This document shows, piece after piece, positions 1-64,000 of a stretch of DNA of 64,000 nt (positions are counted from its first letter, which is position 1; each line of letters starts with the position of its first letter). Position numbers and translations under genes: made by a program. Under the pieces are notes generated by a model. That model ran no database searches. It saw only the letters and a program-made list of their open reading frames with translations, and was not told the DNA's origin. The stretch is from a virus. The stretch covers positions 1-64,000 of the IMG/VR virus record IMGVR_UViG_3300018416_000011; one strand, 5' to 3'.

Positions 1-492
1 ACTAAACCATTGACCGGGTCTCCAATCAGATAATTGAATCATGTATCTTTCTACAGTACTTGGGTCTTCAAAGTTCCATTTTTCTAATTTGTCCATGTGC
101 AAGTTCCATACTTGACCTGGATTCTGTACATGAATTCTAGTCATCATATCATCTAAACCAAACTGATCTGCAATTGCTTGTATGCTTGGTGGCACTTCCC
201 AGTTAAGATTACTGACAACATAGTCAATACCATAACCTGTCTTTTCTAAGTCATAGTCTTCAGTCTTAAATTCATCTTCTCCTCTGACTTTAGATTCTTT
301 TTTAGGGTTGCCTCTCGTACGCCATGTTGCTTCTTTAGACTCTGCTACAACTTTGTCTAATTCTTCTTGTGTGATGCTACTCAAATCAATTACGCCTACT
401 CTATCGACTGTATCATAGAGAGGATGCATCAAATCAGGGTCAAAGTGATAATTGCTTCTTTGTTTTAATTGTTCCCAACTGCTTTGTGTCAT
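1..492 (-). CDS. 2OG-Fe(II) oxygenase-like protein, 3' end cut off by window
   Basis: The first 164 residues are visible and the C-terminus runs off the left edge. The ATG at 492-490 overlaps the stop of the upstream gene (ATGA), so it is the last visible cistron of the left-end cassette. Residues 125-155 hold the stretch VWNLHMDKL, with an HxD pair of the kind that binds iron in 2-oxoglutarate oxygenases, followed by YMIQLSDWRPGQWF, which resembles the core strand of phage oxygenases of the aspartyl/asparaginyl beta-hydroxylase type. The distal iron-binding His and the 2OG-binding Arg would lie beyond the window, so the assignment is provisional. A hydroxylation step acting with the neighbouring transferases is possible but is inference. 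Confidence 0.5.
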   Translation of the reverse strand, partial: MTQSSWEQLKQRSNYHFDPDLMHPLYDTVDRVGVIDLSSITQEELDKVVAESKEATWRTRGNPKKESKVRGEDEFKTEDYDLEKTGYGIDYVVSNLNWEVPPSIQAIADQFGLDDMMTRIHVQNPGQVWNLHMDKLEKWNFEDPSTVERYMIQLSDWRPGQWFS

Positions 493-1109
493 ATTACTTT
501 TATTCCAATATCTTTTAGATTGTAGTCTTGCTGATATTCTTCTGGTGGCCTATTGATTTTTAATATATCTGCTAAATCTAAATTATCTTTCGGGCTAATG
601 CCACCATATCTTTTCCATGCATTGACGATATCTCTGTTTTGATCGTCTACAATCTTACTCATTTCTCTTAAATTCACATAATATTTATGATAGAGAGGGT
701 ATGTAATATCAAAGTGTCCACATCTTACCCACCAACCCAAACATGCATCATTATCTCTGTGAACTAAAACAATAGGGCAGTCTGGCCAGTTATCTTTTAG
801 AAAGTCTATGTGATGTGCGAACACATGACTCTTAATAATACGCACACCTTCGCCTGAAAAAGGTCTATCAAACTCTGCTTCACATTCTTCTTTTGTATAC
901 TTGTTAAGAAACAAAAAGAAATCTCCGAACTCCATGCCTGGATCAAAGTATGCACCAATATGCATTAAGTCTAGTTGCCCACTAGCATCATGCCAATACT
1001 CTCTGTCTTCACTAGCATCACTTTGATCTATAGAATCACTGTAGTAGATGTTTTTACATACACTACTCCATTTAGATCCGGGTGCCCCTGCTACAAAAAT
1101 ATATTTCAT
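489..1109 (-). CDS. Sulfotransferase-like P-loop protein A
   Basis: This 206-residue protein begins MKYIFVAGAPGSKWSS, a P-loop-like phosphate-binding turn directly after the first beta strand, as in the 5'-phosphosulfate loop of sulfotransferases. Near residues 90-125 it has IKSHVFAHH and then PIVLVHRDNDACLGWW, which resembles the 3'-phosphate-binding region (strand, then Arg, then helix) of that fold. Starts and stops overlap both neighbours by 4 bp, indicating translational coupling. The acceptor is unknown. It could instead bind another 3'-phosphonucleotide donor; see the cassette finding. Confidence 0.5.
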   Translation of the reverse strand: MKYIFVAGAPGSKWSSVCKNIYYSDSIDQSDASEDREYWHDASGQLDLMHIGAYFDPGMEFGDFFLFLNKYTKEECEAEFDRPFSGEGVRIIKSHVFAHHIDFLKDNWPDCPIVLVHRDNDACLGWWVRCGHFDITYPLYHKYYVNLREMSKIVDDQNRDIVNAWKRYGGISPKDNLDLADILKINRPPEEYQQDYNLKDIGIKVI

Positions 1110-1771
1110 ACGTTTCTTTCTTCCTTAGTTCTAATACCGTCCCACACCTCTTTGTCAAGCCAATGTTCGTCTACATATTTGACATACTTATGATTTGCAT
1201 CTTCCCAAATAAATTTCATTATATCTGGATTATCATATGCAACTGGAAAGTCTAAAATTTTACTTACATATCTTAGATAATAAGCCTTATGTAAAAAGAA
1301 TGCTTCATGGTCTAAGAAATGCACATTATAATCTAATAGATTTGTATAGTAATAGTTAAGTGCTATCGGCAGAGTTACTTCTTTTCTAACTCTTTTCTGT
1401 TGTTCTACGTTTATGTTTTTATCTCTTACGATTATACCTATTGTAACATCAATGCCTAGTTTAATACATTCGTCTGCAAACTCTTTTATTTTAGGTGTAT
1501 AACGTGTGCCATCGTACATGAATGGACAACTGACGTTTGCTACCCAGTAATTATGTTTACTAAAATCAAAATCTTTTAGACGTTCAGGATAAACCCAATA
1601 CTCAGCAAATGTTTCTTCATCACTGGGTACCCAATACTTTTCATTTAATTCTTCCCAGCCGCCTACGTCATCATGTAAACTAAACAGTCTACTGAATAAA
1701 TGATTACCAGACCCTTGTGGACCTGTAATGATTAAGATTTTTTTACTTGTGATATCTTTGCTGTCCAACAT
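1106..1771 (-). CDS. Sulfotransferase-like P-loop protein B
   Basis: This 221-residue protein has an N-terminal strand and loop KILIITGPQGSGNHLFSRL (residues 11-29), typical of sulfotransferase-like P-loop proteins in phage and capsule clusters. There is a second conserved-looking segment around IIVRDKNINVEQQKR. It is a second, divergent copy of the fold next to protein A, so the pair may act on different acceptors or as a heteromer. It overlaps the 3' end of the cupin gene by 29 bp. No Shine-Dalgarno sequence is obvious, so translation is probably coupled. Function is inferred from fold-level resemblance only. Confidence 0.5.
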   Translation of the reverse strand: MLDSKDITSKKILIITGPQGSGNHLFSRLFSLHDDVGGWEELNEKYWVPSDEETFAEYWVYPERLKDFDFSKHNYWVANVSCPFMYDGTRYTPKIKEFADECIKLGIDVTIGIIVRDKNINVEQQKRVRKEVTLPIALNYYYTNLLDYNVHFLDHEAFFLHKAYYLRYVSKILDFPVAYDNPDIMKFIWEDANHKYVKYVDEHWLDKEVWDGIRTKEERNV

Positions 1772-2414
1772 ATGTTCTAATTTTTAATGGGTTAATTTCA
1801 TCTGTAGGGCCTGTACCACTGTCTGGCGCCCATACAAACACGATTACATCTTCGTCTTTGTCACAGATAAAGTTATGTAAACAATTTCTACGCATGAAAA
1901 ATACTTCGCCTTCGTTGACATCATAAAATTCTTTGTTGTCTAATTCTATCTTGCCATTGCCTTTGATGACTAGTCCAACTCTGTGAGAAGGGTGCGTGTG
2001 TAATGTCTGATACATACCTGCAGGAAAATGCACATAGTTAATAACAGGGTCACCTAATCTACCTGGATTGATTGCTGTAGTATTTGTGCCGCCGTCCATA
2101 TAACTTAAGTTACCTATGTCTAAACATTCTTGTATAAAAATGCGACTTTCTAATAAACTAAGTCCTGGAAACTCAACGATACATGCAGAGCCTTGTTCTC
2201 CGCAAGATATTGTAAAATTATCTCCTGTATTGACACATGCATTTTTATTTGTTAATGTAATGTTATTGCTTTCAAAACTAGCATTTCTTAACATAACATA
2301 CGCCATACCAATTGGTTTATAAGTCTTAAGTTCATTGGCTTCTAATTTGATAATCGTCATGTTGTAACGATCTTTTATGTCTAACGTTCCAAAAACGTTT
2401 ACCATTCCTTTCAT
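1743..2414 (-). CDS. Cupin-domain protein
   Basis: This 223-residue protein has a C-terminal cupin barrel. Motif 1 is visible as LHTHPSHRVGLVIKGNGKI, with the HxH metal ligands. Motif 2 is visible as GEVFFMRRNCLHNF, with the third His. The N-terminal 110 residues have no recognised domain and may be a degenerate first cupin. The ATG overlaps the upstream stop (TAATG) and is preceded by GGAG at a good distance. Cupins are isomerases, dioxygenases or binding proteins, so no specific reaction can be named. It sits between the kinase/nucleotidyltransferase and the sulfotransferase-like genes. Confidence 0.7.
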   Translation of the reverse strand: MKGMVNVFGTLDIKDRYNMTIIKLEANELKTYKPIGMAYVMLRNASFESNNITLTNKNACVNTGDNFTISCGEQGSACIVEFPGLSLLESRIFIQECLDIGNLSYMDGGTNTTAINPGRLGDPVINYVHFPAGMYQTLHTHPSHRVGLVIKGNGKIELDNKEFYDVNEGEVFFMRRNCLHNFICDKDEDVIVFVWAPDSGTGPTDEINPLKIRTYVGQQRYHK

Positions 2415-3190
2415 TATAATACTCCGTCTTGTCTCATTTGTTCACGTATTTTAGTTGCACTTATATCATGTACTTCACGTTCAAACGTTTCTTGTTCGAT
2501 TTTGTATCCTACATCTCTACCATATGTGATGTTTAATAAGTTAGGCACAACTTGTATTTTTACTTTTCCTGCATGTTTGTATAAAACTTGTTGTAAATTT
2601 TCTACTACTTCATACGCCGGAAAAGGATTATTAATATCTATGGGCATATCTCTGACCATTAAAAAAACTTGTCCGTGTTTTGCTATTGCTCTATCAAATA
2701 ATGCTTGATGTCCTCCATGCCATGGTTGCCATCTACCTAACATTTGAGTTGTAGGTGCTGTATTATCCCATATAAATCTTTGTCCTATTTCATATGCAAT
2801 AATTTTTGCATCTATATCACCTCGTTTTTCATGTATATTATAGTCTGTAGCAATTGGTCTTTCAAATATTTGATTTGTGTCTTCAAATATACCTTCTTCA
2901 ATTGTATCGACAAAGATTTCATAATCAGCACTAAATTCTTTTCTTGCTTTTTTAAAAGGACAAATAAAATCTGCGATTGCAATTTTACCATTGTCTTCGG
3001 CTTCTTTACAAAGATTATCCATTCTTTGTTTTTGTCTTAATCTACCTTCTTCTGAAAAGTCCCAGTCATTTACATCACTGCGAACCTGATCAGCATTAAA
3101 CCAGGCAACATTGTCACCTAAGTATTCAACTAGTCGTTTTGCTAGATATGTCTTACCACTTCCGGGTAGACCAAATATTAATACTCTCAT
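2414..3190 (-). CDS. APS-kinase-like / HIGH-type nucleotidyltransferase fusion
   Basis: Residues 1-110 look like adenylylsulfate kinase: Walker A GLPGSGKT (7-14), a FNADQVRSDV segment (31-40) matching the family's DGDNVR region, and ADFICPFKKARKEF (73-86) matching its AFISPYxxxR region. Residues 148-258 form a short HIGH-superfamily nucleotidyltransferase with GRWQPWHGGH (His158 and His161) and ISATKIRE (243-250). The order resembles bifunctional PAPS synthetases, but the second half is far shorter than ATP sulfurylase (about 110 versus about 390 residues). APS-kinase homologues also phosphorylate cytidine diphosphoramidate at the 3' position in Campylobacter (Cj1415). Given the adjacent C26 amidotransferase, that is an alternative to sulfate activation. 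Overlaps at both ends couple it to its neighbours. Confidence 0.75.
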   Translation of the reverse strand: MRVLIFGLPGSGKTYLAKRLVEYLGDNVAWFNADQVRSDVNDWDFSEEGRLRQKQRMDNLCKEAEDNGKIAIADFICPFKKARKEFSADYEIFVDTIEEGIFEDTNQIFERPIATDYNIHEKRGDIDAKIIAYEIGQRFIWDNTAPTTQMLGRWQPWHGGHQALFDRAIAKHGQVFLMVRDMPIDINNPFPAYEVVENLQQVLYKHAGKVKIQVVPNLLNITYGRDVGYKIEQETFEREVHDISATKIREQMRQDGVL

Positions 3191-3738
3191 AGTATAAAAC
3201 TCCTAAGGTCGTCAGGTAAAACAGGATCTTGCATTCTTTCAGGATGCCAAACTAGTCCCCAAAGTTTTCTGTTTTTGTGTCTAAATGCTTCAATACTTCC
3301 ATCATCGGCGTGTGCAATAGCATTTAAATCTGCGCCAACTTCCTTTAACTGATTCATGTGAAAACTATTTACTTCGTACTTCTCACCTTCTAAAATAATC
3401 CCGTGAGTAGTATCGTAATGATTTTCTATTGTGCTATTAACTCCTTGCTCTAATTCGTTAATAAGAAATGCACCGTGACAAACTCCTAATACAGGTTTGT
3501 CTTGTATATAACATTGCGTTAATACTTTTGTTTCGACTAGTATTCTTTGAGGACTTGCGTCTCCACCTGTTAAGATTACTAAGTCTAAATCTCTAACTAA
3601 TTTTTTATAGTCTTGTTCTATTATGTTAGGGATATAAAAAAACGTATGATCACTTAACAGGCTGTACCAACCGTGTTCTAAGCAATCATACGCCACGTTG
3701 TTATAATGTAATATCCTCTGTGATAGACCGATATTCAC
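3187..3738 (-). CDS. Class I (C26) glutamine amidotransferase-like hydrolase
   Basis: This 183-residue protein has the class I amidotransferase triad: the nucleophile elbow PVLGVCHGAFL (Cys87) and WHPERM (His165, Glu167), with an oxyanion-side TGGD at 57-60. The start, MNIGLSQR followed by a HGWYSLL / IPN pattern, resembles the capsule-locus subfamily that includes the gamma-glutamyl-CDP-amidate hydrolase of Campylobacter (Cj1417); this is recalled similarity, not a computed alignment. The start codon is GTG, 13 nt after the upstream stop, with only a weak AGAAG ribosome site. The next ATG upstream in frame is followed at once by a stop. A general gamma-glutamyl amide hydrolase role is the alternative. 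Confidence 0.75.
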   Translation of the reverse strand: MNIGLSQRILHYNNVAYDCLEHGWYSLLSDHTFFYIPNIIEQDYKKLVRDLDLVILTGGDASPQRILVETKVLTQCYIQDKPVLGVCHGAFLINELEQGVNSTIENHYDTTHGIILEGEKYEVNSFHMNQLKEVGADLNAIAHADDGSIEAFRHKNRKLWGLVWHPERMQDPVLPDDLRSFIL

Positions 3739-3751
3739 TACATACTTCTGC

Positions 3752-4450
3752 TTACCAACCGTATGCTTCTGATACTAATTTTTGTCCTTCTGCATTATGG
3801 CTAGTGTTTTTGCATGAAATTTCATACAAGTCTTTACGCATGTTTGAAACAAGTTCTTCGATACGTGCTTGAGTTTCAGCATCACCGACTAAAGTTTCTA
3901 ACTTCATTGCGCCGATTGTGCTGTGGAAACCTTCGTCTTTAGCAATTTTAGCATAACGAGTTGAGATAAACTCATCATCGATTACTTCTGCCATTGTGTT
4001 CCAAACGGCTTCTGCACGACCTTCTGCAACTAATTGATATGCGGCAAGAGCGGCTGGATCAGAATCAGCACCATACTTTTCTAAAAGGCTTGCACCTTTA
4101 GCAGTAGGCTTTGCTTCTTCAGCGGCGATTGCTTCTGCAACATCAATCTCTTCACCTTTGATATGTTCAATAACTTCTTTTACTAAACGAAAATGAATTG
4201 CTTCATCGTTTGCTTGTTTAGTTAAGTTTTGAAGTTCAACAGGATCTGCATCAGCAGGCATAGATGCAATATTATTACTAATCTCTACCATGTTCATTCT
4301 TTCGTTAACCATACGTCCAACAAAGTGTTCTACCAACGCATCCTCGTCAGGCATGTTGTCGAAATACTCTGCAACGTTAAGTTGACTTGCTTTGAATAAT
4401 GCTTGATTGCCTTCGACAATACTAGCAACAAATTCTTTGTTTGATTTCAT
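3752..4450 (-). CDS. Ferritin-like diiron protein
   Basis: This 232-residue protein is mostly helical, with two ExxH-type motifs, NDEAIHF and KDEGFHS, each following a helix with a suitably placed Glu (MVNERMNMVE and GRAEAVWNT). This is the ligand pattern of a four-helix diiron protein. The chosen ATG (4450-4448) has AAGGAG 6-8 nt upstream. A longer frame from 4489 would run through this ribosome site and is rejected. A late promoter lies 45 nt upstream. The family includes ferritins, rubrerythrins, MiaE-type hydroxylases and N-oxygenases, so the substrate cannot be predicted. It heads the transcription unit that runs into the left-end cassette. Confidence 0.65.
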   Translation of the reverse strand: MKSNKEFVASIVEGNQALFKASQLNVAEYFDNMPDEDALVEHFVGRMVNERMNMVEISNNIASMPADADPVELQNLTKQANDEAIHFRLVKEVIEHIKGEEIDVAEAIAAEEAKPTAKGASLLEKYGADSDPAALAAYQLVAEGRAEAVWNTMAEVIDDEFISTRYAKIAKDEGFHSTIGAMKLETLVGDAETQARIEELVSNMRKDLYEISCKNTSHNAEGQKLVSEAYGW

Positions 4451-4495
4451 ATTATTCTCCTTAAGGGTTGTAGTAATTAAAATAATCACTACTAG

Positions 4496-4503
4496 TATTT
4501 ATC
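4496..4503 (-). promoter_or_regulatory. T4-type late promoter, GATAAATA
   Basis: The minus strand reads GATAAATACTAG, one base off the T4 late consensus TATAAATA. It ends 45 nt before the ATG of the ferritin-like gene, which has a good ribosome site, and probably drives the whole left-end cassette. Confidence 0.75.
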
Positions 4504-4540
4504 TCTGGGATTGAGAAAAATATACGCACTTCATAAAAAT

Positions 4541-4548
4541 TATAAATA
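4541..4548 (+). promoter_or_regulatory. T4-type late promoter, TATAAATA
   Basis: Exact TATAAATA, 36 nt upstream of the methyltransferase ATG. A TATTTATA at 4548-4555 gives a second exact copy on the minus strand, so this 134-bp gap is a divergent late promoter region. Confidence 0.8.
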
Positions 4549-4584
4549 TATTTATACAATTTACAGTAAGGACAAAAAAATTCG

Positions 4585-5328
4585 ATGAATAGCAAAATTT
4601 TTAACTTGGTTATGGAAAATTTAGATGAGGCACTGAACTTACCTAAATACGATCACATCAGAACTAATCTCAATGAGAAAACTACGTTTGAAGAAATGGC
4701 TATTACTCCAGTCAAGTTTGATAAGTTCAAAGAAGATATTTTAGCAACAATGGACTTAGATGCAAAAATTAGATGGGAAGGCACTATCGAATCTGTTGTT
4801 GATCAACTAGACATCAAATACTCTAGTATGTTTTTCGGTGAAATTTGGAAGCCACAGACAGAAATATATAGTTATACAGGCTGGCAGTTAGTTGATGAAG
4901 TTAAAAAACTTAATCCTAAAGCAGTATTAGATGTAGGTTGCGGATACAATCAATTTAAAGAACGTATACCAAACTTGATCGGCATTGATCCTTATAACAA
5001 TATGTCAGACTATCAAGTTGATGTTTTAGAATATGCAAATGTTGATGAACACTTTGATGCAATTATAGCATTAGGATCTATTAACTTTAATAGTATTGAA
5101 GATATTAGAGTGAGATTAGCAAACTGTAATAAGTTACTTGCTAAAGGTGGTAAGATGTTCTTTAGAGTCAATCCAGGTATTCAACATAAGAACGGGCCTT
5201 GGGTAGAAGTATTTGAGTGGAGTTTTGAAGTTGCTCACAACTTTGCTAAAGAGTTTGGATTAGAACTAGAGACGTTCAAACAAGATGCTAATGACAGAAA
5301 GTATTTTGTTTACAGTAAACCTGCTTAA
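4585..5328 (+). CDS. Class I SAM-dependent methyltransferase
   Basis: This 247-residue protein has motif I AVLDVGCGYNQF at about residues 112-123, an acidic motif II after LIGIDPY, and the typical HFDAIIALGSINF and LAKGGKMFFRV strands of a Rossmann methyltransferase. The first 100 residues form an accessory N-terminal region with no recognised family. AAGGA precedes the ATG. It is divergent from, and shares a promoter region with, the ferritin-like gene, so it may be expressed together with the left-end cassette and add a methyl group to its product. A nucleic acid or small-molecule target is equally possible. The 3' end overlaps the convergent small gene by 4 bp. Confidence 0.8.
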   Translation: MNSKIFNLVMENLDEALNLPKYDHIRTNLNEKTTFEEMAITPVKFDKFKEDILATMDLDAKIRWEGTIESVVDQLDIKYSSMFFGEIWKPQTEIYSYTGWQLVDEVKKLNPKAVLDVGCGYNQFKERIPNLIGIDPYNNMSDYQVDVLEYANVDEHFDAIIALGSINFNSIEDIRVRLANCNKLLAKGGKMFFRVNPGIQHKNGPWVEVFEWSFEVAHNFAKEFGLELETFKQDANDRKYFVYSKPA

Positions 5329-5519
5329 CCTCGTTTAACTAAACGTAAACTTCCTATTCTATAGTCAGGAATATTATACATCTTTTTCATTAATTGTCTT
5401 GCTTCAAAATGTGTTTGAGCAGAGACAGTGAAGTCCATGTTGCCTGTGTATCCCGGTTGCTGTACAAACACAGTTGCGGCATAAAGATGATATGGCTTGA
5501 CAACTTCAGATGCTCTCAT
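5325..5519 (-). CDS. Small conserved-type phage protein
   Basis: This 64-residue basic protein starts MRASEVVKPYHLY and contains an alternating beta-like segment ending in YRIGSLRLVKRG. The start resembles the other head-interior candidates in this region (MRATEF, MRINEI) but lacks the following [I/L]xE site. It follows the next gene by one base and belongs to the same leftward unit. Function unknown. Confidence 0.65.
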   Translation of the reverse strand: MRASEVVKPYHLYAATVFVQQPGYTGNMDFTVSAQTHFEARQLMKKMYNIPDYRIGSLRLVKRG

Positions 5520-5520
5520 C

Positions 5521-5835
5521 TTACTTCTTCGGCTTGTTGCTTACGTTCTTTGCTTTACCCCTGCGATTCTTATTAGGGTCATTCTTTTTCTTTCTTTTGA
5601 CTGCGTTTCCAATTGCTTTCTTGCCACCAGAGTTACGTAGACTTGCGGCTTTACTTTTAGATAAACACTTAGGTTTGCCTTTGCCTTTACCATCACCGCA
5701 TTTACCTACACGTTCGCCTTTGGTATTGTATCTATCCCAACCACCGCCTCCGGCACCACCGTCTTTGCCTTTGCCGAACCAGGCTCGTAAATCTTCTTGG
5801 ATAATTGACTCAGTTAAGATTTCATTAATACGCAT
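5521..5835 (-). CDS. Basic Lys/Gly-rich protein with LTE N-terminal signature
   Basis: This protein has 104 residues from the ATG at 5835-5833, which overlaps the upstream stop as TAATG. A longer frame from 5871 would only add codons inside the upstream gene. It begins MRINEILTES, a close match to the capsid-targeting type of N-terminus. It continues with a Gly-rich acidic/basic linker, a two-cysteine block (GKCGDGKGKGKPKCLSKSKA) and a strongly basic tail. The Cys block resembles short phage domains of the DUF5872 type. Small, basic and late-expressed, it is a candidate packaged DNA-associated protein. Function is inferred. Confidence 0.7.
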   Translation of the reverse strand: MRINEILTESIIQEDLRAWFGKGKDGGAGGGGWDRYNTKGERVGKCGDGKGKGKPKCLSKSKAASLRNSGGKKAIGNAVKRKKKNDPNKNRRGKAKNVSNKPKK

Positions 5836-7094
5836 TATTTTTTCTTCTTTTTCTTTCCGCCAGTGCCCCAATTGGATGCACCTACTTTACGACACTTAAC
5901 TAAAGCACCAGATGCGTATGCACTAGGCCATACTTTATATCTGCTTTTGACTTTGTGATAACAAGCATCTTTTTTGCCTGCGGCTTCGTCAAACTGTTCT
6001 TCTGTAATCATATCTCCTGCTTCTTCATCTTCATAGATACTCTTTTCTAATTTTCCGTGTTTCGGTGTGAAGAACGTCAATAGTTTATCAAACTTATCTT
6101 TACTCATAATAGCCACTTGTTGTAATCTTTCTCTGTCTTGTGGCTTGACATTCATGTACATTTCTGTAAACAAATTGATATCTTTTAATGGTAAAATAAC
6201 TTCTGAACCGTCTAAAAACTTAATTGGGTGATCGCCGTCTACGTCTTGGGCTTTTCTTAGTTGCATTAAAATATGCGGGACTTTATCTTTTTCAGGATCT
6301 TCTGGCTTTTCATCTTCTTCTTCATCATCGTCATCATCATGTCTTGCCTTTCGTTTTGCTTCGTCAATCTCGTCCCAAGCAAATGCTTCTGATAAGCCAG
6401 ATAATCTTTTAATATCTTCTGATATTTCTGATTGTGGCACATCACTTATTTCTCCGAAGCCAATCATATCTGTCAACTCATCAAAAGTTATAGGAAAAGA
6501 TTTACCGTTTCTATTCTCTATTTCATATTCTGCTGGACCACCATAAGTATCAAGACCTATAATTTTTAAAACTTTTACTTTGCCTAACTCAGGATGATCA
6601 ACAATATCACCAGGTATAGGTAAAAAAGTAATATTATAATCTGTCATTAATTGATGCCTTAATATTGCTTTCTGTGTGCGATCACCATTTGGGTCATTTA
6701 ATAAATCAATTTCCTCAACCCCTGTAAAACCAGACTCTGTTAGTCCAGATAATCTTTTAATATCTTCTAATGATTCATCGACTTTAGGGTCATTGCGTTT
6801 TTTGCTGATGACTTCTCCTGTGTTTCCGCATGATGTACAACCTTCTCCCTTACAACTAGGACATACTTGGGGATTTCCCCCTTCTGGTTTTGTATGACCA
6901 TGTGCTGGATCATATTTCTTTAGTTCTCTTTCAGTACTGTGTTTACTGTTAGTCGTAGGCTTTTTACCTTCATATGTGTTAGTATCACTACGAGCATCAC
7001 TAGCAATACCCATTACCATGCCAGGAGAACCGTCTCCCTTATATGAGTTTTCACTCAAATAGTTTAATCCTGCTGTCTTTTTATACTTGTCCAT
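5835..7094 (-). CDS. Multi-motif head-interior candidate with DnaJ-type zinc knuckle
   Basis: This protein has 419 residues from the ATG at 7094-7092. A GTG at 7109 is also in frame but lies in the late promoter. Visible in order: a double CxxC knuckle VCPSCKGEGCTSCGNTG; DIKRLSGLTES; a middle region with ISEDIKRLSGLSEAF; an Asp/Glu-rich stretch; and a C-terminal Cys-containing basic block KKDACYHKVKSRYKVWPSAY ending in a Lys run. The C-terminal block resembles short repeats seen in other marine T4-like virion proteins. Two copies of the DIKRLSGL peptide, each followed by an LxE site, suggest processing by a gp21-like prohead protease. No enzymatic function recognised. Confidence 0.75.
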   Translation of the reverse strand: MDKYKKTAGLNYLSENSYKGDGSPGMVMGIASDARSDTNTYEGKKPTTNSKHSTERELKKYDPAHGHTKPEGGNPQVCPSCKGEGCTSCGNTGEVISKKRNDPKVDESLEDIKRLSGLTESGFTGVEEIDLLNDPNGDRTQKAILRHQLMTDYNITFLPIPGDIVDHPELGKVKVLKIIGLDTYGGPAEYEIENRNGKSFPITFDELTDMIGFGEISDVPQSEISEDIKRLSGLSEAFAWDEIDEAKRKARHDDDDDEEEDEKPEDPEKDKVPHILMQLRKAQDVDGDHPIKFLDGSEVILPLKDINLFTEMYMNVKPQDRERLQQVAIMSKDKFDKLLTFFTPKHGKLEKSIYEDEEAGDMITEEQFDEAAGKKDACYHKVKSRYKVWPSAYASGALVKCRKVGASNWGTGGKKKKKK

Positions 7095-7099
7095 ATTAA

Positions 7100-7107
7100 T
7101 ATTTATC
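7100..7107 (-). promoter_or_regulatory. Late promoter GATAAATA ending 5 nt before the start codon
   Basis: GATAAATATTAATATG on the minus strand. With T4 geometry (octamer at -13 to -6) the transcript would begin at the A of the ATG at 7094. The octamer overlaps the stop of the upstream radical SAM gene. Confidence 0.7.
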
Positions 7108-8749
7108 ACTCTTTGCCTAATTTTTTATTAATATAATCATTAAGAAATTCTCTATGACTATTTATATCACTATCAGTTATTTGTTCAAAACCGTTTTCTC
7201 CGTAAGTATTATCGTAAATATCTTGCATTGTATATTTACCTGTTGTAAGAAATCTGTGATAAGAAAAAGGACCGGGTCCACTGACATGATTTTTTAATGA
7301 ATTAGGATCAGCCATCATTTCGTCAAATGTTTTATATGCGTCCCAAATGTTCATAGTATCATGTTCCCACTTAACTTGATTTCTTTCAAATATTTCTGTT
7401 CTAATTTCAGGATCTTTTATCGGATCTGCTTTATCTAATTCTTTTAGGTCTTCTAATGATAATTGTCTAAATACATCTCCTTCTCTCCATGTAACCTCAA
7501 ACTCTGAAGGATGCGAAAGAAAGTTAGCCATAGTAGAATCTCCCATATACAAAACAGATATCCCATATGAATGACCACCAAAGTTATTCTTTAACCAGTC
7601 TGCACCTTCAAGGAATGACTCTTTTGTCTCGCCCGGTAATCCTAAAATTATTGATGTATGGACATTATAATCTCCTCTCCCTGCTTCTTTGTCTTTAAAC
7701 CATTTTTGTACTTCAAGTAACCCACTTTTTAGTTTATCTGGGTTCATGCCTTTACCTACATACTTAGCCGCCTCATGATTGAAAGATTCTAAACCATAAT
7801 AGTGTGATCGTAAACCCATATCATATAAATCTTGCCATGTACTAGGTTTGGCTACTAACAAGTCCGCTCTCATAAATCCTCCCATATGGGGTTGGAACGG
7901 TAAACTTCTAATTACTTCAGCATATTTGGCTAATTTTTCAGGTTTATCATTGATTGTTTCATCAGTGCAATTATAATTTGTAACTCCCCATTTGTTATAA
8001 TTATCTAACAATTCTTCTCTAAGGCTATCCTTACACCGAGAATAATCTCCCCTTACTCCCAATAAACTAAACGCACAAAACTTACAAGCAAATTTACAAC
8101 CTCGAGAAAGTTCTAAAGACAATACTTCGGTGGGTTTTATATAATCTCGTTCTTCATACTTTATATGAGCAGTAGGCATAGGATATGCTGGATAATCATG
8201 CAAAGAATCTATAACATTTATTTTTTTATGATCTAGTTTACGTTCTGTTATTTTTAAAGTATTAAATTCACGTTTAAAATATTTAAGCAGTTCACTAATT
8301 GCAAGTTCTGCATACCCAGTTACATAATAATCTAAATCCCAATCTGTCAACGATACTAAATTTTGCGATCCTCCTACAAATTTAACATGTGGATATAGTT
8401 CTTTTAAAAATTTTATCGTTTGAAGCATTTCTAGGATTTTCTTTTTAGCGCCGACACCCTTGCGGGCTATGTTTCCGAACGGAAACATTACTGAAAGTCC
8501 AATTGCCAATGTATCTTCTCTTACATGTGTTTGAAAAAATTGTATTAATTGTAAACGAGACCAAGCAGGCCAAAAATCAAGTACTTCTACATCATAACCT
8601 TCTTCTCTAAGTACAGTTGCAATGCGATGACTACCTGCACTTCGTTTAAGACTGGGCCACCAATATTCTGTAAGATCATCGGCTTGTTCAAACATATTGT
8701 CATGCAGTTCGATAAACCCACCCATGATTATCATGTGACCTTTAGACAT
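7106..8749 (-). CDS. B12-binding-type radical SAM protein
   Basis: This 547-residue protein has an N-terminal Rossmann-like region (about 1-165) with the order of a cobalamin-binding domain, including the SVMFPFGN and VKFVGGSQNL strands. The radical SAM cluster motif is CKFACKFCAF (Cys218, Cys222, Cys225). Later segments HMGGFMRADLL, SHYYGLESFNHEAAKYVGKG and TSIILGLPGETKESF are standard barrel strands of this class. Similar genes occur in marine T4-like phages without a known substrate. It sits between head-interior candidates and is co-oriented with the asparagine-synthase-like and Cys-cluster genes. A lone accessory enzyme acting on a host metabolite or a virion peptide are both open. Confidence 0.85.
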   Translation of the reverse strand: MSKGHMIIMGGFIELHDNMFEQADDLTEYWWPSLKRSAGSHRIATVLREEGYDVEVLDFWPAWSRLQLIQFFQTHVREDTLAIGLSVMFPFGNIARKGVGAKKKILEMLQTIKFLKELYPHVKFVGGSQNLVSLTDWDLDYYVTGYAELAISELLKYFKREFNTLKITERKLDHKKINVIDSLHDYPAYPMPTAHIKYEERDYIKPTEVLSLELSRGCKFACKFCAFSLLGVRGDYSRCKDSLREELLDNYNKWGVTNYNCTDETINDKPEKLAKYAEVIRSLPFQPHMGGFMRADLLVAKPSTWQDLYDMGLRSHYYGLESFNHEAAKYVGKGMNPDKLKSGLLEVQKWFKDKEAGRGDYNVHTSIILGLPGETKESFLEGADWLKNNFGGHSYGISVLYMGDSTMANFLSHPSEFEVTWREGDVFRQLSLEDLKELDKADPIKDPEIRTEIFERNQVKWEHDTMNIWDAYKTFDEMMADPNSLKNHVSGPGPFSYHRFLTTGKYTMQDIYDNTYGENGFEQITDSDINSHREFLNDYINKKLGKE

Positions 8750-8750
8750 A

Positions 8751-9374
8751 TTAGTTCTTTAGTGTGCCGATATTAGGAATGTAATTATTTCCGGTCTCGT
8801 CAACGAGTCCATTTATTAGTTCTTGTATCATCTCATCGGTGAGATGTCGCCTACGCATTTCACTAGATTTAAATCTTCCCCATATATGTACTTCAACTGG
8901 AACGTCTCCGTCTACTTCATCGACTGCATACATTCTGTGTCTTCCTTCGTGCCCTGTGACCTTCGCAGGCTGTGATAGATCGCCTTCTTCCCACTCATCG
9001 GGTATTACAATAGATAAGAAAGGACTTGCAATAGGGACGCCCTTACGAACTTTATCAACTAAATCTTCATATTGTGAACTACGCATATCTCTTGGTAAAC
9101 TTAATGCTAACTTATGAAATGTAGAAGGTTTCATCATAACACGAATACCGAAATAGTCTGGTTGACCGCCTGTATTATTAGGAACGACACCCAAACCTTT
9201 TTCATTATCTAAATTGTATTCGTCTAATGCAGATACACCTGCAGGGACAGGAGTGTCTGTAGGCAAAAAGAATTTGTGTTTACCTTTAGATGCTTTTTTA
9301 AGTTTGTAAGCAGGCATTGTTTTATAATCAGGTATTCCTGCAAATCCTTCACTTATAAATTCTGTTGCTCTCAT
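8751..9374 (-). CDS. ParB/Srx-like protein with ISE N-terminal signature
   Basis: This 207-residue protein begins MRATEFISEGFAG, matching the [I/L]xE-small-residue signature shared with other genes here. The C-terminal half contains KVTGHEGRHRMYAV, then PVEVHIWG. This is the GHxxR-type loop and following strand seen in ParB N-domain or sulfiredoxin-like phage proteins. It overlaps the upstream gene by 4 bp and precedes the radical SAM start by 1 nt. Nuclease or NTPase activity cannot be claimed from this. A packaged DNA-handling protein is plausible. Confidence 0.65.
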   Translation of the reverse strand: MRATEFISEGFAGIPDYKTMPAYKLKKASKGKHKFFLPTDTPVPAGVSALDEYNLDNEKGLGVVPNNTGGQPDYFGIRVMMKPSTFHKLALSLPRDMRSSQYEDLVDKVRKGVPIASPFLSIVIPDEWEEGDLSQPAKVTGHEGRHRMYAVDEVDGDVPVEVHIWGRFKSSEMRRRHLTDEMIQELINGLVDETGNNYIPNIGTLKN

Positions 9375-10813
9375 ATGTTTTGCTCTAAATCGTGGTCAAT
9401 AGTGGCTTCATAAGATGTAGTATATAATTCATTGTAGTCTGCAAAAACTACATCATTGCGTGGTGTTACAAACTTATAGTTATATTTATCTAGCAATGCT
9501 CGTTGTGTTGGTGCGTTCATTGCAGTACCACTTAATACATTGTTATCAGATTTTAAAAATTCATAAAATATCTTTCTATCACTGTATAATGATGAAGCCA
9601 TAATGTTTATATTACCTGTAATTACACGTGTATATAATTTAGGAGTTGTAAGATTTATTAATTCATTTTCAAATTCTTCATATTTTTTATGTGATAGATA
9701 GTGTGTATTCGGTGAGTCAAACCATTTGTCAACAAATTTATTAACAATAGCAGTAAAACCGTGGTGTGAGTTCTGTTCTTCTTCAGAATTTAATATTGAA
9801 TATGTAGAGCCATATAGATTATTTTTGTTTCGTATATCTGCTAAAAAATCTTCTTTCATTTTAATTTTATCAGTGTTATAATACTGTAAACACAAAAATA
9901 ACATATGAGGTATTAAATCTCTACAAAACATCTCGTTACCATTACTGCCGTACATGATAATATCAGGTTTAATGTCTTGCATTTTTACTTGCATCAGTGT
10001 TGGCAGTACAGATTGCCAACGACATGAAGAATCCGTCAAGTGATCTAGGCAATGCTGTCTGTTATATTGTGTTTCATATTCCATAACATGCGTATTAGGA
10101 AACTGTTCTTGTGCTAATTTTATAAATTTTTTATGGTTTTCTGCTGAAATGCACGGCTCTACAATATATAATAATTGTCGGTCATCTTTAAAAAATTGAC
10201 CTTGTACTGCTGAATCAAATCCTTCACTCAAAGAACACATCCTAACTGGATATTTTTCTTTAATAATATCTGCGTGTTGTTGCATACACCCATGTATATA
10301 GTCGGTTAATTCTGCTTGATCATGCCAAATTTCTTGTGCAAATGCATCTTTTGCATCTTGTATGTAATCATAGCCTGGATCAAAAATAAATATCTTATCA
10401 TAATAAGTAGTGCGTTCTGTTTCTGATAGTTCACGTTCATATTGATCTGGTTTAACACTTGTTCTAACAATGTCTTCTTGCTTAATTGTCATGTAGGGCA
10501 AATAGTTAGTAATTTCTATACCGTGTTTGTTACCGATAAACAATTTATGGTTTTGAAAATAATCTAATGCTAATTCATAATTGTCTTTGGTGAGTTTTAT
10601 TGCAAAGAAATTTCCATTGGTTTTTTTAAAACTAAAGTTTTTACAAACTTCATCTATGTCATCGTCAATTAAATAACCGGAATGTAATACAATAAAATTT
10701 TCTCCTTCAAATAATTCAACATCATTTTCACGTATAAAATACCAATCACCAAAATTTTCTATGTTCCAGTCTTTTGTAAATTTAGATTTTTCCTTGCAGA
10801 TAAAAAATCTCAT
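9371..10813 (-). CDS. Asparagine-synthase-like amidotransferase
   Basis: In this 480-residue protein, residues 190-205 read VRMCSLSEGFDSAVQG, a variant PP-loop (SxGxDS) as in the ATP-pyrophosphatase domain of AsnB-type enzymes, followed by LLYIVEP and the segment PDIIMYGSNGNEMF, comparable to the GxGxDE region. The N-terminal 110 residues hold NGNFFAIKL, which resembles a class II glutaminase strand. There is no Cys at position 2 (MRFFIC), so glutamine hydrolysis may be absent and ammonia or another amine would be the nitrogen donor. The substrate is unknown. It overlaps both neighbours by 4 bp. Confidence 0.65.
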   Translation of the reverse strand: MRFFICKEKSKFTKDWNIENFGDWYFIRENDVELFEGENFIVLHSGYLIDDDIDEVCKNFSFKKTNGNFFAIKLTKDNYELALDYFQNHKLFIGNKHGIEITNYLPYMTIKQEDIVRTSVKPDQYERELSETERTTYYDKIFIFDPGYDYIQDAKDAFAQEIWHDQAELTDYIHGCMQQHADIIKEKYPVRMCSLSEGFDSAVQGQFFKDDRQLLYIVEPCISAENHKKFIKLAQEQFPNTHVMEYETQYNRQHCLDHLTDSSCRWQSVLPTLMQVKMQDIKPDIIMYGSNGNEMFCRDLIPHMLFLCLQYYNTDKIKMKEDFLADIRNKNNLYGSTYSILNSEEEQNSHHGFTAIVNKFVDKWFDSPNTHYLSHKKYEEFENELINLTTPKLYTRVITGNINIMASSLYSDRKIFYEFLKSDNNVLSGTAMNAPTQRALLDKYNYKFVTPRNDVVFADYNELYTTSYEATIDHDLEQNI

Positions 10814-11280
10814 CGTATTCTTATCTTACCTTTTTTAGTACTTAATTGAGCAAACAGCCAATCTTGTCCTAATTTATCTTGCATTTCATCTAACATGTCG
10901 TTGAGTAATTCTTTATTGTTTTTGTATTGAATATCGGGCGGTAATTCTTTATCATTAGAGTGTATGACAATTCGACTGTTTAAGGGTAAACCGTCTCTAA
11001 ACGTTACAAACCCTGTATTTTTAGGATGGTGTTTTTCTGAAAGGTTGCGTTCTATAAATTGACAAAAGAATTCTTTACAGACTCTAGGTTTATTTTCTTG
11101 TATAGAACACCCGGTGTCGCATAGTTTATTGCAAGTTTCCCAGGGTCCGAAATCAATATCAAATTTTTCTGCTTCGTTGTAAAGATCAGTAATCTTCCAA
11201 TCTCCTGTAAACCCTACAGTTTGACAACACATTGTACAATCACCGCAACGAGGTTCAGTTGGTACGATTTTTATTTTCAT
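10810..11280 (-). CDS. YkgJ-type cysteine-cluster protein
   Basis: This 156-residue protein has an N-terminal CGDCTMCC, then CNKLCDTGCSIQENKPRVCK and a final FFCQ. This is the Cys spacing of the YkgJ/UPF0153 family, proposed to bind zinc or an iron-sulfur cluster. The C-terminal 70 residues are not recognised. The ATG follows GGGGATAG at ribosome-site distance. It is the first of three co-oriented accessory genes (this one, asparagine-synthase-like, then, after a ParB-like gene, radical SAM). The family's biochemical role is undefined. Confidence 0.75.
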   Translation of the reverse strand: MKIKIVPTEPRCGDCTMCCQTVGFTGDWKITDLYNEAEKFDIDFGPWETCNKLCDTGCSIQENKPRVCKEFFCQFIERNLSEKHHPKNTGFVTFRDGLPLNSRIVIHSNDKELPPDIQYKNNKELLNDMLDEMQDKLGQDWLFAQLSTKKGKIRIR

Positions 11281-11283
11281 TGA

Positions 11284-11853
11284 CTATCCCCAACCGAAGT
11301 CGGCGTCATTGTCTTGGGCAAATTTAACTATTTTTATTAATTGATCGATGTACTGATTTATTTGTCTGTCACTAGTGCCACCGTGGTACATAGTTATACC
11401 TGTTTTTCCTATTCTATCCATACCGTCTTTGTCTTTATACGCACCTATCTTACCGCCTGTCATTGAACCTGGCTCAGTATATTGTGATGTGTCTGCATTT
11501 TTTAATTGTATAAGTCTACGCATGACAGCAGGCAAATCTTTATTATCTACATGTCCTGCAACTTTTTCTAATCCTAACATATCAATGATTTTAAATGCAT
11601 TAGAATTACTGACATTCATTTCAGGAGCATCACTTACAAACTCAAGTCTTTGTCCTTTACCCTCGCAATAATCACAGTCCGCTTCATCGTAATATTTGTC
11701 TTTACCTGTACCATCACAAACCCAACAATCTACATCTTTGCGTTCACCAAAGTGACTCATATCATGTACGGTTTTGCCTCTGTCATCCACATAGGACTTC
11801 GTCACTGAAAAATCAATGCTCTCGTTCAGTTTTCTGAAGTCCCTTGATTTCAT
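11284..11853 (-). CDS. Head-interior candidate with paired CxxCxGxG zinc motif
   Basis: This 189-residue protein begins MKSRDFRKLNESIDF; LNE-S fits the prohead protease pattern seen in its neighbours. Residues 40-70 contain CWVCDGTGKDKYYD and CDYCEGKG, two DnaJ-type CxxCxGxG half-knuckles that together would bind zinc. The C-terminal part has no recognised domain. It lies between the lipoprotein gene and the YkgJ-type gene in the same leftward unit. The zinc knuckle is shared with the proteins at 5835-7094 and 12803-18868, suggesting a common fold element among packaged proteins. Confidence 0.7.
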   Translation of the reverse strand: MKSRDFRKLNESIDFSVTKSYVDDRGKTVHDMSHFGERKDVDCWVCDGTGKDKYYDEADCDYCEGKGQRLEFVSDAPEMNVSNSNAFKIIDMLGLEKVAGHVDNKDLPAVMRRLIQLKNADTSQYTEPGSMTGGKIGAYKDKDGMDRIGKTGITMYHGGTSDRQINQYIDQLIKIVKFAQDNDADFGWG

Positions 11854-11854
11854 A

Positions 11855-12340
11855 TTAGAGATCGCCGGTAGTGATTACAACAGAGTTGTAAGGTTCTGAT
11901 TGTGGTTTTGCAAAAGTTGCTGTATATTTCCAATTATTACCTGTGTAATGAACTGATGCAGTAGGATAACCTTTGTTACAATCGTTATCACATGTTACGT
12001 GTGCTGAGCCACTCCAGTAGCCATAACTCATTTGAAAGTTACCATTACCTGGATTAGGGTCTTTTACTGATGTCGGCGGAGTAATGTAACATGTAAGTAC
12101 TGATCCTGATGGTGAATGTGTATTAGACTGTAAGTTTACAGTTTGTCCTACAGCAACATCAGTAGTAACATCTTTTTTATCGACACCCCAAGTTTGCTTA
12201 CATTGGAATGATTGATCTCCTTTATTAGTAACTTGTAATGCTAATGTGACTGGATCACTACCGAGTCTTTTTTCTTGGCAGCCTGCAAATGCAAGTAAAA
12301 TTACTACAACTGCGACTACTCCAAATACTATTTTTTTCAT
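11855..12340 (-). CDS. Predicted lipoprotein
   Basis: This 161-residue protein starts MKKIVFGVVAVVVILLAFAGC: basic N-region, 15-residue hydrophobic core and a Cys at 21 in a lipobox-like AFAGC. The mature part is beta-rich with four further Cys residues that could form disulfides (FQCKQTWG, TCYITPP, TCDNDCNKGY). This indicates export and lipid anchoring in the host envelope, as for phage superinfection-exclusion lipoproteins, but no such family is recognised. Its presence inside a late, virion-type operon is odd. The ATG overlaps the stop of the upstream 55-residue gene. Confidence 0.7.
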   Translation of the reverse strand: MKKIVFGVVAVVVILLAFAGCQEKRLGSDPVTLALQVTNKGDQSFQCKQTWGVDKKDVTTDVAVGQTVNLQSNTHSPSGSVLTCYITPPTSVKDPNPGNGNFQMSYGYWSGSAHVTCDNDCNKGYPTASVHYTGNNWKYTATFAKPQSEPYNSVVITTGDL

Positions 12341-12504
12341 TTAAATATTCCTTTTTGTTTATCGTTTCTATTATCTTTATATTTAGCGGTGGGCAGATCG
12401 GTATTCTTTTTACCATATATATCACCAATCTTGTGCATACGTTTCCCGGGCTTTGTAGAACTGTATTCTACGTCAGCCTCTGTAATAACTTCTCTTATCT
12501 TCAT
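12337..12504 (-). CDS. 55-residue protein with ITE N-terminal signature
   Basis: A small gene, ATG at 12504-12502 and TGA at 12339-12337. The start overlaps the upstream stop as TAATG and the stop overlaps the lipoprotein start as ATGA, so it exactly fills the gap. The product begins MKIREVITEADVEYSS and is then basic and polar (TKPGKRMHKIGDIYGKKN), ending QKGIFK. The first ten residues match the capsid-targeting-like signature, and cleavage after ITE would leave a 46-residue basic peptide. No homologue recognised. Confidence 0.7.
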   Translation of the reverse strand: MKIREVITEADVEYSSTKPGKRMHKIGDIYGKKNTDLPTAKYKDNRNDKQKGIFK

Positions 12505-12806
12505 TAGTCTATTAAAACCATATATGCTTCTGGATTATGTTTTCTAAACCAGTCAGAACCTTTTCTTACTAAGTCCCATTGCTGTGTTAAGTTCGCACCC
12601 ATGATAACATCATATACTGCAATTTCTTGTGGGTCAAGTTTAATAGTAGCACCACTGATAGGATTCATTACAGTTGCAGGTTCATCATCTAATATTTGTG
12701 CATCAAATGGCATAGGTCTATCTTTCATTTTCTCTTGCCATGATTCACGCAACGTACCTGATAATTCTCTGATACGATTTAATTCGTCATAATTTACTTC
12801 TTTCAT
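12504..12806 (-). CDS. Small protein with IRELSG motif
   Basis: This protein has 100 residues from the ATG at 12806-12804, which overlaps the upstream stop (ATGA) and follows CGGAGAT at good spacing. A longer frame from 12869 lies wholly inside the upstream gene and is rejected. It begins MKEVNYDELNRIRELSGTLR, a variant of the DIKRLSGL peptide found in two neighbouring proteins, with LRE-S following. The C-terminal half (WDLVRKGSDWFRKHNPEAY) is a compact, probably helical region. Function unknown; a head-interior protein is plausible. Confidence 0.7.
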   Translation of the reverse strand: MKEVNYDELNRIRELSGTLRESWQEKMKDRPMPFDAQILDDEPATVMNPISGATIKLDPQEIAVYDVIMGANLTQQWDLVRKGSDWFRKHNPEAYMVLID

Positions 12807-15800
12807 TTTATATCTCCGGTTGGCTTTTCGCCAGTCATTTTTGGTAGTGAAAACCACAGTTGAAACCATTCAGGAGTTCCGGGCTGAATGTTTTTCTCTT
12901 TCATTATCTTTGCAATCTCTGCCGCAGTCTTTGATATGTTTGAACCTGAATATGCTGATGTTGCACCTTCAACTTGTACTGGTATCTGATAACGTTCATA
13001 CACGCCAGACAATCGTTTAATGTCTTCTAATTCTTTTACATGTAAGAACTCACTAGTTCTAGGTAACTTCTTACCTTCTTTAACTACACGTAAAGGGTTA
13101 TAAATTTTTCTTGCTCTTTTGTATAGGTCTGCAAAGTCAACATCTGCTACTAGTGGATATTCAGGTAACCCTGGTCTTTGTTTTGCTCTCCAGTCTGGAT
13201 TAAGCCAATTCATTATTAGTGGTCTAACATCATCTTCTTCATCTAATTCAGACATAGCATCAAATAACCCATCGTCACCGATAACATCATCTAATACATC
13301 TTCTGCATCATGTCTTTTAATCTTTTGATATTCTCTGTGTTTCATATTAGACATGCCAGCAGTGCAATCTATGTTGTCAGGTATTCCGTTTGGATACTTA
13401 TTGACAAGTGCTTCTAGTTTCTTTACTCTTGCTTCAATGTATTCGTTTGTAAGATGTTCAGGTTTTGAATCAGCATCTGGAATAAGCATTTCTTTCCAAC
13501 GTCTCAAGTCATCTTTGATGTCATAGCCTGGCCCACAGCCATGTCCTTGACACACTTCACAACTTAAATCAACATCATCATTATCTCCACCTCTTAGTAA
13601 AGGTTCTTTCAATAACTCTAATGCTTTTTCTGCATCAAATGCCCAAACGTTTTCTTGTACTTTCTTTTTACCTACTTTAGGTATTCTATTTGTACCAGTC
13701 TTTAATGGTCTGTTAATCATTTCTTTTAACTTACCGTCACTGACAAGTCTGTCATACTTAGGCTTTTGTATTGCCCAAGAGCCGTTCTTCATAAAGAAGC
13801 CCATTGCTTTTAATTGTTCGTTACTATAACTTCCTGTCAATCGTATGTTATTTAAGAATACTAGTTGACCATAATTTTGCTTTGGCTTTTTCTTTTTTAA
13901 TTCCCAGTATGCTTTATCTCCTAAACTTTCAAACAATACTTTTGACAGCATATAATGCCATTTATTTTCACGTAACCATTTGTTTGATTTTGCATACTGA
14001 TCAAATATAGGTTTTAGTTCAGGGAAAAGACCTGTTTCTGGATCAAAGAATAATTTTTTCTTTTGTTCTTGTGATAGATTAAACTGTCTATAATCACCGT
14101 GATAAGTTGGCTCTAAGAAATAAGCAACACGATTATTAGAAAAATAAATCATCATAGTATTTTTCTTTTCAAAATCTCCTCTTGAATAATCTAAAACACC
14201 ATGAGTAAAATCCCAAGGTAAATCTAAATCTCTAACAGCCCTAGTTGCTGTATGCCATGGACTTTGCATGTTTACTATTTTACCATCTTTACGTTTTCGA
14301 TAAGGCTCATCACTAATAGGATTTAAAGTAATTAAATATCCTGTTCCCGGACCTAAAACTTTTTGCGGCAATCTGTTACCATACCCACTTGCATTAATAC
14401 CCAAGCCATCAGGAAACTTAAATTCTTTAATGTTATTAATCCAAGGTTTACCTTTATTTGTTATTTGAGGATTAGGTAATTGAGCAACCTGTCGAGGACC
14501 CCATGCCTGTGTAGGTGATAAACCCATTTGTTTTAGTTCTTTGGGTTTGGCTATCTTATTTAAATTTAATAATTGATTGCCTGTTGTTACCCATTTAGCA
14601 TCTGGTACTTGAGTTAAAGTAATGCCTCTGCCAGTAGTACGATGATAGTCATAATCTAAAAATTTGCCACCGGATTCAGGCTTTATGCCGACAACACCTT
14701 CTGATACTGTCTCAGATATAAACCTTGACATTCCTCTAATACTGCCGCCTTCTTGTTTTGGTGCTAAATCTTTTGAATTAGCATATTCATTGGCCCATTG
14801 AGTGTAAGGGTCGGGGTTGTCACTCTCCTGCCGCTGATAATAATTTTCTGAACCTGCTAATAATCTGTCTTCTATATTTTGAAAAATAGCCTTTCTTCCT
14901 TGCCAAATATATAAAGGATTTGAAATGCCTATTTTTGCAATACCTACTACATCTACACCATGAACTTTTGGTACGTCTATTGTCATTTGTTCTGTTGTTA
15001 TAGGTAAAAAATTAATAAATGCCCCCACGCCATTTGTCTTTGCATTTGCTTCTTCTGCCTTTTGTTCTAACCATCGCATTAACTCTGGATTTTGTTTTGC
15101 TCTTGTAAGATAGTTTCTAGCAGTGAAACTTGCCGTGTTCATATTTTCTTCATTGGGCTGTGGTACAGCACTTAATTGATCAATAATAAATTGTTTATTT
15201 TGTGGAGCCTCAGTAGCAGTATATCTTTTATTATCATTATCGAATTCGATTGCATTGACTTGTAATTCTGCAACACCTCTAAAAGGATCTATGTACAAAG
15301 GAACTTGTAAGAAAGGATTGCTTTCTGTACTTTCAAAGTTAATCACATACGATTCACCAGAGTTCCAATGATCGTCATCTTCCCAATCTTCTTCATGCCC
15401 TGCTATTTTTCTTGGGTTTAATGTGTGGGCAGTTCGTTGATATTGCGACATACTTCTTTCAGTTTCAGATGATATATGTCTATCACTAATTTCACCATTG
15501 GTTCGTCTAATTTCATTTGCTATTGGGGTAATATAATAACAATCAGAGCCATCATGGTTTTTAAATATATAAACTCTGTTTTGTCCTACTTCAATTATAT
15601 CTTCTTCTGTTAGATTTTGAGTTCTAACATCTCCAATCTCTTTACTCTTTTCAGCAATATAATTTGCCAACTCGGGAAAACGTTCCATTAGTTCATTATA
15701 AAGAGGTGTGTTAGGTGTAATACTTCCTGCACCTCCCCTAGCAGAATCTACAAAGTCTGACATTGAATCGTTTTTACTATGATAACTATTATTTTTTTGT

Positions 15801-18800
15801 TCCCCAACACCTAATTGAATCATTCCCCTTTCATTAAATGCTACAGGTCTTCCGTAATCTGTAAATACGTTAGTTGATTTTCCTAATGGATTTGTTTTTA
15901 AAGGATGATACTCAAACATAGTATAATACTCACCGGGGTATTTTTCTTCATCTGGTACAATAAAGTATTTGTCTAAGTTAGGATCATTTGTTGTTTGTTT
16001 TTCTAATTTAAATCCGTCCATTTGCTGAACATTTTCTGAAGAATCTTCTGGTTGTTTTGCAAGTGCTGGATGCGGAACTTTAGGATGTACATTTTCATCT
16101 TTAATCATTCCTCTTAATTCAGGATAGTATTTAAAGAAATCGATAATTTCTTTAGAGTCTAAACTATATTGATTTTCTCTTAATTGAACTCCGGCTTGTA
16201 CAAAATCTTCATTGCCCTGTTCTTTAGTCCTACCATATTTATTAACAGGTACAAAATGATGAGTGTTTTTCCCGATACGTTCTATTCTAATGTCACTAAT
16301 TTTTCCTGACTTGCCGCGATAATCTTTTAAACTTAAGTAAATAAAAAATGTATCTCCTACTTTACCAAATGGATTTTTTTGTTTAGGAAAAACTTCAAAA
16401 CTAGGTAGTTGGAAGGGGTCTCCTTGTTTGGGTCCGAACTGTGATACTATTACACGATCATTATCAACAACCTCTGTGGGCGAAAAACTCCAATCTTGTA
16501 ATATATCATCATTATAACTGCTGTCACCTGCGCCATGTTCTTTAACATCATACTCAGGATTATTTTTAATAAATTTATCCCAGTCTTTTATTTGTAATGC
16601 TCTGATTTCAGGAAAACTTTTTAAAACATGTCTTTTAGTTTGCTTGTCCCCTATCTTTGTCTGAGTACCGTCTGAAGCAGAATGATAAATTTCACTTAAT
16701 TGAGGAATTTCTGGACTCCAACTAATGGCATATGATTCACCTTCTTCTGCATCTTTGGGTTGAACAATAAAGTTACGCATTGTTTCTGCTGTGGTATCAT
16801 GCCAGTCATTTCTATAATATGATCGTTTGTTTGATTCACGTTTTGTTTTTCCAAAATCTTTTACGTTGGCATTTGATACTTCTTTTGTTTTAGGTGATGC
16901 TAAAGAAGTGTCCTTGTATAATTCTTTTAAACCAGGATATTTTTCTATAATAGAAATTGAAGGTAAAAAGGGTAATGCGTTTGATGATCGAAAGGAATCA
17001 TTCATCCTTTGATAATAACGTTGATATTTAGATTCTTCTTCTGCATTACCATAGATATCTCCGGCTGGAGTTCTCAGATTATAGTCTTCTTCATCTGCTA
17101 AATCATATAATGGTCTAGGCTCTGCTTGTATAATTTTATCAACATTGCCATCTCGTTGATTACGATAAACTACTGTTATTGCATTTGTTTCTTTATCATT
17201 ATCTTTTGTAATTATATAGTCTAAGATAGGTTTTCCGTCTGGAGTTACGTGACTTTTAATTATTACATCACCTTTGTCATATAGTTTGTAAGGCATTAAA
17301 GGTGCATATTTTTGATATAAGTCTTCTTTAAATTTTCTTTTATCTTTGGCATCACCATGATGTTGCCGGACCTCATGTTTAATTTTTTTATCTAATAGAG
17401 GAGAATACAAATCAATAAGTTCAGGATGTTCTAACGTTACTTCAAAAGGATTAATCTGATCTCTAATCTCTTTTTTATCCTTTGATGTAAAAGGATTTGT
17501 TTTCTGTGTATGTACTAATAGTTTATCATCTCCAATCCGGCTCTTGTCTGGATCTCTTAGTTCTATTGATGTGCTATGACCTTGCTTGTCTTTAAGAACA
17601 GCGGTCGTCCCATGCATCTCTATATCAGCACCCGATTTTGTTTGGCTCCGAGTAGGATCTTTTTTAAGGTGTTTTGTTTTTAATCCAAATTTACTAATTA
17701 GTTCAGGATATTTATTAACTAATTTGTGCTGTTCTAATACGTTTAATGTTGTATCATCTCTATATCTACTATTACCGATTTTTTTAATTTGGTAGTTATC
17801 ATCATTGGGATCTTTTTTCCATAGCATGTATATGTCTTGTTTGCCATATTCACCATCTACATCCATTTCTCCTAACATCAAATATAAAGGCTTATCATTT
17901 TTTCTGTATTCTTCTACTGTAAAGTTAGAACCTTTCATAACTCTTTTCGGTTTTTGTAGATATATAAGACCGTACTTTTCTGCTTGTGGTTGAAAGGCAT
18001 CTTTAAGTGCTGGGTATCTATTTACTAAACGAATTAATTGATCCTGATCCAAATAAGCATCTGTTTCGTCTGCAACTACGTTGTCTTCAAAATGAAACTG
18101 ATATTTTTCTCCTGGATGATCTGGTTTGCGTGGGACAAATATATAGAGAGGTCCTCTACGATTGTATGAAGCAAAATAATTGTGTCCTCGTGTTGAGGCT
18201 GTACACCAACGAGTTCCGCGACCATATCGACATGCCGCTTCTTTGTCTTTTGGATGAATAATTAAGACGCCATTTTCATCATATATTTTGTCTGCTTTAT
18301 ATGTTTTGTTTTTTGCTTCATCATCATCTAAAACGTCATTAGGATATTGATCCATATCATTCATAAACGCATCAAAATCTTTATATTGTCCTATGTCTGC
18401 ATTAGACAAATGACGTTTAATTTTTAATTTATGAAACTTATCTAAGTAATCAGCAATAGTAGATTCTACATCTTCTAAACTTGTTTCACCATTGATATAC
18501 AATCGTGCTAACCACTGTACATAACCTTTATTGTTTGTAGGGTCTGCGGCTTCTAACTTTTCTAAGATATGAACGGCTATTTGATTTTCTAAAATGTTAT
18601 ATTGTTCTTGTGCTTTTTGTATTTTAGGTTGTAACTTGGCTAGTTCTTCGGGTTTGATTTCGTTCTGTTCTTTTTTATTCTCAAAATCAGTTATTTGAAC
18701 GTCAAGTTGCTCCATTGTTTCAAATGCTTTTGTAAGTTTAGGAGTCAACAGACTAGGAAAATCTATTATATCTAAATTAAAACGGCCGACAAGGCCTTCA

Positions 18801-18868
18801 CCCATCTTTTTAGCAGTGATGCTTTGTTTGTATTCTAGTAGTATGCTTTCAAAATGACTAGAGAGCAT
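12803..18868 (-). CDS. Giant modular protein (2021 aa), probable internal virion protein
   Basis: A 6-kb gene, the largest in the window. Residues 1-150 are largely helical or coiled. Residues 200-262 hold the block ACRYGRGTRWCTAS, then GPLYIFVPRKP and YQFHFEDN, a phage-protein domain recurring with a WCT core. At least eight beta-rich modules of 100-200 residues follow, each closing with a helix containing a PEL-type signature (for example NRYPALKDAF, NKYPELISKF, EHPELIDLY, EKYPGLKEL, KSFPEIRAL, KYYPELRGM, ERFPELANYI, KQNPELMRW). The C-terminus has a Cys knuckle (CEVCQGHGC) and LEDIKRLSGVYER. It is translated from a GGAG site directly after dps. Function unknown; size, late context and shared motifs favour a virion interior or injected protein. 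Confidence 0.75.
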   Translation of the reverse strand: MLSSHFESILLEYKQSITAKKMGEGLVGRFNLDIIDFPSLLTPKLTKAFETMEQLDVQITDFENKKEQNEIKPEELAKLQPKIQKAQEQYNILENQIAVHILEKLEAADPTNNKGYVQWLARLYINGETSLEDVESTIADYLDKFHKLKIKRHLSNADIGQYKDFDAFMNDMDQYPNDVLDDDEAKNKTYKADKIYDENGVLIIHPKDKEAACRYGRGTRWCTASTRGHNYFASYNRRGPLYIFVPRKPDHPGEKYQFHFEDNVVADETDAYLDQDQLIRLVNRYPALKDAFQPQAEKYGLIYLQKPKRVMKGSNFTVEEYRKNDKPLYLMLGEMDVDGEYGKQDIYMLWKKDPNDDNYQIKKIGNSRYRDDTTLNVLEQHKLVNKYPELISKFGLKTKHLKKDPTRSQTKSGADIEMHGTTAVLKDKQGHSTSIELRDPDKSRIGDDKLLVHTQKTNPFTSKDKKEIRDQINPFEVTLEHPELIDLYSPLLDKKIKHEVRQHHGDAKDKRKFKEDLYQKYAPLMPYKLYDKGDVIIKSHVTPDGKPILDYIITKDNDKETNAITVVYRNQRDGNVDKIIQAEPRPLYDLADEEDYNLRTPAGDIYGNAEEESKYQRYYQRMNDSFRSSNALPFLPSISIIEKYPGLKELYKDTSLASPKTKEVSNANVKDFGKTKRESNKRSYYRNDWHDTTAETMRNFIVQPKDAEEGESYAISWSPEIPQLSEIYHSASDGTQTKIGDKQTKRHVLKSFPEIRALQIKDWDKFIKNNPEYDVKEHGAGDSSYNDDILQDWSFSPTEVVDNDRVIVSQFGPKQGDPFQLPSFEVFPKQKNPFGKVGDTFFIYLSLKDYRGKSGKISDIRIERIGKNTHHFVPVNKYGRTKEQGNEDFVQAGVQLRENQYSLDSKEIIDFFKYYPELRGMIKDENVHPKVPHPALAKQPEDSSENVQQMDGFKLEKQTTNDPNLDKYFIVPDEEKYPGEYYTMFEYHPLKTNPLGKSTNVFTDYGRPVAFNERGMIQLGVGEQKNNSYHSKNDSMSDFVDSARGGAGSITPNTPLYNELMERFPELANYIAEKSKEIGDVRTQNLTEEDIIEVGQNRVYIFKNHDGSDCYYITPIANEIRRTNGEISDRHISSETERSMSQYQRTAHTLNPRKIAGHEEDWEDDDHWNSGESYVINFESTESNPFLQVPLYIDPFRGVAELQVNAIEFDNDNKRYTATEAPQNKQFIIDQLSAVPQPNEENMNTASFTARNYLTRAKQNPELMRWLEQKAEEANAKTNGVGAFINFLPITTEQMTIDVPKVHGVDVVGIAKIGISNPLYIWQGRKAIFQNIEDRLLAGSENYYQRQESDNPDPYTQWANEYANSKDLAPKQEGGSIRGMSRFISETVSEGVVGIKPESGGKFLDYDYHRTTGRGITLTQVPDAKWVTTGNQLLNLNKIAKPKELKQMGLSPTQAWGPRQVAQLPNPQITNKGKPWINNIKEFKFPDGLGINASGYGNRLPQKVLGPGTGYLITLNPISDEPYRKRKDGKIVNMQSPWHTATRAVRDLDLPWDFTHGVLDYSRGDFEKKNTMMIYFSNNRVAYFLEPTYHGDYRQFNLSQEQKKKLFFDPETGLFPELKPIFDQYAKSNKWLRENKWHYMLSKVLFESLGDKAYWELKKKKPKQNYGQLVFLNNIRLTGSYSNEQLKAMGFFMKNGSWAIQKPKYDRLVSDGKLKEMINRPLKTGTNRIPKVGKKKVQENVWAFDAEKALELLKEPLLRGGDNDDVDLSCEVCQGHGCGPGYDIKDDLRRWKEMLIPDADSKPEHLTNEYIEARVKKLEALVNKYPNGIPDNIDCTAGMSNMKHREYQKIKRHDAEDVLDDVIGDDGLFDAMSELDEEDDVRPLIMNWLNPDWRAKQRPGLPEYPLVADVDFADLYKRARKIYNPLRVVKEGKKLPRTSEFLHVKELEDIKRLSGVYERYQIPVQVEGATSAYSGSNISKTAAEIAKIMKEKNIQPGTPEWFQLWFSLPKMTGEKPTGDIK

Positions 18869-18870
18869 GA

Positions 18871-19314
18871 TTACTCCCTGTTAGTCTTAAGTGTACTTCT
18901 TATCATCCATTGATGTTTATTGTGAGCATCTAAACGTTCAGCAACAAAGTTAGAAATACCATATTGTTTTTCTGCTTCTGCTGAATCGTAGCAAGTGTTT
19001 AAGTGTTCGAGGATGATTTCATTGTCTCTATACAGTTCTGCAAACATTAATTCTGCTCTAGGTATTTTTACTTGATCAGGTATTAATGACAGTTCTGCAT
19101 AACGTCCAATAGAACCAGGAGTATATGCTTCTAATGTACGAATGTATTCCGCAGTTCTATCGATTGCGTTTTCATAGACTTCGTTATTTAAATCATCAAA
19201 AAATTTGTGATATTGTGGAAAGTTAGAACCTTCGATATTCCAATGAAAGTTTTGTGCTTTAATGACAAAAGCATAAGAAGTTGCTAATAGTATTTTAAGG
19301 TTCTCTGAGAGCAT
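18871..19314 (-). CDS. Dps-like ferritin-fold DNA-protection protein
   Basis: This 147-residue protein contains AQNFHWNIEGSNFPQYHKFF and then AIDRTAEYIRTLEAY. These are the Dps signature with the ferroxidase ligands His24, His36, Asp40, Asp52 and Glu56 at about the family spacing, and the length is near the family norm (150-170). It lacks a long Lys-rich N-terminal tail. Dps dodecamers oxidise iron with peroxide and many bind DNA. A late promoter octamer lies 21 nt upstream inside the 3' end of the preceding gene, so expression is late. Protection of phage or host DNA, or packaging in the head, are possible roles. Confidence 0.8.
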   Translation of the reverse strand: MLSENLKILLATSYAFVIKAQNFHWNIEGSNFPQYHKFFDDLNNEVYENAIDRTAEYIRTLEAYTPGSIGRYAELSLIPDQVKIPRAELMFAELYRDNEIILEHLNTCYDSAEAEKQYGISNFVAERLDAHNKHQWMIRSTLKTNRE

Positions 19315-19328
19315 TATAATTGTTCCTG

Positions 19329-20333
19329 TTACATGTATTTATCGATTAGTTCTTCGATGGTTGCATTTACCTTAATAACAGGAACGTATGATGCCCCTAA
19401 TTTTTGATACGCATCATATCTATGATGACCATTTACAATATAACCAAGTTTATCAATGACTATAGGTTTATGTTTACCTTTCTTTAACATCTTAAGAGTC
19501 TTTTTTACAAGACCTTTTACACGTTCTGTCTGTACAGGTTTTAGCCTTTCAAATCGTACATGTTTTTCTTCAATATCTTCGTCTTTAAGATCATCAATAT
19601 TGAGTTGTGGCAGATCATTTCTAGCCCAATGCTTGCCTTCAACGAATGCTAGTTCTTTTTGTCTCGCGGGTGCTAAACTATTATCAGGTGTATTAGACTT
19701 GACACCTGGTCCTATAGGTGTTATAATATGACAGGCTTTTGCTTTCTCACCGTTAATGACACTGGCAACCCATTTTTCTGAACCCATTATTATATCTGCA
19801 TCCATTGCTACTGCTGGTTTTGTAAGAAAACCATATTGCATAATATATTTTTCGTATCCTAAATCAGATACTGAAGTTGCTTTTGTTTTAGGAATAGACA
19901 TTTGCCATGTCTCGTTAATTTTATCTATAACGTTTTGCGGTAGTCTTGTTAATAACTCTAAGTTTTCTGTATTTTGTAAAAGACCGTAATTACTTAATCG
20001 TCTTATACCTTTATACTCCATATCTGCAATGAAGTTTTCTCCCTCTTCAGGGTTATTGACATATTTTTTTAGAACTTCTTCTTGCAAGTCTGCTGGCCAA
20101 TCTTTGTCGTTCATCATCTCTTGCATCTTTTGATGATCCGTAAACATTTCCCCTTGTTCTTCGGTTGTCATAGCCACAGTTTTTTGGGGACCACGATATT
20201 TGAACTTATCGTTTTCTTCTTCGTATGTTGATGGATAGGGGAGACCTAATGATGAACCACCTGCTCCAGCAGATCCGGGTGTTCCTCCGCCTGCTGATGC
20301 TCCCATACCTTCTTGCAATTCACGTAATCGCAT
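19329..20333 (-). CDS. ParB-like protein with LQE N-terminal signature
   Basis: This 334-residue protein begins MRLRELQEGMGASAGGG: an [I/L]xE site, then a Gly/Ala/Ser linker. The C-terminal 60 residues read PIVIDKLGYIVNGHHRYDAY, followed by a VPVIKV strand. This is the ParB N-terminal domain hallmark (strand, GHHR box, helix, strand). The middle region is unassigned. Unlike plasmid ParB there is no helix-turn-helix domain after the box, and the box is at the extreme C-terminus. Phage ParB-like domains can be CTPases or nucleases. Probably a head-associated DNA-handling protein (inference). Confidence 0.7.
   Translation of the reverse strand: MRLRELQEGMGASAGGGTPGSAGAGGSSLGLPYPSTYEEENDKFKYRGPQKTVAMTTEEQGEMFTDHQKMQEMMNDKDWPADLQEEVLKKYVNNPEEGENFIADMEYKGIRRLSNYGLLQNTENLELLTRLPQNVIDKINETWQMSIPKTKATSVSDLGYEKYIMQYGFLTKPAVAMDADIIMGSEKWVASVINGEKAKACHIITPIGPGVKSNTPDNSLAPARQKELAFVEGKHWARNDLPQLNIDDLKDEDIEEKHVRFERLKPVQTERVKGLVKKTLKMLKKGKHKPIVIDKLGYIVNGHHRYDAYQKLGASYVPVIKVNATIEELIDKYM
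19336..19343 (-). promoter_or_regulatory. Late promoter GATAAATA upstream of dps-like gene
   Basis: GATAAATACATG on the minus strand lies in the last codons of the ParB-like gene, 21 nt before the dps-like ATG, which has an AGGAAC ribosome site. Spacing matches the other leadered late promoters here. Confidence 0.65.
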
Positions 20334-20345
20334 AAGATAACAGGG

Positions 20346-20756
20346 TTATGATAGCCTAATTTTTAAACTAGTATTTTTGTGTTGTTCACCGTAACCAACA
20401 ATGTTAAGAGTAAACATGCCGGCGCCTGTTGAAATAATAGGTTCGACACCTTCTTCAACTGCGGGAGGTGTTGCGTCATATACCAAAGATACTTCTTCTC
20501 CAGTAGATACTTCTTTAGAAAATACTGCATCATCACAATGTAATTCAATAAACCATTTATCGATTGCAACTTCTTCATCTAAAGGATAATGTTCTAATAC
20601 AGTTACGTTAACTGATGCTTTTGTAATAAAGTCTTCAAAGTACACACCATTAGAAAACACACATTCTTCATTGAGCGGAACTACGTGTTCGGATGCATCG
20701 TCAGATTCGATAGCATTTTTTAAAAGATCGTCAAGTGTTTCAATATTTACTTCCAT
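20346..20756 (-). CDS. Acidic beta-rich hypothetical protein
   Basis: This 136-residue acidic protein shows alternating hydrophobic strands (VNVTVLEHY, WFIELHCDD, FTLNIVGYG) suggestive of a beta-sandwich. The ATG overlaps the upstream stop by one base and follows GGAG. No family recognised. It lies between the 706-residue and ParB-like head-interior candidates, so a small virion component is plausible. Confidence 0.6.
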   Translation of the reverse strand: MEVNIETLDDLLKNAIESDDASEHVVPLNEECVFSNGVYFEDFITKASVNVTVLEHYPLDEEVAIDKWFIELHCDDAVFSKEVSTGEEVSLVYDATPPAVEEGVEPIISTGAGMFTLNIVGYGEQHKNTSLKIRLS

Positions 20757-22876
20757 TATTTTTCTCCGGGGGTATTAATATAATCGATGTCTTTAATATC
20801 ATCTTTTCCTGGCAGGCCGTCAAAATCAACATCGCCTTTACCTAAGTCAAGTCTCATTTTGTGATTACCTATTCGTCTCTTGACCTCTTTCATTTTTGCT
20901 TCGTCACCTCTTTCTTTTGCAACCATATAAACTTGTGTTAATTGCTGTAACTGATGTGACTTTTCATATACTTTTTGTGCTTGATGATTGTTTATACCTA
21001 ACAAACCGGCTAATAATAATATGCCTGCTATACCTGCACGAATCTTTCCTGATCCTTCCGAAAGTTGTTCTGCACTATAGTAATGTCTTGGAGTTGGTTT
21101 GAATGTAACTTCTGCATCTGGTAATGCTTGTTTAATAACTCTTTCATATTGATTCTTTTGCTTCTTTTCGATTGGCGTCTCTGCCGCTAATTTACCATTA
21201 ATGTAAATTAAAAAGAGATAGTCATCATACATTTCCATTACTGAACCAATACGTGACTTTTTGCCTTCTTTAGTTGCTTGATGTCCTAAGACGCCGCCTG
21301 CTACTGCTCCGGGAATCCCGGCTATTTTGCTACCTAAGTATGCACCTGAGGCTGCACCTGCAAGTCCTTCATCAACATCAAATTGATGTCCGATAATTTT
21401 TAAATCTGCAACACCGGGAAAATAGGTCATGCCATCATCAGTAACAATTCTACCTGTTGAACTTGGCTTATGAGGTGGAATGTAATCTACAATTACAATT
21501 GGGTCACCTCTGAAATCTTGTGTTCTTAAAGGCAGAGTAACTGGCATACCATCTTTAGTTACAAGTTTACCTTTGCTAGGTCTTTTAGGTTTGTCATCAT
21601 CAAATGAACCTCTTTGAAACTCATCTAATTTTTTATCTTTGTTTGATTTTTTGTCATCCTGCCTAGGTTGATTATACATTCCTATATCTTGAGGAGTAGT
21701 TTTTGATTTTTTTGGTTGTTTTCTGTCTTTAAAGATTGCATCAAATGCATCTTGGTCATACATTCCTTCGTCTACTTCTTCTGATTCTTGGGTAATGGGT
21801 CCCATTGGCCAGGCTTGAAGTGGATCTAGTTTTTTCCTCATTAATGGTAGTATTTCTCTTACTTGATCTGCTAGTCGAGCACCGTGAAGGGTGTTAGTTG
21901 TTGTTGTTTCTTCCTCCGGGTCATACCCCTCTGGTCGCCGTGACGGCCACATGTACGATCCCGCCCGCCTGTAGGCAAGTTTCGATTTATTTTCGCCAGG
22001 TTCGATATCACTTATAAGACTTATAATTTCCTCATCAGTTAAACCGTCTTCGATAAAAGATTTTAGCAGAGCATGTCCTTTCATCTGTCCATCATAAGAT
22101 TTGCCATAAATGCCGGGAGTTCTTATCTTTTTAGGTACCATTGTTGTATATTCTGGTGGGGTTGGTCTGTTACTGATGTTTCCCTCGCCTGCGGATCCTC
22201 GGGCGAATAGTTTACCCTGTCGAGTCGCATCTTCGGATTCTGTTGGGAACAGTTGTTTCAGCTCCTGCCTTTGCTGCCAAGTAAGAGGTCGTTCTTCTTT
22301 TTCTTTATCTAATCCAGAAAAACCTTTCCTCACTACCACGTGGTCCCAGAAGTCGCCTGTGGAATCCCTTTTAAATTGTTGTTGCCTGTCCCTTACTCTA
22401 TCTGCTAAATCTTTGTCTGTAGATTCATCTGCTTTGACACAATTGTTAACAGTCTTGCCAAACATCTTTTTAGTGCCTTGCTTTTTGTAGCCTTTCCAGC
22501 AACGTTGACCTTCGTCTATGTCTTCTAAATCCATTTCAAGTTCATCATGTTTTAAACGTAAATCACGTGCAAGGTCATTGAAAGGTTCTCTTAAACCGTA
22601 TACAGCAGATTCTAAATTGTTGTTTGCTTCTCTAACTTTATCTTCGTAATAGTTAAGTTCTTTATGATCAAAGCCTTTTAAAGTATCTGCAATACTCTGT
22701 ACACCTACAATAATTTCTGTAGTGTCAGTGCCATACTTGATGTTTTTAGTTACTTGATCTACACTCTTAAGTGCTTGTTCTGCTTCAAATGCCGCCTTGT
22801 CTAATTCGGCTAATGCTACTTCATCTTCACTTAACAGTTCATTGTTTTCATTTAGTCCACGTAATATCGAACTCAT
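20756..22876 (-). CDS. Large head-interior candidate with glycine zipper
   Basis: This 706-residue protein begins MSSILRGLNENNELL; LNE-N fits the protease pattern. Near residue 130 it has RCWKGYKKQGTKKMFGK...NCVK, a two-Cys basic block recurrent in marine T4-like phage proteins. Around residues 505-540 is a glycine-zipper stretch (GAASGAYLGSKIAGIPGA...GGVLG), and near 635 a hydrophobic segment IRAGIAGILLLAGLLGI that could span a membrane. The centre is Lys/Asp-rich and probably disordered. Membrane-inserting elements in a late virion-type protein suggest an injected protein. The 3' portion of its first half is more GC-rich than the surroundings. Confidence 0.7.
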   Translation of the reverse strand: MSSILRGLNENNELLSEDEVALAELDKAAFEAEQALKSVDQVTKNIKYGTDTTEIIVGVQSIADTLKGFDHKELNYYEDKVREANNNLESAVYGLREPFNDLARDLRLKHDELEMDLEDIDEGQRCWKGYKKQGTKKMFGKTVNNCVKADESTDKDLADRVRDRQQQFKRDSTGDFWDHVVVRKGFSGLDKEKEERPLTWQQRQELKQLFPTESEDATRQGKLFARGSAGEGNISNRPTPPEYTTMVPKKIRTPGIYGKSYDGQMKGHALLKSFIEDGLTDEEIISLISDIEPGENKSKLAYRRAGSYMWPSRRPEGYDPEEETTTTNTLHGARLADQVREILPLMRKKLDPLQAWPMGPITQESEEVDEGMYDQDAFDAIFKDRKQPKKSKTTPQDIGMYNQPRQDDKKSNKDKKLDEFQRGSFDDDKPKRPSKGKLVTKDGMPVTLPLRTQDFRGDPIVIVDYIPPHKPSSTGRIVTDDGMTYFPGVADLKIIGHQFDVDEGLAGAASGAYLGSKIAGIPGAVAGGVLGHQATKEGKKSRIGSVMEMYDDYLFLIYINGKLAAETPIEKKQKNQYERVIKQALPDAEVTFKPTPRHYYSAEQLSEGSGKIRAGIAGILLLAGLLGINNHQAQKVYEKSHQLQQLTQVYMVAKERGDEAKMKEVKRRIGNHKMRLDLGKGDVDFDGLPGKDDIKDIDYINTPGEK

Positions 22877-23529
22877 TGTTTGTCCCCGTCTTCTGCCAAG
22901 TTCGTACCTGTCAATGTTCCACCTGGGTAACTTGAACTAGGTTCACCATATGGCTCCATGTCTAATTTATTTACATGATAACGATCATCTTCTCCGTTGC
23001 CATATGCGGCAACTTGATCTTCATGCATTTGCATTTCATATTGAATTGATTCTTTGACTGAATTGAGATAGTCGTTTGCTAGTGTAATGTAAGACTGCAT
23101 CCAACCCTTAATACCTTCTTCTTCTGATCTATCTTTAAGATACATCATAATTTCTTGTGCGTTTTTAGCAGTTGCAAATAAATCAGCCTTAGCCATTTTG
23201 ACTTCGTGGTCTACTCTGCTTTCACCATGTTTAACAAATCCCGATTTGCGATCACGTGGCTTTGCGCCTTTAACTACAAGAACTTCTGCTTCTGAAACTT
23301 CCGCTTCATCAACTTTTGCTTCATTAACTTTATTGGTTTGTTTACGTGCATCAACAGAATTAGCATATTTGCCCTTTGAACGTTTACCTGTCAATAAGTT
23401 TCCTGCTTTTTTACCGCCGTAAATGCTAGGATTGCGTGATTGTGTGCCCATCGGCGATGATACGGATGAAACTGATCCAGCGCCTGTTGCGCCTGCGGAT
23501 GCATTTTCGGTTATTTCGTTAAACTTCAT
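22873..23529 (-). CDS. Head-interior candidate with ITE N-terminal signature
   Basis: This protein has 218 residues from the ATG at 23529-23527. A longer frame to 23610 would run through the promoter and terminator and is rejected. It begins MKFNEITENASAGATG, the [I/L]xE signature followed by a Gly/Ala/Ser linker, then a basic segment and a helical domain (KADLFATAKNAQEIMMYLKD, ANDYLNSVKESIQYEMQMHE). It is first in its leftward operon, behind a late promoter 26 nt upstream, and overlaps the next gene by 4 bp. Function unknown; scaffold or internal head protein suggested by context. Confidence 0.7.
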   Translation of the reverse strand: MKFNEITENASAGATGAGSVSSVSSPMGTQSRNPSIYGGKKAGNLLTGKRSKGKYANSVDARKQTNKVNEAKVDEAEVSEAEVLVVKGAKPRDRKSGFVKHGESRVDHEVKMAKADLFATAKNAQEIMMYLKDRSEEEGIKGWMQSYITLANDYLNSVKESIQYEMQMHEDQVAAYGNGEDDRYHVNKLDMEPYGEPSSSYPGGTLTGTNLAEDGDKQ

Positions 23530-23555
23530 TGATATCAATCCTTTGTTAATATAAG

Positions 23556-23563
23556 TATTTATC
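23556..23563 (-). promoter_or_regulatory. Late promoter GATAAATA
   Basis: GATAAATACTTATATT on the minus strand, 26 nt before the ATG at 23529. It probably drives the long head-interior operon from 23529 to about 19.3 kb or beyond. Confidence 0.75.
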
Positions 23564-23586
23564 AATAAAGAGGAATACACAAGGAA

Positions 23587-23612
23587 AAATGCCCCTTGGG
23601 AGAGGGGCATTT
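23587..23612 (-). terminator. Intrinsic terminator
   Basis: A 9-bp stem, AAATGCCCC paired with GGGGCATTT around an 8-nt loop, followed on the minus strand by TTTTCC. It lies 27 nt past the glycosyltransferase stop and just before the next late promoter. Confidence 0.8.
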
Positions 23613-23639
23613 ACTTAGTTATATAGTTAGGATCTATAT

Positions 23640-24593
23640 TTACGGAGCATTAACATCTAATGTGACGTTACCGTCTTCATTAGGAGTTAAATCTGAATTC
23701 AGACCTGCGGCTTTCTTTTGTTCTTCTTGTTGAACATACATAGGTCCGATGTTGTCAAGTAAGAATTGTTGATTTTCCATGCAGAATACATATGATCCTG
23801 AATGTCTTAACAAGACTCTTTTATCGACATATATTTTTCCACCGATGTCACGCCAGTTTTCACAGAAAGTCCAATCTTCTGAATAGTAACGATTTTGTCT
23901 GACAGCAGTGTCAAAATAAGTTTTTAGATATTGATCGTAAACAGGGTCTAAGCCAATATCATTTTTGTATTGCTTCACAGCAGGATGACTGTTCATTTGC
24001 TCAAACACACCTTTCTTAATCAATAAGAAACCTGTACCTGCTTTAGATACTTCTTGGAATCCGTCTGGTCCTTCTTCAGCACCTTCGAATCCGTTTACTA
24101 CCCACTTGATCGGCATAGTTTTCATTGGATATAATCCACCGATGACATCAACGTCTCTATTGAGTAATACTAGTAAGTGCCATGGCTCCCAACCAATGTC
24201 TGCGTCAACAAACATCAAGTGAGTAGCATCAGGCATATGTAAAAATTTTGCTGTTAGTGTGTTTCTTGCTCTACTAATCAACGACTCATTAACCATTGTT
24301 TCAAGTGTCCAGTCAATGTTTAACTGACGAGCAGTGTTTGCCCACTTGATAAATGACATAAATGTAGATTCAGTCAACATACCACCATAACATGGCATTG
24401 CAATATGAACTTTTGTTGTACGCAAAAAGTCTACGTTTACTTGAACTTGTCCGTCTTGTGGCGCCGGAGGCGGACTATCATTAATTTCTTCAACGGCTTC
24501 TTCCAGTTTTTCTAATGGAATATTAGCCTCTTCTTTTTTCTTTGTTGTTGCTTTTGTTGCCTTCTTAGGGGCGGGTTTTTTGCGACTTGCCAT
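23640..24593 (-). CDS. Phage glycosyltransferase (GT-A-like)
   Basis: In this 317-residue protein, after a 50-residue Lys/Pro/Glu-rich, probably disordered N-terminus comes a GT-A-type domain: VHIAMPCYGGM at 62-72, NESLISRARN at 102-111, and LMFVDADIGW with the DxD-type metal motif at 130-132. Then follows DVIGGLYPMK, matching the GT family common in marine T4-like phages. A later SEDWTFCENWRDIGGKIYVD segment fits the acceptor-side loop. It is monocistronic, between its own AGGAG-led start and a terminator. Target (virion protein, DNA base or host glycan) unknown. Confidence 0.8.
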   Translation of the reverse strand: MASRKKPAPKKATKATTKKKEEANIPLEKLEEAVEEINDSPPPAPQDGQVQVNVDFLRTTKVHIAMPCYGGMLTESTFMSFIKWANTARQLNIDWTLETMVNESLISRARNTLTAKFLHMPDATHLMFVDADIGWEPWHLLVLLNRDVDVIGGLYPMKTMPIKWVVNGFEGAEEGPDGFQEVSKAGTGFLLIKKGVFEQMNSHPAVKQYKNDIGLDPVYDQYLKTYFDTAVRQNRYYSEDWTFCENWRDIGGKIYVDKRVLLRHSGSYVFCMENQQFLLDNIGPMYVQQEEQKKAAGLNSDLTPNEDGNVTLDVNAP

Positions 24594-24652
24594 TGTTAAT
24601 AACTCCTAATAATAAATGTAGTTGCTTGTATATAACTACTATTATTTACTGT

Positions 24653-24660
24653 AGGAATGC
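24653..24660 (-). promoter_or_regulatory. Possible degenerate late promoter AGTAAATA
   Basis: AGTAAATA on the minus strand, 59 nt before the glycosyltransferase ATG. It has two mismatches to TATAAATA. It is the only candidate in the 76-bp gap, so it is listed with low confidence. Confidence 0.3.
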
Positions 24661-24669
24661 CTGCTCGAA

Positions 24670-26826
24670 TTATTTTTCTTCGATATAATCAGCGGTTTCG
24701 GACAAATCAATCGTGTTCCAAAATGCATTATTTACGTTTGTTAATGGGGATAGTTTTGGCTTATCGTTTCTTAATGTTCTAGGTGCTTGTCTGTCTCTCC
24801 AACCACCAAAATATTCTTTAAGTTGCAGAGTCTTCACATGCAATGATTCAAGTAAGTTCCCGTCATCATCAGTGAAGGGGAAATCATCAGCACTATAGTT
24901 CTCTACAAAGTTAATTAGTTCTTTTACGTTTTCAAAGTTTTGTTTCATTTCGATAGGTAAAAGACCTAACTGTTCCATCTGTGCAAATTCTTCATGCAAT
25001 TCAAATAAGACTTCTTGTATCTTTCTTAAGTATGCAAGTTGCTGTTGTCTTTTCTTATCGTACTCGCCTTGATTTCTTTGTTGTTCTTTTTCTTTTTCTT
25101 TTCTAACTATGTTTAAATCAGGTACTTTTTTATCTTGTTCTCTACCAAAACCTCGGAGTTTAACAACGTTGTTTTTTTCTTCTTCCATAAGTTCAAACAG
25201 TTTGCGATGTAAATCTGTGGACTTAGATTTCTGTTCGTCACTTGACTCTTTAATCATGTTACGAATCTTTTCTATGCTTTCTTCGTATCTGTATCTACGC
25301 ACGCCTTCTGTCATTTGAGCAAGAACAGCATCAACAATTAAATTCTTGTTGTCCATGTTCAAGCCTAATGGTTCTCCTATAAAATAATCTAATTCTTGTG
25401 TACCAAGATCATCGTGGCTAACATTTTTTAATACTGAATACAGTTTTTCATAGTCTGCTTCAGGATTTTTACTTTTATAATCTAGCAACCATTCATAAGC
25501 GGCAGTTTCGATATCACTTCTTTCTTCACCTTCATTGAAGCCTTGTCTTCTGCCATTTAAGTTTGGTGTGTCAGTAAGTGGAAACTCTATTTGTCCACCG
25601 ACGCCTACTTTTTGTGCATCGTGGTTCCAATATTGCTTTGATTGATCTGGGTCAACAAATGCTTCATTTACTTTTGTAACTACAACAGGATTTAGATTAA
25701 GATAACTACCGTTACCTGTAATAGTCATTCTAGGAACTGTAACACTAAATCTTCTTTGAAGTTCATCGGAAAGATTATCTATATCGTCTCTACTGAAAGT
25801 CTTAGAGTCCGGTCTAAGCATTACTGTCATTATTCTTTCGTTAGTGCCGCCGCCACGTTTACGGCTTGATATGATTTTTCTTAAATCAAACCCGTTTGTT
25901 CTTGTATAAAGTTGAAGTATTGCTCTTGCACGTTTTGTATCAAGTAATGTATCGTTCTTGTCTTCAGTCATTGGTTCTGCATATGCTTGTTGTATAAGTT
26001 TAGACATTGCATCGTCTGTAGACACAGTATATTTTCTACCTCTTTTGTCTGTAATATCAATGTTGTTGAACTTATCATCAACGTCTACTTTATATCCTTT
26101 AGATTGTAAAGTTGCCTTAGTGTATTTGTCTCTGTCATTAAACCAATCAATGACTAAATTTTCAATGTCTGTGGGTAAGTCAGGTCTTGTATAATCAACT
26201 CTGTTACCATCTTTATCAATATATGCTAGTCCTTCATTTAAGGACATTCCTTTACTTAATAACTTAACTACATTCTTAATTAGTTTGTCGTTGCCTTTTA
26301 TATTAGGATAAATGTGTGTTACAAATTCTTCACGTTGATCATCATTAAGACTAGGCCACGTATCTCTGATTTGTGTAGCACTAGTAATACCTGCAAATTC
26401 TTTAACTGGTAAGTAATCCATATAGCCTACTTTACTAAAAGGTTGTGCACCTCTTTTTGCTGTATCTATATGTTGAAAGTATCCCGGTGATCCGTCTTTC
26501 TTAACTGCCCCGGGCTTTGGGTATTCATTTTTATCTTTTTCACTTCGTACAAAAACAATCGTGTCTTTGTCTGGATCATACTTGTTTGTGATTTCTGTTG
26601 GTACAAACGGAGATTTAACTTGCACAAACTCACCTGGTTGTACACCTGAAAGTTGTGCTAATTTTTCTTTAATTTCAAATGGGAAGGGTCGTTCTTTTTG
26701 ATTGTTACTAGCGGCCACATAGATGTCAGAGCCTTTACCATACTTCTCTTTTATAGAGTTGTAAAGTGCGGCATGCCCTGCATGAAATGGGTGAAATCCA
26801 CCTGGCATAATAACAATATTTGCCAT
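24670..26826 (-). CDS. HIGH-type nucleotidyltransferase fused to large virion-type region
   Basis: In this 718-residue protein, residues 1-160 form a cytidylyltransferase-like domain: IVIMPGGFHPFHAGH (His15, His18) and GITSATQIRDTW (about 146-157), the two signatures of the HIGH superfamily. The remaining 550 residues are unlike any enzyme I recognise and end with a long helical, Lys/Glu-rich coiled region (about 510-650). It is the second HIGH-type transferase in the window; the other is at 2414-3190. Similar large proteins in marine T4-like phages are thought to be virion-associated. NMN, pantetheine or polyol substrates cannot be distinguished. Confidence 0.7.
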   Translation of the reverse strand: MANIVIMPGGFHPFHAGHAALYNSIKEKYGKGSDIYVAASNNQKERPFPFEIKEKLAQLSGVQPGEFVQVKSPFVPTEITNKYDPDKDTIVFVRSEKDKNEYPKPGAVKKDGSPGYFQHIDTAKRGAQPFSKVGYMDYLPVKEFAGITSATQIRDTWPSLNDDQREEFVTHIYPNIKGNDKLIKNVVKLLSKGMSLNEGLAYIDKDGNRVDYTRPDLPTDIENLVIDWFNDRDKYTKATLQSKGYKVDVDDKFNNIDITDKRGRKYTVSTDDAMSKLIQQAYAEPMTEDKNDTLLDTKRARAILQLYTRTNGFDLRKIISSRKRGGGTNERIMTVMLRPDSKTFSRDDIDNLSDELQRRFSVTVPRMTITGNGSYLNLNPVVVTKVNEAFVDPDQSKQYWNHDAQKVGVGGQIEFPLTDTPNLNGRRQGFNEGEERSDIETAAYEWLLDYKSKNPEADYEKLYSVLKNVSHDDLGTQELDYFIGEPLGLNMDNKNLIVDAVLAQMTEGVRRYRYEESIEKIRNMIKESSDEQKSKSTDLHRKLFELMEEEKNNVVKLRGFGREQDKKVPDLNIVRKEKEKEQQRNQGEYDKKRQQQLAYLRKIQEVLFELHEEFAQMEQLGLLPIEMKQNFENVKELINFVENYSADDFPFTDDDGNLLESLHVKTLQLKEYFGGWRDRQAPRTLRNDKPKLSPLTNVNNAFWNTIDLSETADYIEEK

Positions 26827-26827
26827 G

Positions 26828-27196
26828 TTAGTAACTTACTTTTACGTATTGAACAACACCATTTGCAAAATCTTCTATTTTTGCTCTCAAATAAACAAAG
26901 TTACCTGATAAGTTTGTATAAGAACTAGTGTTTGCATTAAGATTAGCGGCATTGTTTGCTTCTGTTTCAAAAATTTTGAACCAGTCATTGTCTCCGGGAG
27001 GATTAGAAAGTGCGGCTTCAATTACTAAATTCCCTGTGACTTCTGAAAAATTATATGATAATGTTTGTAGGTCTTGATTTCCTAAATAATATGCGGCGCC
27101 CTGTACAGCATTACCTGTTACATCGTAAGGCTGAGCCGTGCCATCATTGTCATATGTAGTTTGTGGTAATAATGTAAGGATTGTTGATTGAGACAT
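26828..27196 (-). CDS. Small beta-rich virion-type protein
   Basis: This 122-residue protein is rich in Asn, Thr and Ser with alternating hydrophobics (VIEAALSN, WFKIFETEAN, FVYLRAKIEDF) and reads like a beta-sandwich structural protein. GGGGAT lies 5 nt before the ATG, and the gap to the upstream small gene is 1 nt. No family recognised. Confidence 0.65.
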   Translation of the reverse strand: MSQSTILTLLPQTTYDNDGTAQPYDVTGNAVQGAAYYLGNQDLQTLSYNFSEVTGNLVIEAALSNPPGDNDWFKIFETEANNAANLNANTSSYTNLSGNFVYLRAKIEDFANGVVQYVKVSY

Positions 27197-27197
27197 T

Positions 27198-27365
27198 CTA
27201 TCCCCTCACTATTTCTACTATAACTGATTCACCAACTAACTCTTGCGCCACTGCTTCTATTTGAGAGGCAATTTCGTCAGTTATGATTGATTGACCGTCT
27301 GGAGCATCATCTTTTGCAATTTTGCTTAATTTGATTGCTACCATATCTTCGACTATTTTAGCCAT
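27198..27365 (-). CDS. 55-residue acidic helical protein
   Basis: A small gene with ATG at 27365-27363 and TAG at 27200-27198, filling the gap between clpA-like and the structural gene. The product starts MAKIVEDMVAIKLSKIAKDD and ends in a hydrophobic ESVIVEIVRG strand. GGAG precedes the ATG by 6-7 nt and a late promoter variant lies 22 nt upstream. It heads the unit that continues into 26828-27196 and the nucleotidyltransferase fusion. Function unknown. Confidence 0.7.
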   Translation of the reverse strand: MAKIVEDMVAIKLSKIAKDDAPDGQSIITDEIASQIEAVAQELVGESVIVEIVRG

Positions 27366-27387
27366 AATTATCTCCGTGTTATAAGAG

Positions 27388-27395
27388 TATTTATG
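27388..27395 (-). promoter_or_regulatory. Late promoter variant CATAAATA
   Basis: CATAAATACTC on the minus strand, 22 nt before the ATG at 27365. One mismatch at the first base; spacing is like the other leadered late promoters. Confidence 0.6.
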
Positions 27396-27417
27396 CTTAT
27401 ATAGTCTGTAGGTGAGA

Positions 27418-29700
27418 TTATATGTTGTCTGAATCTTCTACTTCAATGATACCATCGTCACCTACTTGAGCAACCTGTTTTTTCGTTGAAGCAAAATCAA
27501 TCTCTCCAGTGTCTGGATCAATAACACACATGACATTAGCATCTTTGATTTTCTCAAATAAAATCTTTTTACTCAATGGGACTCTTACAAGTTCATCAAT
27601 TTTTCTTGCTAATGGTCTTGCTCCCAACTTGCTATCATAACCTACGTCTGCTAAGTAATCAACTGCATCTTCACTAAAGTTAAGAGTGATATTATGTTTA
27701 TCAAGCAGTGCTTTTTGTAGGTCAGCAACAAATTTAACAACAATCTTTTTAATAGATAGTTTATCAAGTTTACCAAACTTACAAACCATGTCAAGTCTAT
27801 TTCTAAACTCTGGCTTAAAGAAGTTTTTCATTGCTTTTTCATCTTCGCCTACTTTGTCCGTATCACCGAATCCGATGTTTGAACGTTCTCCGTCTGCACT
27901 ACCTAAGTTAGATGTGAGAATGATTAAACAGTTCTTACATGATACTTGCTTACCATTAGACCCAGTGATCGTACCTTCGTCTAACATCTGTAAGAAAATA
28001 TTAAAGATATCAGGGTGTGCTTTCTCAACTTCATCAAACAACATGATTGAATGAGGTTGTTTACTTAAGTCTGATATCAAACGTCCGCCTTGTACTTGTG
28101 AATCACTAAAACCTACATAACCCGGGGGAGGTCCTATCAAACTGCTTACACTGTGTTTCTCAGAATACTCGGACATATCGTATTTGAGCAGTGGCATATC
28201 TAAGTTACTAGACAGCAGTTTAGCCAATTCTGTTTTTCCCGTGCCTGTTGGTCCTAAAAATAAGAAACTTGCGATAGGTTTAGTTTCGTTGCCGATTCCT
28301 GCAAACGATACATAAACTCTTTCGATTACATTATCAACTACATCATCTTGACCATACAACTTACTTTTAACATTAACGTCTAAGTTAGTAATACGATCTA
28401 CATTATCACCTTTAAGTTTGTCAGCAGGAACGCCTGTGAACTTCTCTACTTGATCAAAAATCAATGTCTTAGTGATATCAACACCTTTGTTTTCTGCTAC
28501 ACGTTGCTTTGCACAAGCGGCATCAAGTAAGTCAATAGACTTATCTGGATTCTTTCTTTCGTGTATGTATCTGTCAGCCATTTCAACTGCGGCTTCGATT
28601 GCATCTTCTGTAATGTTGACATCGTGGAAGTCATTTAATCTATCGGATAAACCACGTAAAATTCTAATTGTAGTATCATGTGAAGGTTCATCAATTGAAA
28701 CACGATAGAATCTACGCATGAGGGCTCTGTCTTTTTCAAACGATTCATAGTATTCTTCCCATGTAGTAGATGCGATTACTTTGAGAGTTCCTTTAGTAAT
28801 AGCAGGCTTAATCATGTTTGCAAAATCAACTGAGCCATTCGATGTTGATCCAGCGCCTCCCATAGTGTGGGCTTCGTCAATGAATAAGATACAATTCTTT
28901 TTAACTTCTAAAGCCATAATGACTTCTTTAACTTTTTCTTCAAACTCACCGCGATATTTTGATCCAGCAAGTAAGTTACCAATCTCTAATGAATAGACTT
29001 CATGTCCGTCTAAGAACTCGGGTACTTCTTTGTTAACAACTGCTTGTGCAATACCTTCTGCAATTGCTGTTTTACCTACACCCGGATCACCTACCATTAA
29101 TACGTTTGCTTTAAAACGTTTTGCTAGAACATTAATAATGTCATCAATTTCAGACACACGTCCTATGACAGGTTCTAGTTTATCGTCTCTAGCCAATTTA
29201 GTTAAATTAGTTGTGTATTCTTCTAAAATATCATCTGCTTGGTCTTGACTGATGTTTTGACTATCCTGATGTCTATAATTTTTTTGCCAAAATTCAATAA
29301 ACTGAGTTTTGTTTACACCATACTTTAATAAGAAATAATGTGCATGGGTGTTTCCTTCAGTTGCAATCGATAGATACAGATCCATAGTAGTGACTTGTCT
29401 ACGACCTGTAAATAGAACTTGTGTAACACCTCTATTCATTACACGTTCTAGTGAATTAGTTTTCTTAGGAACACACTCAGGGTCTTTAGATTCGATAGCA
29501 TGTAATCCATTCAAGTATGCTTCTATTTCACCAATCATTAAATCAGTATCAACATTAAATTGATTTAATACTTTTTTAAACGGTTGATGTGTTACTAATG
29601 CGTGAAGCAAATGCTCAATAGTAACATACTGATGATTATAGGACTTTGCAGTTTCGATTGCCCTAGAGATAATATTTTCAATTTCTGGTGATGTGTTCAA
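27418..29700 (-). CDS. clpA: ClpA-like AAA+ unfoldase with ClpP-docking IGF loop
   Basis: This 760-residue protein has the full ClpA layout: N-domain with VTIEHLLHALV (26-36), first AAA+ module with Walker A GDPGVGKT (204-211) and Walker B CILFIDEAH (270-278), and second module with GPTGTGKT (483-490) and SIMLFDEVEK (551-560). There is no ClpB-type middle coiled coil. In the second module, ERSNIGFGD (IGF at 609-611) aligns with the ClpA IGL loop that docks ClpP. No clpP is in the window, so it probably recruits host ClpP. The start codon appears to be TTG (29700-29698), with AGAGGA upstream. A degenerate ACTAAATA at 29723-29730 is a possible late promoter. Confidence 0.9.
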   Translation of the reverse strand: MNTSPEIENIISRAIETAKSYNHQYVTIEHLLHALVTHQPFKKVLNQFNVDTDLMIGEIEAYLNGLHAIESKDPECVPKKTNSLERVMNRGVTQVLFTGRRQVTTMDLYLSIATEGNTHAHYFLLKYGVNKTQFIEFWQKNYRHQDSQNISQDQADDILEEYTTNLTKLARDDKLEPVIGRVSEIDDIINVLAKRFKANVLMVGDPGVGKTAIAEGIAQAVVNKEVPEFLDGHEVYSLEIGNLLAGSKYRGEFEEKVKEVIMALEVKKNCILFIDEAHTMGGAGSTSNGSVDFANMIKPAITKGTLKVIASTTWEEYYESFEKDRALMRRFYRVSIDEPSHDTTIRILRGLSDRLNDFHDVNITEDAIEAAVEMADRYIHERKNPDKSIDLLDAACAKQRVAENKGVDITKTLIFDQVEKFTGVPADKLKGDNVDRITNLDVNVKSKLYGQDDVVDNVIERVYVSFAGIGNETKPIASFLFLGPTGTGKTELAKLLSSNLDMPLLKYDMSEYSEKHSVSSLIGPPPGYVGFSDSQVQGGRLISDLSKQPHSIMLFDEVEKAHPDIFNIFLQMLDEGTITGSNGKQVSCKNCLIILTSNLGSADGERSNIGFGDTDKVGEDEKAMKNFFKPEFRNRLDMVCKFGKLDKLSIKKIVVKFVADLQKALLDKHNITLNFSEDAVDYLADVGYDSKLGARPLARKIDELVRVPLSKKILFEKIKDANVMCVIDPDTGEIDFASTKKQVAQVGDDGIIEVEDSDNI

Positions 29701-29725
29701 ATGTTTTTCCTCTGTATAATATTAT

Positions 29726-30562
29726 TTAGTTTTGCTTTAAGTCTTGGATATCTTTATATTTTTTAATTGAGTCTATGACACCTTGCTCTATTGTATCTGG
29801 TATAATACCATTAAGCAATATAATTTGGTCACCGTTGTTTCCAGAAGTGTAATTAGGACCTCTTCGATCAGCAATTGGCATTCCATGTCCTGCTAATTTA
29901 ATTTGTGTACCTGGTTGTGTGTTGGGTTTTACTGTAACTTTTAAGACCTTTCCAGATATCGTAGTAAAATTAAAATGTGTTCCCACAATTAAATCTAATA
30001 CTGAAATGTTATGTGTACATAACAAATTGTTTCCGTGTCTTTCAAACCATGAATCTTGCATTACATGAAAATCAATAATTAAAGATGTTCCGTTTTGAAC
30101 TACATTATCATAACGTGTCTGTTGCCCGGTCTGTACACCTTGTGGCACAGTAACTTGCACGACTTTTTTACCTTGTGGAGTATTTAATTCTAGTGTTTGT
30201 ATATCACCTGTGTATGATTGACGTAAAGTAACATTTAACTGTGTTCTATACATTGGTTGAGGTTGCGGACGCCTAGTTCCTCTAGGACGTTGACCAAAGA
30301 TATCACCAAAGATATCACCAAACGGACTATCTGCACCAAACGGATTGCCTCCTTGCTGAAATTGTGTGAATGGATTAGGATTATCATACTCTGCTCGTTT
30401 CTGTGGGTCACTTAGAGTATCATATGCTTTTTGTAATTCTTTAAATTTTTCAGCATCTCCGCCTTTATCAGGGTGATGTTTACCTGCAAGTTTTCGATAG
30501 GCTCTTTTAATTTCCTTTTGATCGGCTTGAGGTGATACACCTAATGTTTGATAATGGTCCAT
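29726..30562 (-). CDS. DnaJ/CbpA-type J-domain co-chaperone
   Basis: This 278-residue protein has an N-terminal J domain with [14 protein letters not shown] (HPD at 30-32). Next is a G/F-like region ([19 protein letters not shown]), then two C-terminal substrate-binding domains ending in [10 protein letters not shown]. There are no CxxCxGxG zinc repeats, so it is type B (CbpA-like). The HPD motif means it can stimulate a DnaK ATPase, which must come from the host. It is transcribed from its own consensus sigma70 promoter and lies next to the ClpA-like gene, suggesting a proteostasis pair. Confidence 0.88.
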
Positions 30563-30567
30563 GCTAT

Positions 30568-30596
30568 ATTATAACAGCCATGTATATAGAAGTCAA
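30568..30596 (-). promoter_or_regulatory. Near-perfect sigma70 promoter of dnaJ
   Basis: TTGACT (30596-30591), a 17-bp spacer and TATAAT (30573-30568) on the minus strand. Only 5 nt separate the -10 box from the ATG at 30562, so the transcript should start at or within a base or two of the start codon. Confidence 0.8.
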
Positions 30597-30610
30597 CAGT
30601 AATTTGCCCG

Positions 30611-31159
30611 TTAAATCCCGGCAGTTGCTTGAAGTGATTTGATGTATTCGTCTTTGGGAGTGTCAGATTCTTTGTATTCTAAACCTGCTTTGAGTCTCAT
30701 TTCATTGAGTTCATCATTGATGGGTTCTTCTTTTTCAATCTCGTATTTGGTTGGGTTTAAAATAATTTTTTGTTTCATAATCTCTAGTTCCATTGGATAT
30801 TCATCACCGTCAATGTTAAGAGTATATTCTTCGACAGGCATGCCTGTTAGTGTTTCTAAATCTTTTAATAAACCTAATACTCTACGTGCTACCCATGAAC
30901 GTCTTTCCATTTCTACAAAGACTAACCATTTGTTAGGTGAGAGTTCACCGTCTGATATACTAGCATCTAAAATAAAATCATAGCCTCTTTCAAACCATGT
31001 TACTAAATCTTCAGCAACTAATTTTGATTTAACCATAAAAGTTACTGTGACAATATCTTTGTCTTCTCCCATCTTAGCGGCATATTCATCTATAGATACA
31101 AGAGGAACAACTTGATTTTCCATGTCCATGTAGTTTAAACTTTCAGATAGAATAGTCAT
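30611..31159 (-). CDS. Conserved T4-like marine phage protein
   Basis: This 182-residue mixed alpha/beta protein contains VPLVSIDEYAAKMGEDKD, LVTWFERGYDFILDASISDG and KWLVFVEMERRSW, a pattern I recognise from uncharacterised proteins of marine T4-like phages. The ATG overlaps the upstream stop (TAATG). No strong ribosome site is visible, so coupling is likely. A start at the internal Met11 cannot be excluded. Function unknown. Confidence 0.7.
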   Translation of the reverse strand: MTILSESLNYMDMENQVVPLVSIDEYAAKMGEDKDIVTVTFMVKSKLVAEDLVTWFERGYDFILDASISDGELSPNKWLVFVEMERRSWVARRVLGLLKDLETLTGMPVEEYTLNIDGDEYPMELEIMKQKIILNPTKYEIEKEEPINDELNEMRLKAGLEYKESDTPKDEYIKSLQATAGI

Positions 31160-31791
31160 TAGATTTGAAATGCTCCGCCATCATTTGGTGCGCCTTGAGT
31201 AACGTCATCAACTGCTTCCATATCGTTGCCTGTATCTTCTTCTGATTTTGTTTGTTCTAAATCATTGTCATATGCATCTTCGATTTCTGATAAGTCAATT
31301 GTGTCTTCTGCAATGTCAACACTACCTTCTTTAATATCATCCATTAATTCAAAAGGTATTTCAATTTGCATAAACCAAACTTTATTTTCTTTCATTTTAG
31401 GGTAACGACTTCCTGATTGAAAGTCTTCGTATGATGTGACTGCTACAGGAACTTCAATCTTAGACTTCATCATTTTAATATTGCAACCAATTGTTGCAAG
31501 TCTTAATGTTGCTCTAGGATCAGGCATTAATTTATAAGGCCACATAAATGTACATGTACATGAATATCTTCCTACATCAGGACCTTGTACTAATTCTCCG
31601 TTGATCCAATTTCTATATGCATATATGTCTGCTTCGTCTAAGACTCTTTCAAAGTCCAGCAAAGTATTCATTGCACCGTCAGACATATAGATATTTTTTA
31701 TTGTATCTACAATACTAACAAAGTCAATGTCTTTGAAAAATGAATCTGCTTGTTTCCTAGCAAGATTATCGCCTGTAATTGCTTTAGTCAT
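31159..31791 (-). CDS. Conserved phage protein with acidic tail
   Basis: This 210-residue protein has a globular part (about 1-150) with WPYKLMPDPRATLRLATIG and VWFMQIEIPFELMDD segments, followed by an Asp/Glu-rich tail. It is paired with the next gene by a TAATG overlap, so the two probably function together. The start codon lies 5 nt after a GATAAATA octamer and has no ribosome site, which points to a leaderless mRNA; a second octamer 60 nt upstream would give a leadered one. No family with known function recognised. Confidence 0.65.
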   Translation of the reverse strand: MTKAITGDNLARKQADSFFKDIDFVSIVDTIKNIYMSDGAMNTLLDFERVLDEADIYAYRNWINGELVQGPDVGRYSCTCTFMWPYKLMPDPRATLRLATIGCNIKMMKSKIEVPVAVTSYEDFQSGSRYPKMKENKVWFMQIEIPFELMDDIKEGSVDIAEDTIDLSEIEDAYDNDLEQTKSEEDTGNDMEAVDDVTQGAPNDGGAFQI

Positions 31792-31796
31792 ACTAG

Positions 31797-31804
31797 TATT
31801 TATC
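31797..31804 (-). promoter_or_regulatory. Late promoter GATAAATA, 5 nt before start codon
   Basis: GATAAATACTAGTATG on the minus strand. The ATG at 31791 follows the octamer by 5 nt, placing the expected +1 at the start codon. No Shine-Dalgarno sequence lies between. Confidence 0.7.
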
Positions 31805-31851
31805 TCATTGGGACTGCAAAAGAATTTTACAACATGTTCTTCTGGTGCTAG

Positions 31852-31859
31852 TATTTATC
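31852..31859 (-). promoter_or_regulatory. Second late promoter GATAAATA upstream of 31791
   Basis: GATAAATACTAGCACC on the minus strand, 60 nt upstream of the ATG at 31791. Tandem promoters would give both a leadered and a leaderless transcript. Confidence 0.6.
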
Positions 31860-31917
31860 ACAAAACGACATTTCCTCATCCACTGATTCTTTACATACCT
31901 AAACCAGGTAAGTATTT

Positions 31918-31939
31918 AATGAGAAAACAATTTCTCATT
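31918..31939 (+). other. Hairpin in the phoH leader
   Basis: A perfect 9-bp inverted repeat, AATGAGAAA and TTTCTCATT with a 4-nt ACAA loop, 25 nt upstream of the phoH ATG. It could be an operator, a leader hairpin or a weak terminator. The rest of the 173-bp gap holds the two leftward late promoters and no gene. Confidence 0.6.
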
Positions 31940-31964
31940 TCATTTTAAAATATAGGAATTATAT

Positions 31965-32750
31965 ATGAGTAAACGAAAAACAGGCGCACTAAGGAAAAAA
32001 CATGAACCATACAGACACAGGGAAACACAATACAACGCAGAGGACACATTCTATATGAACACCTCAAAGACCATTGACTTTAGCAAGTATAGCAAAAAGC
32101 AGAAGTCACGTAGACCAATCGAATTAGTACCTCAGAGTATAAATCAGGAAAAATATATTATAGCATTAAATGACCCTGAAACAGATATCGTTATGGCTAG
32201 TGGCCCCGCTGGAACAGGTAAAACCTACTTAGCAATGTTAGCGGCAATGAGAGCATTAAGATCAGGTCAATGCGATAAAATATTACTCACACGCCCTGCT
32301 GTAGCAGTGGATGATGAAAAACATGGCTTTCTCCCAGGCGACTTAAACTCAAAAATGGAACCATGGGTAAGACCCTTATTCGATGTGGTGAGAGAATATT
32401 ACTCACAGAATGAAATCGAATATATGTTAAAGGAACAAATCATAGAAATCACACCTTTAGCATTTTGCCGAGGCAGAAACTTCAAGCATTCATGGATTAT
32501 ATTAGATGAGGCTCAAAACGCAACACCGTCACAAATAAAAATGTTAATGACAAGGATTGCTGAGGGTAGCAAAATCGTAATCAATGGTGACGTTGAACAG
32601 ACTGACCGACTAACACACAATAACGGGCTCCTTGATTTAAAAGAAAGAATTGATCTACATAAAGTGCCAGGCATGACTGCTTGTACTTTTGATCACAAAG
32701 ACATACGGAGACACAAGATTATTGAACACGTACTAAAGATGTATCAATAA
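31965..32750 (+). CDS. phoH: PhoH-like ATPase
   Basis: This 261-residue protein has Walker A ASGPAGTGKTYLAM (about 78-91), TRPAVAVDDEKHGFLPGDL, Walker B WIILDEAQNATPSQ and sensor-like VINGDVEQTD. Together these are diagnostic of the PhoH family of helicase-like NTPases widespread in marine phages. The 45-residue N-terminus is basic (KRKTGALRKKHEP). It is encoded rightward between leftward units, with a hairpin in its leader and a terminator 27 nt downstream. Its role in infection is not established; it is linked to phosphate starvation in bacteria and probably acts on RNA. Confidence 0.93.
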   Translation: MSKRKTGALRKKHEPYRHRETQYNAEDTFYMNTSKTIDFSKYSKKQKSRRPIELVPQSINQEKYIIALNDPETDIVMASGPAGTGKTYLAMLAAMRALRSGQCDKILLTRPAVAVDDEKHGFLPGDLNSKMEPWVRPLFDVVREYYSQNEIEYMLKEQIIEITPLAFCRGRNFKHSWIILDEAQNATPSQIKMLMTRIAEGSKIVINGDVEQTDRLTHNNGLLDLKERIDLHKVPGMTACTFDHKDIRRHKIIEHVLKMYQ

Positions 32751-32776
32751 TTTCATAGGTCCATATAAACCAAAAA

Positions 32777-32800
32777 GAAAGGGCCGTTCTAGGCCCTTTC
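32777..32800. terminator. Bidirectional intrinsic terminator
   Basis: A 9-bp GAAAGGGCC / GGCCCTTTC stem with a 6-nt loop between convergent phoH and the small membrane gene. The minus-strand side continues TTTCTTTTT, a good U-tract; the plus-strand tail is shorter. Confidence 0.8.
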
Positions 32801-32817
32801 GACTGAAGATTTTGCCC

Positions 32818-33036
32818 CTACAAGGTCTTTGATTTTCTATTCAGCCTTCTTAATCCGCCCATCATATAAGCGGCATAAATGAATAAAGGTGCAAATATTA
32901 ATAATTCTTCAATTGTTTCTGAGAAGTTAAAAAGAGACAATGTCCAAATATAAGTAAACATAATAACAAAAATCCATGCAAATATGTATGCTCCTTGTCC
33001 AAAATCTAACAAAACTTCTTTAAATTTATTTCTCAT
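32818..33036 (-). CDS. Small two-helix membrane protein
   Basis: This 72-residue protein has hydrophobic segments at about 16-36 (AYIFAWIFVIMFTYIWTLSL) and 44-61 (ELLIFAPLFIYAAYMMGGL), flanked by a basic N-terminus and a basic C-terminal tail (RRLNRKSKTL). Both ends are predicted cytoplasmic by the positive-inside rule. It overlaps the upstream gene by 4 bp. Holin or inner-membrane modifier are possible, but nothing specific supports either. Confidence 0.65.
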   Translation of the reverse strand: MRNKFKEVLLDFGQGAYIFAWIFVIMFTYIWTLSLFNFSETIEELLIFAPLFIYAAYMMGGLRRLNRKSKTL

Positions 33037-33311
33037 TTTTTATTCCTTTTATCTTTCTTTTCGATTGGTCCCTCTTTTTCAAGTTGCTCAATCAGTTTAG
33101 GGTAAATTCTCTTGTAATAAGAACTCATTTTTTCAAATGTTGTATCGTGGTTATTACCTTCAATAACACATTTTTGAACTGAATTATCAGAGTAGTCCAT
33201 AATCACATTTTTTGTGTTCATGTCTGATTTTTTTAATTTGCGTGAAACTTGAACCAATTCATCTATTTGACCATTTGGTTTGCGAATGTATTGTATTAGT
33301 AAATATCTCAT
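33033..33311 (-). CDS. Small conserved T4-like marine phage protein
   Basis: This 92-residue protein begins MRYLLIQYIRKPNGQIDE, followed by VIMDYSDNSVQKCVIEG and SSYYKRIYPKLIEQLEKEG. It matches a small uncharacterised family I recall from cyanophage myoviruses. Its ATG lies 6 nt after an exact TATAAATA, with no ribosome site, so a leaderless late transcript is predicted. Confidence 0.7.
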   Translation of the reverse strand: MRYLLIQYIRKPNGQIDELVQVSRKLKKSDMNTKNVIMDYSDNSVQKCVIEGNNHDTTFEKMSSYYKRIYPKLIEQLEKEGPIEKKDKRNKK

Positions 33312-33317
33312 ATCATT

Positions 33318-33325
33318 TATTTATA
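33318..33325 (-). promoter_or_regulatory. Late promoter TATAAATA, 6 nt before start codon
   Basis: Exact TATAAATAAATGATATG on the minus strand, in the 17-bp gap after gp44. The ATG at 33311 lies where +1 is expected. Confidence 0.7.
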
Positions 33326-33328
33326 TGG

Positions 33329-34252
33329 TTAAGAAGTCAACTCAACTAAAGTTGCGGCGAGTGATATCTCAGGGATACCTACTAACGGCAGATTTGCTAG
33401 ACCATTTCTGATAACAATGATATTTGCATCACGTTCTTCATTACTTGCCCCAAACAAGTCTAAGTTATCATACATCCAACGATATGTATCTTCGATTCTA
33501 GTAGGATACAATGCGATATATTGCATCAATTGTTGTCTTGCTTCGATTAAATTACCGCTTTTAAACAAGTTTGTTGCTTCGACTAAGAGTTCATCTTCAC
33601 TCTGGCCTTCACTCTGAGGGGGCCTGAGAGCGCCAGAGCCGCTGTTTACTTGCAATTGATTGAGACACTTACGTAAGTCAGGATAAGTTGCACGAACATA
33701 TGTATCTAATACATCTAATTCAAACTCAACTTTTTCTGTAACTAGCACAGTTGCCGCTCTTGCTGTAAACTCTGTCATATCAGGCTTAGCAATATGATAT
33801 TGATGACAACGAGACTTTAGTGCAGGAATGATCTTATGGGCATAGTTACAAGTGAGAATGTATCTTACAGTCTCATGGTATGCTTCCATATCATTTCTTA
33901 AGGCTGCCTGCGAGGGCTGAGTTAAATAATCTGCCTCGTCTAACAGCACCACCTTGAACTTGCCGAACGGCATAGTCTGCACAAAGCCATTAATCTTTTC
34001 ACGCAACATGTCAATACCATTTTCACGTGATGCATTAATAGTCAATACGTCATATTCTTCGATACCTAATTCGTTAATCAACACTTTTGCCAGTGTAGTT
34101 TTACCTGTACCGGGGTCACCAGACATCAATAAATGAGGGAAACTATCTTCTGCTATCCAGTTTTGAACTTGTTCTTTTTGAATTGGATCTGTAAACACAT
34201 AATCATCTACAGATAACGGACGATACTTTTCTACCCACAACTGATTCTTCAT
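33329..34252 (-). CDS. 44: Clamp loader large subunit gp44
   Basis: This 307-residue protein is an RFC-small-subunit-type AAA+ protein: VEKYRPLSVDDYV at 7-19, Walker A SGDPGTGKTT (44-53), Walker B VVLLDEADYL (101-110), a sensor-1 region ILTCNYAHKI and the ALKSRC motif with the arginine finger. Length matches T4 gp44 (319). It loads the sliding clamp gp45 together with gp62, neither of which is in the window. It has its own consensus sigma70 promoter, consistent with early or middle expression. The linker near residues 200-215 is coded by a GC-rich patch. Confidence 0.92.
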   Translation of the reverse strand: MKNQLWVEKYRPLSVDDYVFTDPIQKEQVQNWIAEDSFPHLLMSGDPGTGKTTLAKVLINELGIEEYDVLTINASRENGIDMLREKINGFVQTMPFGKFKVVLLDEADYLTQPSQAALRNDMEAYHETVRYILTCNYAHKIIPALKSRCHQYHIAKPDMTEFTARAATVLVTEKVEFELDVLDTYVRATYPDLRKCLNQLQVNSGSGALRPPQSEGQSEDELLVEATNLFKSGNLIEARQQLMQYIALYPTRIEDTYRWMYDNLDLFGASNEERDANIIVIRNGLANLPLVGIPEISLAATLVELTS

Positions 34253-34284
34253 TGATACCTCATTGAGTTTAATTTAATACTGTT

Positions 34285-34313
34285 ATTATATAGGATTAAT
34301 GAATAGATGTCAA
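34285..34313 (-). promoter_or_regulatory. Consensus sigma70 promoter of gp44
   Basis: TTGACA (34313-34308), a 17-bp spacer and TATAAT (34290-34285) on the minus strand: a perfect consensus. The predicted start is about 26 nt upstream of the gp44 ATG, leaving a GAGG ribosome site in the leader. Confidence 0.85.
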
Positions 34314-34328
34314 TCATTAATTAAAGAA

Positions 34329-34350
34329 AAAGGGCAACAATGTGCCCTTT
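34329..34350 (-). terminator. Intrinsic terminator
   Basis: Stem AAAGGGCA / TGCCCTTT with a 6-nt loop, followed on the minus strand by TTTTTC. It lies 3 nt past the stop of the secreted-protein gene and just upstream of the gp44 promoter. Confidence 0.8.
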
Positions 34351-34353
34351 ATT

Positions 34354-34734
34354 TTAGCCTTCCCAACCGTCATCGTTTTCGTCATACACACCGTCATTAT
34401 TTGTATCACAATAACGTTGCCATGCAACCATAGTGAAGGTCAAACCTTCTGACCATGGAACATATGCATCACACCAGGCGTGTGATCCCATTGCCATGTC
34501 GTCATCAGTTCCGTTATCTACTTCAACATAATCACGCCGAGCAGTTTCCGGAAACTCTTTGAACTGAATAGTTCTACCGCTATTATAAGTGCGTTGTTGA
34601 TACAATTTACCTTTAGTAACGTGAATCATTTCACCTTCTTCAAGGGTCAATGTAGAACCATCGTCATAGTTGATAACCGTTTGGGCTGTAGCACCGAATG
34701 AAACTAGTGCCAGAATGAAAATAAAAAATTTCAT
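34354..34734 (-). CDS. Secreted acidic protein with EF-hand/dockerin-like loop
   Basis: This protein has 126 residues from the ATG at 34734-34732 with GGAG upstream. A longer frame to 34848 overlaps the upstream gene and is rejected. It starts MKFFIFILALVSFGATAQ, a type I signal peptide with an ATA-Q cleavage site. The C-terminus reads DTNNDGVYDENDDGWEG, a DxNxDGxxDxxD calcium-binding loop. The middle contains a YDDGSTLTL / YNSGRTIQF pair of beta strands and two Cys. Export to the periplasm or outside of the host is predicted. Function unknown; it looks host-derived or envelope-targeted. Confidence 0.7.
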   Translation of the reverse strand: MKFFIFILALVSFGATAQTVINYDDGSTLTLEEGEMIHVTKGKLYQQRTYNSGRTIQFKEFPETARRDYVEVDNGTDDDMAMGSHAWCDAYVPWSEGLTFTMVAWQRYCDTNNDGVYDENDDGWEG

Positions 34735-34798
34735 ATAGTCTCCTTTAAATTTTTCATTATATGTATTCACATGAACACATAAGTAAAAAATCCGAACA

Positions 34799-35176
34799 CT
34801 ATGCTCCTTCTTTATCTCCATATGCCATGTTAGTCTGTGGTTCATCACTTACTAACAAGCAATCTTTTGGGTCAACACAACGAATTGTCTTGTCCCCTTC
34901 TTCGTCTGTAATGTTAATACCACGTGTCCAACGACCATGTGCTACCATTACATATTGTCCTTCTTTAAGTTCAGTATTTGCCTGTGGACCGATAGAGTAT
35001 ACTTGTGCCCATCTAGGCTTGATTCCTGTAGACTTTTTATCATCGTCTACTAGCACGATACCAGATGCAAGTTTCTGTTCACCGAACTCCATACCATGTA
35101 CAATAATTTTATCACTGATTGCTCTCAATGATTTACAATGTATACGATTGATATTAGATTTAAGTCCTATTGCCAT
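34799..35176 (-). CDS. 31: GroES-like co-chaperonin (gp31 type)
   Basis: This 125-residue protein has SLRAISDKIIVHGMEFGEQ, SGIVLVDD, a PRWAQVYSIGPQA strand and VMVAHGRWTRGI, the beta-barrel order of GroES/gp31. The segment GEQKLASGIVLVDDDKKS occupies the position of the mobile loop. In T4, gp31 replaces GroES and with host GroEL folds the major capsid protein; the same is expected here. The C-terminal 30 residues extend beyond a typical GroES. Start and stop are 3 nt from the upstream gene. Confidence 0.8.
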   Translation of the reverse strand: MAIGLKSNINRIHCKSLRAISDKIIVHGMEFGEQKLASGIVLVDDDKKSTGIKPRWAQVYSIGPQANTELKEGQYVMVAHGRWTRGINITDEEGDKTIRCVDPKDCLLVSDEPQTNMAYGDKEGA

Positions 35177-35179
35177 TTA

Positions 35180-35869
35180 TTACTTACCCTTCTTTTTAGA
35201 TTTTGCTTTTGGTTGTTCTGTTACAATGTTTTCTAAAGCCGCTTTCTTAATTGCTTCGATATCAAAGTCTTCTTCAAGTTCTGCTAATTCAGCCTCTTCA
35301 GGATGTAATTCTATTTCTCCTTCTGCAGGGAAACTATCTGGTGCTTCGTCTGCTGATTTCATTACAAATTCTTCAGGTTCTGCAGGGGGAATAGGAGCAA
35401 TCTCTGCTTCAATGGGTGCTACGTATTCTTCTACACTTTCTTGCGCCACTTCTGCTACAGGTTGCACACTTTCTTGCACGTTAGGTTTTGATTCTTCTAC
35501 TAACTTATCTAGCATAGGAGTCTCAGTAGGCGCCTTTTCTTCCACTGCACCTGACTCTACTTTTTCTAATGCTTCAAGTTCTCTTTTTTGTTTGGGAGAT
35601 AATGGAGCGTTTGGATTAGCACTTTTACTAATATTAGGATTTTCAGGGCGTTCTTGTAAACTTACTGCACCTTGAGTTCCTACCTGTGATGCGTATGAAT
35701 CTGCAACTCGTTGAGTATTAGGTCTTACTACATTTCCTGCTTGATCGATTTCATCACCACGTGAATTAATTGCATTAATATTACTAACAGCACGTGTTTT
35801 TTCTTGTTTCGCAATCAAAGACGCCATGTCTAGTGATCTTCCCCTTGCCGTTTTATATATTCTTCCCAT
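35180..35869 (-). CDS. Acidic, largely disordered conserved phage protein
   Basis: In this 229-residue protein, the first 60 residues (TARGRSLDMASLIAKQEKTR, NARGDEID-type pattern) match a short conserved N-terminal block I recall in T4-like marine phages. The rest is Glu/Pro/Ala-rich with repeated PIEAEIAPIPPAEPEEF-type acidic stretches, ending in a Lys-rich tail (KAKSKKKGK). AGGAAG precedes the ATG. An exact TATAAATA lies 49 nt upstream inside the preceding gene. Its place next to gp31 suggests an assembly or scaffold role, but this is inference. Confidence 0.65.
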   Translation of the reverse strand: MGRIYKTARGRSLDMASLIAKQEKTRAVSNINAINSRGDEIDQAGNVVRPNTQRVADSYASQVGTQGAVSLQERPENPNISKSANPNAPLSPKQKRELEALEKVESGAVEEKAPTETPMLDKLVEESKPNVQESVQPVAEVAQESVEEYVAPIEAEIAPIPPAEPEEFVMKSADEAPDSFPAEGEIELHPEEAELAELEEDFDIEAIKKAALENIVTEQPKAKSKKKGK

Positions 35870-35877
35870 ATTGCTTC

Positions 35878-36384
35878 CTATTTTAAAAATTCTTCAACGT
35901 CTAAACCGTAGTATATACTATTTATACGGTGAATTCCTATCAAAAATAAAACAAAACTTGATACACTAGACCCTCTACCTACTCCCCATACGATATTATG
36001 TTCTCTCATTAAATCAACAAGATATTTCATATACTGCAATAGTTGAAATTGTCCGCGTTTTTGATACAATAACAATTCTTTTCCTACACGTTGTATTTCT
36101 TCTTCGTGTTTACATTGTTCTAGTAACCATTTAGCAATGTCTAGTTCTCTGTATTTTGTAGGCATATGCCATTTGCTTCGCATTTCTTCATCAAAATCTG
36201 CAACAGAAACTTGTGCTAATGTGTGTTCTATTAACTCAGGAACATTTTCTATTTCTAGGCTTGGATCAATTTCTATTTTGTTATTAGTAAGAACACCTTT
36301 TAATTTCTGATTTGGATTTGTCATGTAGATATCTACTAAATCTCGTTCAGTATATATAGGGCGTCCGTAATAATCGTTAATCAT
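35878..36384 (-). CDS. Mini DnaE-like protein (GRGSS motif only)
   Basis: In this 168-residue protein, the last 45 residues (NIVWGVGRGSSVSSFVLFLI, then GIHRINSIYYGLDVEEFL) closely follow the GxGRGSSxxS...YLLGIT...P...L.FERFL block of bacterial DNA polymerase III alpha. The block is followed there by the catalytic palm, but here the protein stops, so no polymerase Asp residues are present. The first 130 residues are a helical region comparable in place to the DnaE segment before the palm. Small proteins of this kind occur in T4-like cyanophages. It could bind nucleic acid or a host polymerase partner. The start is nearly leaderless from a sigma70-like promoter. Confidence 0.65.
   Translation of the reverse strand: MINDYYGRPIYTERDLVDIYMTNPNQKLKGVLTNNKIEIDPSLEIENVPELIEHTLAQVSVADFDEEMRSKWHMPTKYRELDIAKWLLEQCKHEEEIQRVGKELLLYQKRGQFQLLQYMKYLVDLMREHNIVWGVGRGSSVSSFVLFLIGIHRINSIYYGLDVEEFLK
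35919..35926 (-). promoter_or_regulatory. Possible late promoter TATAAATA inside upstream gene
   Basis: Exact octamer on the minus strand, 49 nt before the ATG at 35869, within the 3' end of the DnaE-like gene. It could be chance in coding sequence. Confidence 0.45.
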
Positions 36385-36391
36385 ATGATAT

Positions 36392-36419
36392 ATTATACAC
36401 TATTATTGTTGATTTACAA
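36392..36419 (-). promoter_or_regulatory. sigma70-like promoter of the DnaE-like gene
   Basis: TTGTAA (36419-36414), a 16-bp spacer and TATAAT (36397-36392) on the minus strand. The -10 box ends 7 nt before the ATG at 36384, so the leader would be zero to one base. Confidence 0.6.
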
Positions 36420-36429
36420 GCAAAAAGGT

Positions 36430-36999
36430 CTAACTTTTGGAAGATTTTTTACCCTTTTTAAAGTTGAGTGATAGTTTTTCCCATTCATCATTAGAAAAAA
36501 GTTTAACAATATTATCATTGTTATCATCTGGTTTAGAATGTTCAATGCAGAGTGTACTGCAATTCCACCATTTATGGTTTCCTTGATCTATGTTACTCTC
36601 TACTATTTCTGAAACTGTACAGAAACGAACACCGTCACTTAAATGAGAACTTAGTGAGCAGTCTGTAACTTTAATTCGTCCTTCAGTAATAGAATTAAAC
36701 TTTTGCAAAAGTGCCATAGAAATAATTTGATCAAAAGGATCATCGGGCAGTTCACAAACTCTAATACCTGCTTCTTTATATTTTTTAATTTCTTTGGTGT
36801 TGTTTTCGTTGATAAAAATACAATTGTTTAATACGTTTATAACAAAATGCAGTAAACGTTCTAAAGCAATATTTTGTTCTGCAATGTCCTCTGTTTCTAC
36901 TAACATAGATAAAGTCATTAAATATTCATTTAACATGAATGTATCAGCAAAATGTATTGCTGTAGAAAAACCTAAATCTTTTTCTATTCTGGTACTCAT
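36430..36999 (-). CDS. Conserved T4-like marine phage protein
   Basis: This 189-residue protein has a helical N-terminal half (FADTFMLNEYLMTLSMLVE, LERLLHFVINVLNN), then a mixed region with FDQIISMALLQKF and several Cys residues (RFCTVSE, NCSTLCIEH), and a Lys-rich end. It overlaps the upstream small gene by 4 bp. I recall similar uncharacterised proteins in marine myoviruses. No function can be assigned. Confidence 0.65.
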   Translation of the reverse strand: MSTRIEKDLGFSTAIHFADTFMLNEYLMTLSMLVETEDIAEQNIALERLLHFVINVLNNCIFINENNTKEIKKYKEAGIRVCELPDDPFDQIISMALLQKFNSITEGRIKVTDCSLSSHLSDGVRFCTVSEIVESNIDQGNHKWWNCSTLCIEHSKPDDNNDNIVKLFSNDEWEKLSLNFKKGKKSSKS

Positions 37000-37235
37000 T
37001 TTCTATCTACTTTAATGTTATCACCTATCTCTTTTTCAGCAAACAATTTATCTAATTTTTTCTTTTGTTCAGATTTGTAACTATTAAGAATCATATCTAA
37101 TTGATTAATCATAGGTTGATTTTGTATGCGATGTGCAAATGTAATTTTAGTAGTAAGATCAGAAATTGCTTCTTGTAATTCTTCTATACTTTTATCAGAA
37201 AGATCGTTGATAAATGGATGATGCATGCCTGACAT
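36996..37235 (-). CDS. Small helical phage protein
   Basis: This 79-residue predicted coiled/helical protein (SIEELQEAISDLTTKITFAH and MINQLDMILNSYKSEQKKKL) is similar in pattern to small uncharacterised T4-like marine phage proteins. It overlaps the downstream gene by 4 bp and lies 10 nt after the fibre-type gene, from whose transcript it probably reads. Confidence 0.65.
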   Translation of the reverse strand: MSGMHHPFINDLSDKSIEELQEAISDLTTKITFAHRIQNQPMINQLDMILNSYKSEQKKKLDKLFAEKEIGDNIKVDRK

Positions 37236-37245
37236 AGCCTATCCT

Positions 37246-38718
37246 TTAAAACGAGTCTAGCCTAATTCTTTTCCAAATGTCGTGGCCCTGTGTATACACA
37301 TTACCTAATGCTATGTTTGAAGTAAATGTATGATCAGATAATGATACGTTGCCGTCTGCTACGCCATTTGTACGTGATCGGCTTATTGATATTGCTGTGT
37401 TTGCACCACCTGTATCGATAGAAGCAATATAATATGTAGTATTTGCTAAAAGACCTGCATCGTCTAATTCTATCTCACTGCCTGAAAATACGATAGGTTG
37501 ATTTAATCCATATGATGCAACATTTGGAACAGTGGCTGCCAATTCTATTAAGTCTGTTGATGCAGTAGTTTCATGCAAATTAACAGAATTCACTGTGCTG
37601 TCAAATGTTCCTGTAGCATAATAAACATGTTTAATAGGTGATACTTGCATTGTACTGTTGCCAGTAGTCAGTGCTATATTGCTACCGCCCAACGTAGTAC
37701 TTACTGCAAAACTAGTATCATCTTCGACAAATGTTACATAATAATCTGTACCCGCAGAGACTCCTCCAAATACTGTGTTGCCATTTTGTCCTGTAAACTC
37801 TACTGGCATGCCTACATAAAAACCAGTAGTGTTGTCTGTAATTAAAGTATTGTCACTGGCTGTTCCAGTTCCTGTACCAACACCAGTTGCTACGAATGCA
37901 GTTCCCGGGTTGCTATCTGCGGCTCCAATTAAAGTAAAATCAGTGTCTCCTGTAGAAACAATAATATATTCTCTACCAACTACAAATGTTCCGGCAGTAA
38001 AAACGTTACCTGTATCAGTTATTGTTTGTGGTTCGATAACTGTAGAGAATGCAACATCACCGTTTCTGTCACCTACATATCCTGTAGGAATAATTGCTTC
38101 TCTTTGTTCGATTTGTGAGATTTGATAACTTCTGTTGACTGGTTCTACTAAAATTGTATTACCACAATCAATAGTAGAAAAATCATATACGAGATTAGTT
38201 ACATCATAAGGTGCTTTAGCAATTGCTAAGTTGCCACTAACCGTTATGTTGTTTTCTAAAATGTCACCACTACCAACAACTTCAGCAGGGAACATTAAAA
38301 ATGCATCAGTGTTTGCAACAGTTAAGTCTAACGTGATTGTGTGTTTTGTTGAAGTAGGTGCCCAACCTGCAAATTGAAACGTAGTGTTTCCTGTAATAGT
38401 TGCAAATTGTACATCACCTAATGTACAATCGACTACGACTGTTCCTGATACGTTATTACCTAAATTATATGTAGTATTACGAAACGTTCTAACAGCGGCA
38501 TTACTAATCAAAGTATTGGCCATGTTATTGTCTAACGGAATACCAGTTAAAGGCGCTTTAAGTACAGCATTACTTTGTAAGTCTGAAATTTCTGTTTCGG
38601 CTGTATTTAAATTATTTTTGATAGCCGTAAAATTATCTCTGAAACCCTGAGAATTGTTATTCTGTCCCGGGACAGGATAGTTTCCGTCTATTCCGTTTGT
38701 ATTAATTGTACTAGTCAT
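37246..38718 (-). CDS. Fibre/adhesion-type virion protein
   Basis: In this 490-residue protein, the N-terminus has a short helix NSQGFRDNFTAIKNNLNTAE, the attachment-type motif also present in the fibre at 41874-45143 (AFEKVQLNFTEVFAGL). The body is Thr/Asn/Gly-rich beta structure, with two similar segments that contain FVATGVGTGTGTA and TTYYIASIDTG-type strands. The ending TQGHDIWKRIRLDSF is compact. A late promoter lies 24 nt upstream. It is probably a receptor-binding or tail-attached protein; no enzymatic domain is visible. Confidence 0.7.
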   Translation of the reverse strand: MTSTINTNGIDGNYPVPGQNNNSQGFRDNFTAIKNNLNTAETEISDLQSNAVLKAPLTGIPLDNNMANTLISNAAVRTFRNTTYNLGNNVSGTVVVDCTLGDVQFATITGNTTFQFAGWAPTSTKHTITLDLTVANTDAFLMFPAEVVGSGDILENNITVSGNLAIAKAPYDVTNLVYDFSTIDCGNTILVEPVNRSYQISQIEQREAIIPTGYVGDRNGDVAFSTVIEPQTITDTGNVFTAGTFVVGREYIIVSTGDTDFTLIGAADSNPGTAFVATGVGTGTGTASDNTLITDNTTGFYVGMPVEFTGQNGNTVFGGVSAGTDYYVTFVEDDTSFAVSTTLGGSNIALTTGNSTMQVSPIKHVYYATGTFDSTVNSVNLHETTASTDLIELAATVPNVASYGLNQPIVFSGSEIELDDAGLLANTTYYIASIDTGGANTAISISRSRTNGVADGNVSLSDHTFTSNIALGNVYTQGHDIWKRIRLDSF

Positions 38719-38742
38719 AATTTATATAATCTCTCAATATAC

Positions 38743-38750
38743 TATTTATC
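38743..38750 (-). promoter_or_regulatory. Late promoter GATAAATA
   Basis: GATAAATAGTATATTG on the minus strand, 24 nt before the ATG at 38718, in the 40-bp gap between two fibre-type genes. Confidence 0.7.
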
Positions 38751-38758
38751 AACACAAA

Positions 38759-41383
38759 TTATCCAGATACATTTCCTTCGTCTGGTAAAACAGTTCTTCT
38801 AGGAAATAAAACATGAAAGTCTTCAGAATCAATAGGATTAGGTTCTGGAGATGCACTAGGTAATCCTGTCCATGCGGGCGGACTAGTGTTATTATCATAG
38901 TCAAACGTAGTAGATTTATTAACTGTAATTCTGTCTAACTGGAAGTTAATTGTGTTCAATGTGTATGGTTTACCTAAAGGATCTACCCATAAAGTTTCAA
39001 TATTGTTTTTAATTGTATCAGCGGTACCCGGCTTACAATAAGCAAGAACCCAAGCGGGAGTATATCCTAAAGTCGAACCGTTTGCTTGTTGACTAGTCAT
39101 CCATTCAGGAAGAAGTCTAAAGTCAAATTCTTGTCCTAAGTTCTGTCCTGCTCTGTCTCTCATGTTTGGCAATGAATTAGGATACAATGCTCTTGCAAAT
39201 TCAGGAGTTAAACTTGTATAATATGCTGGTTGACTTGTTTCTGTTAACAAAGGTAATTCAGTTTCTGAAACGATTAATTGTTCTTCAAACGTTTCTTCTG
39301 TTTGTATTTGTTGTCCGTCGGGGGTTGTATCTATATAACTTGTGTAGATATCTGTTACACTTGTGTACCATGGTCCTTTATTAAGTGGTATACTTCTAGG
39401 CCATAAAATTTCTTCACTGATGCTTTTGCCTTTTGGGTTTATTAGATCATCTTGTATTTGAGAATAAACTACTTCATAAACTATTTCTCCAGCAGAATTT
39501 TTTGCAACTGCTGTTTTTAATTCACCTAATGTAATATATCTCCAATAATGATTCTTGTCAATAGCGGCTACATATTCTTCAAAATCACTTGCATATATAC
39601 CATACGCATGTTCATATGTAATATTAGTTGCTTTACCAAAGTTTACGTCTTCTGGCCTATACAAATCTTGTTCAGGGAAAATCATTGTATTGTTAAGTAA
39701 TGAATTAATAATATTCCTATCTGCAACATTTGGTACACATTTAATATATAAAGTATCTGTGGGTTGAATAAATTCTTGTACGATAGTTAATGTAAACGTT
39801 CTTGTAGAATTAATCACAGGATAAAAAGGCGAATATGCTTCGATTGTAAATGTAAACGGTGTTTCTGCGTTTGGTTCTGTAAATGTATCATTGGGTTGAT
39901 ATGCTACTTTACCTGATATTTCACCATTGCTTAACAATTGTAAGTTGGGAGGTAATGTGCCGCTCGTAACTCTATATTCAAGTTCTACATCACTTGTTGC
40001 ATTAACCGCTAAAATAGATGTTTCACTGTTATTCATTTTACCAAGATCATTAGGTGTTGTCCAATTGATTACTCCTAATATATCATTTGTAACAGTCATT
40101 TTAAATTTAAATGTGGAACTTTGTATAGATGTAAAACTTGCTTTTCTTACATTAACACTAAATGTATAATTTGAAATACTATTATCAGCAATTACAGGCG
40201 TTCCTGTTATCCATCCAGTCACTGAATCTCCTACTAATCCTAAAGGTAGATCAGTGTATCGATATTCTAAAGCATTGCCATCAAAATCTTTTCCTAACAT
40301 TCTCCATGCAAAATATTCTCCACTTTGAAAGGTTCCTATATTTGCTTCTTCACTTGGTGAATACGTAGTATTTGGATCATCATTAGGAAATACATAATAA
40401 CCATAGTTAGTTGGATCATTGGTTGCAACATCAAATGTTTGTGGTCTTGTATTTAAGACACTAGGTATTCTGCTGTTTGGTGGAAGGCCAGGACCTCCTG
40501 CACTTATCGGCGCATTTTGATTTGCAATAATAATATTATATGATTCTAATGCATTTCCTAATGGTGATACTAATTCTAATGTAAATGAATATGTTTGTAC
40601 AGTAGGCTCACCTGTTTGTATTTGTGGTAATAATGCTCCAAATGTTCCTACGCCATCTGATAAAATTTCTTCTGCTCCGCCACGTGCTGATGATATTGTA
40701 AATGTAGTTGCACTTAAAATATCTTTGACATAATATACTCTATTTGCTACAATGTCCCCATAAACTGCACCATTAAATATAATAGGCCTTTCTTTAATAA
40801 ATCCTGTTGTACTCAATACTGTCAAAACGTTTGATGATATGGCTAATACTGATGTATTAACAGTACTATAATTAACACTAATGACGGGTGGTTCAGGATA
40901 ACCTCTAATTAATCCTGATTCATTAATTTCTAATCCAGGAGGCAATGTTCCTTGAATTTTCCTAATAGATATTGGATTAGTCGTTACTGGATTTGTATAT
41001 TCTATCTGCAATTCTCTCCATACACTGTCGTTTGAATTTAAAATAGTACCTGCAGGAGTAGTAAATTCAGGTGTTGCAACACCACTAATAATCATACTAA
41101 ATGTTCTATCCATAATACGTTGTGTATCACCTAGATAATCGTCTGTTGCTCTAATAGAAAAATTGTAAGTAGTGTCTGCACCCACAGTTGCAGGTGTACC
41201 TGATAATATTCCAGTTTCACTATCTAATGATAATCCTGAGGGTATGCTTCCGCTCAATACTGCGTAAGTAATTGCTGTTGCAGGAAGTTCTGGGGTTGCT
41301 ACAAACGTAAATGTCATAGGAACTTGAGACGGGAATGCGCCTATACTTCCGGCTGGTGTTACCCACTCAGGATGATTACTCAT
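38759..41383 (-). CDS. Ig-like-repeat virion protein
   Basis: This 874-residue protein has several putative-Ig (He_PIG) type repeats with the signature PSGLSLDSETGILSGTP (about 50-66), PPGLEINESGLIRGYP, PLGLVGDSVTGWITGTP and PPNLQLLSNGEISG, each in a 90-130-residue beta module. The C-terminal 250 residues differ and contain WMTSQQANGSTLGYTPAW. Such modules serve as cell-surface adhesion or spacer domains on phage tails. The ATG overlaps nothing upstream but is reached from the M15 gene by a 4-bp ATGA overlap. Probably part of the tail fibre or baseplate decoration. Confidence 0.7.
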   Translation of the reverse strand: MSNHPEWVTPAGSIGAFPSQVPMTFTFVATPELPATAITYAVLSGSIPSGLSLDSETGILSGTPATVGADTTYNFSIRATDDYLGDTQRIMDRTFSMIISGVATPEFTTPAGTILNSNDSVWRELQIEYTNPVTTNPISIRKIQGTLPPGLEINESGLIRGYPEPPVISVNYSTVNTSVLAISSNVLTVLSTTGFIKERPIIFNGAVYGDIVANRVYYVKDILSATTFTISSARGGAEEILSDGVGTFGALLPQIQTGEPTVQTYSFTLELVSPLGNALESYNIIIANQNAPISAGGPGLPPNSRIPSVLNTRPQTFDVATNDPTNYGYYVFPNDDPNTTYSPSEEANIGTFQSGEYFAWRMLGKDFDGNALEYRYTDLPLGLVGDSVTGWITGTPVIADNSISNYTFSVNVRKASFTSIQSSTFKFKMTVTNDILGVINWTTPNDLGKMNNSETSILAVNATSDVELEYRVTSGTLPPNLQLLSNGEISGKVAYQPNDTFTEPNAETPFTFTIEAYSPFYPVINSTRTFTLTIVQEFIQPTDTLYIKCVPNVADRNIINSLLNNTMIFPEQDLYRPEDVNFGKATNITYEHAYGIYASDFEEYVAAIDKNHYWRYITLGELKTAVAKNSAGEIVYEVVYSQIQDDLINPKGKSISEEILWPRSIPLNKGPWYTSVTDIYTSYIDTTPDGQQIQTEETFEEQLIVSETELPLLTETSQPAYYTSLTPEFARALYPNSLPNMRDRAGQNLGQEFDFRLLPEWMTSQQANGSTLGYTPAWVLAYCKPGTADTIKNNIETLWVDPLGKPYTLNTINFQLDRITVNKSTTFDYDNNTSPPAWTGLPSASPEPNPIDSEDFHVLFPRRTVLPDEGNVSG

Positions 41384-41841
41384 TTAGTGAGACCTAAAGA
41401 ATAATGTGTTCTGCCATCGACTTTAGATGCAGTTAAAGACTTGCCTCTATTACCTGCAGTATTGTAAGTAACATGCACCCAACCTGAATCAGGTATACCC
41501 GGAGTGTAAAATTCTAAAATTACTTGATCAAAATCTGTATTTTTTTCAATCCATTTAGCAAGATCGTAATTAGATACTCCATGTATTTCTATGTCTGCGG
41601 CTTGACCCTTACAGTGTTGTGATTTTGCACTTCCACCTACTGCTTTATTAAGAGCAGATCCACGATATCCACTATTAATAATTACAGGTCCAAAATGATC
41701 TCTTACTTTTTGTAATACGTTTTCACATAATGCTTTTGCATTTTCTAAATGTTCTTCAGGCATAGTGTTATCTAAACCCTGACGTATAGCAGTTTGACTT
41801 TTTTCAAACTCTGTGAGTGTAAAATTCTTTGATAATTTCAT
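41380..41841 (-). CDS. M15-type peptidase (endolysin or virion lysin)
   Basis: This protein has 153 residues from the ATG at 41841-41839 with AAAGGA upstream; a longer frame to 41904 would overlap the fibre gene. Motifs: INSGYRGSALNKAVGG, SQHCKGQAADI (zinc ligands His76 and Asp83) and GWVHVTY (His123), as in peptidase family M15A D-Ala-D-Ala carboxypeptidases or L-Ala-D-Glu endopeptidases. It has no signal peptide. Its position between two fibre genes, overlapping one, suggests either a lysis enzyme or a tail-associated peptidoglycan hydrolase. Confidence 0.85.
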   Translation of the reverse strand: MKLSKNFTLTEFEKSQTAIRQGLDNTMPEEHLENAKALCENVLQKVRDHFGPVIINSGYRGSALNKAVGGSAKSQHCKGQAADIEIHGVSNYDLAKWIEKNTDFDQVILEFYTPGIPDSGWVHVTYNTAGNRGKSLTASKVDGRTHYSLGLTK

Positions 41842-41873
41842 TTGTTTTTTATCCTTTCTAAAGATGCAAAACA

Positions 41874-44800
41874 TTATGCATATGTTGCGCCGACAGTATA
41901 CCATTGTGATGAACTGTGGGCTACAAATTGAATTTGTCCTAAAGGACCTATTGACATTGCTCCATTAGTTCCGTTACCGTCAATCGCATCATTAGATGCT
42001 GGATATACTTTTAATGTATCTGTTGGATCTAAATTTTTGATGTATATACATAAGCCAGGAGTAGCAGCCATCAATCTAACACCGTTGTTATTGCTAGGTG
42101 TAGTAACTGAGAATATATCTGCTCCACTTAATGCTGTTGCTCCTGATTGATCGGTGCCACCTGCTGTTGCGGTTGTTACATCTTTAATAATGTGAGTCTG
42201 GTTAGTTATGTTACCAGACACTGTTAAACTTGTTAGTGTGCCTACACTAGTAATATTAGGTTGTGTTGCTCCTGTAATATCTAATGCTAATGCCGCACTA
42301 CCTGCTGATGTTGCATATGTTGCGTTTGCTACTATACCACTAATATTGGCTGCCGCCACATTAGATAGTCCACCACCATCACCGTTAAATAACCCTGTAT
42401 TTGCTGTAAACGATTGTGCTGTTACAATACCATTTACACCTAATACTGTTAAAGTTCCAACAGATGTGATGTTTGGCTGTGCTGATGTAGACACAGTTCC
42501 TGCGGTTGTTGCTAATGCGACAGTCCCTGATACATTAGCACCTGCGACACTATTTGCTACTTGTGCAAAGTCTACTTCACCTGTAACTTGTTGTCCGTCT
42601 ATTGCTGTTAAGTTAGCGCCATCTCCTGATACGTATGTAAAGACACCACCAGTGCCCGATACATTTCCTGCAGACACATTACCTGTAACAGATAATGACG
42701 ATAACGTTCCAACACTAGTGATGTTGGGTTGTGATGCTGTTGTTACGGTATCTGCTGTTGTGGCAGTTGTTGCTGTAGTAGCACTTGCAACTGCTCCAGA
42801 AACGTTAGCACCTGCTACTGAGTTAGCAGTAGCGGCGAATGCAACTTCGCCTGAAACATTTGCACCAGCAACTGAATTGGCTACTTGTGCAAAGGGAACT
42901 TCTCCTGATACATTAGCACCTGCAACTGCGTTTGCTGTTGTAGCAGTAGTTGCTAATGTTGCTAAAGGAACTTCACTTACGTTTGCTCCTGTAATATTTG
43001 TTAATCCTGCACCATTTCCTATAAATGATCCTGTACCACTAGCAATTGTAATGTTACCTGCGTTAGTGATAAGATCACTGTTAGTATTGAGATTACCACT
43101 TAAAATTAAACTTGTTAATGTACCAAGGCTTGTAATGTTTGGTTGTGCATTTGTTAATAAACTTCCTTCAAGTGTTGTACCAGATACAGCACTTGTTACT
43201 GCTAAGTTGCCTGGTATTGCCACATTACCTGATGTTTTATTGAACGTTAGTCCAGTGTTACCGGCATATGTACTTCCACCGTCATTGAATATAATTTGTG
43301 TATCTGCGCCTTGTGCTGGAACTAAAGTTGCTGTGTCCCATGTTAAAGTACCAGAGCCATCTGTCATTAAGAATGCTCCAGTAGCACCACCTGTAATTGT
43401 TACGTTGCCTACTGGCCCTAAATTAGATGTGCTGTTAAAGTCTATGTTGTTATCAAATCCACCTGATACAGACATTGAGCCTGTTACTGCTACTTCTGTA
43501 CCTGTATTGTTAACTTGTAATACGTTTGCAGTTCCACCAACTGTAACTCTGAAAGGACCGTCAGTGTCAAGTCTTGCTTCACTTGTACCGTTTTCGATAT
43601 AAGATCCTGTTGATACAGAGATGTTTGATAAACCACCACCATCACCAGTAAATGTACCAGTTGTTGTTACATTGCCAGCACTAAGATTGCCTGATACATC
43701 TAATGAACTTAATGTACCTACAGTTGTAATATTTGATTGTACCGCATCAACTACCGTATTTGCTGTGGTTGCATGTGTAGCATTTGCAACCGTACCCGAT
43801 ACGTTGGCGCCATCGACTGCATTTGCAGTTGCGGCATTTGATACTTCACCAGTTACATTTGCACCAGCAACACTATTAGCAACTGCGGCAAATCCGACTT
43901 CACCTGAAACATTTGATCCTGCTACTGAATTTGAAACAGCCGCAAAACCTACTTCACCAGTTACGTTAGCACCTGCTACTGCATTTGCTGAGTCTGCTGA
44001 TAATGCATGTGTAGCATTGGCTACTGCGCCTGAGACATTTGCTCCTGCAACACTATTTGCAGTACTTGCAAAACTTACTTCACCTGTTACGTTTGCACCT
44101 GCGACTGAATTTGCTACTTGTGCAAATGATACTTCGCCGCTGACATTAGAACCTGCAACTGAATTAGCAGTAGCGGCGAATGCAACTTCGCCTGATATGT
44201 TTGCGCCAGCAACACTATTTGCTGTAGCGGCAAATGCGACTTCACCAGAGACATTTGCTCCGGCGACTGCATTAGCAGTTGTTGCGAATGAGACTGCACC
44301 AGATACATTTGATCCTGCTACTGAATTTGCTACTGCGGAGAATGCTACTTCTCCACTTACGTTTGCGCCTGCTACTGCGTTTGCTGTCGCAGAGTTAGTA
44401 ACTTCTCCTGTTACATTTGCACCAACGATGTTTGATAAACCACCGCCGTCGCCAGTAAATAAACCTGTATTTGCAGTAAATGCTGTTGCAGTTACTGTTG
44501 ACATTACATCTAGTGTTGTTAAAGTTCCTACTGAAGTAATGTTAGGTTGCGCCGCAGTGTACACTGTACCTGCAACTAATGCGTTCCCTACTTGTCCAGT
44601 TACATTTGAACCTGTGAGTGCTGATAACCCAGCACCATTACCACTAACATTAGATGCTACAACAGCACCTGTCAATGTTATATTGTTAGCATCTATATTA
44701 CCATTTCCAGATGATGCATTTGCTAATACGTATCCAAAATCACCTGATAGATTACCTATAATTGCGTTGCCTTGTACACTATTTGATACTACAACGTCAG

Positions 44801-45143
44801 TAACGTTTGCTATTGTGTTAGGTAAATCAATATATAATGTTTGAGTAGAATCAGTAATAGTCGCAGAACCTGGACCTGTACCCGGTGAACGACCTACTGA
44901 TAATGTTGTTGAAGAAAACTGTACACAAGCAATGTTTGCACCTAATACAACATTACCTACTGGAGAACCATTAACTAAATATATGCCAGGTCCTGCAGTT
45001 TTATTGACTGAGACAACTGCTTGATCACCTAGTCCTGCAAATACTTCTGTAAAATTTAACTGAACTTTTTCAAACGCCGATCGTATTGCATCTGCATCTG
45101 GATCGTCAGGGAATGCTCCGAAGTCAATATTTCTTTGTGCCAT
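41874..45143 (-). CDS. Tail fibre with 18-residue repeats
   Basis: In this 1089-residue protein, the N-terminus (AFPDDPDADAIRSAFEKVQL, then NFTEVFAGL) is an attachment-type motif. The body is built from an 18-residue repeat, VAGANVSGEVAFAATANS, in a main array of about 12 units, with shorter arrays later, separated by QPNITSVGTLTSL-type and TGDGGGLSNI-type beta repeats. The last 100 residues (from about DVTTATAGG) look like a trimeric tip that ends SSQWYTVGATYA. The arrangement fits a long beta-helical shaft. A late promoter lies 22 nt upstream. Receptor specificity cannot be inferred. Confidence 0.85.
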   Translation of the reverse strand: MAQRNIDFGAFPDDPDADAIRSAFEKVQLNFTEVFAGLGDQAVVSVNKTAGPGIYLVNGSPVGNVVLGANIACVQFSSTTLSVGRSPGTGPGSATITDSTQTLYIDLPNTIANVTDVVVSNSVQGNAIIGNLSGDFGYVLANASSGNGNIDANNITLTGAVVASNVSGNGAGLSALTGSNVTGQVGNALVAGTVYTAAQPNITSVGTLTTLDVMSTVTATAFTANTGLFTGDGGGLSNIVGANVTGEVTNSATANAVAGANVSGEVAFSAVANSVAGSNVSGAVSFATTANAVAGANVSGEVAFAATANSVAGANISGEVAFAATANSVAGSNVSGEVSFAQVANSVAGANVTGEVSFASTANSVAGANVSGAVANATHALSADSANAVAGANVTGEVGFAAVSNSVAGSNVSGEVGFAAVANSVAGANVTGEVSNAATANAVDGANVSGTVANATHATTANTVVDAVQSNITTVGTLSSLDVSGNLSAGNVTTTGTFTGDGGGLSNISVSTGSYIENGTSEARLDTDGPFRVTVGGTANVLQVNNTGTEVAVTGSMSVSGGFDNNIDFNSTSNLGPVGNVTITGGATGAFLMTDGSGTLTWDTATLVPAQGADTQIIFNDGGSTYAGNTGLTFNKTSGNVAIPGNLAVTSAVSGTTLEGSLLTNAQPNITSLGTLTSLILSGNLNTNSDLITNAGNITIASGTGSFIGNGAGLTNITGANVSEVPLATLATTATTANAVAGANVSGEVPFAQVANSVAGANVSGEVAFAATANSVAGANVSGAVASATTATTATTADTVTTASQPNITSVGTLSSLSVTGNVSAGNVSGTGGVFTYVSGDGANLTAIDGQQVTGEVDFAQVANSVAGANVSGTVALATTAGTVSTSAQPNITSVGTLTVLGVNGIVTAQSFTANTGLFNGDGGGLSNVAAANISGIVANATYATSAGSAALALDITGATQPNITSVGTLTSLTVSGNITNQTHIIKDVTTATAGGTDQSGATALSGADIFSVTTPSNNNGVRLMAATPGLCIYIKNLDPTDTLKVYPASNDAIDGNGTNGAMSIGPLGQIQFVAHSSSQWYTVGATYA
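42740..43010 (-). repeat. Second array of 18-codon fibre repeats
   Basis: About three to four further 54-bp units (VAGANVSGEVAFAATANS-like) inside the fibre gene, separated from the main array by unique sequence. One unit here is nearly identical to a unit of the main array, which suggests recombination between arrays. Confidence 0.7.
43770..44440 (-). repeat. Main array of 54-bp (18-codon) fibre repeats
   Basis: About 12 imperfect tandem 54-bp units coding VAGxNVSGEVxFAxxANS. Synonymous differences between units show the repeat is old or maintained at protein level. One interval carries an inserted NATHALSADSANA spacer. Confidence 0.8.
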
Positions 45144-45165
45144 AGTAATTCTATCCTAATATTAG

Positions 45166-45173
45166 TATTTATC
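45166..45173 (-). promoter_or_regulatory. Late promoter GATAAATA of fibre gene
   Basis: GATAAATACTAATATTAGG on the minus strand, 22 nt before the fibre ATG at 45143. Confidence 0.75.
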
Positions 45174-45201
45174 AATCTTAGTTCTTATTACTTAGATAAA
45201 A

Positions 45202-45226
45202 AAATACCCGACAGAGCCGGGTATTT
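45202..45226 (-). terminator. Intrinsic terminator
   Basis: A 9-bp stem AAATACCCG / CGGGTATTT with a 7-nt loop, followed on the minus strand by TTTTATC. It lies 24 nt past the stop of the 1247-residue gene and 29 nt before the fibre promoter. Confidence 0.8.
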
Positions 45227-45249
45227 AAACGGGGTACAACGTTTTATTT

Positions 45250-48200
45250 TTATTCTTTGATACTATCTAACTTGTTTAAAATAGTTGCGAATCCATTAGA
45301 TGAAACAACAGAACCCTCTTTAACAACGTCAGCACCATTATATCCCATTCTGTCTTCTTGACCAGCAATAACTGGGATAGTTGTTTGACCTGTTGACTTC
45401 TGCTTGTTAAGACCACCAGAGATAACTTTAGTCATAAACTCAATGTCTTGTTCAAATGCTGTATCAGTACCTTTCTTACCTGCATCATTTGCCCATTCAT
45501 CAACTTTTTCTTTCTTATCTTTAGCGGCTTTTTTCATAGACTCTTTTTTGTCGCCATCATCATCGATGTCAGCAAAGTCTGGCTTATCTTCACCTTCTGC
45601 TACTTTGAATTCTCTTTGAGCATCAGTTTCCATCTCAGTGATTTCTTCGTTCTCACCATCGTTTATAGAGTCCTTAGGGGCATCCTCTGCGCCTTCTTTA
45701 GTTAAAAGTCTCTCATCATCATGTTGTGATAATGGTTGAGTAGGTTCTTCTGAAGTTTCTGCGCCTACTTCTGCTAATAAGTCTAAAGTTCTAAGATTTT
45801 CTTCTAAAGAACGAGGTTTATTGTCATCTTCTTTATCTCTTTTACCAAACTTACCACGTGAATCATCACGGCGATCTTTCATTGATTGTTTTTTATCAGA
45901 TTCTTTGCCGTCTTTCATACCTAGTTGTTCGTCTTCTCTGTCATCATAACCTTGCTTTTCATCTAACTGAGCAAGTTCATCTAACTGAGCAAGAGTTTCT
46001 TCTAAAGATTTTTCTCTATGTTCTTCATCTCTCTTACCAAACTTACCATATGAATCATCTCTACGATCTTTCATACTTTGCTTCTTATCAGACTCTTTAC
46101 CAGTTCTCATACCTAATGACTCATCTTCTTTGTCATCATAGCCTTGATCTTCTTCCATATGATGCTTATCTTTCCAGTCATCGTATTCTAAATCTTTAAC
46201 GATGTCTTCACCATCTCTTCCTGGGTGCTTACGACCGTCGTACTTTGCGTGTCGTGCAACTTCTTTACCTGCACGTTCTGCATGATCGTCTCTTTCAGCA
46301 TCAGATTCTTCGTCAATGCCTTTTTTAGCAACTGTAGATGCGTCCCAATCATACTTGTCGTATAATCCTGCATCTTTTTCTTGTTCTTCTAATGAAACAT
46401 CTCTATGTTCAGAGTCACGTTTACCGAACTTACCATAAGAATCATCTCTACGGTCTTTCATAGACTGTTTTTTACCTGATTCTTTACCAGTTCTCATACC
46501 TAATGACTCATCTTCTTTGTCATCATAACCTTGATCTTCGTATGCTTTGTCTCCACAGCCTTCTTCCATGCTATGTCCGCCACCACATTCGTCACATGAC
46601 TTTTCATCTACTTGTACGTCAACGTCTGTTACGCCGGGTGCTTCTACTTCATCTTCATAGTCACCGTCTACGTCTACAATACCCATTAACTTGAGCATGT
46701 CATCGTGTGAACTTTGAGGCTCTACTTCTACTTCAGGGCTACCATAAAATGATACGTCTGCAACTTCACCTGGTGCATCTAATACTTCTGCATCACCATA
46801 GTTACCTAAGCCTACGTCTTTAACAAACTTGATTAACTTGTCTGCTTCTGCATCTGTGGCATTAACACTTACTCTGTCTGGCTGATTTTCTTCGCCTTGA
46901 GTAATAGACATTGTATAGCCTTCGTCAAGTTGTTCTTTTGATTCTTCTGTGCTTTCGACTAAGTGTGAGTTTAATTCTTTTTCTAAAGACTCAAAAGTCC
47001 ACTCATCTTCTTCTAATGTAGCGGCTTCTGATGTTTTTGTAAATGTTTTGTCGCCTACTGTGAACTTTTCACCTTTTTCTTTTCCTGCCATTGCGCCTGT
47101 AAATGCGTTACCTTCTTCCATTTCATCTTCGTCAATGCCTTTACGTGCTACAGTTTGTGCGTCCCAGTCATATTTGTCATATGCACCGTCATCATCAGCA
47201 CCAACGTCTCCGTCTGGTGAAGATTCTGCTTCGCCCATTGCACCGTAAGATGCCATAGTATCTACAACTTCATCTGCTGGTTCTTCAAAGATGCCGTCGC
47301 CTGTTAATTTATCACCTGCGATTCCACCTAGTGCCGCGCCTGCTGCCTTACCTATAGTTGCTCCAGGAACGCCACCGATTGAACCACCGATTGCTGTGCC
47401 TGCCATGCCACCTAATTTAGATCCTGCAATAGCACCGCCTACTCCACCGAGTACGCCTTCTTCCATACCTGCGATTGGTTCGTTTTTGATTCCCATGCCA
47501 CATGCTTCGTCAAGACCTTTTTTGTAGCCTTCGTGGTATGCTCTTGCACCTTCAGAACCTGCATCATGTGGACATGCATAAGATCCTTTACATAAACCAT
47601 GAGCATGACCCATGTGCTTTGCGGCCTTCAGAATGTGATCTGCGCCTTCTTTTAAGTTTGTTTTAGTATTTTTAATCATAATATTAAGTTCTTGTTGGTT
47701 GCACTTAGGGTGCAGTTGTTGTATTTCTTTAGTAGACAGCCCTTCGTTACACATAGATTTCACTTTTGAAATACTAGGTAATTTACTCGACTTGCTTACT
47801 TTACCTTTTGCTTTTTCTTTTACAAGTTGCGGTGTATCAGCATCGTTGGCTGCCAATGCGGCGTTTGCCGCGGCGTTGCCTTTTTCATCGTTAGATGAAT
47901 TATGTGAACCGTCATCCGGTGGATTTTGAGCACCTTCAAATGTTAAAGGAGATGCTTGTCCTGGACCTTGTGGGGGCATTTCGCCCTCTTTCATCTTGCC
48001 TAATGTTTTAGCAAGATTTGCTTGTTTTTCTGTTTTTGCAGGGAAATCATCTTTGTTTGCTAATACGTGATTAGCAAATGCTTTAGTTGTCATTCCATGT
48101 CTTTTTGCTTTTGCTGAGAATGCACCTGGGTCTTTGATAGCACCCGAGATCCAATCTTTTGCTTCTCTAACAGTATCTTCGTCTTTGTCCATTACTTTAT

Positions 48201-48993
48201 CTAAAACTTTCTTTCCGCCGTATAGTAATGCTACTGCGGCTAGTAAAGGAAGACCATATGTTGATGCTGTTCTTTTAACTGTATCAAATGCGGCATCACC
48301 GATTGCGCCTCTAATCATACCACCTGCGCCGTCACCTAAGTCTGCAATTTTTTGAGAGGCTTGGTCAAACGTGTGTTTACCTGAATCGATCATATCATTC
48401 ATTTTTTCAAATGTTGTGTTGGTTAAGTTATACATTCCGACAGCGCCGTCTTTGACGTTGCCTGCAAGTTCTCTACCTTGCTCTGTGCCGGCTACCCCTG
48501 TACCTACAGCAGTTTTGATTGGGTTCTTTTTAGCATAGTTACCTGCGCCTCTGGCGACTCCACTAATCATTTGAGCGCCACGTTTTGCTAACCAAGGACC
48601 TGCCACTCTAGCACCAGTCATAAGTGCTGGCCCTAATGCCGCTAAAGGAGCAAGTTCGTCAAGTTGTTCTGCTTCTTGCATTTCTTGACCGATTTGTAAT
48701 TCGCCTTTGTCGATTGCTTGTGACATTTGATTAGCAACTGCTGGATTAGAAACAGTTCCGATTACTTCACCGTCTTTATGAATTGTTTGTGCACCAGGCT
48801 TTGCTGGTTCTAGTGAAAGTTCTTCAAACATATTTTTTAATGAAGGTACTTGAACTCCTTCAACAACTTCTACAACTTCACCAGACTCTGTTGATTCAGT
48901 CAACATGTTTGCTGGTCTTTTAGGAGTAGTTTCGACAATAGATTCTTCTTTTGATGCTTTGTCGAATTTGTTTAAGATGTCTTTAAAATCCAT
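45250..48993 (-). CDS. Large internal-type virion protein with repeats and glycine zippers
   Basis: In this 1247-residue protein, the N-terminal part has LxE sites (VEGVQVPSLKNMFEELS). A hydrophobic segment YGLPLLAAVALLYGG lies near residue 245, and a block PGAFSAKAKRHGMTTKAFAN near 295 is recurrent in T4-like marine phages. A long glycine zipper (LGGVGGAIAGSKLGGMAGTA, continuing to GGIAGDKL) lies near 510-565. Two YDKYDWDAxTVAxKGIDE units and three copies of a 50-residue unit (GYDDKEDESLGM...KKQSMKDRRDDS...GKFGKRD) follow in an acidic C-terminal half. Together with adjacent head and packaging genes this suggests a head-interior or ejected protein. No catalytic motif is seen. Confidence 0.7.
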   Translation of the reverse strand: MDFKDILNKFDKASKEESIVETTPKRPANMLTESTESGEVVEVVEGVQVPSLKNMFEELSLEPAKPGAQTIHKDGEVIGTVSNPAVANQMSQAIDKGELQIGQEMQEAEQLDELAPLAALGPALMTGARVAGPWLAKRGAQMISGVARGAGNYAKKNPIKTAVGTGVAGTEQGRELAGNVKDGAVGMYNLTNTTFEKMNDMIDSGKHTFDQASQKIADLGDGAGGMIRGAIGDAAFDTVKRTASTYGLPLLAAVALLYGGKKVLDKVMDKDEDTVREAKDWISGAIKDPGAFSAKAKRHGMTTKAFANHVLANKDDFPAKTEKQANLAKTLGKMKEGEMPPQGPGQASPLTFEGAQNPPDDGSHNSSNDEKGNAAANAALAANDADTPQLVKEKAKGKVSKSSKLPSISKVKSMCNEGLSTKEIQQLHPKCNQQELNIMIKNTKTNLKEGADHILKAAKHMGHAHGLCKGSYACPHDAGSEGARAYHEGYKKGLDEACGMGIKNEPIAGMEEGVLGGVGGAIAGSKLGGMAGTAIGGSIGGVPGATIGKAAGAALGGIAGDKLTGDGIFEEPADEVVDTMASYGAMGEAESSPDGDVGADDDGAYDKYDWDAQTVARKGIDEDEMEEGNAFTGAMAGKEKGEKFTVGDKTFTKTSEAATLEEDEWTFESLEKELNSHLVESTEESKEQLDEGYTMSITQGEENQPDRVSVNATDAEADKLIKFVKDVGLGNYGDAEVLDAPGEVADVSFYGSPEVEVEPQSSHDDMLKLMGIVDVDGDYEDEVEAPGVTDVDVQVDEKSCDECGGGHSMEEGCGDKAYEDQGYDDKEDESLGMRTGKESGKKQSMKDRRDDSYGKFGKRDSEHRDVSLEEQEKDAGLYDKYDWDASTVAKKGIDEESDAERDDHAERAGKEVARHAKYDGRKHPGRDGEDIVKDLEYDDWKDKHHMEEDQGYDDKEDESLGMRTGKESDKKQSMKDRRDDSYGKFGKRDEEHREKSLEETLAQLDELAQLDEKQGYDDREDEQLGMKDGKESDKKQSMKDRRDDSRGKFGKRDKEDDNKPRSLEENLRTLDLLAEVGAETSEEPTQPLSQHDDERLLTKEGAEDAPKDSINDGENEEITEMETDAQREFKVAEGEDKPDFADIDDDGDKKESMKKAAKDKKEKVDEWANDAGKKGTDTAFEQDIEFMTKVISGGLNKQKSTGQTTIPVIAGQEDRMGYNGADVVKEGSVVSSNGFATILNKLDSIKE
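45798..46540 (-). repeat. Three copies of an acidic/basic 50-residue unit
   Basis: Copies at about 46387-46537, 46000-46157 and 45798-45957 encode GYDDKEDESLGM, KKQSMKDRRDDS and GKFGKRD in the same order. Copies one and two are nearly identical in protein but differ at synonymous sites; the third is more diverged (REDEQLGMKDGK). Confidence 0.8.
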
Positions 48994-49003
48994 AATGTCT
49001 TCC

Positions 49004-49630
49004 TTAGTACCCTGCTGATGTTTCAGGCTTGGGTCCTCTTTTAACGTCAGTCATCGGACTCTTTTGACCTTTAATTGAATCATCTGACCATGGCTTCCAA
49101 GGATCAAAAGCATCTTTAGTGTTCTTTTGATCAGCAGGCAAACCTACTTTACCTACGTTTTTATGTTCTGCATGTTTATGAATGCTGTCTAAGTACTTAT
49201 CACCATATTCTTCACTGGCTTCTTTTCCATTGTCATTCATTTCTTCATTTTGTAAGAGAGGTGTGTCTTTCATTTCATTTTCGTAGCCGACAAGTTCTTT
49301 ATCGATGCTATCATCAAATGCTGTATTGACCATTCTTACGTAATTAATATTGTGACCTAACAATTGTGCTAATTGTTGTACCATTGGTTCTGTTACGGGA
49401 TATGCAAACTCACACTTAAAGATGTGTACTGGTTCGTTTGATAAATTAGGAAAACCATATGGTGATTTCATAATAGGAGTTGAAGTTGGCCCTTTAATTG
49501 ATTTAGGCTCAAACTTATTTAAGTTATGTTTAAATAACTCTAAGAAATTTTTACTACAGTCACCAGCAAGTTTGATTGTGCAATCATAAGTGTGGACTGA
49601 CTCTGCAATGTAATGTTTTAAACTTTTCAT
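49004..49630 (-). CDS. Conserved virion-type protein with IAE N-terminal signature
   Basis: This 208-residue protein starts MKSLKHYIAESVHTYDCTIK; IAE-S fits the T4 capsid-targeting/prohead protease pattern closely. It has a globular alpha/beta part (residues 15-110, with VHIFKCEFAYPVTEPMVQQL) and a polar, Asp/Lys-rich tail. It lies between the small terminase and the 1247-residue protein, behind its own late promoter 22 nt upstream. I recall similar proteins in marine T4-like phages at this position. A prohead core component is plausible. Confidence 0.7.
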   Translation of the reverse strand: MKSLKHYIAESVHTYDCTIKLAGDCSKNFLELFKHNLNKFEPKSIKGPTSTPIMKSPYGFPNLSNEPVHIFKCEFAYPVTEPMVQQLAQLLGHNINYVRMVNTAFDDSIDKELVGYENEMKDTPLLQNEEMNDNGKEASEEYGDKYLDSIHKHAEHKNVGKVGLPADQKNTKDAFDPWKPWSDDSIKGQKSPMTDVKRGPKPETSAGY

Positions 49631-49652
49631 ATTGTATAGTTCCCGTATAATA

Positions 49653-49660
49653 TATTTATC
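49653..49660 (-). promoter_or_regulatory. Late promoter GATAAATA
   Basis: GATAAATATATTATAC on the minus strand, 22 nt before the ATG at 49630. It overlaps the last codon of the gp16 gene. Confidence 0.75.
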
Positions 49661-50144
49661 ATTCCTCTGTGTTTTTTGACGTTAATACTCGTAGTAATTC
49701 ATTGCGGTCTAAATTTTGAGCACCGTCCCCTAAAGGTATATTATCTATTTTTTCTTCCATTTTTGCTTGACGTTGATCTAATGTTGCTTTCTTTAATTGT
49801 AGATCAATCATCTTTAACTTCTTGTTTAACTTAGCAGTTTTAGCGGTTATAGCATGATTTAACATATTACTAGCAACACTAAAAATGTCTCCGCTAAAAC
49901 GTGAATCAACTTGCATTCCTAAGTCCATTAAGTCTTGGAAACTAGTTTCTGCTTTCTTACTCAGTTCATCCATTTCTCTGTCTGATGCTTCTAGTCCTCT
50001 TACTGTAGGTAAAGCAGTTTCAATCTTTTCTAAATTAGTCAATGCTTCTTTAGTAACTTCTTCTGCTACCCCTGGAATAGGTTCATTCAGTTCATTTTCT
50101 TCACTGGATGCAATATCAAATAATTCTTCAAGTTTCTTTGTCAT
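49659..50144 (-). CDS. 16: Small terminase subunit gp16
   Basis: This 161-residue protein has a central region FQDLMDLGMQVDSRFSGDIF, then AKTAKLNKKLKMIDLQLKKA, matching the T4 gp16 block that includes NHKLKMVDLQLKK and forms the coiled-coil oligomerisation core. The length is close to T4 gp16 (164). It recognises DNA ends or pac sites and stimulates the large terminase gp17, which is not in the window. Upstream is a degenerate ACTAAATA ending 5 nt before the ATG. Confidence 0.85.
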   Translation of the reverse strand: MTKKLEELFDIASSEENELNEPIPGVAEEVTKEALTNLEKIETALPTVRGLEASDREMDELSKKAETSFQDLMDLGMQVDSRFSGDIFSVASNMLNHAITAKTAKLNKKLKMIDLQLKKATLDQRQAKMEEKIDNIPLGDGAQNLDRNELLRVLTSKNTEE

Positions 50145-50156
50145 ATATCTATTTAG

Positions 50157-50603
50157 TTACTTTCCACGCCCATTGTAGAAAAGGTCATCTTCTGTAACTA
50201 CTCTAAATTTAATACCCTGTGCTTTGCAGAATGCTTGTGCTGATTTCCATTTGGCATGATTGATAGCAATTGTTGCTCGTTGCTTTGCATTTTTAACTTT
50301 TTCTGTTATAATACTTTCTGCTTTGGGTTTTATTTCTATTAACTCTGCGTTTGTTCTTCCATATTTGTCTTGGTAAACAATAAAAAAGTCTGGAACATAA
50401 TTAGTTCTTCTACCTTTAAAAGGATGTAAATAAGGAATAACAATTGACTCACTCGCCCACTTGATTACTTTGTCATTAGTATCACAAAAAATCATAAATG
50501 TAAGTTCCCAACCTGATCTGTATTTAGGTTTACCTTTCCCTACATATTTGTGTGGATTTTTTACAGTATAGATACCTTGTGCGTATTTTTTTCTGCGAGG
50601 CAC
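50157..50603 (-). CDS. 4: Head completion protein gp4
   Basis: This 148-residue protein contains GIYTVKNPHKYVGKGKPKYR, then SGWELTFMIFCDTNDKVIKW, YVPDFFIVYQDKYG and AELIEIKPK. This is the gp4 pattern with a PD-(D/E)xK-like Asp and ExK arrangement. In T4, gp4 completes filled heads before tail joining. Length is equal to T4 gp4 (about 150). It lies between gp16 and a small virion gene, 9 nt downstream of the latter. Confidence 0.85.
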   Translation of the reverse strand: MPRRKKYAQGIYTVKNPHKYVGKGKPKYRSGWELTFMIFCDTNDKVIKWASESIVIPYLHPFKGRRTNYVPDFFIVYQDKYGRTNAELIEIKPKAESIITEKVKNAKQRATIAINHAKWKSAQAFCKAQGIKFRVVTEDDLFYNGRGK

Positions 50604-50612
50604 TTGTTACCC

Positions 50613-50990
50613 CTACGGCAATACGTTGCGTTGTACTGCTTGATTAGGAGTAGGCACTTTTGATACTCCATACAATGCTGTTTTTGACTTTAATAAATTG
50701 AGATAAAAAGCCATTTCTGTGTTTACTTGAACTTTTGTTTGTACATTAGCCTTAAAGTAATCCATAAAGATTTGAATGTTTGTGCCTGTTTCTTGTGCTA
50801 TTCTAAATAATGTAGTTGCAAATTGTGATGCTGTTTGTTTAGTTCTTTCAGATTCAGGATTACCTTTTAAAACACCTAAGAAATATGAATATACTGAATC
50901 CCAATCAGCGGCATTAACTTTTAATGGCACACTGTAATATGTGTCAAAAATTTCTAATGTGTTTTCTCTATATGTTATTTCTATTGGCAT
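50613..50990 (-). CDS. Small conserved virion-type protein
   Basis: This 125-residue protein has MPIEITYRENTLEIFDTYYS, then YSYFLGVLKGNP and FATTLFRIAQETGTNIQIFM. I recognise the pattern from uncharacterised proteins next to gp4 in T4-like marine phages. It overlaps the upstream gene by one base and may be a baseplate or neck component. It could be a divergent gp53, but no shared motif supports that. Confidence 0.65.
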   Translation of the reverse strand: MPIEITYRENTLEIFDTYYSVPLKVNAADWDSVYSYFLGVLKGNPESERTKQTASQFATTLFRIAQETGTNIQIFMDYFKANVQTKVQVNTEMAFYLNLLKSKTALYGVSKVPTPNQAVQRNVLP

Positions 50991-52171
50991 TATGCCCCTC
51001 CCGTGCCGCCGCTATTTTGTGAGCCTGCCGCCGGTGGACTTTCTTGTGTATTATTATTATTAGCACCTGTAACTGTGCCTTGGTTAGCAATGTTTACAAT
51101 ACTCGGTGTTGCTCCGTTTGTTGGAGTATCGGTATCTCCACCTATACCTAAAGCATTAAAAACTGCATCTCTAATTCCGTTTTGTATTTGATCTTTTGCA
51201 GTTTCAATTAAACCTGATCCTTGAGTTATATATGTTTCTTTTAAGAATCGTATATAATCTTCTGCTGAAGCATCGTCTCCTAAGAATGCAGGTGGAAAAT
51301 CACCTATTAAATTATTACCGCCCTGTTCCAGTGGACTTTCAGTTGAATCATAACTATCCGGTCCACCGAATCCTGCTACTAAATCTCCATTAAGTTCACG
51401 TCGGGGTAGTCCTGTACCGTCTTCTATATCTTCTCCTATCTTACCTGAATTATATATTACTGTTTCATAGTCGATAGTCATTCTATTTTGCATTGTTCCG
51501 CCACCGTCTGAATAATCATAAGTGTCGTGGTCAAATTGTGTAATTATAGGATTAATTAAAGTATAGGCTATAAAGTTTCCTGCCCACATACCATATACAG
51601 TAATGTTATTAAAGAAAGGAACTTTTTCTCCGCCGTCTGCTCTATTTCCACCTTCGCCTCGGGCATCTCCTCTATAACCATATTCAGTATCACCTGATAT
51701 TGATGGATCATATATGTTACGTCTATTATAATCTTTTATAGCAGGCGCTGTACTGAAAGGTGTAACAATAGGATTCCATGCATCTGCATAGTTATATCTA
51801 TAATATGCGTCCCACATTGCAGTAACTTGCGATGCATTATCATCATGGAATGTTACTTCTATCGGTTGATATTTAATTTTTGATTGAATCAAACGTTTTC
51901 TATTGTATTGATTCATTTCTGTTACATCCATATTAAATGTGGGGAGTTTAATTGATTTAACAAGTAATCCGTAGTTTTGTCCTGTTGGGGGTTGATATGC
52001 TGTAGGATTAATTTCAAACCAAGTATGGAAAGTAAATTTAACCTTACCTGCATTGGCCATGCCTCCGGGCAAAAAGTTTTTAGCGGCATGTGTCCAGTCA
52101 CGTACATATACTCTACCTGCAAATGCGTTAAGTATATCGTCCGGTAACGTTGTAAAAGGCCATTGCGACAT
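50990..52171 (-). CDS. Tail-tube-like baseplate protein (gp48/gp54-type candidate)
   Basis: This 393-residue protein has KVKFTFHTWFEINPTAYQ, LLVKSIKLPTFNMDVTEMNQ, then YQPIEVTFHDDNASQVTAMW. This is the beta-barrel strand order of T4-type tail tube and tube-initiating proteins, longer than gp19 because of a Gly/Asp/Asn-rich C-terminal 150 residues. The position directly downstream of the tube gene supports a baseplate tube-cap role. Exact equivalence to gp48 or gp54 cannot be settled by eye. AGGAG precedes the ATG and a late promoter lies 20 nt upstream. Confidence 0.6.
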   Translation of the reverse strand: MSQWPFTTLPDDILNAFAGRVYVRDWTHAAKNFLPGGMANAGKVKFTFHTWFEINPTAYQPPTGQNYGLLVKSIKLPTFNMDVTEMNQYNRKRLIQSKIKYQPIEVTFHDDNASQVTAMWDAYYRYNYADAWNPIVTPFSTAPAIKDYNRRNIYDPSISGDTEYGYRGDARGEGGNRADGGEKVPFFNNITVYGMWAGNFIAYTLINPIITQFDHDTYDYSDGGGTMQNRMTIDYETVIYNSGKIGEDIEDGTGLPRRELNGDLVAGFGGPDSYDSTESPLEQGGNNLIGDFPPAFLGDDASAEDYIRFLKETYITQGSGLIETAKDQIQNGIRDAVFNALGIGGDTDTPTNGATPSIVNIANQGTVTGANNNNTQESPPAAGSQNSGGTGGA

Positions 52172-52191
52172 ATATTATTCTCCTATAAGAG

Positions 52192-52199
52192 TATTTATC
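52192..52199 (-). promoter_or_regulatory. Late promoter GATAAATA
   Basis: GATAAATACTCTTATAGG on the minus strand, 20 nt before the ATG at 52171, directly after the tube-gene terminator. Confidence 0.75.
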
Positions 52200-52217
52200 T
52201 AAACAATAAACCCATAA

Positions 52218-52241
52218 AAAAACCGGTCGAAACCGGTTTTT
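52218..52241 (-). terminator. Intrinsic terminator with TTCG loop
   Basis: A 10-bp stem AAAAACCGGT / ACCGGTTTTT closed on the minus strand by a TTCG tetraloop and followed by further T residues. It lies 22 nt past the stop of the tail tube gene. Confidence 0.85.
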
Positions 52242-52263
52242 CTATTTAAAATAATTCTAATAC

Positions 52264-52911
52264 TTACGTAGCAGTACCAATCTGACTTGGGAATGTCTGT
52301 AGACCAGACTGTCCAACACCAGCACCCGGTACGCCGTTTAGATCGCCGCCAGCATTTGTCTGGACTGCGTTATCGTAACGTAGAGTCATAGCAATAGTCA
52401 CTGCATCAGATGTACCATAGTTTAGAGTCTGATAGTTTGCTTGTTGTAAGAAACAACCTGCTAATGACCAGTTTTCTAATACTGTTGGTGTATTGATACC
52501 GTTACCACCGTCTAAGATTTGAATTTCAGTTTCAAATTTATAATCTCCACCTGCTGCCGCTGAAGACTGCTCATAGAAATCTAATTGACGTTGTAACTGA
52601 GCACCAACTGCTTTTGATACATTACCAGAAGCATCGTCTCTGACGTTGATAGCAAGTGTTTGCCATGTGTGTTTACCAGCAAGATAGACACGTGAGTTAT
52701 ACACGTTCATAGTGATTTCGTCAAACTGAACTTGTGGTCTCGCACAGTCTACTACTTGTCTAGTAAGAATAAGTGAAGAATCATCGTCAAAACCAAAATT
52801 AATAAAGTTCACACGGAATCTATATTGAAGTTTTGGCATCAACAAGTTTTGGTTAGCGCCTCCCTCAGGTTGTACCGAAAGTTTTGCTAATGTATCTGAG
52901 GCTGTTGCCAT
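52264..52911 (-). CDS. 19: Tail tube protein gp19
   Basis: This 215-residue protein has LMPKLQYRFRVNFINFGFDD, VVDCARPQVQFDEITMNVYN, HTWQTLAINVRDDASG and a C-terminal DAVTIAMTLRYDNAVQ, the strand pattern of T4 gp19. Length is somewhat above T4 gp19 (163). It forms the inner tube on which the sheath assembles. It is monocistronic between a late promoter and a strong terminator, as expected for a high-copy protein. Confidence 0.85.
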   Translation of the reverse strand: MATASDTLAKLSVQPEGGANQNLLMPKLQYRFRVNFINFGFDDDSSLILTRQVVDCARPQVQFDEITMNVYNSRVYLAGKHTWQTLAINVRDDASGNVSKAVGAQLQRQLDFYEQSSAAAGGDYKFETEIQILDGGNGINTPTVLENWSLAGCFLQQANYQTLNYGTSDAVTIAMTLRYDNAVQTNAGGDLNGVPGAGVGQSGLQTFPSQIGTAT

Positions 52912-52944
52912 TGTTAATCTCCTGTTTTAATATATCTTAATATA

Positions 52945-52952
52945 TATTTATC
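52945..52952 (-). promoter_or_regulatory. Late promoter GATAAATA of tube gene
   Basis: GATAAATATATATTAAG on the minus strand, 33 nt before the ATG at 52911. Confidence 0.75.
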
Positions 52953-52961
52953 TTTTTAATT

Positions 52962-52983
52962 CAGAGAGGCCGAAGCCTCTCTG
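52962..52983 (-). terminator. C(TTCG)G hairpin after sheath gene
   Basis: A 9-bp stem CAGAGAGGC / GCCTCTCTG with a CTTCGG tetraloop on the minus strand, 13 nt past the sheath stop. It has no U-tract on that strand, so it may stabilise the 3' end rather than terminate alone. Confidence 0.65.
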
Positions 52984-52996
52984 TATATCTTTTTTA

Positions 52997-55900
52997 TTAA
53001 GATCCTGATAACTCACCAGTGTTGAATATTCTGACCGGAACGTAGATAAACTCAGCGGCTTTCACGGGCTCTACTGCTATGTCAATCCAAAGTTCATTTC
53101 GATCAATTCTTGCTGGAGTGTTGTTAGAATCATCACAAACTACTGAGTAGTCATATAATCCTCGTTTTGAAACTAGATCCTGGAACAATGATTCTACTAC
53201 TGCTTTAATAGATTTTCTTGTTTGAGGGTCATTAGGTTCAAAGACAAATGGTCTCGCGGCTAATATTAATTGTCTACGTATGTAAGCAACTAATCTTGCT
53301 ACGTTTACTCTGTCTAATGCAGATGATGAATCAAATGAAGTTTTGTTACCATAGTTCAATAATCCATTACCTGTAAAGAATACCATTGGGTTAATAAAGT
53401 TAGTGTATAACACATCTCTAATTCCAATACGTGTTCTGATTGAGTTAAACTCGCCTTCGTCATCGATGTATCCGATGCTTGTAGCATTATCGATTATACC
53501 ACGTCTAGTACCTGCTGGTGCTAACCAAGGATAAGCAATATTGTCATTACGCAACATAGTTCTGACCATCATGTGTGATGAAGGAACAGCAACTAAGTTA
53601 CCTGATAGATCACTAGTGATACCTGATGGGTAGAATAGACCCATATAAGTATTTCTACTTACAAGTCCATCTTCACCTGTAGTTGTTGCACCTGCGGCGT
53701 TAGTTGCCCAAGCCTGAATTTCAGTTGCATCATCTTTCAGTCTCATTGGTGTATCACCAACAATGTAAGAAGTCTCACCTCTATCAGAGTTCAATGCGAT
53801 CATGTTAGGTTGTAGTTCAGGATAACCCGGTGTTGCTTGTAAGTTGAAGTAGTTATCTTCGTCTCTGATTGCAACGTTAGAGTCAATTGCTGAACGTAAT
53901 GCTTGTGTTACCATTGCTCTTTGTGCCTTACGACCTGCATTCATTGCACCGTTAGATGCATCACCTGAAGCAGATACCCATGCATCTTTCTGTGTTGGTA
54001 AAGTGTCATTCGGGAATCTGTCGTTGTTAAAGTAGTTTACACGATATTGCTTCACGTTGTATGAAGAACGTCTTGTGTTCCAAAGCAACATACCTTGTGG
54101 GTAATTTGATGATAACGGAGCATCAACATCTAAGTAATCACTTCCTAGCAATGATTTGATGGTCGGCATCGGATCATTTGCTGGGTTAGTTGTTCCGTTA
54201 GTTGCCCAACGTGCATCTTTAAACAAGATACCTTGTGGTGTAGTTTGATCTGAGTTGTCAATTAAGACCCACTTATCAGTAGCACTACCGCCACCTGTTG
54301 CTTGTACTGACTGCCATCTGTAAAGTAACGGATAGTTTTCTAAGTCAGAAGTATCTAACCAAAGATCACCGTATACTAATGGTGTGCCGTCACTTTGAGT
54401 AGTAGGCTCACTAGCAGTTACGATAGGTCCATTAGGATCAGTTGCATTTACGACTGATGGGCTAGGTAAACCATTACCATCATAACCTTGTTGGCTATAA
54501 CCCTTCCAATTACCGTCATAGTTGATCATAATATCTACTTGATCAGTTGTTGAATAGTACCAGTTAGTAAAGTTGCTAGGTATTGCAGTCGGAGCACCTT
54601 CGTTTGCTGTTAATGAATCAGCACCTGAAGTTGTTAATGAGAACTCTCTCCAGTTAGACAACTGAGTTGTGAACGCATCTGCGCCTGTACCTGTACTTAA
54701 AGTATAAGATGTAACAACGCCTGCTGTAACACTTGTAACTTTTACTTGTAAGTCATTTGCTGGTGAAGCACCGCCCAAGTCTGCACCTGAGAAAGTAACT
54801 ACGTCACCTACAGCATGACCTGTACCGCCGTTTACTACTGCATCCGGATCAAAGTCATAATAACCATAGTCATTAGTTACTGCGATTGATAATGCAGTAC
54901 CTGACCCTGATGTAGAACTCTGAGTAGGAGTAAATGAGATATCATCTCTGAATGGTCCTGTCTTACAACCTGCTGTTGCAGTTGTAAAGCCGGCTTCTGA
55001 GAATAAACCAGAAGATACACCTGTTACGTTGTCATAATCATCTAAGATAATAACACCACCTGAAGTGTGTTGAATTTGAATTGAACCATCATCGTTTACA
55101 CTTGCTGAAGTGTAAGGAATGTTCGCCGCTGACCATGCAGTTACAAAGTCAGATGCATCAGTTGCATCACCCAAGTTAAATGTATAAGGGGTACTTAATG
55201 TTTGTGAACCTGGAGTTGAAATCTGAACTCTTGCTACATATGGTCCTGAAGTAAAGTCTGGTGCAGTGTTTGTACCATTAATTACTGTTGCACCTGTTGC
55301 TACTCTATAGAAGTAGTATACTGGAGCCGCTGTGTACTCACCGTTAAATCCATATTGTGCATAAACACTTCCTGCTGGAATTGCTTGTCCACCTGTTGAG
55401 TCTGCTGAATAGATTTGTGCCCAATCAGAGTCTGCAAAAGTAGGTGTTTTAGCAGTATATGAAGATGATGTAGAATCATATTCAGAAATTACTGGTTGTA
55501 ATCCTGTTCCGTCAACCTTAATCCATACAGAGCCAGTCGGAGCAGGCTGAGCCTGTCCTGATTGCCATAATGGCTGTTGAGCAGATGTACCATAAAATGC
55601 TCTTGGTTGGAAGCCAGTTACGTTAGTACCTGTAAATCCTAAGTCTGTAAAGATAGTACCTGTTGCGTTAGCAAATCTAATGTAGAATGGTACGTTTGAA
55701 CTACCTTGATCTCCACCTGTCTGTGAAGAATAAACTTCAAGTTTGTTATCAACTACTGCCGCTGAAACATATTCCCAACCTAATGAGTTAATGTCTGCCG
55801 CTAACTGAGAAATAGTGTTGTTAGGAGCCGCTGATACAGTAAGTTGTGCTAAGTTTGTACCGTTAACGATCAAGTCGATTGTATCGCCTTGTGTTAATGT

Positions 55901-56605
55901 AGGATTAGAAGTAGGACAAGTGATTGAAGGCCATGCCTTGAACCAGTCTACTGAATCTAAACCAACCCATGTATTCTGACGATTCTTGTACCAATATGTA
56001 GGTGCATTGTCATTGTTAGGGTTTCTATAATTAGGTATAGCAACTACTGCATAGTCACCGATATTTCCTACTGATTGTAGAGGTGTACCTATTGACACTA
56101 AAGTAGAGTCAGAGATAACGATTGGTGCTTTTGCTGTAAATGCTCCTGTTGTTGAATTAAACTCATTGATTCCCCATGTAGAAGAAGTTGTGTTTAACCA
56201 AAACGAACCGTTTTGTGGTGCCCCTGTTGGACGACCTGTTGATCCTACTAAACTTGCTAGATCAACGTCTGCTCTTAATACAAATACTTGATTTGAAATA
56301 CCAAGTGCTGAGTAAGCCGCTAATAGTCCATATTCATTTAACTCATAGCCTTGCAACGGAGTACCGTTTGATGCTGTGTAAAAGAATGGGTTACCATATA
56401 AAGTAACTAGATCACGTTGAGAAGTTACTCTGTATAATTTACCTGCGTTTGCGGCTGTTGTGGCTGCCGCAGTTGCTGTTGATGTTGGATCCGCTTTATC
56501 TTGTGCTGTTGCTAACAAGAAGAAGGGAATCGATGCTGTTGCGCCTGGCAAGTATTGACTTTCATCAATGATGCTTACTTCTACGCCTGGTGATGTTAGT
56601 GCCAT
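52997..56605 (-). CDS. 18: Tail sheath protein gp18, enlarged
   Basis: This protein has 1202 residues versus 659 in T4. The start (MALTSPGVEVSIIDESQYLP) and the C-terminal 250 residues (ISFDSSSALDRVN-like region, ARLVAYIRRQLILAARPFVF, and VEPVKAAEFIYVPVRI) are clear gp18. The extra length is a large central beta-rich insertion with two similar modules, PTGAPQNGSFWLNTTSSTWG and PAPTGSVWIKVDGTG, each followed by a Ser/Thr-rich AFTAKAP or SYTAKTP strand, probably exposed on the sheath surface. AAAGGAA precedes the ATG. A late promoter lies 58 nt upstream and a hairpin follows, so it is monocistronic. Confidence 0.9.
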   Translation of the reverse strand: MALTSPGVEVSIIDESQYLPGATASIPFFLLATAQDKADPTSTATAAATTAANAGKLYRVTSQRDLVTLYGNPFFYTASNGTPLQGYELNEYGLLAAYSALGISNQVFVLRADVDLASLVGSTGRPTGAPQNGSFWLNTTSSTWGINEFNSTTGAFTAKAPIVISDSTLVSIGTPLQSVGNIGDYAVVAIPNYRNPNNDNAPTYWYKNRQNTWVGLDSVDWFKAWPSITCPTSNPTLTQGDTIDLIVNGTNLAQLTVSAAPNNTISQLAADINSLGWEYVSAAVVDNKLEVYSSQTGGDQGSSNVPFYIRFANATGTIFTDLGFTGTNVTGFQPRAFYGTSAQQPLWQSGQAQPAPTGSVWIKVDGTGLQPVISEYDSTSSSYTAKTPTFADSDWAQIYSADSTGGQAIPAGSVYAQYGFNGEYTAAPVYYFYRVATGATVINGTNTAPDFTSGPYVARVQISTPGSQTLSTPYTFNLGDATDASDFVTAWSAANIPYTSASVNDDGSIQIQHTSGGVIILDDYDNVTGVSSGLFSEAGFTTATAGCKTGPFRDDISFTPTQSSTSGSGTALSIAVTNDYGYYDFDPDAVVNGGTGHAVGDVVTFSGADLGGASPANDLQVKVTSVTAGVVTSYTLSTGTGADAFTTQLSNWREFSLTTSGADSLTANEGAPTAIPSNFTNWYYSTTDQVDIMINYDGNWKGYSQQGYDGNGLPSPSVVNATDPNGPIVTASEPTTQSDGTPLVYGDLWLDTSDLENYPLLYRWQSVQATGGGSATDKWVLIDNSDQTTPQGILFKDARWATNGTTNPANDPMPTIKSLLGSDYLDVDAPLSSNYPQGMLLWNTRRSSYNVKQYRVNYFNNDRFPNDTLPTQKDAWVSASGDASNGAMNAGRKAQRAMVTQALRSAIDSNVAIRDEDNYFNLQATPGYPELQPNMIALNSDRGETSYIVGDTPMRLKDDATEIQAWATNAAGATTTGEDGLVSRNTYMGLFYPSGITSDLSGNLVAVPSSHMMVRTMLRNDNIAYPWLAPAGTRRGIIDNATSIGYIDDEGEFNSIRTRIGIRDVLYTNFINPMVFFTGNGLLNYGNKTSFDSSSALDRVNVARLVAYIRRQLILAARPFVFEPNDPQTRKSIKAVVESLFQDLVSKRGLYDYSVVCDDSNNTPARIDRNELWIDIAVEPVKAAEFIYVPVRIFNTGELSGS

Positions 56606-56663
56606 AATAATATTCCTTTTGTATGATTTTGAGGGTTACACCCTGATTGTTTTTTCATACTAT

Positions 56664-56671
56664 TATTTATC
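56664..56671 (-). promoter_or_regulatory. Late promoter GATAAATA of sheath gene
   Basis: GATAAATAATAGTATG on the minus strand, 58 nt before the sheath ATG. The remaining 125-bp gap holds only this and the rightward promoter of the HNH gene. Confidence 0.7.
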
Positions 56672-56717
56672 TTGTTGCACAAAAATTTATGGTTTAACAT
56701 ACCTTCGAAGGCATTTT

Positions 56718-56725
56718 TATAAATA
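56718..56725 (+). promoter_or_regulatory. Late promoter TATAAATA, 5 nt before start codon
   Basis: Exact TATAAATACAGTTATG. The octamer ends 5 nt before the ATG at 56731, so +1 coincides with the start codon. There is no ribosome site. Confidence 0.75.
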
Positions 56726-56730
56726 CAGTT

Positions 56731-57081
56731 ATGAGTTTACCTAGACCAATATGTAAGATTTGCAACAGAAAAGTTTGTGCCGTAAACTATATTAAGAACG
56801 GCAAACGACATTATAGAAGTATGTGCAATCAATGCGGTAAAGTAAACAAAACAAGAAAGCCCATATATCTTTGGCAAAGAGCAGGATATGAAAAACAAGA
56901 TAATTGTTTTTTATGTGGATTTAAAAGTTTATATTCTACACAAATGGTAGTGTATCATATAGACGGAAGACCTCAAAATACAGATTTTACAAATTTAAGA
57001 ACGATATGTTTAAATTGTATTGAAGTTGTAAAAAGAAAACATGTAATGTGGCACAGGGGAGATTTAACTGTTGACTATTAA
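56731..57081 (+). CDS. HNH-like zinc-finger protein
   Basis: This 116-residue protein has four CxxC pairs: CKIC, CNQC, CFLC and CLNC. The second half has CGFKS, then VVYHIDGRPQNTDFTNLRTI, an HNH-type arrangement (His, Asn) inside a zinc ribbon. Related small proteins are common in T4-like phages. It may be a nicking endonuclease or a transcription-type zinc finger, and the catalytic His pattern is not complete enough to decide. Encoded rightward between leftward units, it overlaps the 3' end of the convergent dNMP kinase gene by 18 bp. Confidence 0.7.
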   Translation: MSLPRPICKICNRKVCAVNYIKNGKRHYRSMCNQCGKVNKTRKPIYLWQRAGYEKQDNCFLCGFKSLYSTQMVVYHIDGRPQNTDFTNLRTICLNCIEVVKRKHVMWHRGDLTVDY

Positions 57082-57684
57082 CTCCATATGTTTGTGCAAT
57101 TCATCGATTGTACCATTATTGTCAACTTGATAATCATAATCTAATCCGACACTACTATACTCACTAGCATGAACTCCTAAATCAACTAACCTTGCTAGTG
57201 CTTGAGGGTTTTCGTAATAATTATAATCGACTGCATCATTTAACCATGTAGGTTGTTCGCCTCGATTGACTCTGACTGTAGTTCCACCTGCATTTTTAAT
57301 TGCTTGTACCTCATTTTTAAATCTACAATCAGTAATAACTACGTTATCTTCTATTTTACGTAATTGATTTTCGATAGACGATACCCAAATATCATTATGA
57401 AATGATCGTCTACCTACTTCAGTTCCCCAATACTGTAATACCCAACGAGGAGTTAAATGAGGCATGTCTAATCGGTTTGCCCACCACTCGTCAACTTCTT
57501 CTCGCCACTCTCTACTAGATTGAGTTGTACCTTCTAGCATTTCTCTGTCCCAGCCAAAGATAGCAGATACGCAATCTTTTAGAGGACCTGCATAACTGAG
57601 TTTTCTAAAACCATGAAATCTGATAAGATAGTCAGCCGCAGTGTCTTTGCCACTGCCGATAAGTCCTGTAATACCTATAATCAT
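57064..57684 (-). CDS. 1: Deoxynucleoside monophosphate kinase gp1
   Basis: This 206-residue protein has a P-loop at the start, IIGITGLIGSGKDTAADYL, then FHGFRKLSYAGPLKD, PRWVLQYWGTEVGR and VVITDCRFKNEVQAI, matching the T4 gp1 family that phosphorylates dGMP, dTMP and modified dCMP. Length is below T4 gp1 (241) but within the marine phage range. AGGAC precedes the ATG. A perfect sigma70 promoter drives it, consistent with early expression for nucleotide supply. Confidence 0.88.
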   Translation of the reverse strand: MIIGITGLIGSGKDTAADYLIRFHGFRKLSYAGPLKDCVSAIFGWDREMLEGTTQSSREWREEVDEWWANRLDMPHLTPRWVLQYWGTEVGRRSFHNDIWVSSIENQLRKIEDNVVITDCRFKNEVQAIKNAGGTTVRVNRGEQPTWLNDAVDYNYYENPQALARLVDLGVHASEYSSVGLDYDYQVDNNGTIDELHKHMELIVNS

Positions 57685-57713
57685 ATTGGATAGTCCTGTA
57701 GTAAAGTAATAAT

Positions 57714-57742
57714 ATTATACAGGATTTATAAAAGAGTGTCAA
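57714..57742 (-). promoter_or_regulatory. Consensus sigma70 promoter of gp1
   Basis: TTGACA (57742-57737), a 17-bp spacer and TATAAT (57719-57714) on the minus strand, with the start expected about 22 nt before the ribosome-site-led ATG at 57684. Confidence 0.85.
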
Positions 57743-57747
57743 GTATT

Positions 57748-59067
57748 TTATTGAACAATTTTCCCAGAATATTTGTCAATCGTGTTTGTGTATATGTTGT
57801 GGTCATAGGGTGTTATAAACATTCGTAAGATTTTCTGTTTGGGGACATGTTTTAATGGAGGACAAAATCGGTATAATAATTGCCATTCTTGGTCTAACAC
57901 ATATTTCCAATGTTTGTAATTATATTCGATATCTTCCATTATACCGTACTTATAGCCTTCCATATATTCTAAAAAAGAAATTATTCTTTTATGTGCAATG
58001 TCAATATATGTTTTTGTTTCTAATGAAGGCTCTCCATAACCACGGTCTACTATTAGATCAGGTTCAGATGTATATTTTCTAAATGTTTTAAACCCTAACC
58101 CTTCTAATGTTTTTTCTTGTAAATCATTTTTACTAATTCCTATAAAAGGTTTCTTAGTTACAATAGGTTTCCAAGTTTTTTCTGTAGTAGCATAAATGTT
58201 ATGTTCCCAAAAAGGACGAACTTCCATTTCTTCATTTACTTCTTCAGTATAATATTGCCAGTGAGGAGGATTAGGATTATCAAACCATGTCTCAGGCATA
58301 ACAATTAATGATGCATCATTCCATTCATCGGGAAAAAGATAGTTAGCAAGGTCAAAACTATTTACTAAACCTTTTTCTGTCACTTCAGTGAATCTATCTC
58401 CGGGCAATGTTTTTTTAAGTTGATTATAAATTTTTACTAAGTCGTCTAATGTTAAATTTTCATCGATAGCATCTAATATTGGTTGATAATCTTGTGTATC
58501 GAAATCTTTAAAAGGGTTTTCATAATTGTTTAGTGTATTTGTTAAAGAATAATCTAAATGTTCAAGTGTATTTTCTTTTAAAAATTTATACAACAAAGGT
58601 AGTTTGTGGGGTCTACCTGAAATGTCTCCAATTAACCAAAGTGCTTTACGATCTTTATTCTGAAAAGTATCTAACCAACTATTGTTATTATCTAATCCAT
58701 AACTTCTTTCTTCTGTTCCTTCGGACCTTAGTAAAAAATATCGAGTGTTGTGTCCAAAGACCATATAGTGATCAGGCAATTCATTTATGTTAACTCTAGT
58801 TCCTTCATGTAGTAAATACACATGTGTTAACTTGGGGAACATTTGACTTGTGTGTAAATATTCTAAAGTCTGCTTTGTCCATTTTGTATAATCCCAGCCA
58901 CATTGTGGCTCATACAACATAAAACCAATAATTAAATGTTCGATTTGTTGAGTGTCATATGGTTCAGCAGAATCGATGTGTCCATTGAATGGTATATTGC
59001 GATCATGTCCGCATTCTACATTAAGACACCAAATTGATTCTGTAAGTTGACAACTATGAATCGTCAT
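57748..59067 (-). CDS. Conserved phage protein with TEKTWKPI motif (glycosyltransferase-like?)
   Basis: This 439-residue protein contains YATTEKTWKPIVTKKPFIGI followed by LEGLGFKTFRKY near residues 305-340. This block occurs in uncharacterised phage and bacterial proteins near glycosyltransferases, where TEK and PF residues line a nucleotide-sugar pocket. The N-terminal half (SIWCLNVECGHDR, HLIIGFMLYEP) is not recognised. It ends 63 nt before the gp1 start codon and begins 10 nt after gp13, so it is cotranscribed with the neck gene. A transferase role is inference. Confidence 0.5.
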   Translation of the reverse strand: MTIHSCQLTESIWCLNVECGHDRNIPFNGHIDSAEPYDTQQIEHLIIGFMLYEPQCGWDYTKWTKQTLEYLHTSQMFPKLTHVYLLHEGTRVNINELPDHYMVFGHNTRYFLLRSEGTEERSYGLDNNNSWLDTFQNKDRKALWLIGDISGRPHKLPLLYKFLKENTLEHLDYSLTNTLNNYENPFKDFDTQDYQPILDAIDENLTLDDLVKIYNQLKKTLPGDRFTEVTEKGLVNSFDLANYLFPDEWNDASLIVMPETWFDNPNPPHWQYYTEEVNEEMEVRPFWEHNIYATTEKTWKPIVTKKPFIGISKNDLQEKTLEGLGFKTFRKYTSEPDLIVDRGYGEPSLETKTYIDIAHKRIISFLEYMEGYKYGIMEDIEYNYKHWKYVLDQEWQLLYRFCPPLKHVPKQKILRMFITPYDHNIYTNTIDKYSGKIVQ

Positions 59068-59076
59068 GCAATGTGA

Positions 59077-59862
59077 TTAGCCCTGTATCCAAGTAAGAGG
59101 TTGTGAGTAATCTACGTAATCACGCAAGTCTTTAAGACATTTTTCTTGCCCTGCTAATCCTTCAGCCTTCATTGCCGCTCCATTAAGAGCAGTGCCACCT
59201 GCAGGGCCTGCAATAGTTGAGAATTTTTCACGTGCTTGGCCAATAGAAATAGTTACAGTTGCTAATGTAAAATCTTCAATCCAAGGTGCAATGCCCGGAT
59301 CTTGCAATAAAGATGTTTCTGGGCGTTGGATGTCAGCCCAAATAAGAACTTGTTCACCTGATCCTTTGAAGTCTCTAACAAATCTAATTGTTTTAGTTAC
59401 TGGATCAAAAGTATAGATAACAAATCCACCAAACATTCTAGCGGCAAGTTCTACATACCCTGCATAGAAGTCATATGTTGCTAATCCACCTGCATAATTA
59501 TAGTTTAACAAGTAAGTGTTTAGAATAGCAGATGAGAATGGATCGAATGATGATGCGGCTGGACCAGTTTCAAGACCGATTGTACGTCTGAAACATTGCC
59601 TTACATTAATAAATTCAGTAGGAAGTGTGTATGTATCAATATCTTTTTCTATTGTCAATAAAGTATAAGATTCTTGTACTGAATTCTCTGCACGTTGTCT
59701 ATATGTTTTAATGCAATAGTTATATGCGGCTTCATAATGTTCTGGATCTAATTCTAAGTCTACAATACCGTCGCCCAACCTATAACGGATGTTGTCGAAC
59801 ATATTTTCTTTTAACTGCTCGAGGTTTTCTCCGTTTGGTACTGCTAGTTGTTCTGATGACAT
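59077..59862 (-). CDS. 13: Neck protein gp13
   Basis: This 261-residue protein has DNIRYRLGDGIVDLELDPEH, YCIKTYRQRAENSVQES, IDTYTLPTEFINVRQCFRR and a C-terminal CLKDLRDYVDYSQPLTW, the pattern of cyanophage-type gp13. Length is near T4 gp13 (309). It joins head and tail together with gp14. AGGAA precedes the ATG and a late promoter lies 22 nt upstream. Its partner gp14 is on the other strand 2 kb away. Confidence 0.82.
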   Translation of the reverse strand: MSSEQLAVPNGENLEQLKENMFDNIRYRLGDGIVDLELDPEHYEAAYNYCIKTYRQRAENSVQESYTLLTIEKDIDTYTLPTEFINVRQCFRRTIGLETGPAASSFDPFSSAILNTYLLNYNYAGGLATYDFYAGYVELAARMFGGFVIYTFDPVTKTIRFVRDFKGSGEQVLIWADIQRPETSLLQDPGIAPWIEDFTLATVTISIGQAREKFSTIAGPAGGTALNGAAMKAEGLAGQEKCLKDLRDYVDYSQPLTWIQG

Positions 59863-59884
59863 ATTGATAAATTCCTATTTCTAG

Positions 59885-59892
59885 TATTTATC
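59885..59892 (-). promoter_or_regulatory. Late promoter GATAAATA of gp13
   Basis: GATAAATACTAGAAATAGG on the minus strand, 22 nt before the ATG at 59862. Confidence 0.75.
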
Positions 59893-59895
59893 AGT

Positions 59896-60654
59896 CTAAA
59901 TGTTTTTCTGTTTTATATAATTAAACAAATCAGTGGCTCTGGATAGATGTGCGTCTGCTCCATGATGGCCATATTTGGCATTTGGGTTAATCATTCCTGC
60001 TTCTTTATATTTTTCATAGAAACCATACTTATTGTCTCTATACATGTAATAACGTTTGGCATCAATTTTTGACAAATAAGGTCTTAACCATTTCATATTT
60101 CTATTGTTAAAAGCAATACCAGAATTTGTCATTAGATATCTGATATTTTCTGCTTTGAAAAAATATTGCAATGATAAAGCATCCTTGGCAGTCAGACATT
60201 CAGTATAAATTTCTGAATATACCAAAAATCTTTGTGCTGTTAAAAACTGTTCTTTTTCTTGCGGAGCAACATGATGTGGATCTGTCATTGCATTTACTTG
60301 AACTGAACTTAAAAATGATGGGTCTGCCCAATCAGCACAAGTATCTTGGTCAATACCTACATCGTGTGGAACAGGTGCTTCTATTCTACAACTCTCTGCC
60401 CAATTGACTAAAACAAAAAGGTTGTTTGCTTTATTTGACACTAAATCTTGGTTAAGTGTAAACCAATTTAGTACACTACGATGTATAGCACCATTAGAAG
60501 AACCGTTCCTTGCAATATTGATGGGAACATGATCCATCATTTTTGCTAATTGGTTACCAAAACTTGCTTGACGATTTTCTGGGCTTGATAAGTTCCCATC
60601 TATTTCCGAACCAGCGGCATGACTACACCCCGCAATCAACATATAATTTGCCAT
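59896..60654 (-). CDS. SGNH hydrolase-like protein (DUF6071 type)
   Basis: This 252-residue protein has an N-terminal YMLIAGCSHAAGSEI, in which the Ser of block I follows a beta strand. Next is INIARNGSSNGAIHRSVLNW with the Gly and Asn of blocks II/III, then FVLVNWAE. The C-terminal GHHGADAHLSRATDLF provides the D-x-x-H. This is the SGNH/GDSL layout and resembles the DUF6071 proteins of marine phages. Possible role: de-esterification or deacetylation of a surface glycan or virion glycan. It lies 4 nt after the next upstream gene with no promoter of its own. Confidence 0.65.
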   Translation of the reverse strand: MANYMLIAGCSHAAGSEIDGNLSSPENRQASFGNQLAKMMDHVPINIARNGSSNGAIHRSVLNWFTLNQDLVSNKANNLFVLVNWAESCRIEAPVPHDVGIDQDTCADWADPSFLSSVQVNAMTDPHHVAPQEKEQFLTAQRFLVYSEIYTECLTAKDALSLQYFFKAENIRYLMTNSGIAFNNRNMKWLRPYLSKIDAKRYYMYRDNKYGFYEKYKEAGMINPNAKYGHHGADAHLSRATDLFNYIKQKNI

Positions 60655-60658
60655 ATAA

Positions 60659-61801
60659 TTAAAACGCCTTTAAAATAATCATTGAATCGTTAAAACGACC
60701 CTTCGGTTGAACACCGACTGCTTTAATATCATCAAAGAATTTACGTGCCGCGGGCTTACTGCCCATAATTTCTTTTAATTGTTCTTTGGGTTTACGTAAT
60801 GTCTTAATTGCACTCTTAGACTTGTCAAATCCATACAAAGTGTTTCCTTTAACAAACATTTCTCCACCAAGATCGTCTGCGATATAGTGATGAAGTTTTC
60901 TTTTAGCAGTATCATAGCACCATGCTTCTTTAGACAGATGCAACTCTGTGGGTCTAATGCTTTCTAATTTTAAGTTAGTTGTTTCGCATTCAAACCTTTT
61001 CTGATATTTTAAACTTCTAGTTGCTTTTTCAGGAGTGATAGGTTTAGTTTTACGTTTAGCCCTATTTTTAATTTTAAGGGCTTGATATGAATTTAATACT
61101 CCAATCATTGCATCATAGGCGCTGATAATACTTTTAATTTTTCTTTTATTAAAATGACTATATGCTTCAATTAATTGTTCATCTTTCCCTTCAATAACTT
61201 CTTTAAATTCTTTTTGTTCAAATGTATAACTTTCGACTAGTTGAGGGATATGATTTGGTAAAGGATTGTATGTGTTTAATATTCTTAGAATAGCAGTATT
61301 AAATTTAGCATCAACTTTTATTTCATCTTCAAACAGTTGATCCATAATGCCATCGATCTCTCCACCTGCTTCCATTAACTTGCCAAGCATGATTTCTTGT
61401 ATAGAAGGACGATTGGGTTTGTCTTTTGCTTTTTCTTCTTTTACTTGAGCAATCTTTTTACCTTTCTCTAACCATTCTTCTTTGAGTTTGGCAATATGAT
61501 TTATATGCCCTTCTGGCATGTAACCAACTCTATTTAAAAAATAGACTGATGTACCTGTAGAATTAAAGTTCCAGTCTGGGTTCCTAAGAATAATTTCGAT
61601 TTCTTCTTCGGTGTAGCCAGATTCTTTTTTAAGCCAAGTCTTAAATTCAGTTAGTCTTTTTTTATCACTGATTTCTGTACGAATAAAGTACTGGCAGTCT
61701 TGGTATGCTTTTGCCTGGCCTTCGGGGTCTTCGATGTTTTTGTGTTTTTCCCAGTCTGGCTCAGGGGTCAGATAAACTGTTTTTTGCTTACGTCTAGCCA
61801 T
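60659..61801 (-). CDS. Conserved T4-like marine phage protein, Lys-rich
   Basis: This 380-residue helical, basic protein has a central region (ISAYDAMIGVLNSYQALKIK, KNRAKRKTKPITPEKATRSL) and a C-terminal beta segment with KLHHYIADDLGGEMFVKGNT, then SKSAIKTLRKPKEQLKEIMG. I recall related uncharacterised proteins in marine myoviruses. AAGGGAC precedes the ATG. The basic composition suggests nucleic acid or virion interior binding. No catalytic motif. Confidence 0.65.
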   Translation of the reverse strand: MARRKQKTVYLTPEPDWEKHKNIEDPEGQAKAYQDCQYFIRTEISDKKRLTEFKTWLKKESGYTEEEIEIILRNPDWNFNSTGTSVYFLNRVGYMPEGHINHIAKLKEEWLEKGKKIAQVKEEKAKDKPNRPSIQEIMLGKLMEAGGEIDGIMDQLFEDEIKVDAKFNTAILRILNTYNPLPNHIPQLVESYTFEQKEFKEVIEGKDEQLIEAYSHFNKRKIKSIISAYDAMIGVLNSYQALKIKNRAKRKTKPITPEKATRSLKYQKRFECETTNLKLESIRPTELHLSKEAWCYDTAKRKLHHYIADDLGGEMFVKGNTLYGFDKSKSAIKTLRKPKEQLKEIMGSKPAARKFFDDIKAVGVQPKGRFNDSMIILKAF

Positions 61802-61908
61802 TTTGTCCCTTAATGAAATGAATGTTCATACTTAGTGTTCGCATTGTACATCAAATAATTTTTTAATTCAACCTCTATTTACCCAAATTCTGCGTCTCAT
61901 TGTGTTGA

Positions 61909-61916
61909 GATAAATA
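61909..61916 (+). promoter_or_regulatory. Late promoter GATAAATA, 5 nt before start codon
   Basis: GAGATAAATATATATATG; the octamer ends 5 nt before the ATG at 61922, with no ribosome site, so a leaderless gp14 mRNA is predicted. The rest of the 120-bp gap shows only a weak sigma70-like pair for the leftward gene. Confidence 0.75.
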
Positions 61917-61921
61917 TATAT

Positions 61922-63679
61922 ATGCCAAGATTAAGTTTATACCGGGAACAGAAACAAAACGATTACCGTTTTTTAGACAGAAGTATTTCTGAGCAGTTGA
62001 CTGTTGGCGGTACTGATCTCTATGTCCATAAGTATGCAGGCCCGATGGATCAAGGACCTTCTGCTGATTTTACACAACCTCAATATAGTTCTTTAGACCC
62101 AACAAATATACAAGATTTGTTGTTTTTAGAGAACAGAGACAGAAAATATGAAAAGGATATTTATCGATTACGGGGCCATTATAACGTACAAAACTTAGAC
62201 TTTGATCTTAGTCAGTTTGGTTTATTTTTAAGTAATGATACTATTTTTATTAATGTTCATTACAATGACATGATCGATATCATAGGCAGAAAGTTAATGG
62301 TAGGTGATGTTATCGAATTACCTCACTTACTAGATTACAATCCATTAAACGATGATGCTACAGAATTTCCAGTAGCACTAAAAAGATTTTATCAAGTTAC
62401 AGATGCTAACTATGGCAGTGAAGGTTTTTCACAAACATGGTACCCTCATCTATGGCGTATCAAATGTGAAAAATTAGTAGATAGCCAAGAGTTTCAGGAT
62501 ATCTTGCGTCAACCAACTGACAAAGACAATTACTTAGGTGATTGGGATAAAAACAAAACATACCCTGCAGGGTATACAATGACATTTGGTGACAAAAATT
62601 ATATTGCATTACAAGAAGTACCTGCAGGAACAAAACCCGGTGATACTGATCCGGATCCGTACTGGGAACTGGATACAGGTAAAACACTTAAAGATGTTCT
62701 AGGTCGATATAATGAAAATATTAGAATCAATGATGCTAATTTAAAAGAAGCCGCACGTATTGTACCGAAGGCCGGGTATGATACATCTAATTTATATGTC
62801 GTACCTGGCTATGGTATCTTTGAAGCAAACGGTGTACCATCTGACAAAGAAAATCAACCCGCACCTCCTGTCGATGTACGTTCATGGATGCCCGGTAATA
62901 GCCCATTAACTGCTACTGGTGAAGTCATTACTATGAAAAGTGACAAATACAAATATGAATCTACTGGTATAAGAATACCAAAAGAAGTCATTGACGTAAT
63001 GCAAGCCAAACATGGTGAACAAGATATAGACTTAGAAGCAATGATAGCAAAGTTTGTACAAGCAAACTTATCCATTGCAGTTGAAGCACCAGAAATGTCA
63101 TCAACTGGCTCAGGTCAGATGGAAGGCACAAAATTATTAACAGTTAATATAAGTGGTCCTGTAACAGGTCCATATGGTACTGCTGATAACACTTACGCAA
63201 CAGCAGATCAGGATCCTACTCAACCAGGCTTTACAGGTACAGAACCATATGGTCCAAATACAATGGACTATCGTGCTGATTGTGATCCTCGTTTTCAATA
63301 CATAGCAAGATATACTCCTCGTGACTTTGGTTATACATCAGGTTACTTAACAGGAGAAGGTGCTCCCCCTAATGGACTCCCAGCAGGTGCAGGTATTTCG
63401 TTCCCGCAAAGTCCACAAGTTGGAGATTATTTCTTACGTATAGATTATACACCTAATGTGTTATATCGTTGGAACGGTACTTTATGGTTAAGAGTCAGTG
63501 AAGATGTAAGAACGTCTACAGGCTTTACTAGTGATGACACATCACAATTATCTGGATTCATTAATAATGATGATACGATATATAGTAACAACGATGAAGC
63601 AAACGTACCATCTGCTCAAGGACTAAGTGGTATCTTAGATTTGGAACCAGATGACAATCCACCAAGTGACGGAACATAA
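61922..63679 (+). CDS. 14: Neck protein gp14, enlarged
   Basis: This 585-residue protein has TNIQDLLFLENRDRKYEKDI, then FGLFLSNDTIFINVHYNDMI, MVGDVIELPHL, RFYQVTDANYGSEGF and LWRIKCEKLVDSQEF. This follows the T4 gp14 order (FGMQVQDEVTLSIN, EGDLIYFP, IRKITAGKF) and the enlarged cyanophage version (T4 gp14 has 256 residues). The insertion near 210-250 (YPAGYTMTFGDKNYIALQE) resembles a carbohydrate-binding type 5/12 module. A repeated SPQVGDYFLRIDYTPNVLYR segment near 510 looks like another surface module. It is followed by gp15 with a TAATG overlap. Confidence 0.65.
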   Translation: MPRLSLYREQKQNDYRFLDRSISEQLTVGGTDLYVHKYAGPMDQGPSADFTQPQYSSLDPTNIQDLLFLENRDRKYEKDIYRLRGHYNVQNLDFDLSQFGLFLSNDTIFINVHYNDMIDIIGRKLMVGDVIELPHLLDYNPLNDDATEFPVALKRFYQVTDANYGSEGFSQTWYPHLWRIKCEKLVDSQEFQDILRQPTDKDNYLGDWDKNKTYPAGYTMTFGDKNYIALQEVPAGTKPGDTDPDPYWELDTGKTLKDVLGRYNENIRINDANLKEAARIVPKAGYDTSNLYVVPGYGIFEANGVPSDKENQPAPPVDVRSWMPGNSPLTATGEVITMKSDKYKYESTGIRIPKEVIDVMQAKHGEQDIDLEAMIAKFVQANLSIAVEAPEMSSTGSGQMEGTKLLTVNISGPVTGPYGTADNTYATADQDPTQPGFTGTEPYGPNTMDYRADCDPRFQYIARYTPRDFGYTSGYLTGEGAPPNGLPAGAGISFPQSPQVGDYFLRIDYTPNVLYRWNGTLWLRVSEDVRTSTGFTSDDTSQLSGFINNDDTIYSNNDEANVPSAQGLSGILDLEPDDNPPSDGT

Positions 63680-64000
63680 TGGCACAATATTTTTACGACA
63701 ATCAAATAAGAAGATTTTTACTACAGTTTGCTAAAATTTTTAGCAACTGGTATGTGACTTCAGGTACTGATCCTAACGGCAATCCTATACTCGTTAGAGT
63801 ACCTATCCAATATGGAGATGCAAGTAGACAAGCATCAACAATTATTGCAAACAACTCTGCAAGTAATTTACCTTCTGCACCTTTGATAACTTATTTTATT
63901 AATGGATTAGAGTATGATCAAAGACGTACACAAGAGCCTTACTTTGTAGAGAAACAAAATGTACGTCAAAGAGATTATGATCCTACTACAGCCGCTTACG
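63679..64000 (+). CDS. 15: Tail sheath stabiliser gp15, 3' end cut off by window
   Basis: The first 107 residues are visible. AQYFYDNQIRRFLLQFAKIF, then PILVRVPIQYGDASRQ, corresponds to T4 gp15 (FYNSSFRRY, then FIRVPITYASKEH). FINGLEYDQRRTQEPYF follows as in marine homologues. The ATG overlaps the gp14 stop (TAATG), so it is translated from the gp14 transcript. The order 14-15 matches T4. Confidence 0.8.
   Translation, partial: MAQYFYDNQIRRFLLQFAKIFSNWYVTSGTDPNGNPILVRVPIQYGDASRQASTIIANNSASNLPSAPLITYFINGLEYDQRRTQEPYFVEKQNVRQRDYDPTTAAY

Follow-up and report, generated by a model that had tools for sequence, protein, structure and literature searches.

Gene organization of the locus

The window, i.e., the whole stretch of 64,000 nucleotides analyzed here (record G000), comes from a T4-like virus of bacteria. 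At 7106-11280, the genes for a B12-type radical SAM enzyme (rSAM), an AsnB-like protein, and a YkgJ-like protein form an overlapping minus-strand unit together with the gene for a 207-aa protein. This unit and its surroundings comprise the following features.

489-5328: conserved cassette adjoining the rSAM/AsnB/YkgJ locus, comprising the next six entries
489-1109: sulfotransferase-like
1106-1771: P-loop protein
1743-2414: cupin
3187-3738: class I GATase
3752-4489: ferritin-like
4585-5328, plus strand: methyltransferase
5521-5871, minus strand: small basic protein, with the N-terminus MRINEILTE after an internal Met
5835-7109, minus strand: phrog_727-type protein overlapping rSAM; virion-type neighbour, the same in both enzyme types except for indels
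7106-8749, minus strand: B12-type radical SAM enzyme, 547 aa, swapped along with AsnB (Pfam, predicted fold, trees)
8751-9374, minus strand: 207-aa gene between AsnB and rSAM, with the N-terminus MRATEFISE and a GHEGRHR motif; unswapped (motif, divergence)
9371-10813, minus strand: AsnB-fold amide synthetase-like protein of 480 aa that lacks an N-terminal Cys; swapped between close relatives (predicted fold, PP-loop, divergence)
10810-11280, minus strand: YkgJ-like CX2CX2CC cysteine-cluster protein, 156 aa, with a possible Fe-S or Zn site (motif)
11284-11853, minus strand: 189-aa neighbour with a CxxCxG-type zinc motif and the start MKSRDFRKLNE; unswapped in G006/G007

The AsnB-like gene overlaps both the YkgJ-like gene and the 207-aa gene by 4 nt, the 207-aa gene is spaced by 1 nt from the rSAM gene, and the latter overlaps 5835-7109 by 4 nt. 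An earlier note had described a B12-type rSAM, an AsnB-like protein without the glutaminase Cys, and a Cys-cluster gene as one overlapping unit, and this organization was confirmed with exact coordinates. The 207-aa gene (8751-9374), which was missing from that note, belongs to the same unit. The labels amidinotransferase-like, SGNH, desaturase-like, and epimerase-type used for neighbours are readings of the sequence and not family matches.

Features of the three enzymes

The rSAM sequence matched the Pfam family Radical_SAM (PF04055) above the cut-off (41.8 against 29.5 bits), and its score for Pfam B12-binding was below the cut-off (22.4 against 32.1 bits). The cluster motif RGCxxxCxxC was kept in all of the 46 aligned relatives. 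The predicted fold matched TsrM over the full length (Z of 19.6; rmsd of 4.3-4.7 over about 440 residues), with further matches to OxsB (Z of 19.4), CysS (19.1), and MgmA (18.9). As the fold match covers an N-terminal cobalamin-binding-type domain, we regard rSAM, on the predicted structure, as an enzyme of the cobalamin-dependent radical SAM type. Like TsrM, OxsB, CysS, TokK, and MgmA, rSAM appears to combine the RGCxxxCxxC motif with an N-terminal B12-type domain and a radical SAM barrel aligned over the full length, but it is only 13-17% identical to TsrM, OxsB, CysS, and MgmA in the structural alignment. Against the named B12-rSAM equivalogs (PhpK, HpnJ, BzaD, TIGR04072, and others), the best score was 47.8 bits with a cut-off of 360. 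Weak NCBIfam matches to RiPP and protein-methylating B12 rSAM families, namely rSAM_ocin_1, ApyD, and MCR glutamine methylase, were detected, and all NCBIfam scores were far under the cut-offs. Members of the rSAM family are common across viral metagenomes, one scan of which gave 391 candidate stretches confirmed as relatives, and were not found in the 50,697 records of isolate phages searched with three query proteins. A pattern-based profile scan of 84,980 genomes, which may overlook diverged relatives, returned one weak match in a Nanoarchaeota MAG and no close cellular relative.

No AsnB match was found for the AsnB-like protein in Pfam or NCBIfam, nor did hhalign match it to E. coli AsnB. 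Confidence in the structure model is modest (mean pLDDT of 60.1 and pTM of 0.63, the C-terminal part being low), and residues 1-470 of the model gave Z of 17.6 to 1mc1, 17.0 to 1q15, and 16.6 to 1ct9. The PP-loop motif S[ED]GxDS was kept in all nine AsnB-like sequences. Judged from the model, the protein fits the fold of AsnB, beta-lactam synthetase, and carbapenam synthetase, with predicted Ntn-like and PP-loop synthetase domains. In contrast to glutamine-dependent AsnB, it possesses neither a Cys at residue 2 nor a family match at the sequence level; residue 2 is R or K in 9/9 sequences, and glutamine-dependent asparagine synthetase B, which has its N-terminal catalytic Cys after Met, was rejected for all of them. 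Beta-lactam synthetase and carbapenam synthetase possess a catalytic Tyr-Glu dyad. A GATase of the 3187-3738 type was detected in 10 of the 17 records with AsnB and in one of seven AsnB-negative controls. As for the GATase as a possible ammonia source for AsnB, it is absent from G009, G075, and G076 among other AsnB records.

The YkgJ-like protein bears the motif C12-x2-C15-x2-C18C19 and further Cys residues invariant across nine aligned relatives. Because Pfam PF03692 matched only three of the nine and the window copy scored below the cut-off, the name 'YkgJ-like' rests on the motif: the protein is similar to YkgJ/PF03692 proteins in the exact CX2CX2CC spacing and the extra conserved Cys, and differs from FliB, in which the spacing is CX4CX3CC. 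According to the passages on FliB in PMC8598068, this enzyme methylates flagellin lysines, and its CX4CX3CC motif is the binding site of a [4Fe-4S] cluster and aids methyl transfer. A PDB sequence search with the AsnB and YkgJ profiles gave chance-like matches only.

Allele exchange between close relatives

In the comparison with G007, rSAM and AsnB were 54 and 55% identical with dS of 1.31 and 1.49, respectively, the lowest identities and the highest dS among the 44 genes that the two share within the record's first 49 kb. The next lowest identity was 80%, and the medians were 95% identity and a dS of 0.31. The 207-aa gene, though lying between the two diverged enzymes, was 97% identical with a dS of 0.31, i.e., the genome median, and thus the exchange did not occur as one tract. 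The sliding identity dropped and recovered sharply at the borders of the rSAM and AsnB genes. The same pattern was observed against G008 (54-55% identity; dS of 1.3-1.5) and against G006 (23 shared genes). Since other genes were equally or more diverged in the comparisons with G001 and G002 (45 and 38% identity, respectively, for 20346-20756; 49 and 73% for 12803-18868), the clean swap pattern rests on the comparisons of the window with G006, G007, and G008.

The rSAM and AsnB trees were concordant, both being ((G000,G002),(G001,(G006,G007))), and rejected the backbone clade with AU p values of 4e-88 and 1e-7, respectively. The backbone and the 207-aa gene in turn rejected the enzyme grouping (p of 0.0016 and 2e-4). 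Altogether, allele replacement on an unchanged phage backbone has affected rSAM and AsnB but not the gene between them. Among these close relatives, YkgJ was found only in the allele group of G000 and G002. G015 was discordant, as its rSAM was 96% identical to that of G006 and 67% to that of G001, and its AsnB fragment was 92% identical to that of G001 and 88% to that of G006. The swap pattern suggests that rSAM and AsnB work together and that there is pressure on them to vary. Their co-exchange could partly reflect physical closeness.

Co-occurrence of the three genes

Among the 17 records with AsnB, YkgJ was detected in 11, rSAM in nine, and at least one of the two in 16. YkgJ was found in only one of the 69 AsnB-negative records that had not been found through YkgJ itself (Fisher p of 6e-9, uncorrected for relatedness), and it precedes AsnB with a 4-nt overlap in distant phages as well. 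AsnB thus looks like a hub, with YkgJ and rSAM as optional partners. The earlier note had taken the three genes as a group, which held for rSAM and AsnB, coupled in the close relatives; independent occurrence, which that note had set against its own grouping, was found for most rSAM and some YkgJ, but not for AsnB, which had a partner in 16 of the 17 records. A literature search, made mostly outside subscription papers, found no paper joining rSAM, AsnB, and YkgJ in a phage.

The three genes may instead be unlinked auxiliary genes of separate pathways, carried on one exchangeable stretch in which the 207-aa gene was restored later by homologous exchange. We consider this explanation possible, if somewhat doubtful. 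It agrees with the rSAM records, 57 of 72 of which have no AsnB, as most rSAM relatives are located elsewhere in their genomes and are not accompanied by AsnB or YkgJ. G003-G005 carry YkgJ but no AsnB, and in G075 and G076, YkgJ, AsnB, and the 207-aa gene occupy the same locus while rSAM is missing both there and elsewhere in the contig; the G015 discordance points in the same direction. On the other hand, the median dS of the 207-aa gene speaks against a single tract, the two enzyme trees are concordant, and distant lineages retain YkgJ paired with AsnB amid otherwise different neighbours. The dispensability of rSAM in G075/G076, its distance of >50 kb from AsnB in lineage 2 where present (G048 and G049, both found through rSAM), and the G015 discordance count against a module as well.

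Neighbouring virion-type genes

The earlier note regarded the neighbours as head-interior genes and proposed one of the adjacent small proteins as a substrate. We scored an N-terminal motif resembling the T4-type capsid-targeting/prohead-protease site in 12 of 132 N-terminal Met candidates and 11 of 430 internal Met (Fisher p of 0.002). The motif was present in the 207-aa gene and in none of the three enzymes; this excess is no more than suggestive of head-interior neighbours.

The enzymes might act on a neighbouring small protein or another virion protein in a RiPP-like manner, as the genes with capsid-targeting-like N-termini surround them, the NCBIfam matches to rSAM_ocin_1, ApyD, and MCR glutamine methylase and the MgmA fold (Z of 18.9) are of this kind, and the methylation of flagellin lysines is catalysed by FliB, a [4Fe-4S] enzyme whose Cys motif is related (passages on FliB in PMC8598068). 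However, the neighbours stay constant when the enzymes change: against G007, in which the enzymes are swapped at 54-55% identity, the neighbours were 89-100% identical over the aligned parts (99% for 5521-5871, 91% over 190 codons for 5835-7109, 97% for 8751-9374, and 89% for 11284-11853). Within 7 kb of AsnB, the distant AsnB lineages have only AsnB and YkgJ in common, besides overlapping-frame shadows and a weak stretch of 56-61 residues of 5835-7109 in one record, and no RiPP-type conserved precursor gene was found across lineages among the ORFs of at least 20 aa. Because of this constancy and of the lack of further common genes at distant loci, the small-protein substrate is unsupported, and we regard protein modification of this type as quite improbable. 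What stands of the resemblance to peptide or natural-product modification loci, also seen by the earlier note, is the likeness of the predicted folds to TsrM, OxsB, CysS, and beta-lactam synthetase.

Surface-related and carrier-related context

In favour of a surface-related target, the 489-5328 cassette is syntenic in lineage-2 phages, in which its surroundings include two GT25 LPS-type glycosyltransferases, a carbamoyltransferase, and a sulfotransferase. Genes labelled as NDP-sugar-epimerase-type by reading of their sequences lie near some rSAM relatives (6 of 46 groups). The rSAM/AsnB/YkgJ trio itself is outside any glycan cluster. In the account of PMC7029224, 'host recognition clusters' of pelagimyophages, which are T4-like marine phages, differ by radical SAM cassettes between two similar phages. 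This likeness is one of description; the section on the clusters reports no allele exchange, and the words asparagine, YkgJ, and B12 have no occurrence in the main text of that paper.

Alternatively, AsnB may join an acid activated by a carrier or an AMP ligase to an amine, with rSAM methylating it, to yield a small lipid-like or peptide-like product. An acyl-carrier-type protein (PF00550) is encoded directly upstream of AsnB in G009, AMP-binding (PF00501) matches occur in the lineage-2 records G010, G011, G012, G014, G048, and G049 (reaching the cut-off in G010 and G014), and the structures of TokK and CysS contain pantetheine-bound substrates according to their titles. Nevertheless, PF00550 was found in only one of 50 records, and neither family matched in G000 or its close relatives G001, G002, and G006-G008. 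We hold such an assembly to be distinctly unlikely. For the window's own phage, a carrier/AMP-ligase pathway was set aside, as neither family matched in G000.

Proposed function and significance

We tentatively favour an exchangeable tailoring module, for which we infer a host-surface or small-molecule substrate. The AsnB-fold enzyme would use ATP to adenylate a carboxylate and join it to an amine, one other than glutamine-derived ammonia since the glutaminase Cys is lacking. The B12 rSAM would methylate the same scaffold or alter it by other radical chemistry, and the Cys-cluster protein may perform a second Fe-S-dependent step or serve as a metal/redox partner. The target would be a host-surface glycan or lipid, or a small molecule, rather than the neighbouring virion proteins. 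Allele exchange would vary the product, which is what diversifying (host-interaction) selection on a trait would be expected to bring about.

A bolder form, which we deem rather unlikely, is a diversifying phage biosynthetic module, in which an amide synthetase works with interchangeable radical/Fe-S partners and alternative allele pairs coexist within one population. If true, such a module would make chemically different host-surface decorations or small molecules, and the chemistry itself would be what varies in conflicts of phages with hosts or with other phages.

Auxiliary metabolic genes in phages are already known. Paired enzymes exchanged as alleles across an unexchanged gene, on a constant virion backbone, are a distinct pattern, which singles out enzymes that may cooperate and implies an output worth varying. 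As rSAM is common in viral metagenomes and nearly absent from the phage records and genomes scanned, B12-type radical chemistry may include an entire branch that is essentially viral. The substrate of rSAM and AsnB, once found, would reveal what such phages alter in their hosts.

Gene organization and enzyme identity

Five consecutive minus-strand genes were found to be joined by 4-nt overlaps or a 1-nt gap:

10810-11280, minus strand, YkgJ-like protein
9371-10813, minus strand, AsnB-like protein
8751-9374, minus strand, 207-aa gene
7106-8749, minus strand, B12-type radical SAM enzyme (rSAM)
5835-7109, minus strand, phrog_727-type gene

These junctions agree with the earlier note, which placed the YkgJ-like, AsnB-like and rSAM genes in one overlapping unit. 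The viral record containing them (G000; 79,134 bases) encodes a clamp loader, a Dps-like protein, a protein of an ATP-dependent protease family, virion structural PHROGs and a tail tube, and the fit of this gene set suggests a T4-like myovirus.

The rSAM exceeded the cut-off of Pfam Radical_SAM, and B12-type families were on top among its NCBIfam matches, every one far under its cut-off. The structure model, built from 46 viral relatives (mean pLDDT 91.9), aligned over its full length with the cobalamin-dependent radical SAM enzymes TsrM (Z 19.6), OxsB (19.4), CysS (19.1) and MgmA (18.9), which it resembles in predicted fold; AprD4 was matched as well (Z 19.2). The AsnB-like protein showed no family match at the sequence level. 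Its model (mean pLDDT 60.1, pTM 0.63) aligned over most of the length with beta-lactam synthetase (Z 17.6), carbapenam synthetase (17.0) and Escherichia coli AsnB (16.6), and all nine aligned sequences possessed the PP-loop and R or K at residue 2. The YkgJ-like protein bears the CX2CX2CC motif, and PF03692 matched three of nine relatives under its cut-off. The enzymology proposed previously, namely a B12-type radical SAM enzyme and an AsnB-like protein without the glutaminase Cys, is upheld in kind.

Coupled exchange of rSAM and AsnB

Between G000 and its close relative G007, 44 of the 45 genes in the first 49 kb were matched. The lowest identities and highest dS values were those of rSAM (54%, dS 1.31) and AsnB (55%, dS 1.49), the next-lowest gene being at 80% and the medians being 95% and 0.31. 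The 207-aa gene lying between the two showed 97% identity and a dS of 0.31, and identity shifted abruptly at gene borders. In a test devised post hoc, rSAM and AsnB were the two extremes out of 946 possible gene pairs. The same pattern was recovered with two other relatives, G008 and G006 (23 genes in the latter, of which the rSAM showed 64% identity in a 280-codon piece and 57% in the full alignment). The rSAM and AsnB trees shared the shape ((G000,G002),(G001,(G006,G007))), and both rejected the backbone clade; conversely, the enzyme grouping was rejected by the backbone (eight genes) and by the 207-aa gene. The presence of YkgJ tracked the G000 and G002 group. Since dN/dS against close relatives was below 0.3 for both, rSAM and AsnB are under constraint. 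Altogether, these sequence comparisons support a coupling between rSAM and AsnB.

The coupling has its limits. In the comparisons with G001 and G002, equal divergence was seen in several genes besides these two. In G015, rSAM groups beside G006/G007 in the rSAM tree and is discordant with the AsnB fragment. G075 and G076 retain YkgJ, AsnB and the 207-aa gene with rSAM missing from the locus, and a search of their contigs for the rSAM family found nothing beyond a 16-bit partial match. The genes at 49 kb to ~66 kb of G000 had no match in any of the five relatives' records.

Distribution of the enzymes

A profile scan of IMG/VR yielded 391 confirmed stretches that code for rSAM relatives, from which the 80 best loci were retained. 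The loci collected contained 108 rSAM copies, which clustered into 46 groups at 88% identity. tblastn with three rSAM-family queries against 50,697 phage records gave no match, and a genome scan gave one weak match. In the library of predicted viral structures, two proteins of uncultured Caudovirales matched over nearly the full length, at 22% and 18% identity; they bear the names Fe-S oxidoreductase and radical SAM, so the family is already deposited, although no study of it was found. In the loci L009 (1819-6187) and L010, three tandem rSAM-family paralogues overlap as a single unit, and the next gene reads as amidinotransferase-like and has no Pfam match.

AsnB was detected in 17 records (15 of 72 plus 2 of 17), of which all except G015 (fragment) and G048 comprise ten groups at 95% identity. 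YkgJ occurred in 11 and rSAM in 9 of the 17, and at least one of them in 16, the exception being a 9.6-kb fragment (G013). All three co-occur in G000, G002, G048 and G049, the last two having been retrieved via rSAM. Among the 69 AsnB-negative records not retrieved via YkgJ, YkgJ was found in one (G081), together with rSAM. This 130-kb record (L179) has two YkgJ-like matches, and its rSAM, of the same family, scores 471 bits.

Neighboring genes

Were the substrate encoded next to the enzymes, it should either vary between the enzyme types or reappear near AsnB in other genomes. Neither expectation was borne out: the neighbors in G000 and G007 were 89-100% identical across their aligned parts, and within 7 kb of AsnB, only AsnB and YkgJ were common between lineages, leaving aside shadow frames and a single weakly matching stretch of the 5835-7109 gene (L034). 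In the distant lineage 2, AsnB is accompanied by AMP-binding proteins and a protein that reads as desaturase-like, and in G009 (L030:5217-6122; a 154-kb phage record), AsnB is directly preceded upstream by a 227-aa gene and the gene of an acyl-carrier-type protein (PF00550). As these neighbors vary by lineage, the substrate is not fixed by them. The earlier note stands in its observation and kind of enzymology; its proposal that an adjacent small protein could be the substrate finds no support.

The 'ENSYKGDGSPGMVMGIASDAR' segment after an LxE-type site is common to the 207-aa-type gene of G076 (L244:2937-3533) and the phrog_727-type gene at 5835-7109, as if N-terminal packaging segments had been shuffled between virion genes. 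In contig L163, a 207-aa-type gene adjoins numerous ORFs with the repeat type 'NPSEAVQLAAV', which make up a large family of paralogous repeats. The protein encoded at 12803-18868 is 2021 aa long, contains a 'GTRWCTA' region and is strongly diverged among relatives (49-89%); it had no Pfam match and one weak PHROG match with function unassigned.

The adjoining cassette and a probable tailoring module

A further set of genes adjoins the trio and gives a clue towards a possible surface target:

489-5328, cassette of ferritin-like, class I GATase, cupin, two P-loop proteins (one sulfotransferase-like) and methyltransferase

It is syntenic in G049, G014 and, minus the last genes, G035; the counterparts in distant phages (L253:6171-9814, L255:4393-8033 and L254:5608-8184) are 35-61% identical. 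In G049, it is surrounded by a carbamoyltransferase, two GT25 (LPS-type glycosyltransferase) proteins, a SPASM radical SAM protein and a sulfotransferase. Within the cassette, at 2414-3190, an APS-kinase-like P-loop domain is fused to a nucleotidyltransferase-like domain; this fusion is absent in G001 and G006. The best NCBIfam match of the GATase was gamma-glutamyl-CDP-amidate hydrolase, at 100.9 bits, which is below the cut-off of 250. This hydrolase belongs to the methyl phosphoramidate pathway, and the cassette may serve a phosphoramidate-like modification of glycans. The methyl phosphoramidate group on the Campylobacter capsule is described as a phage receptor (PMC5808241), and radical SAM cassettes are described as what distinguishes two similar pelagimyophages in their host recognition clusters (PMC7029224).

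The chemistry and the target of the tailoring are what we infer; among the explanations considered, an exchangeable tailoring module in which AsnB would serve as the hub is the likeliest.
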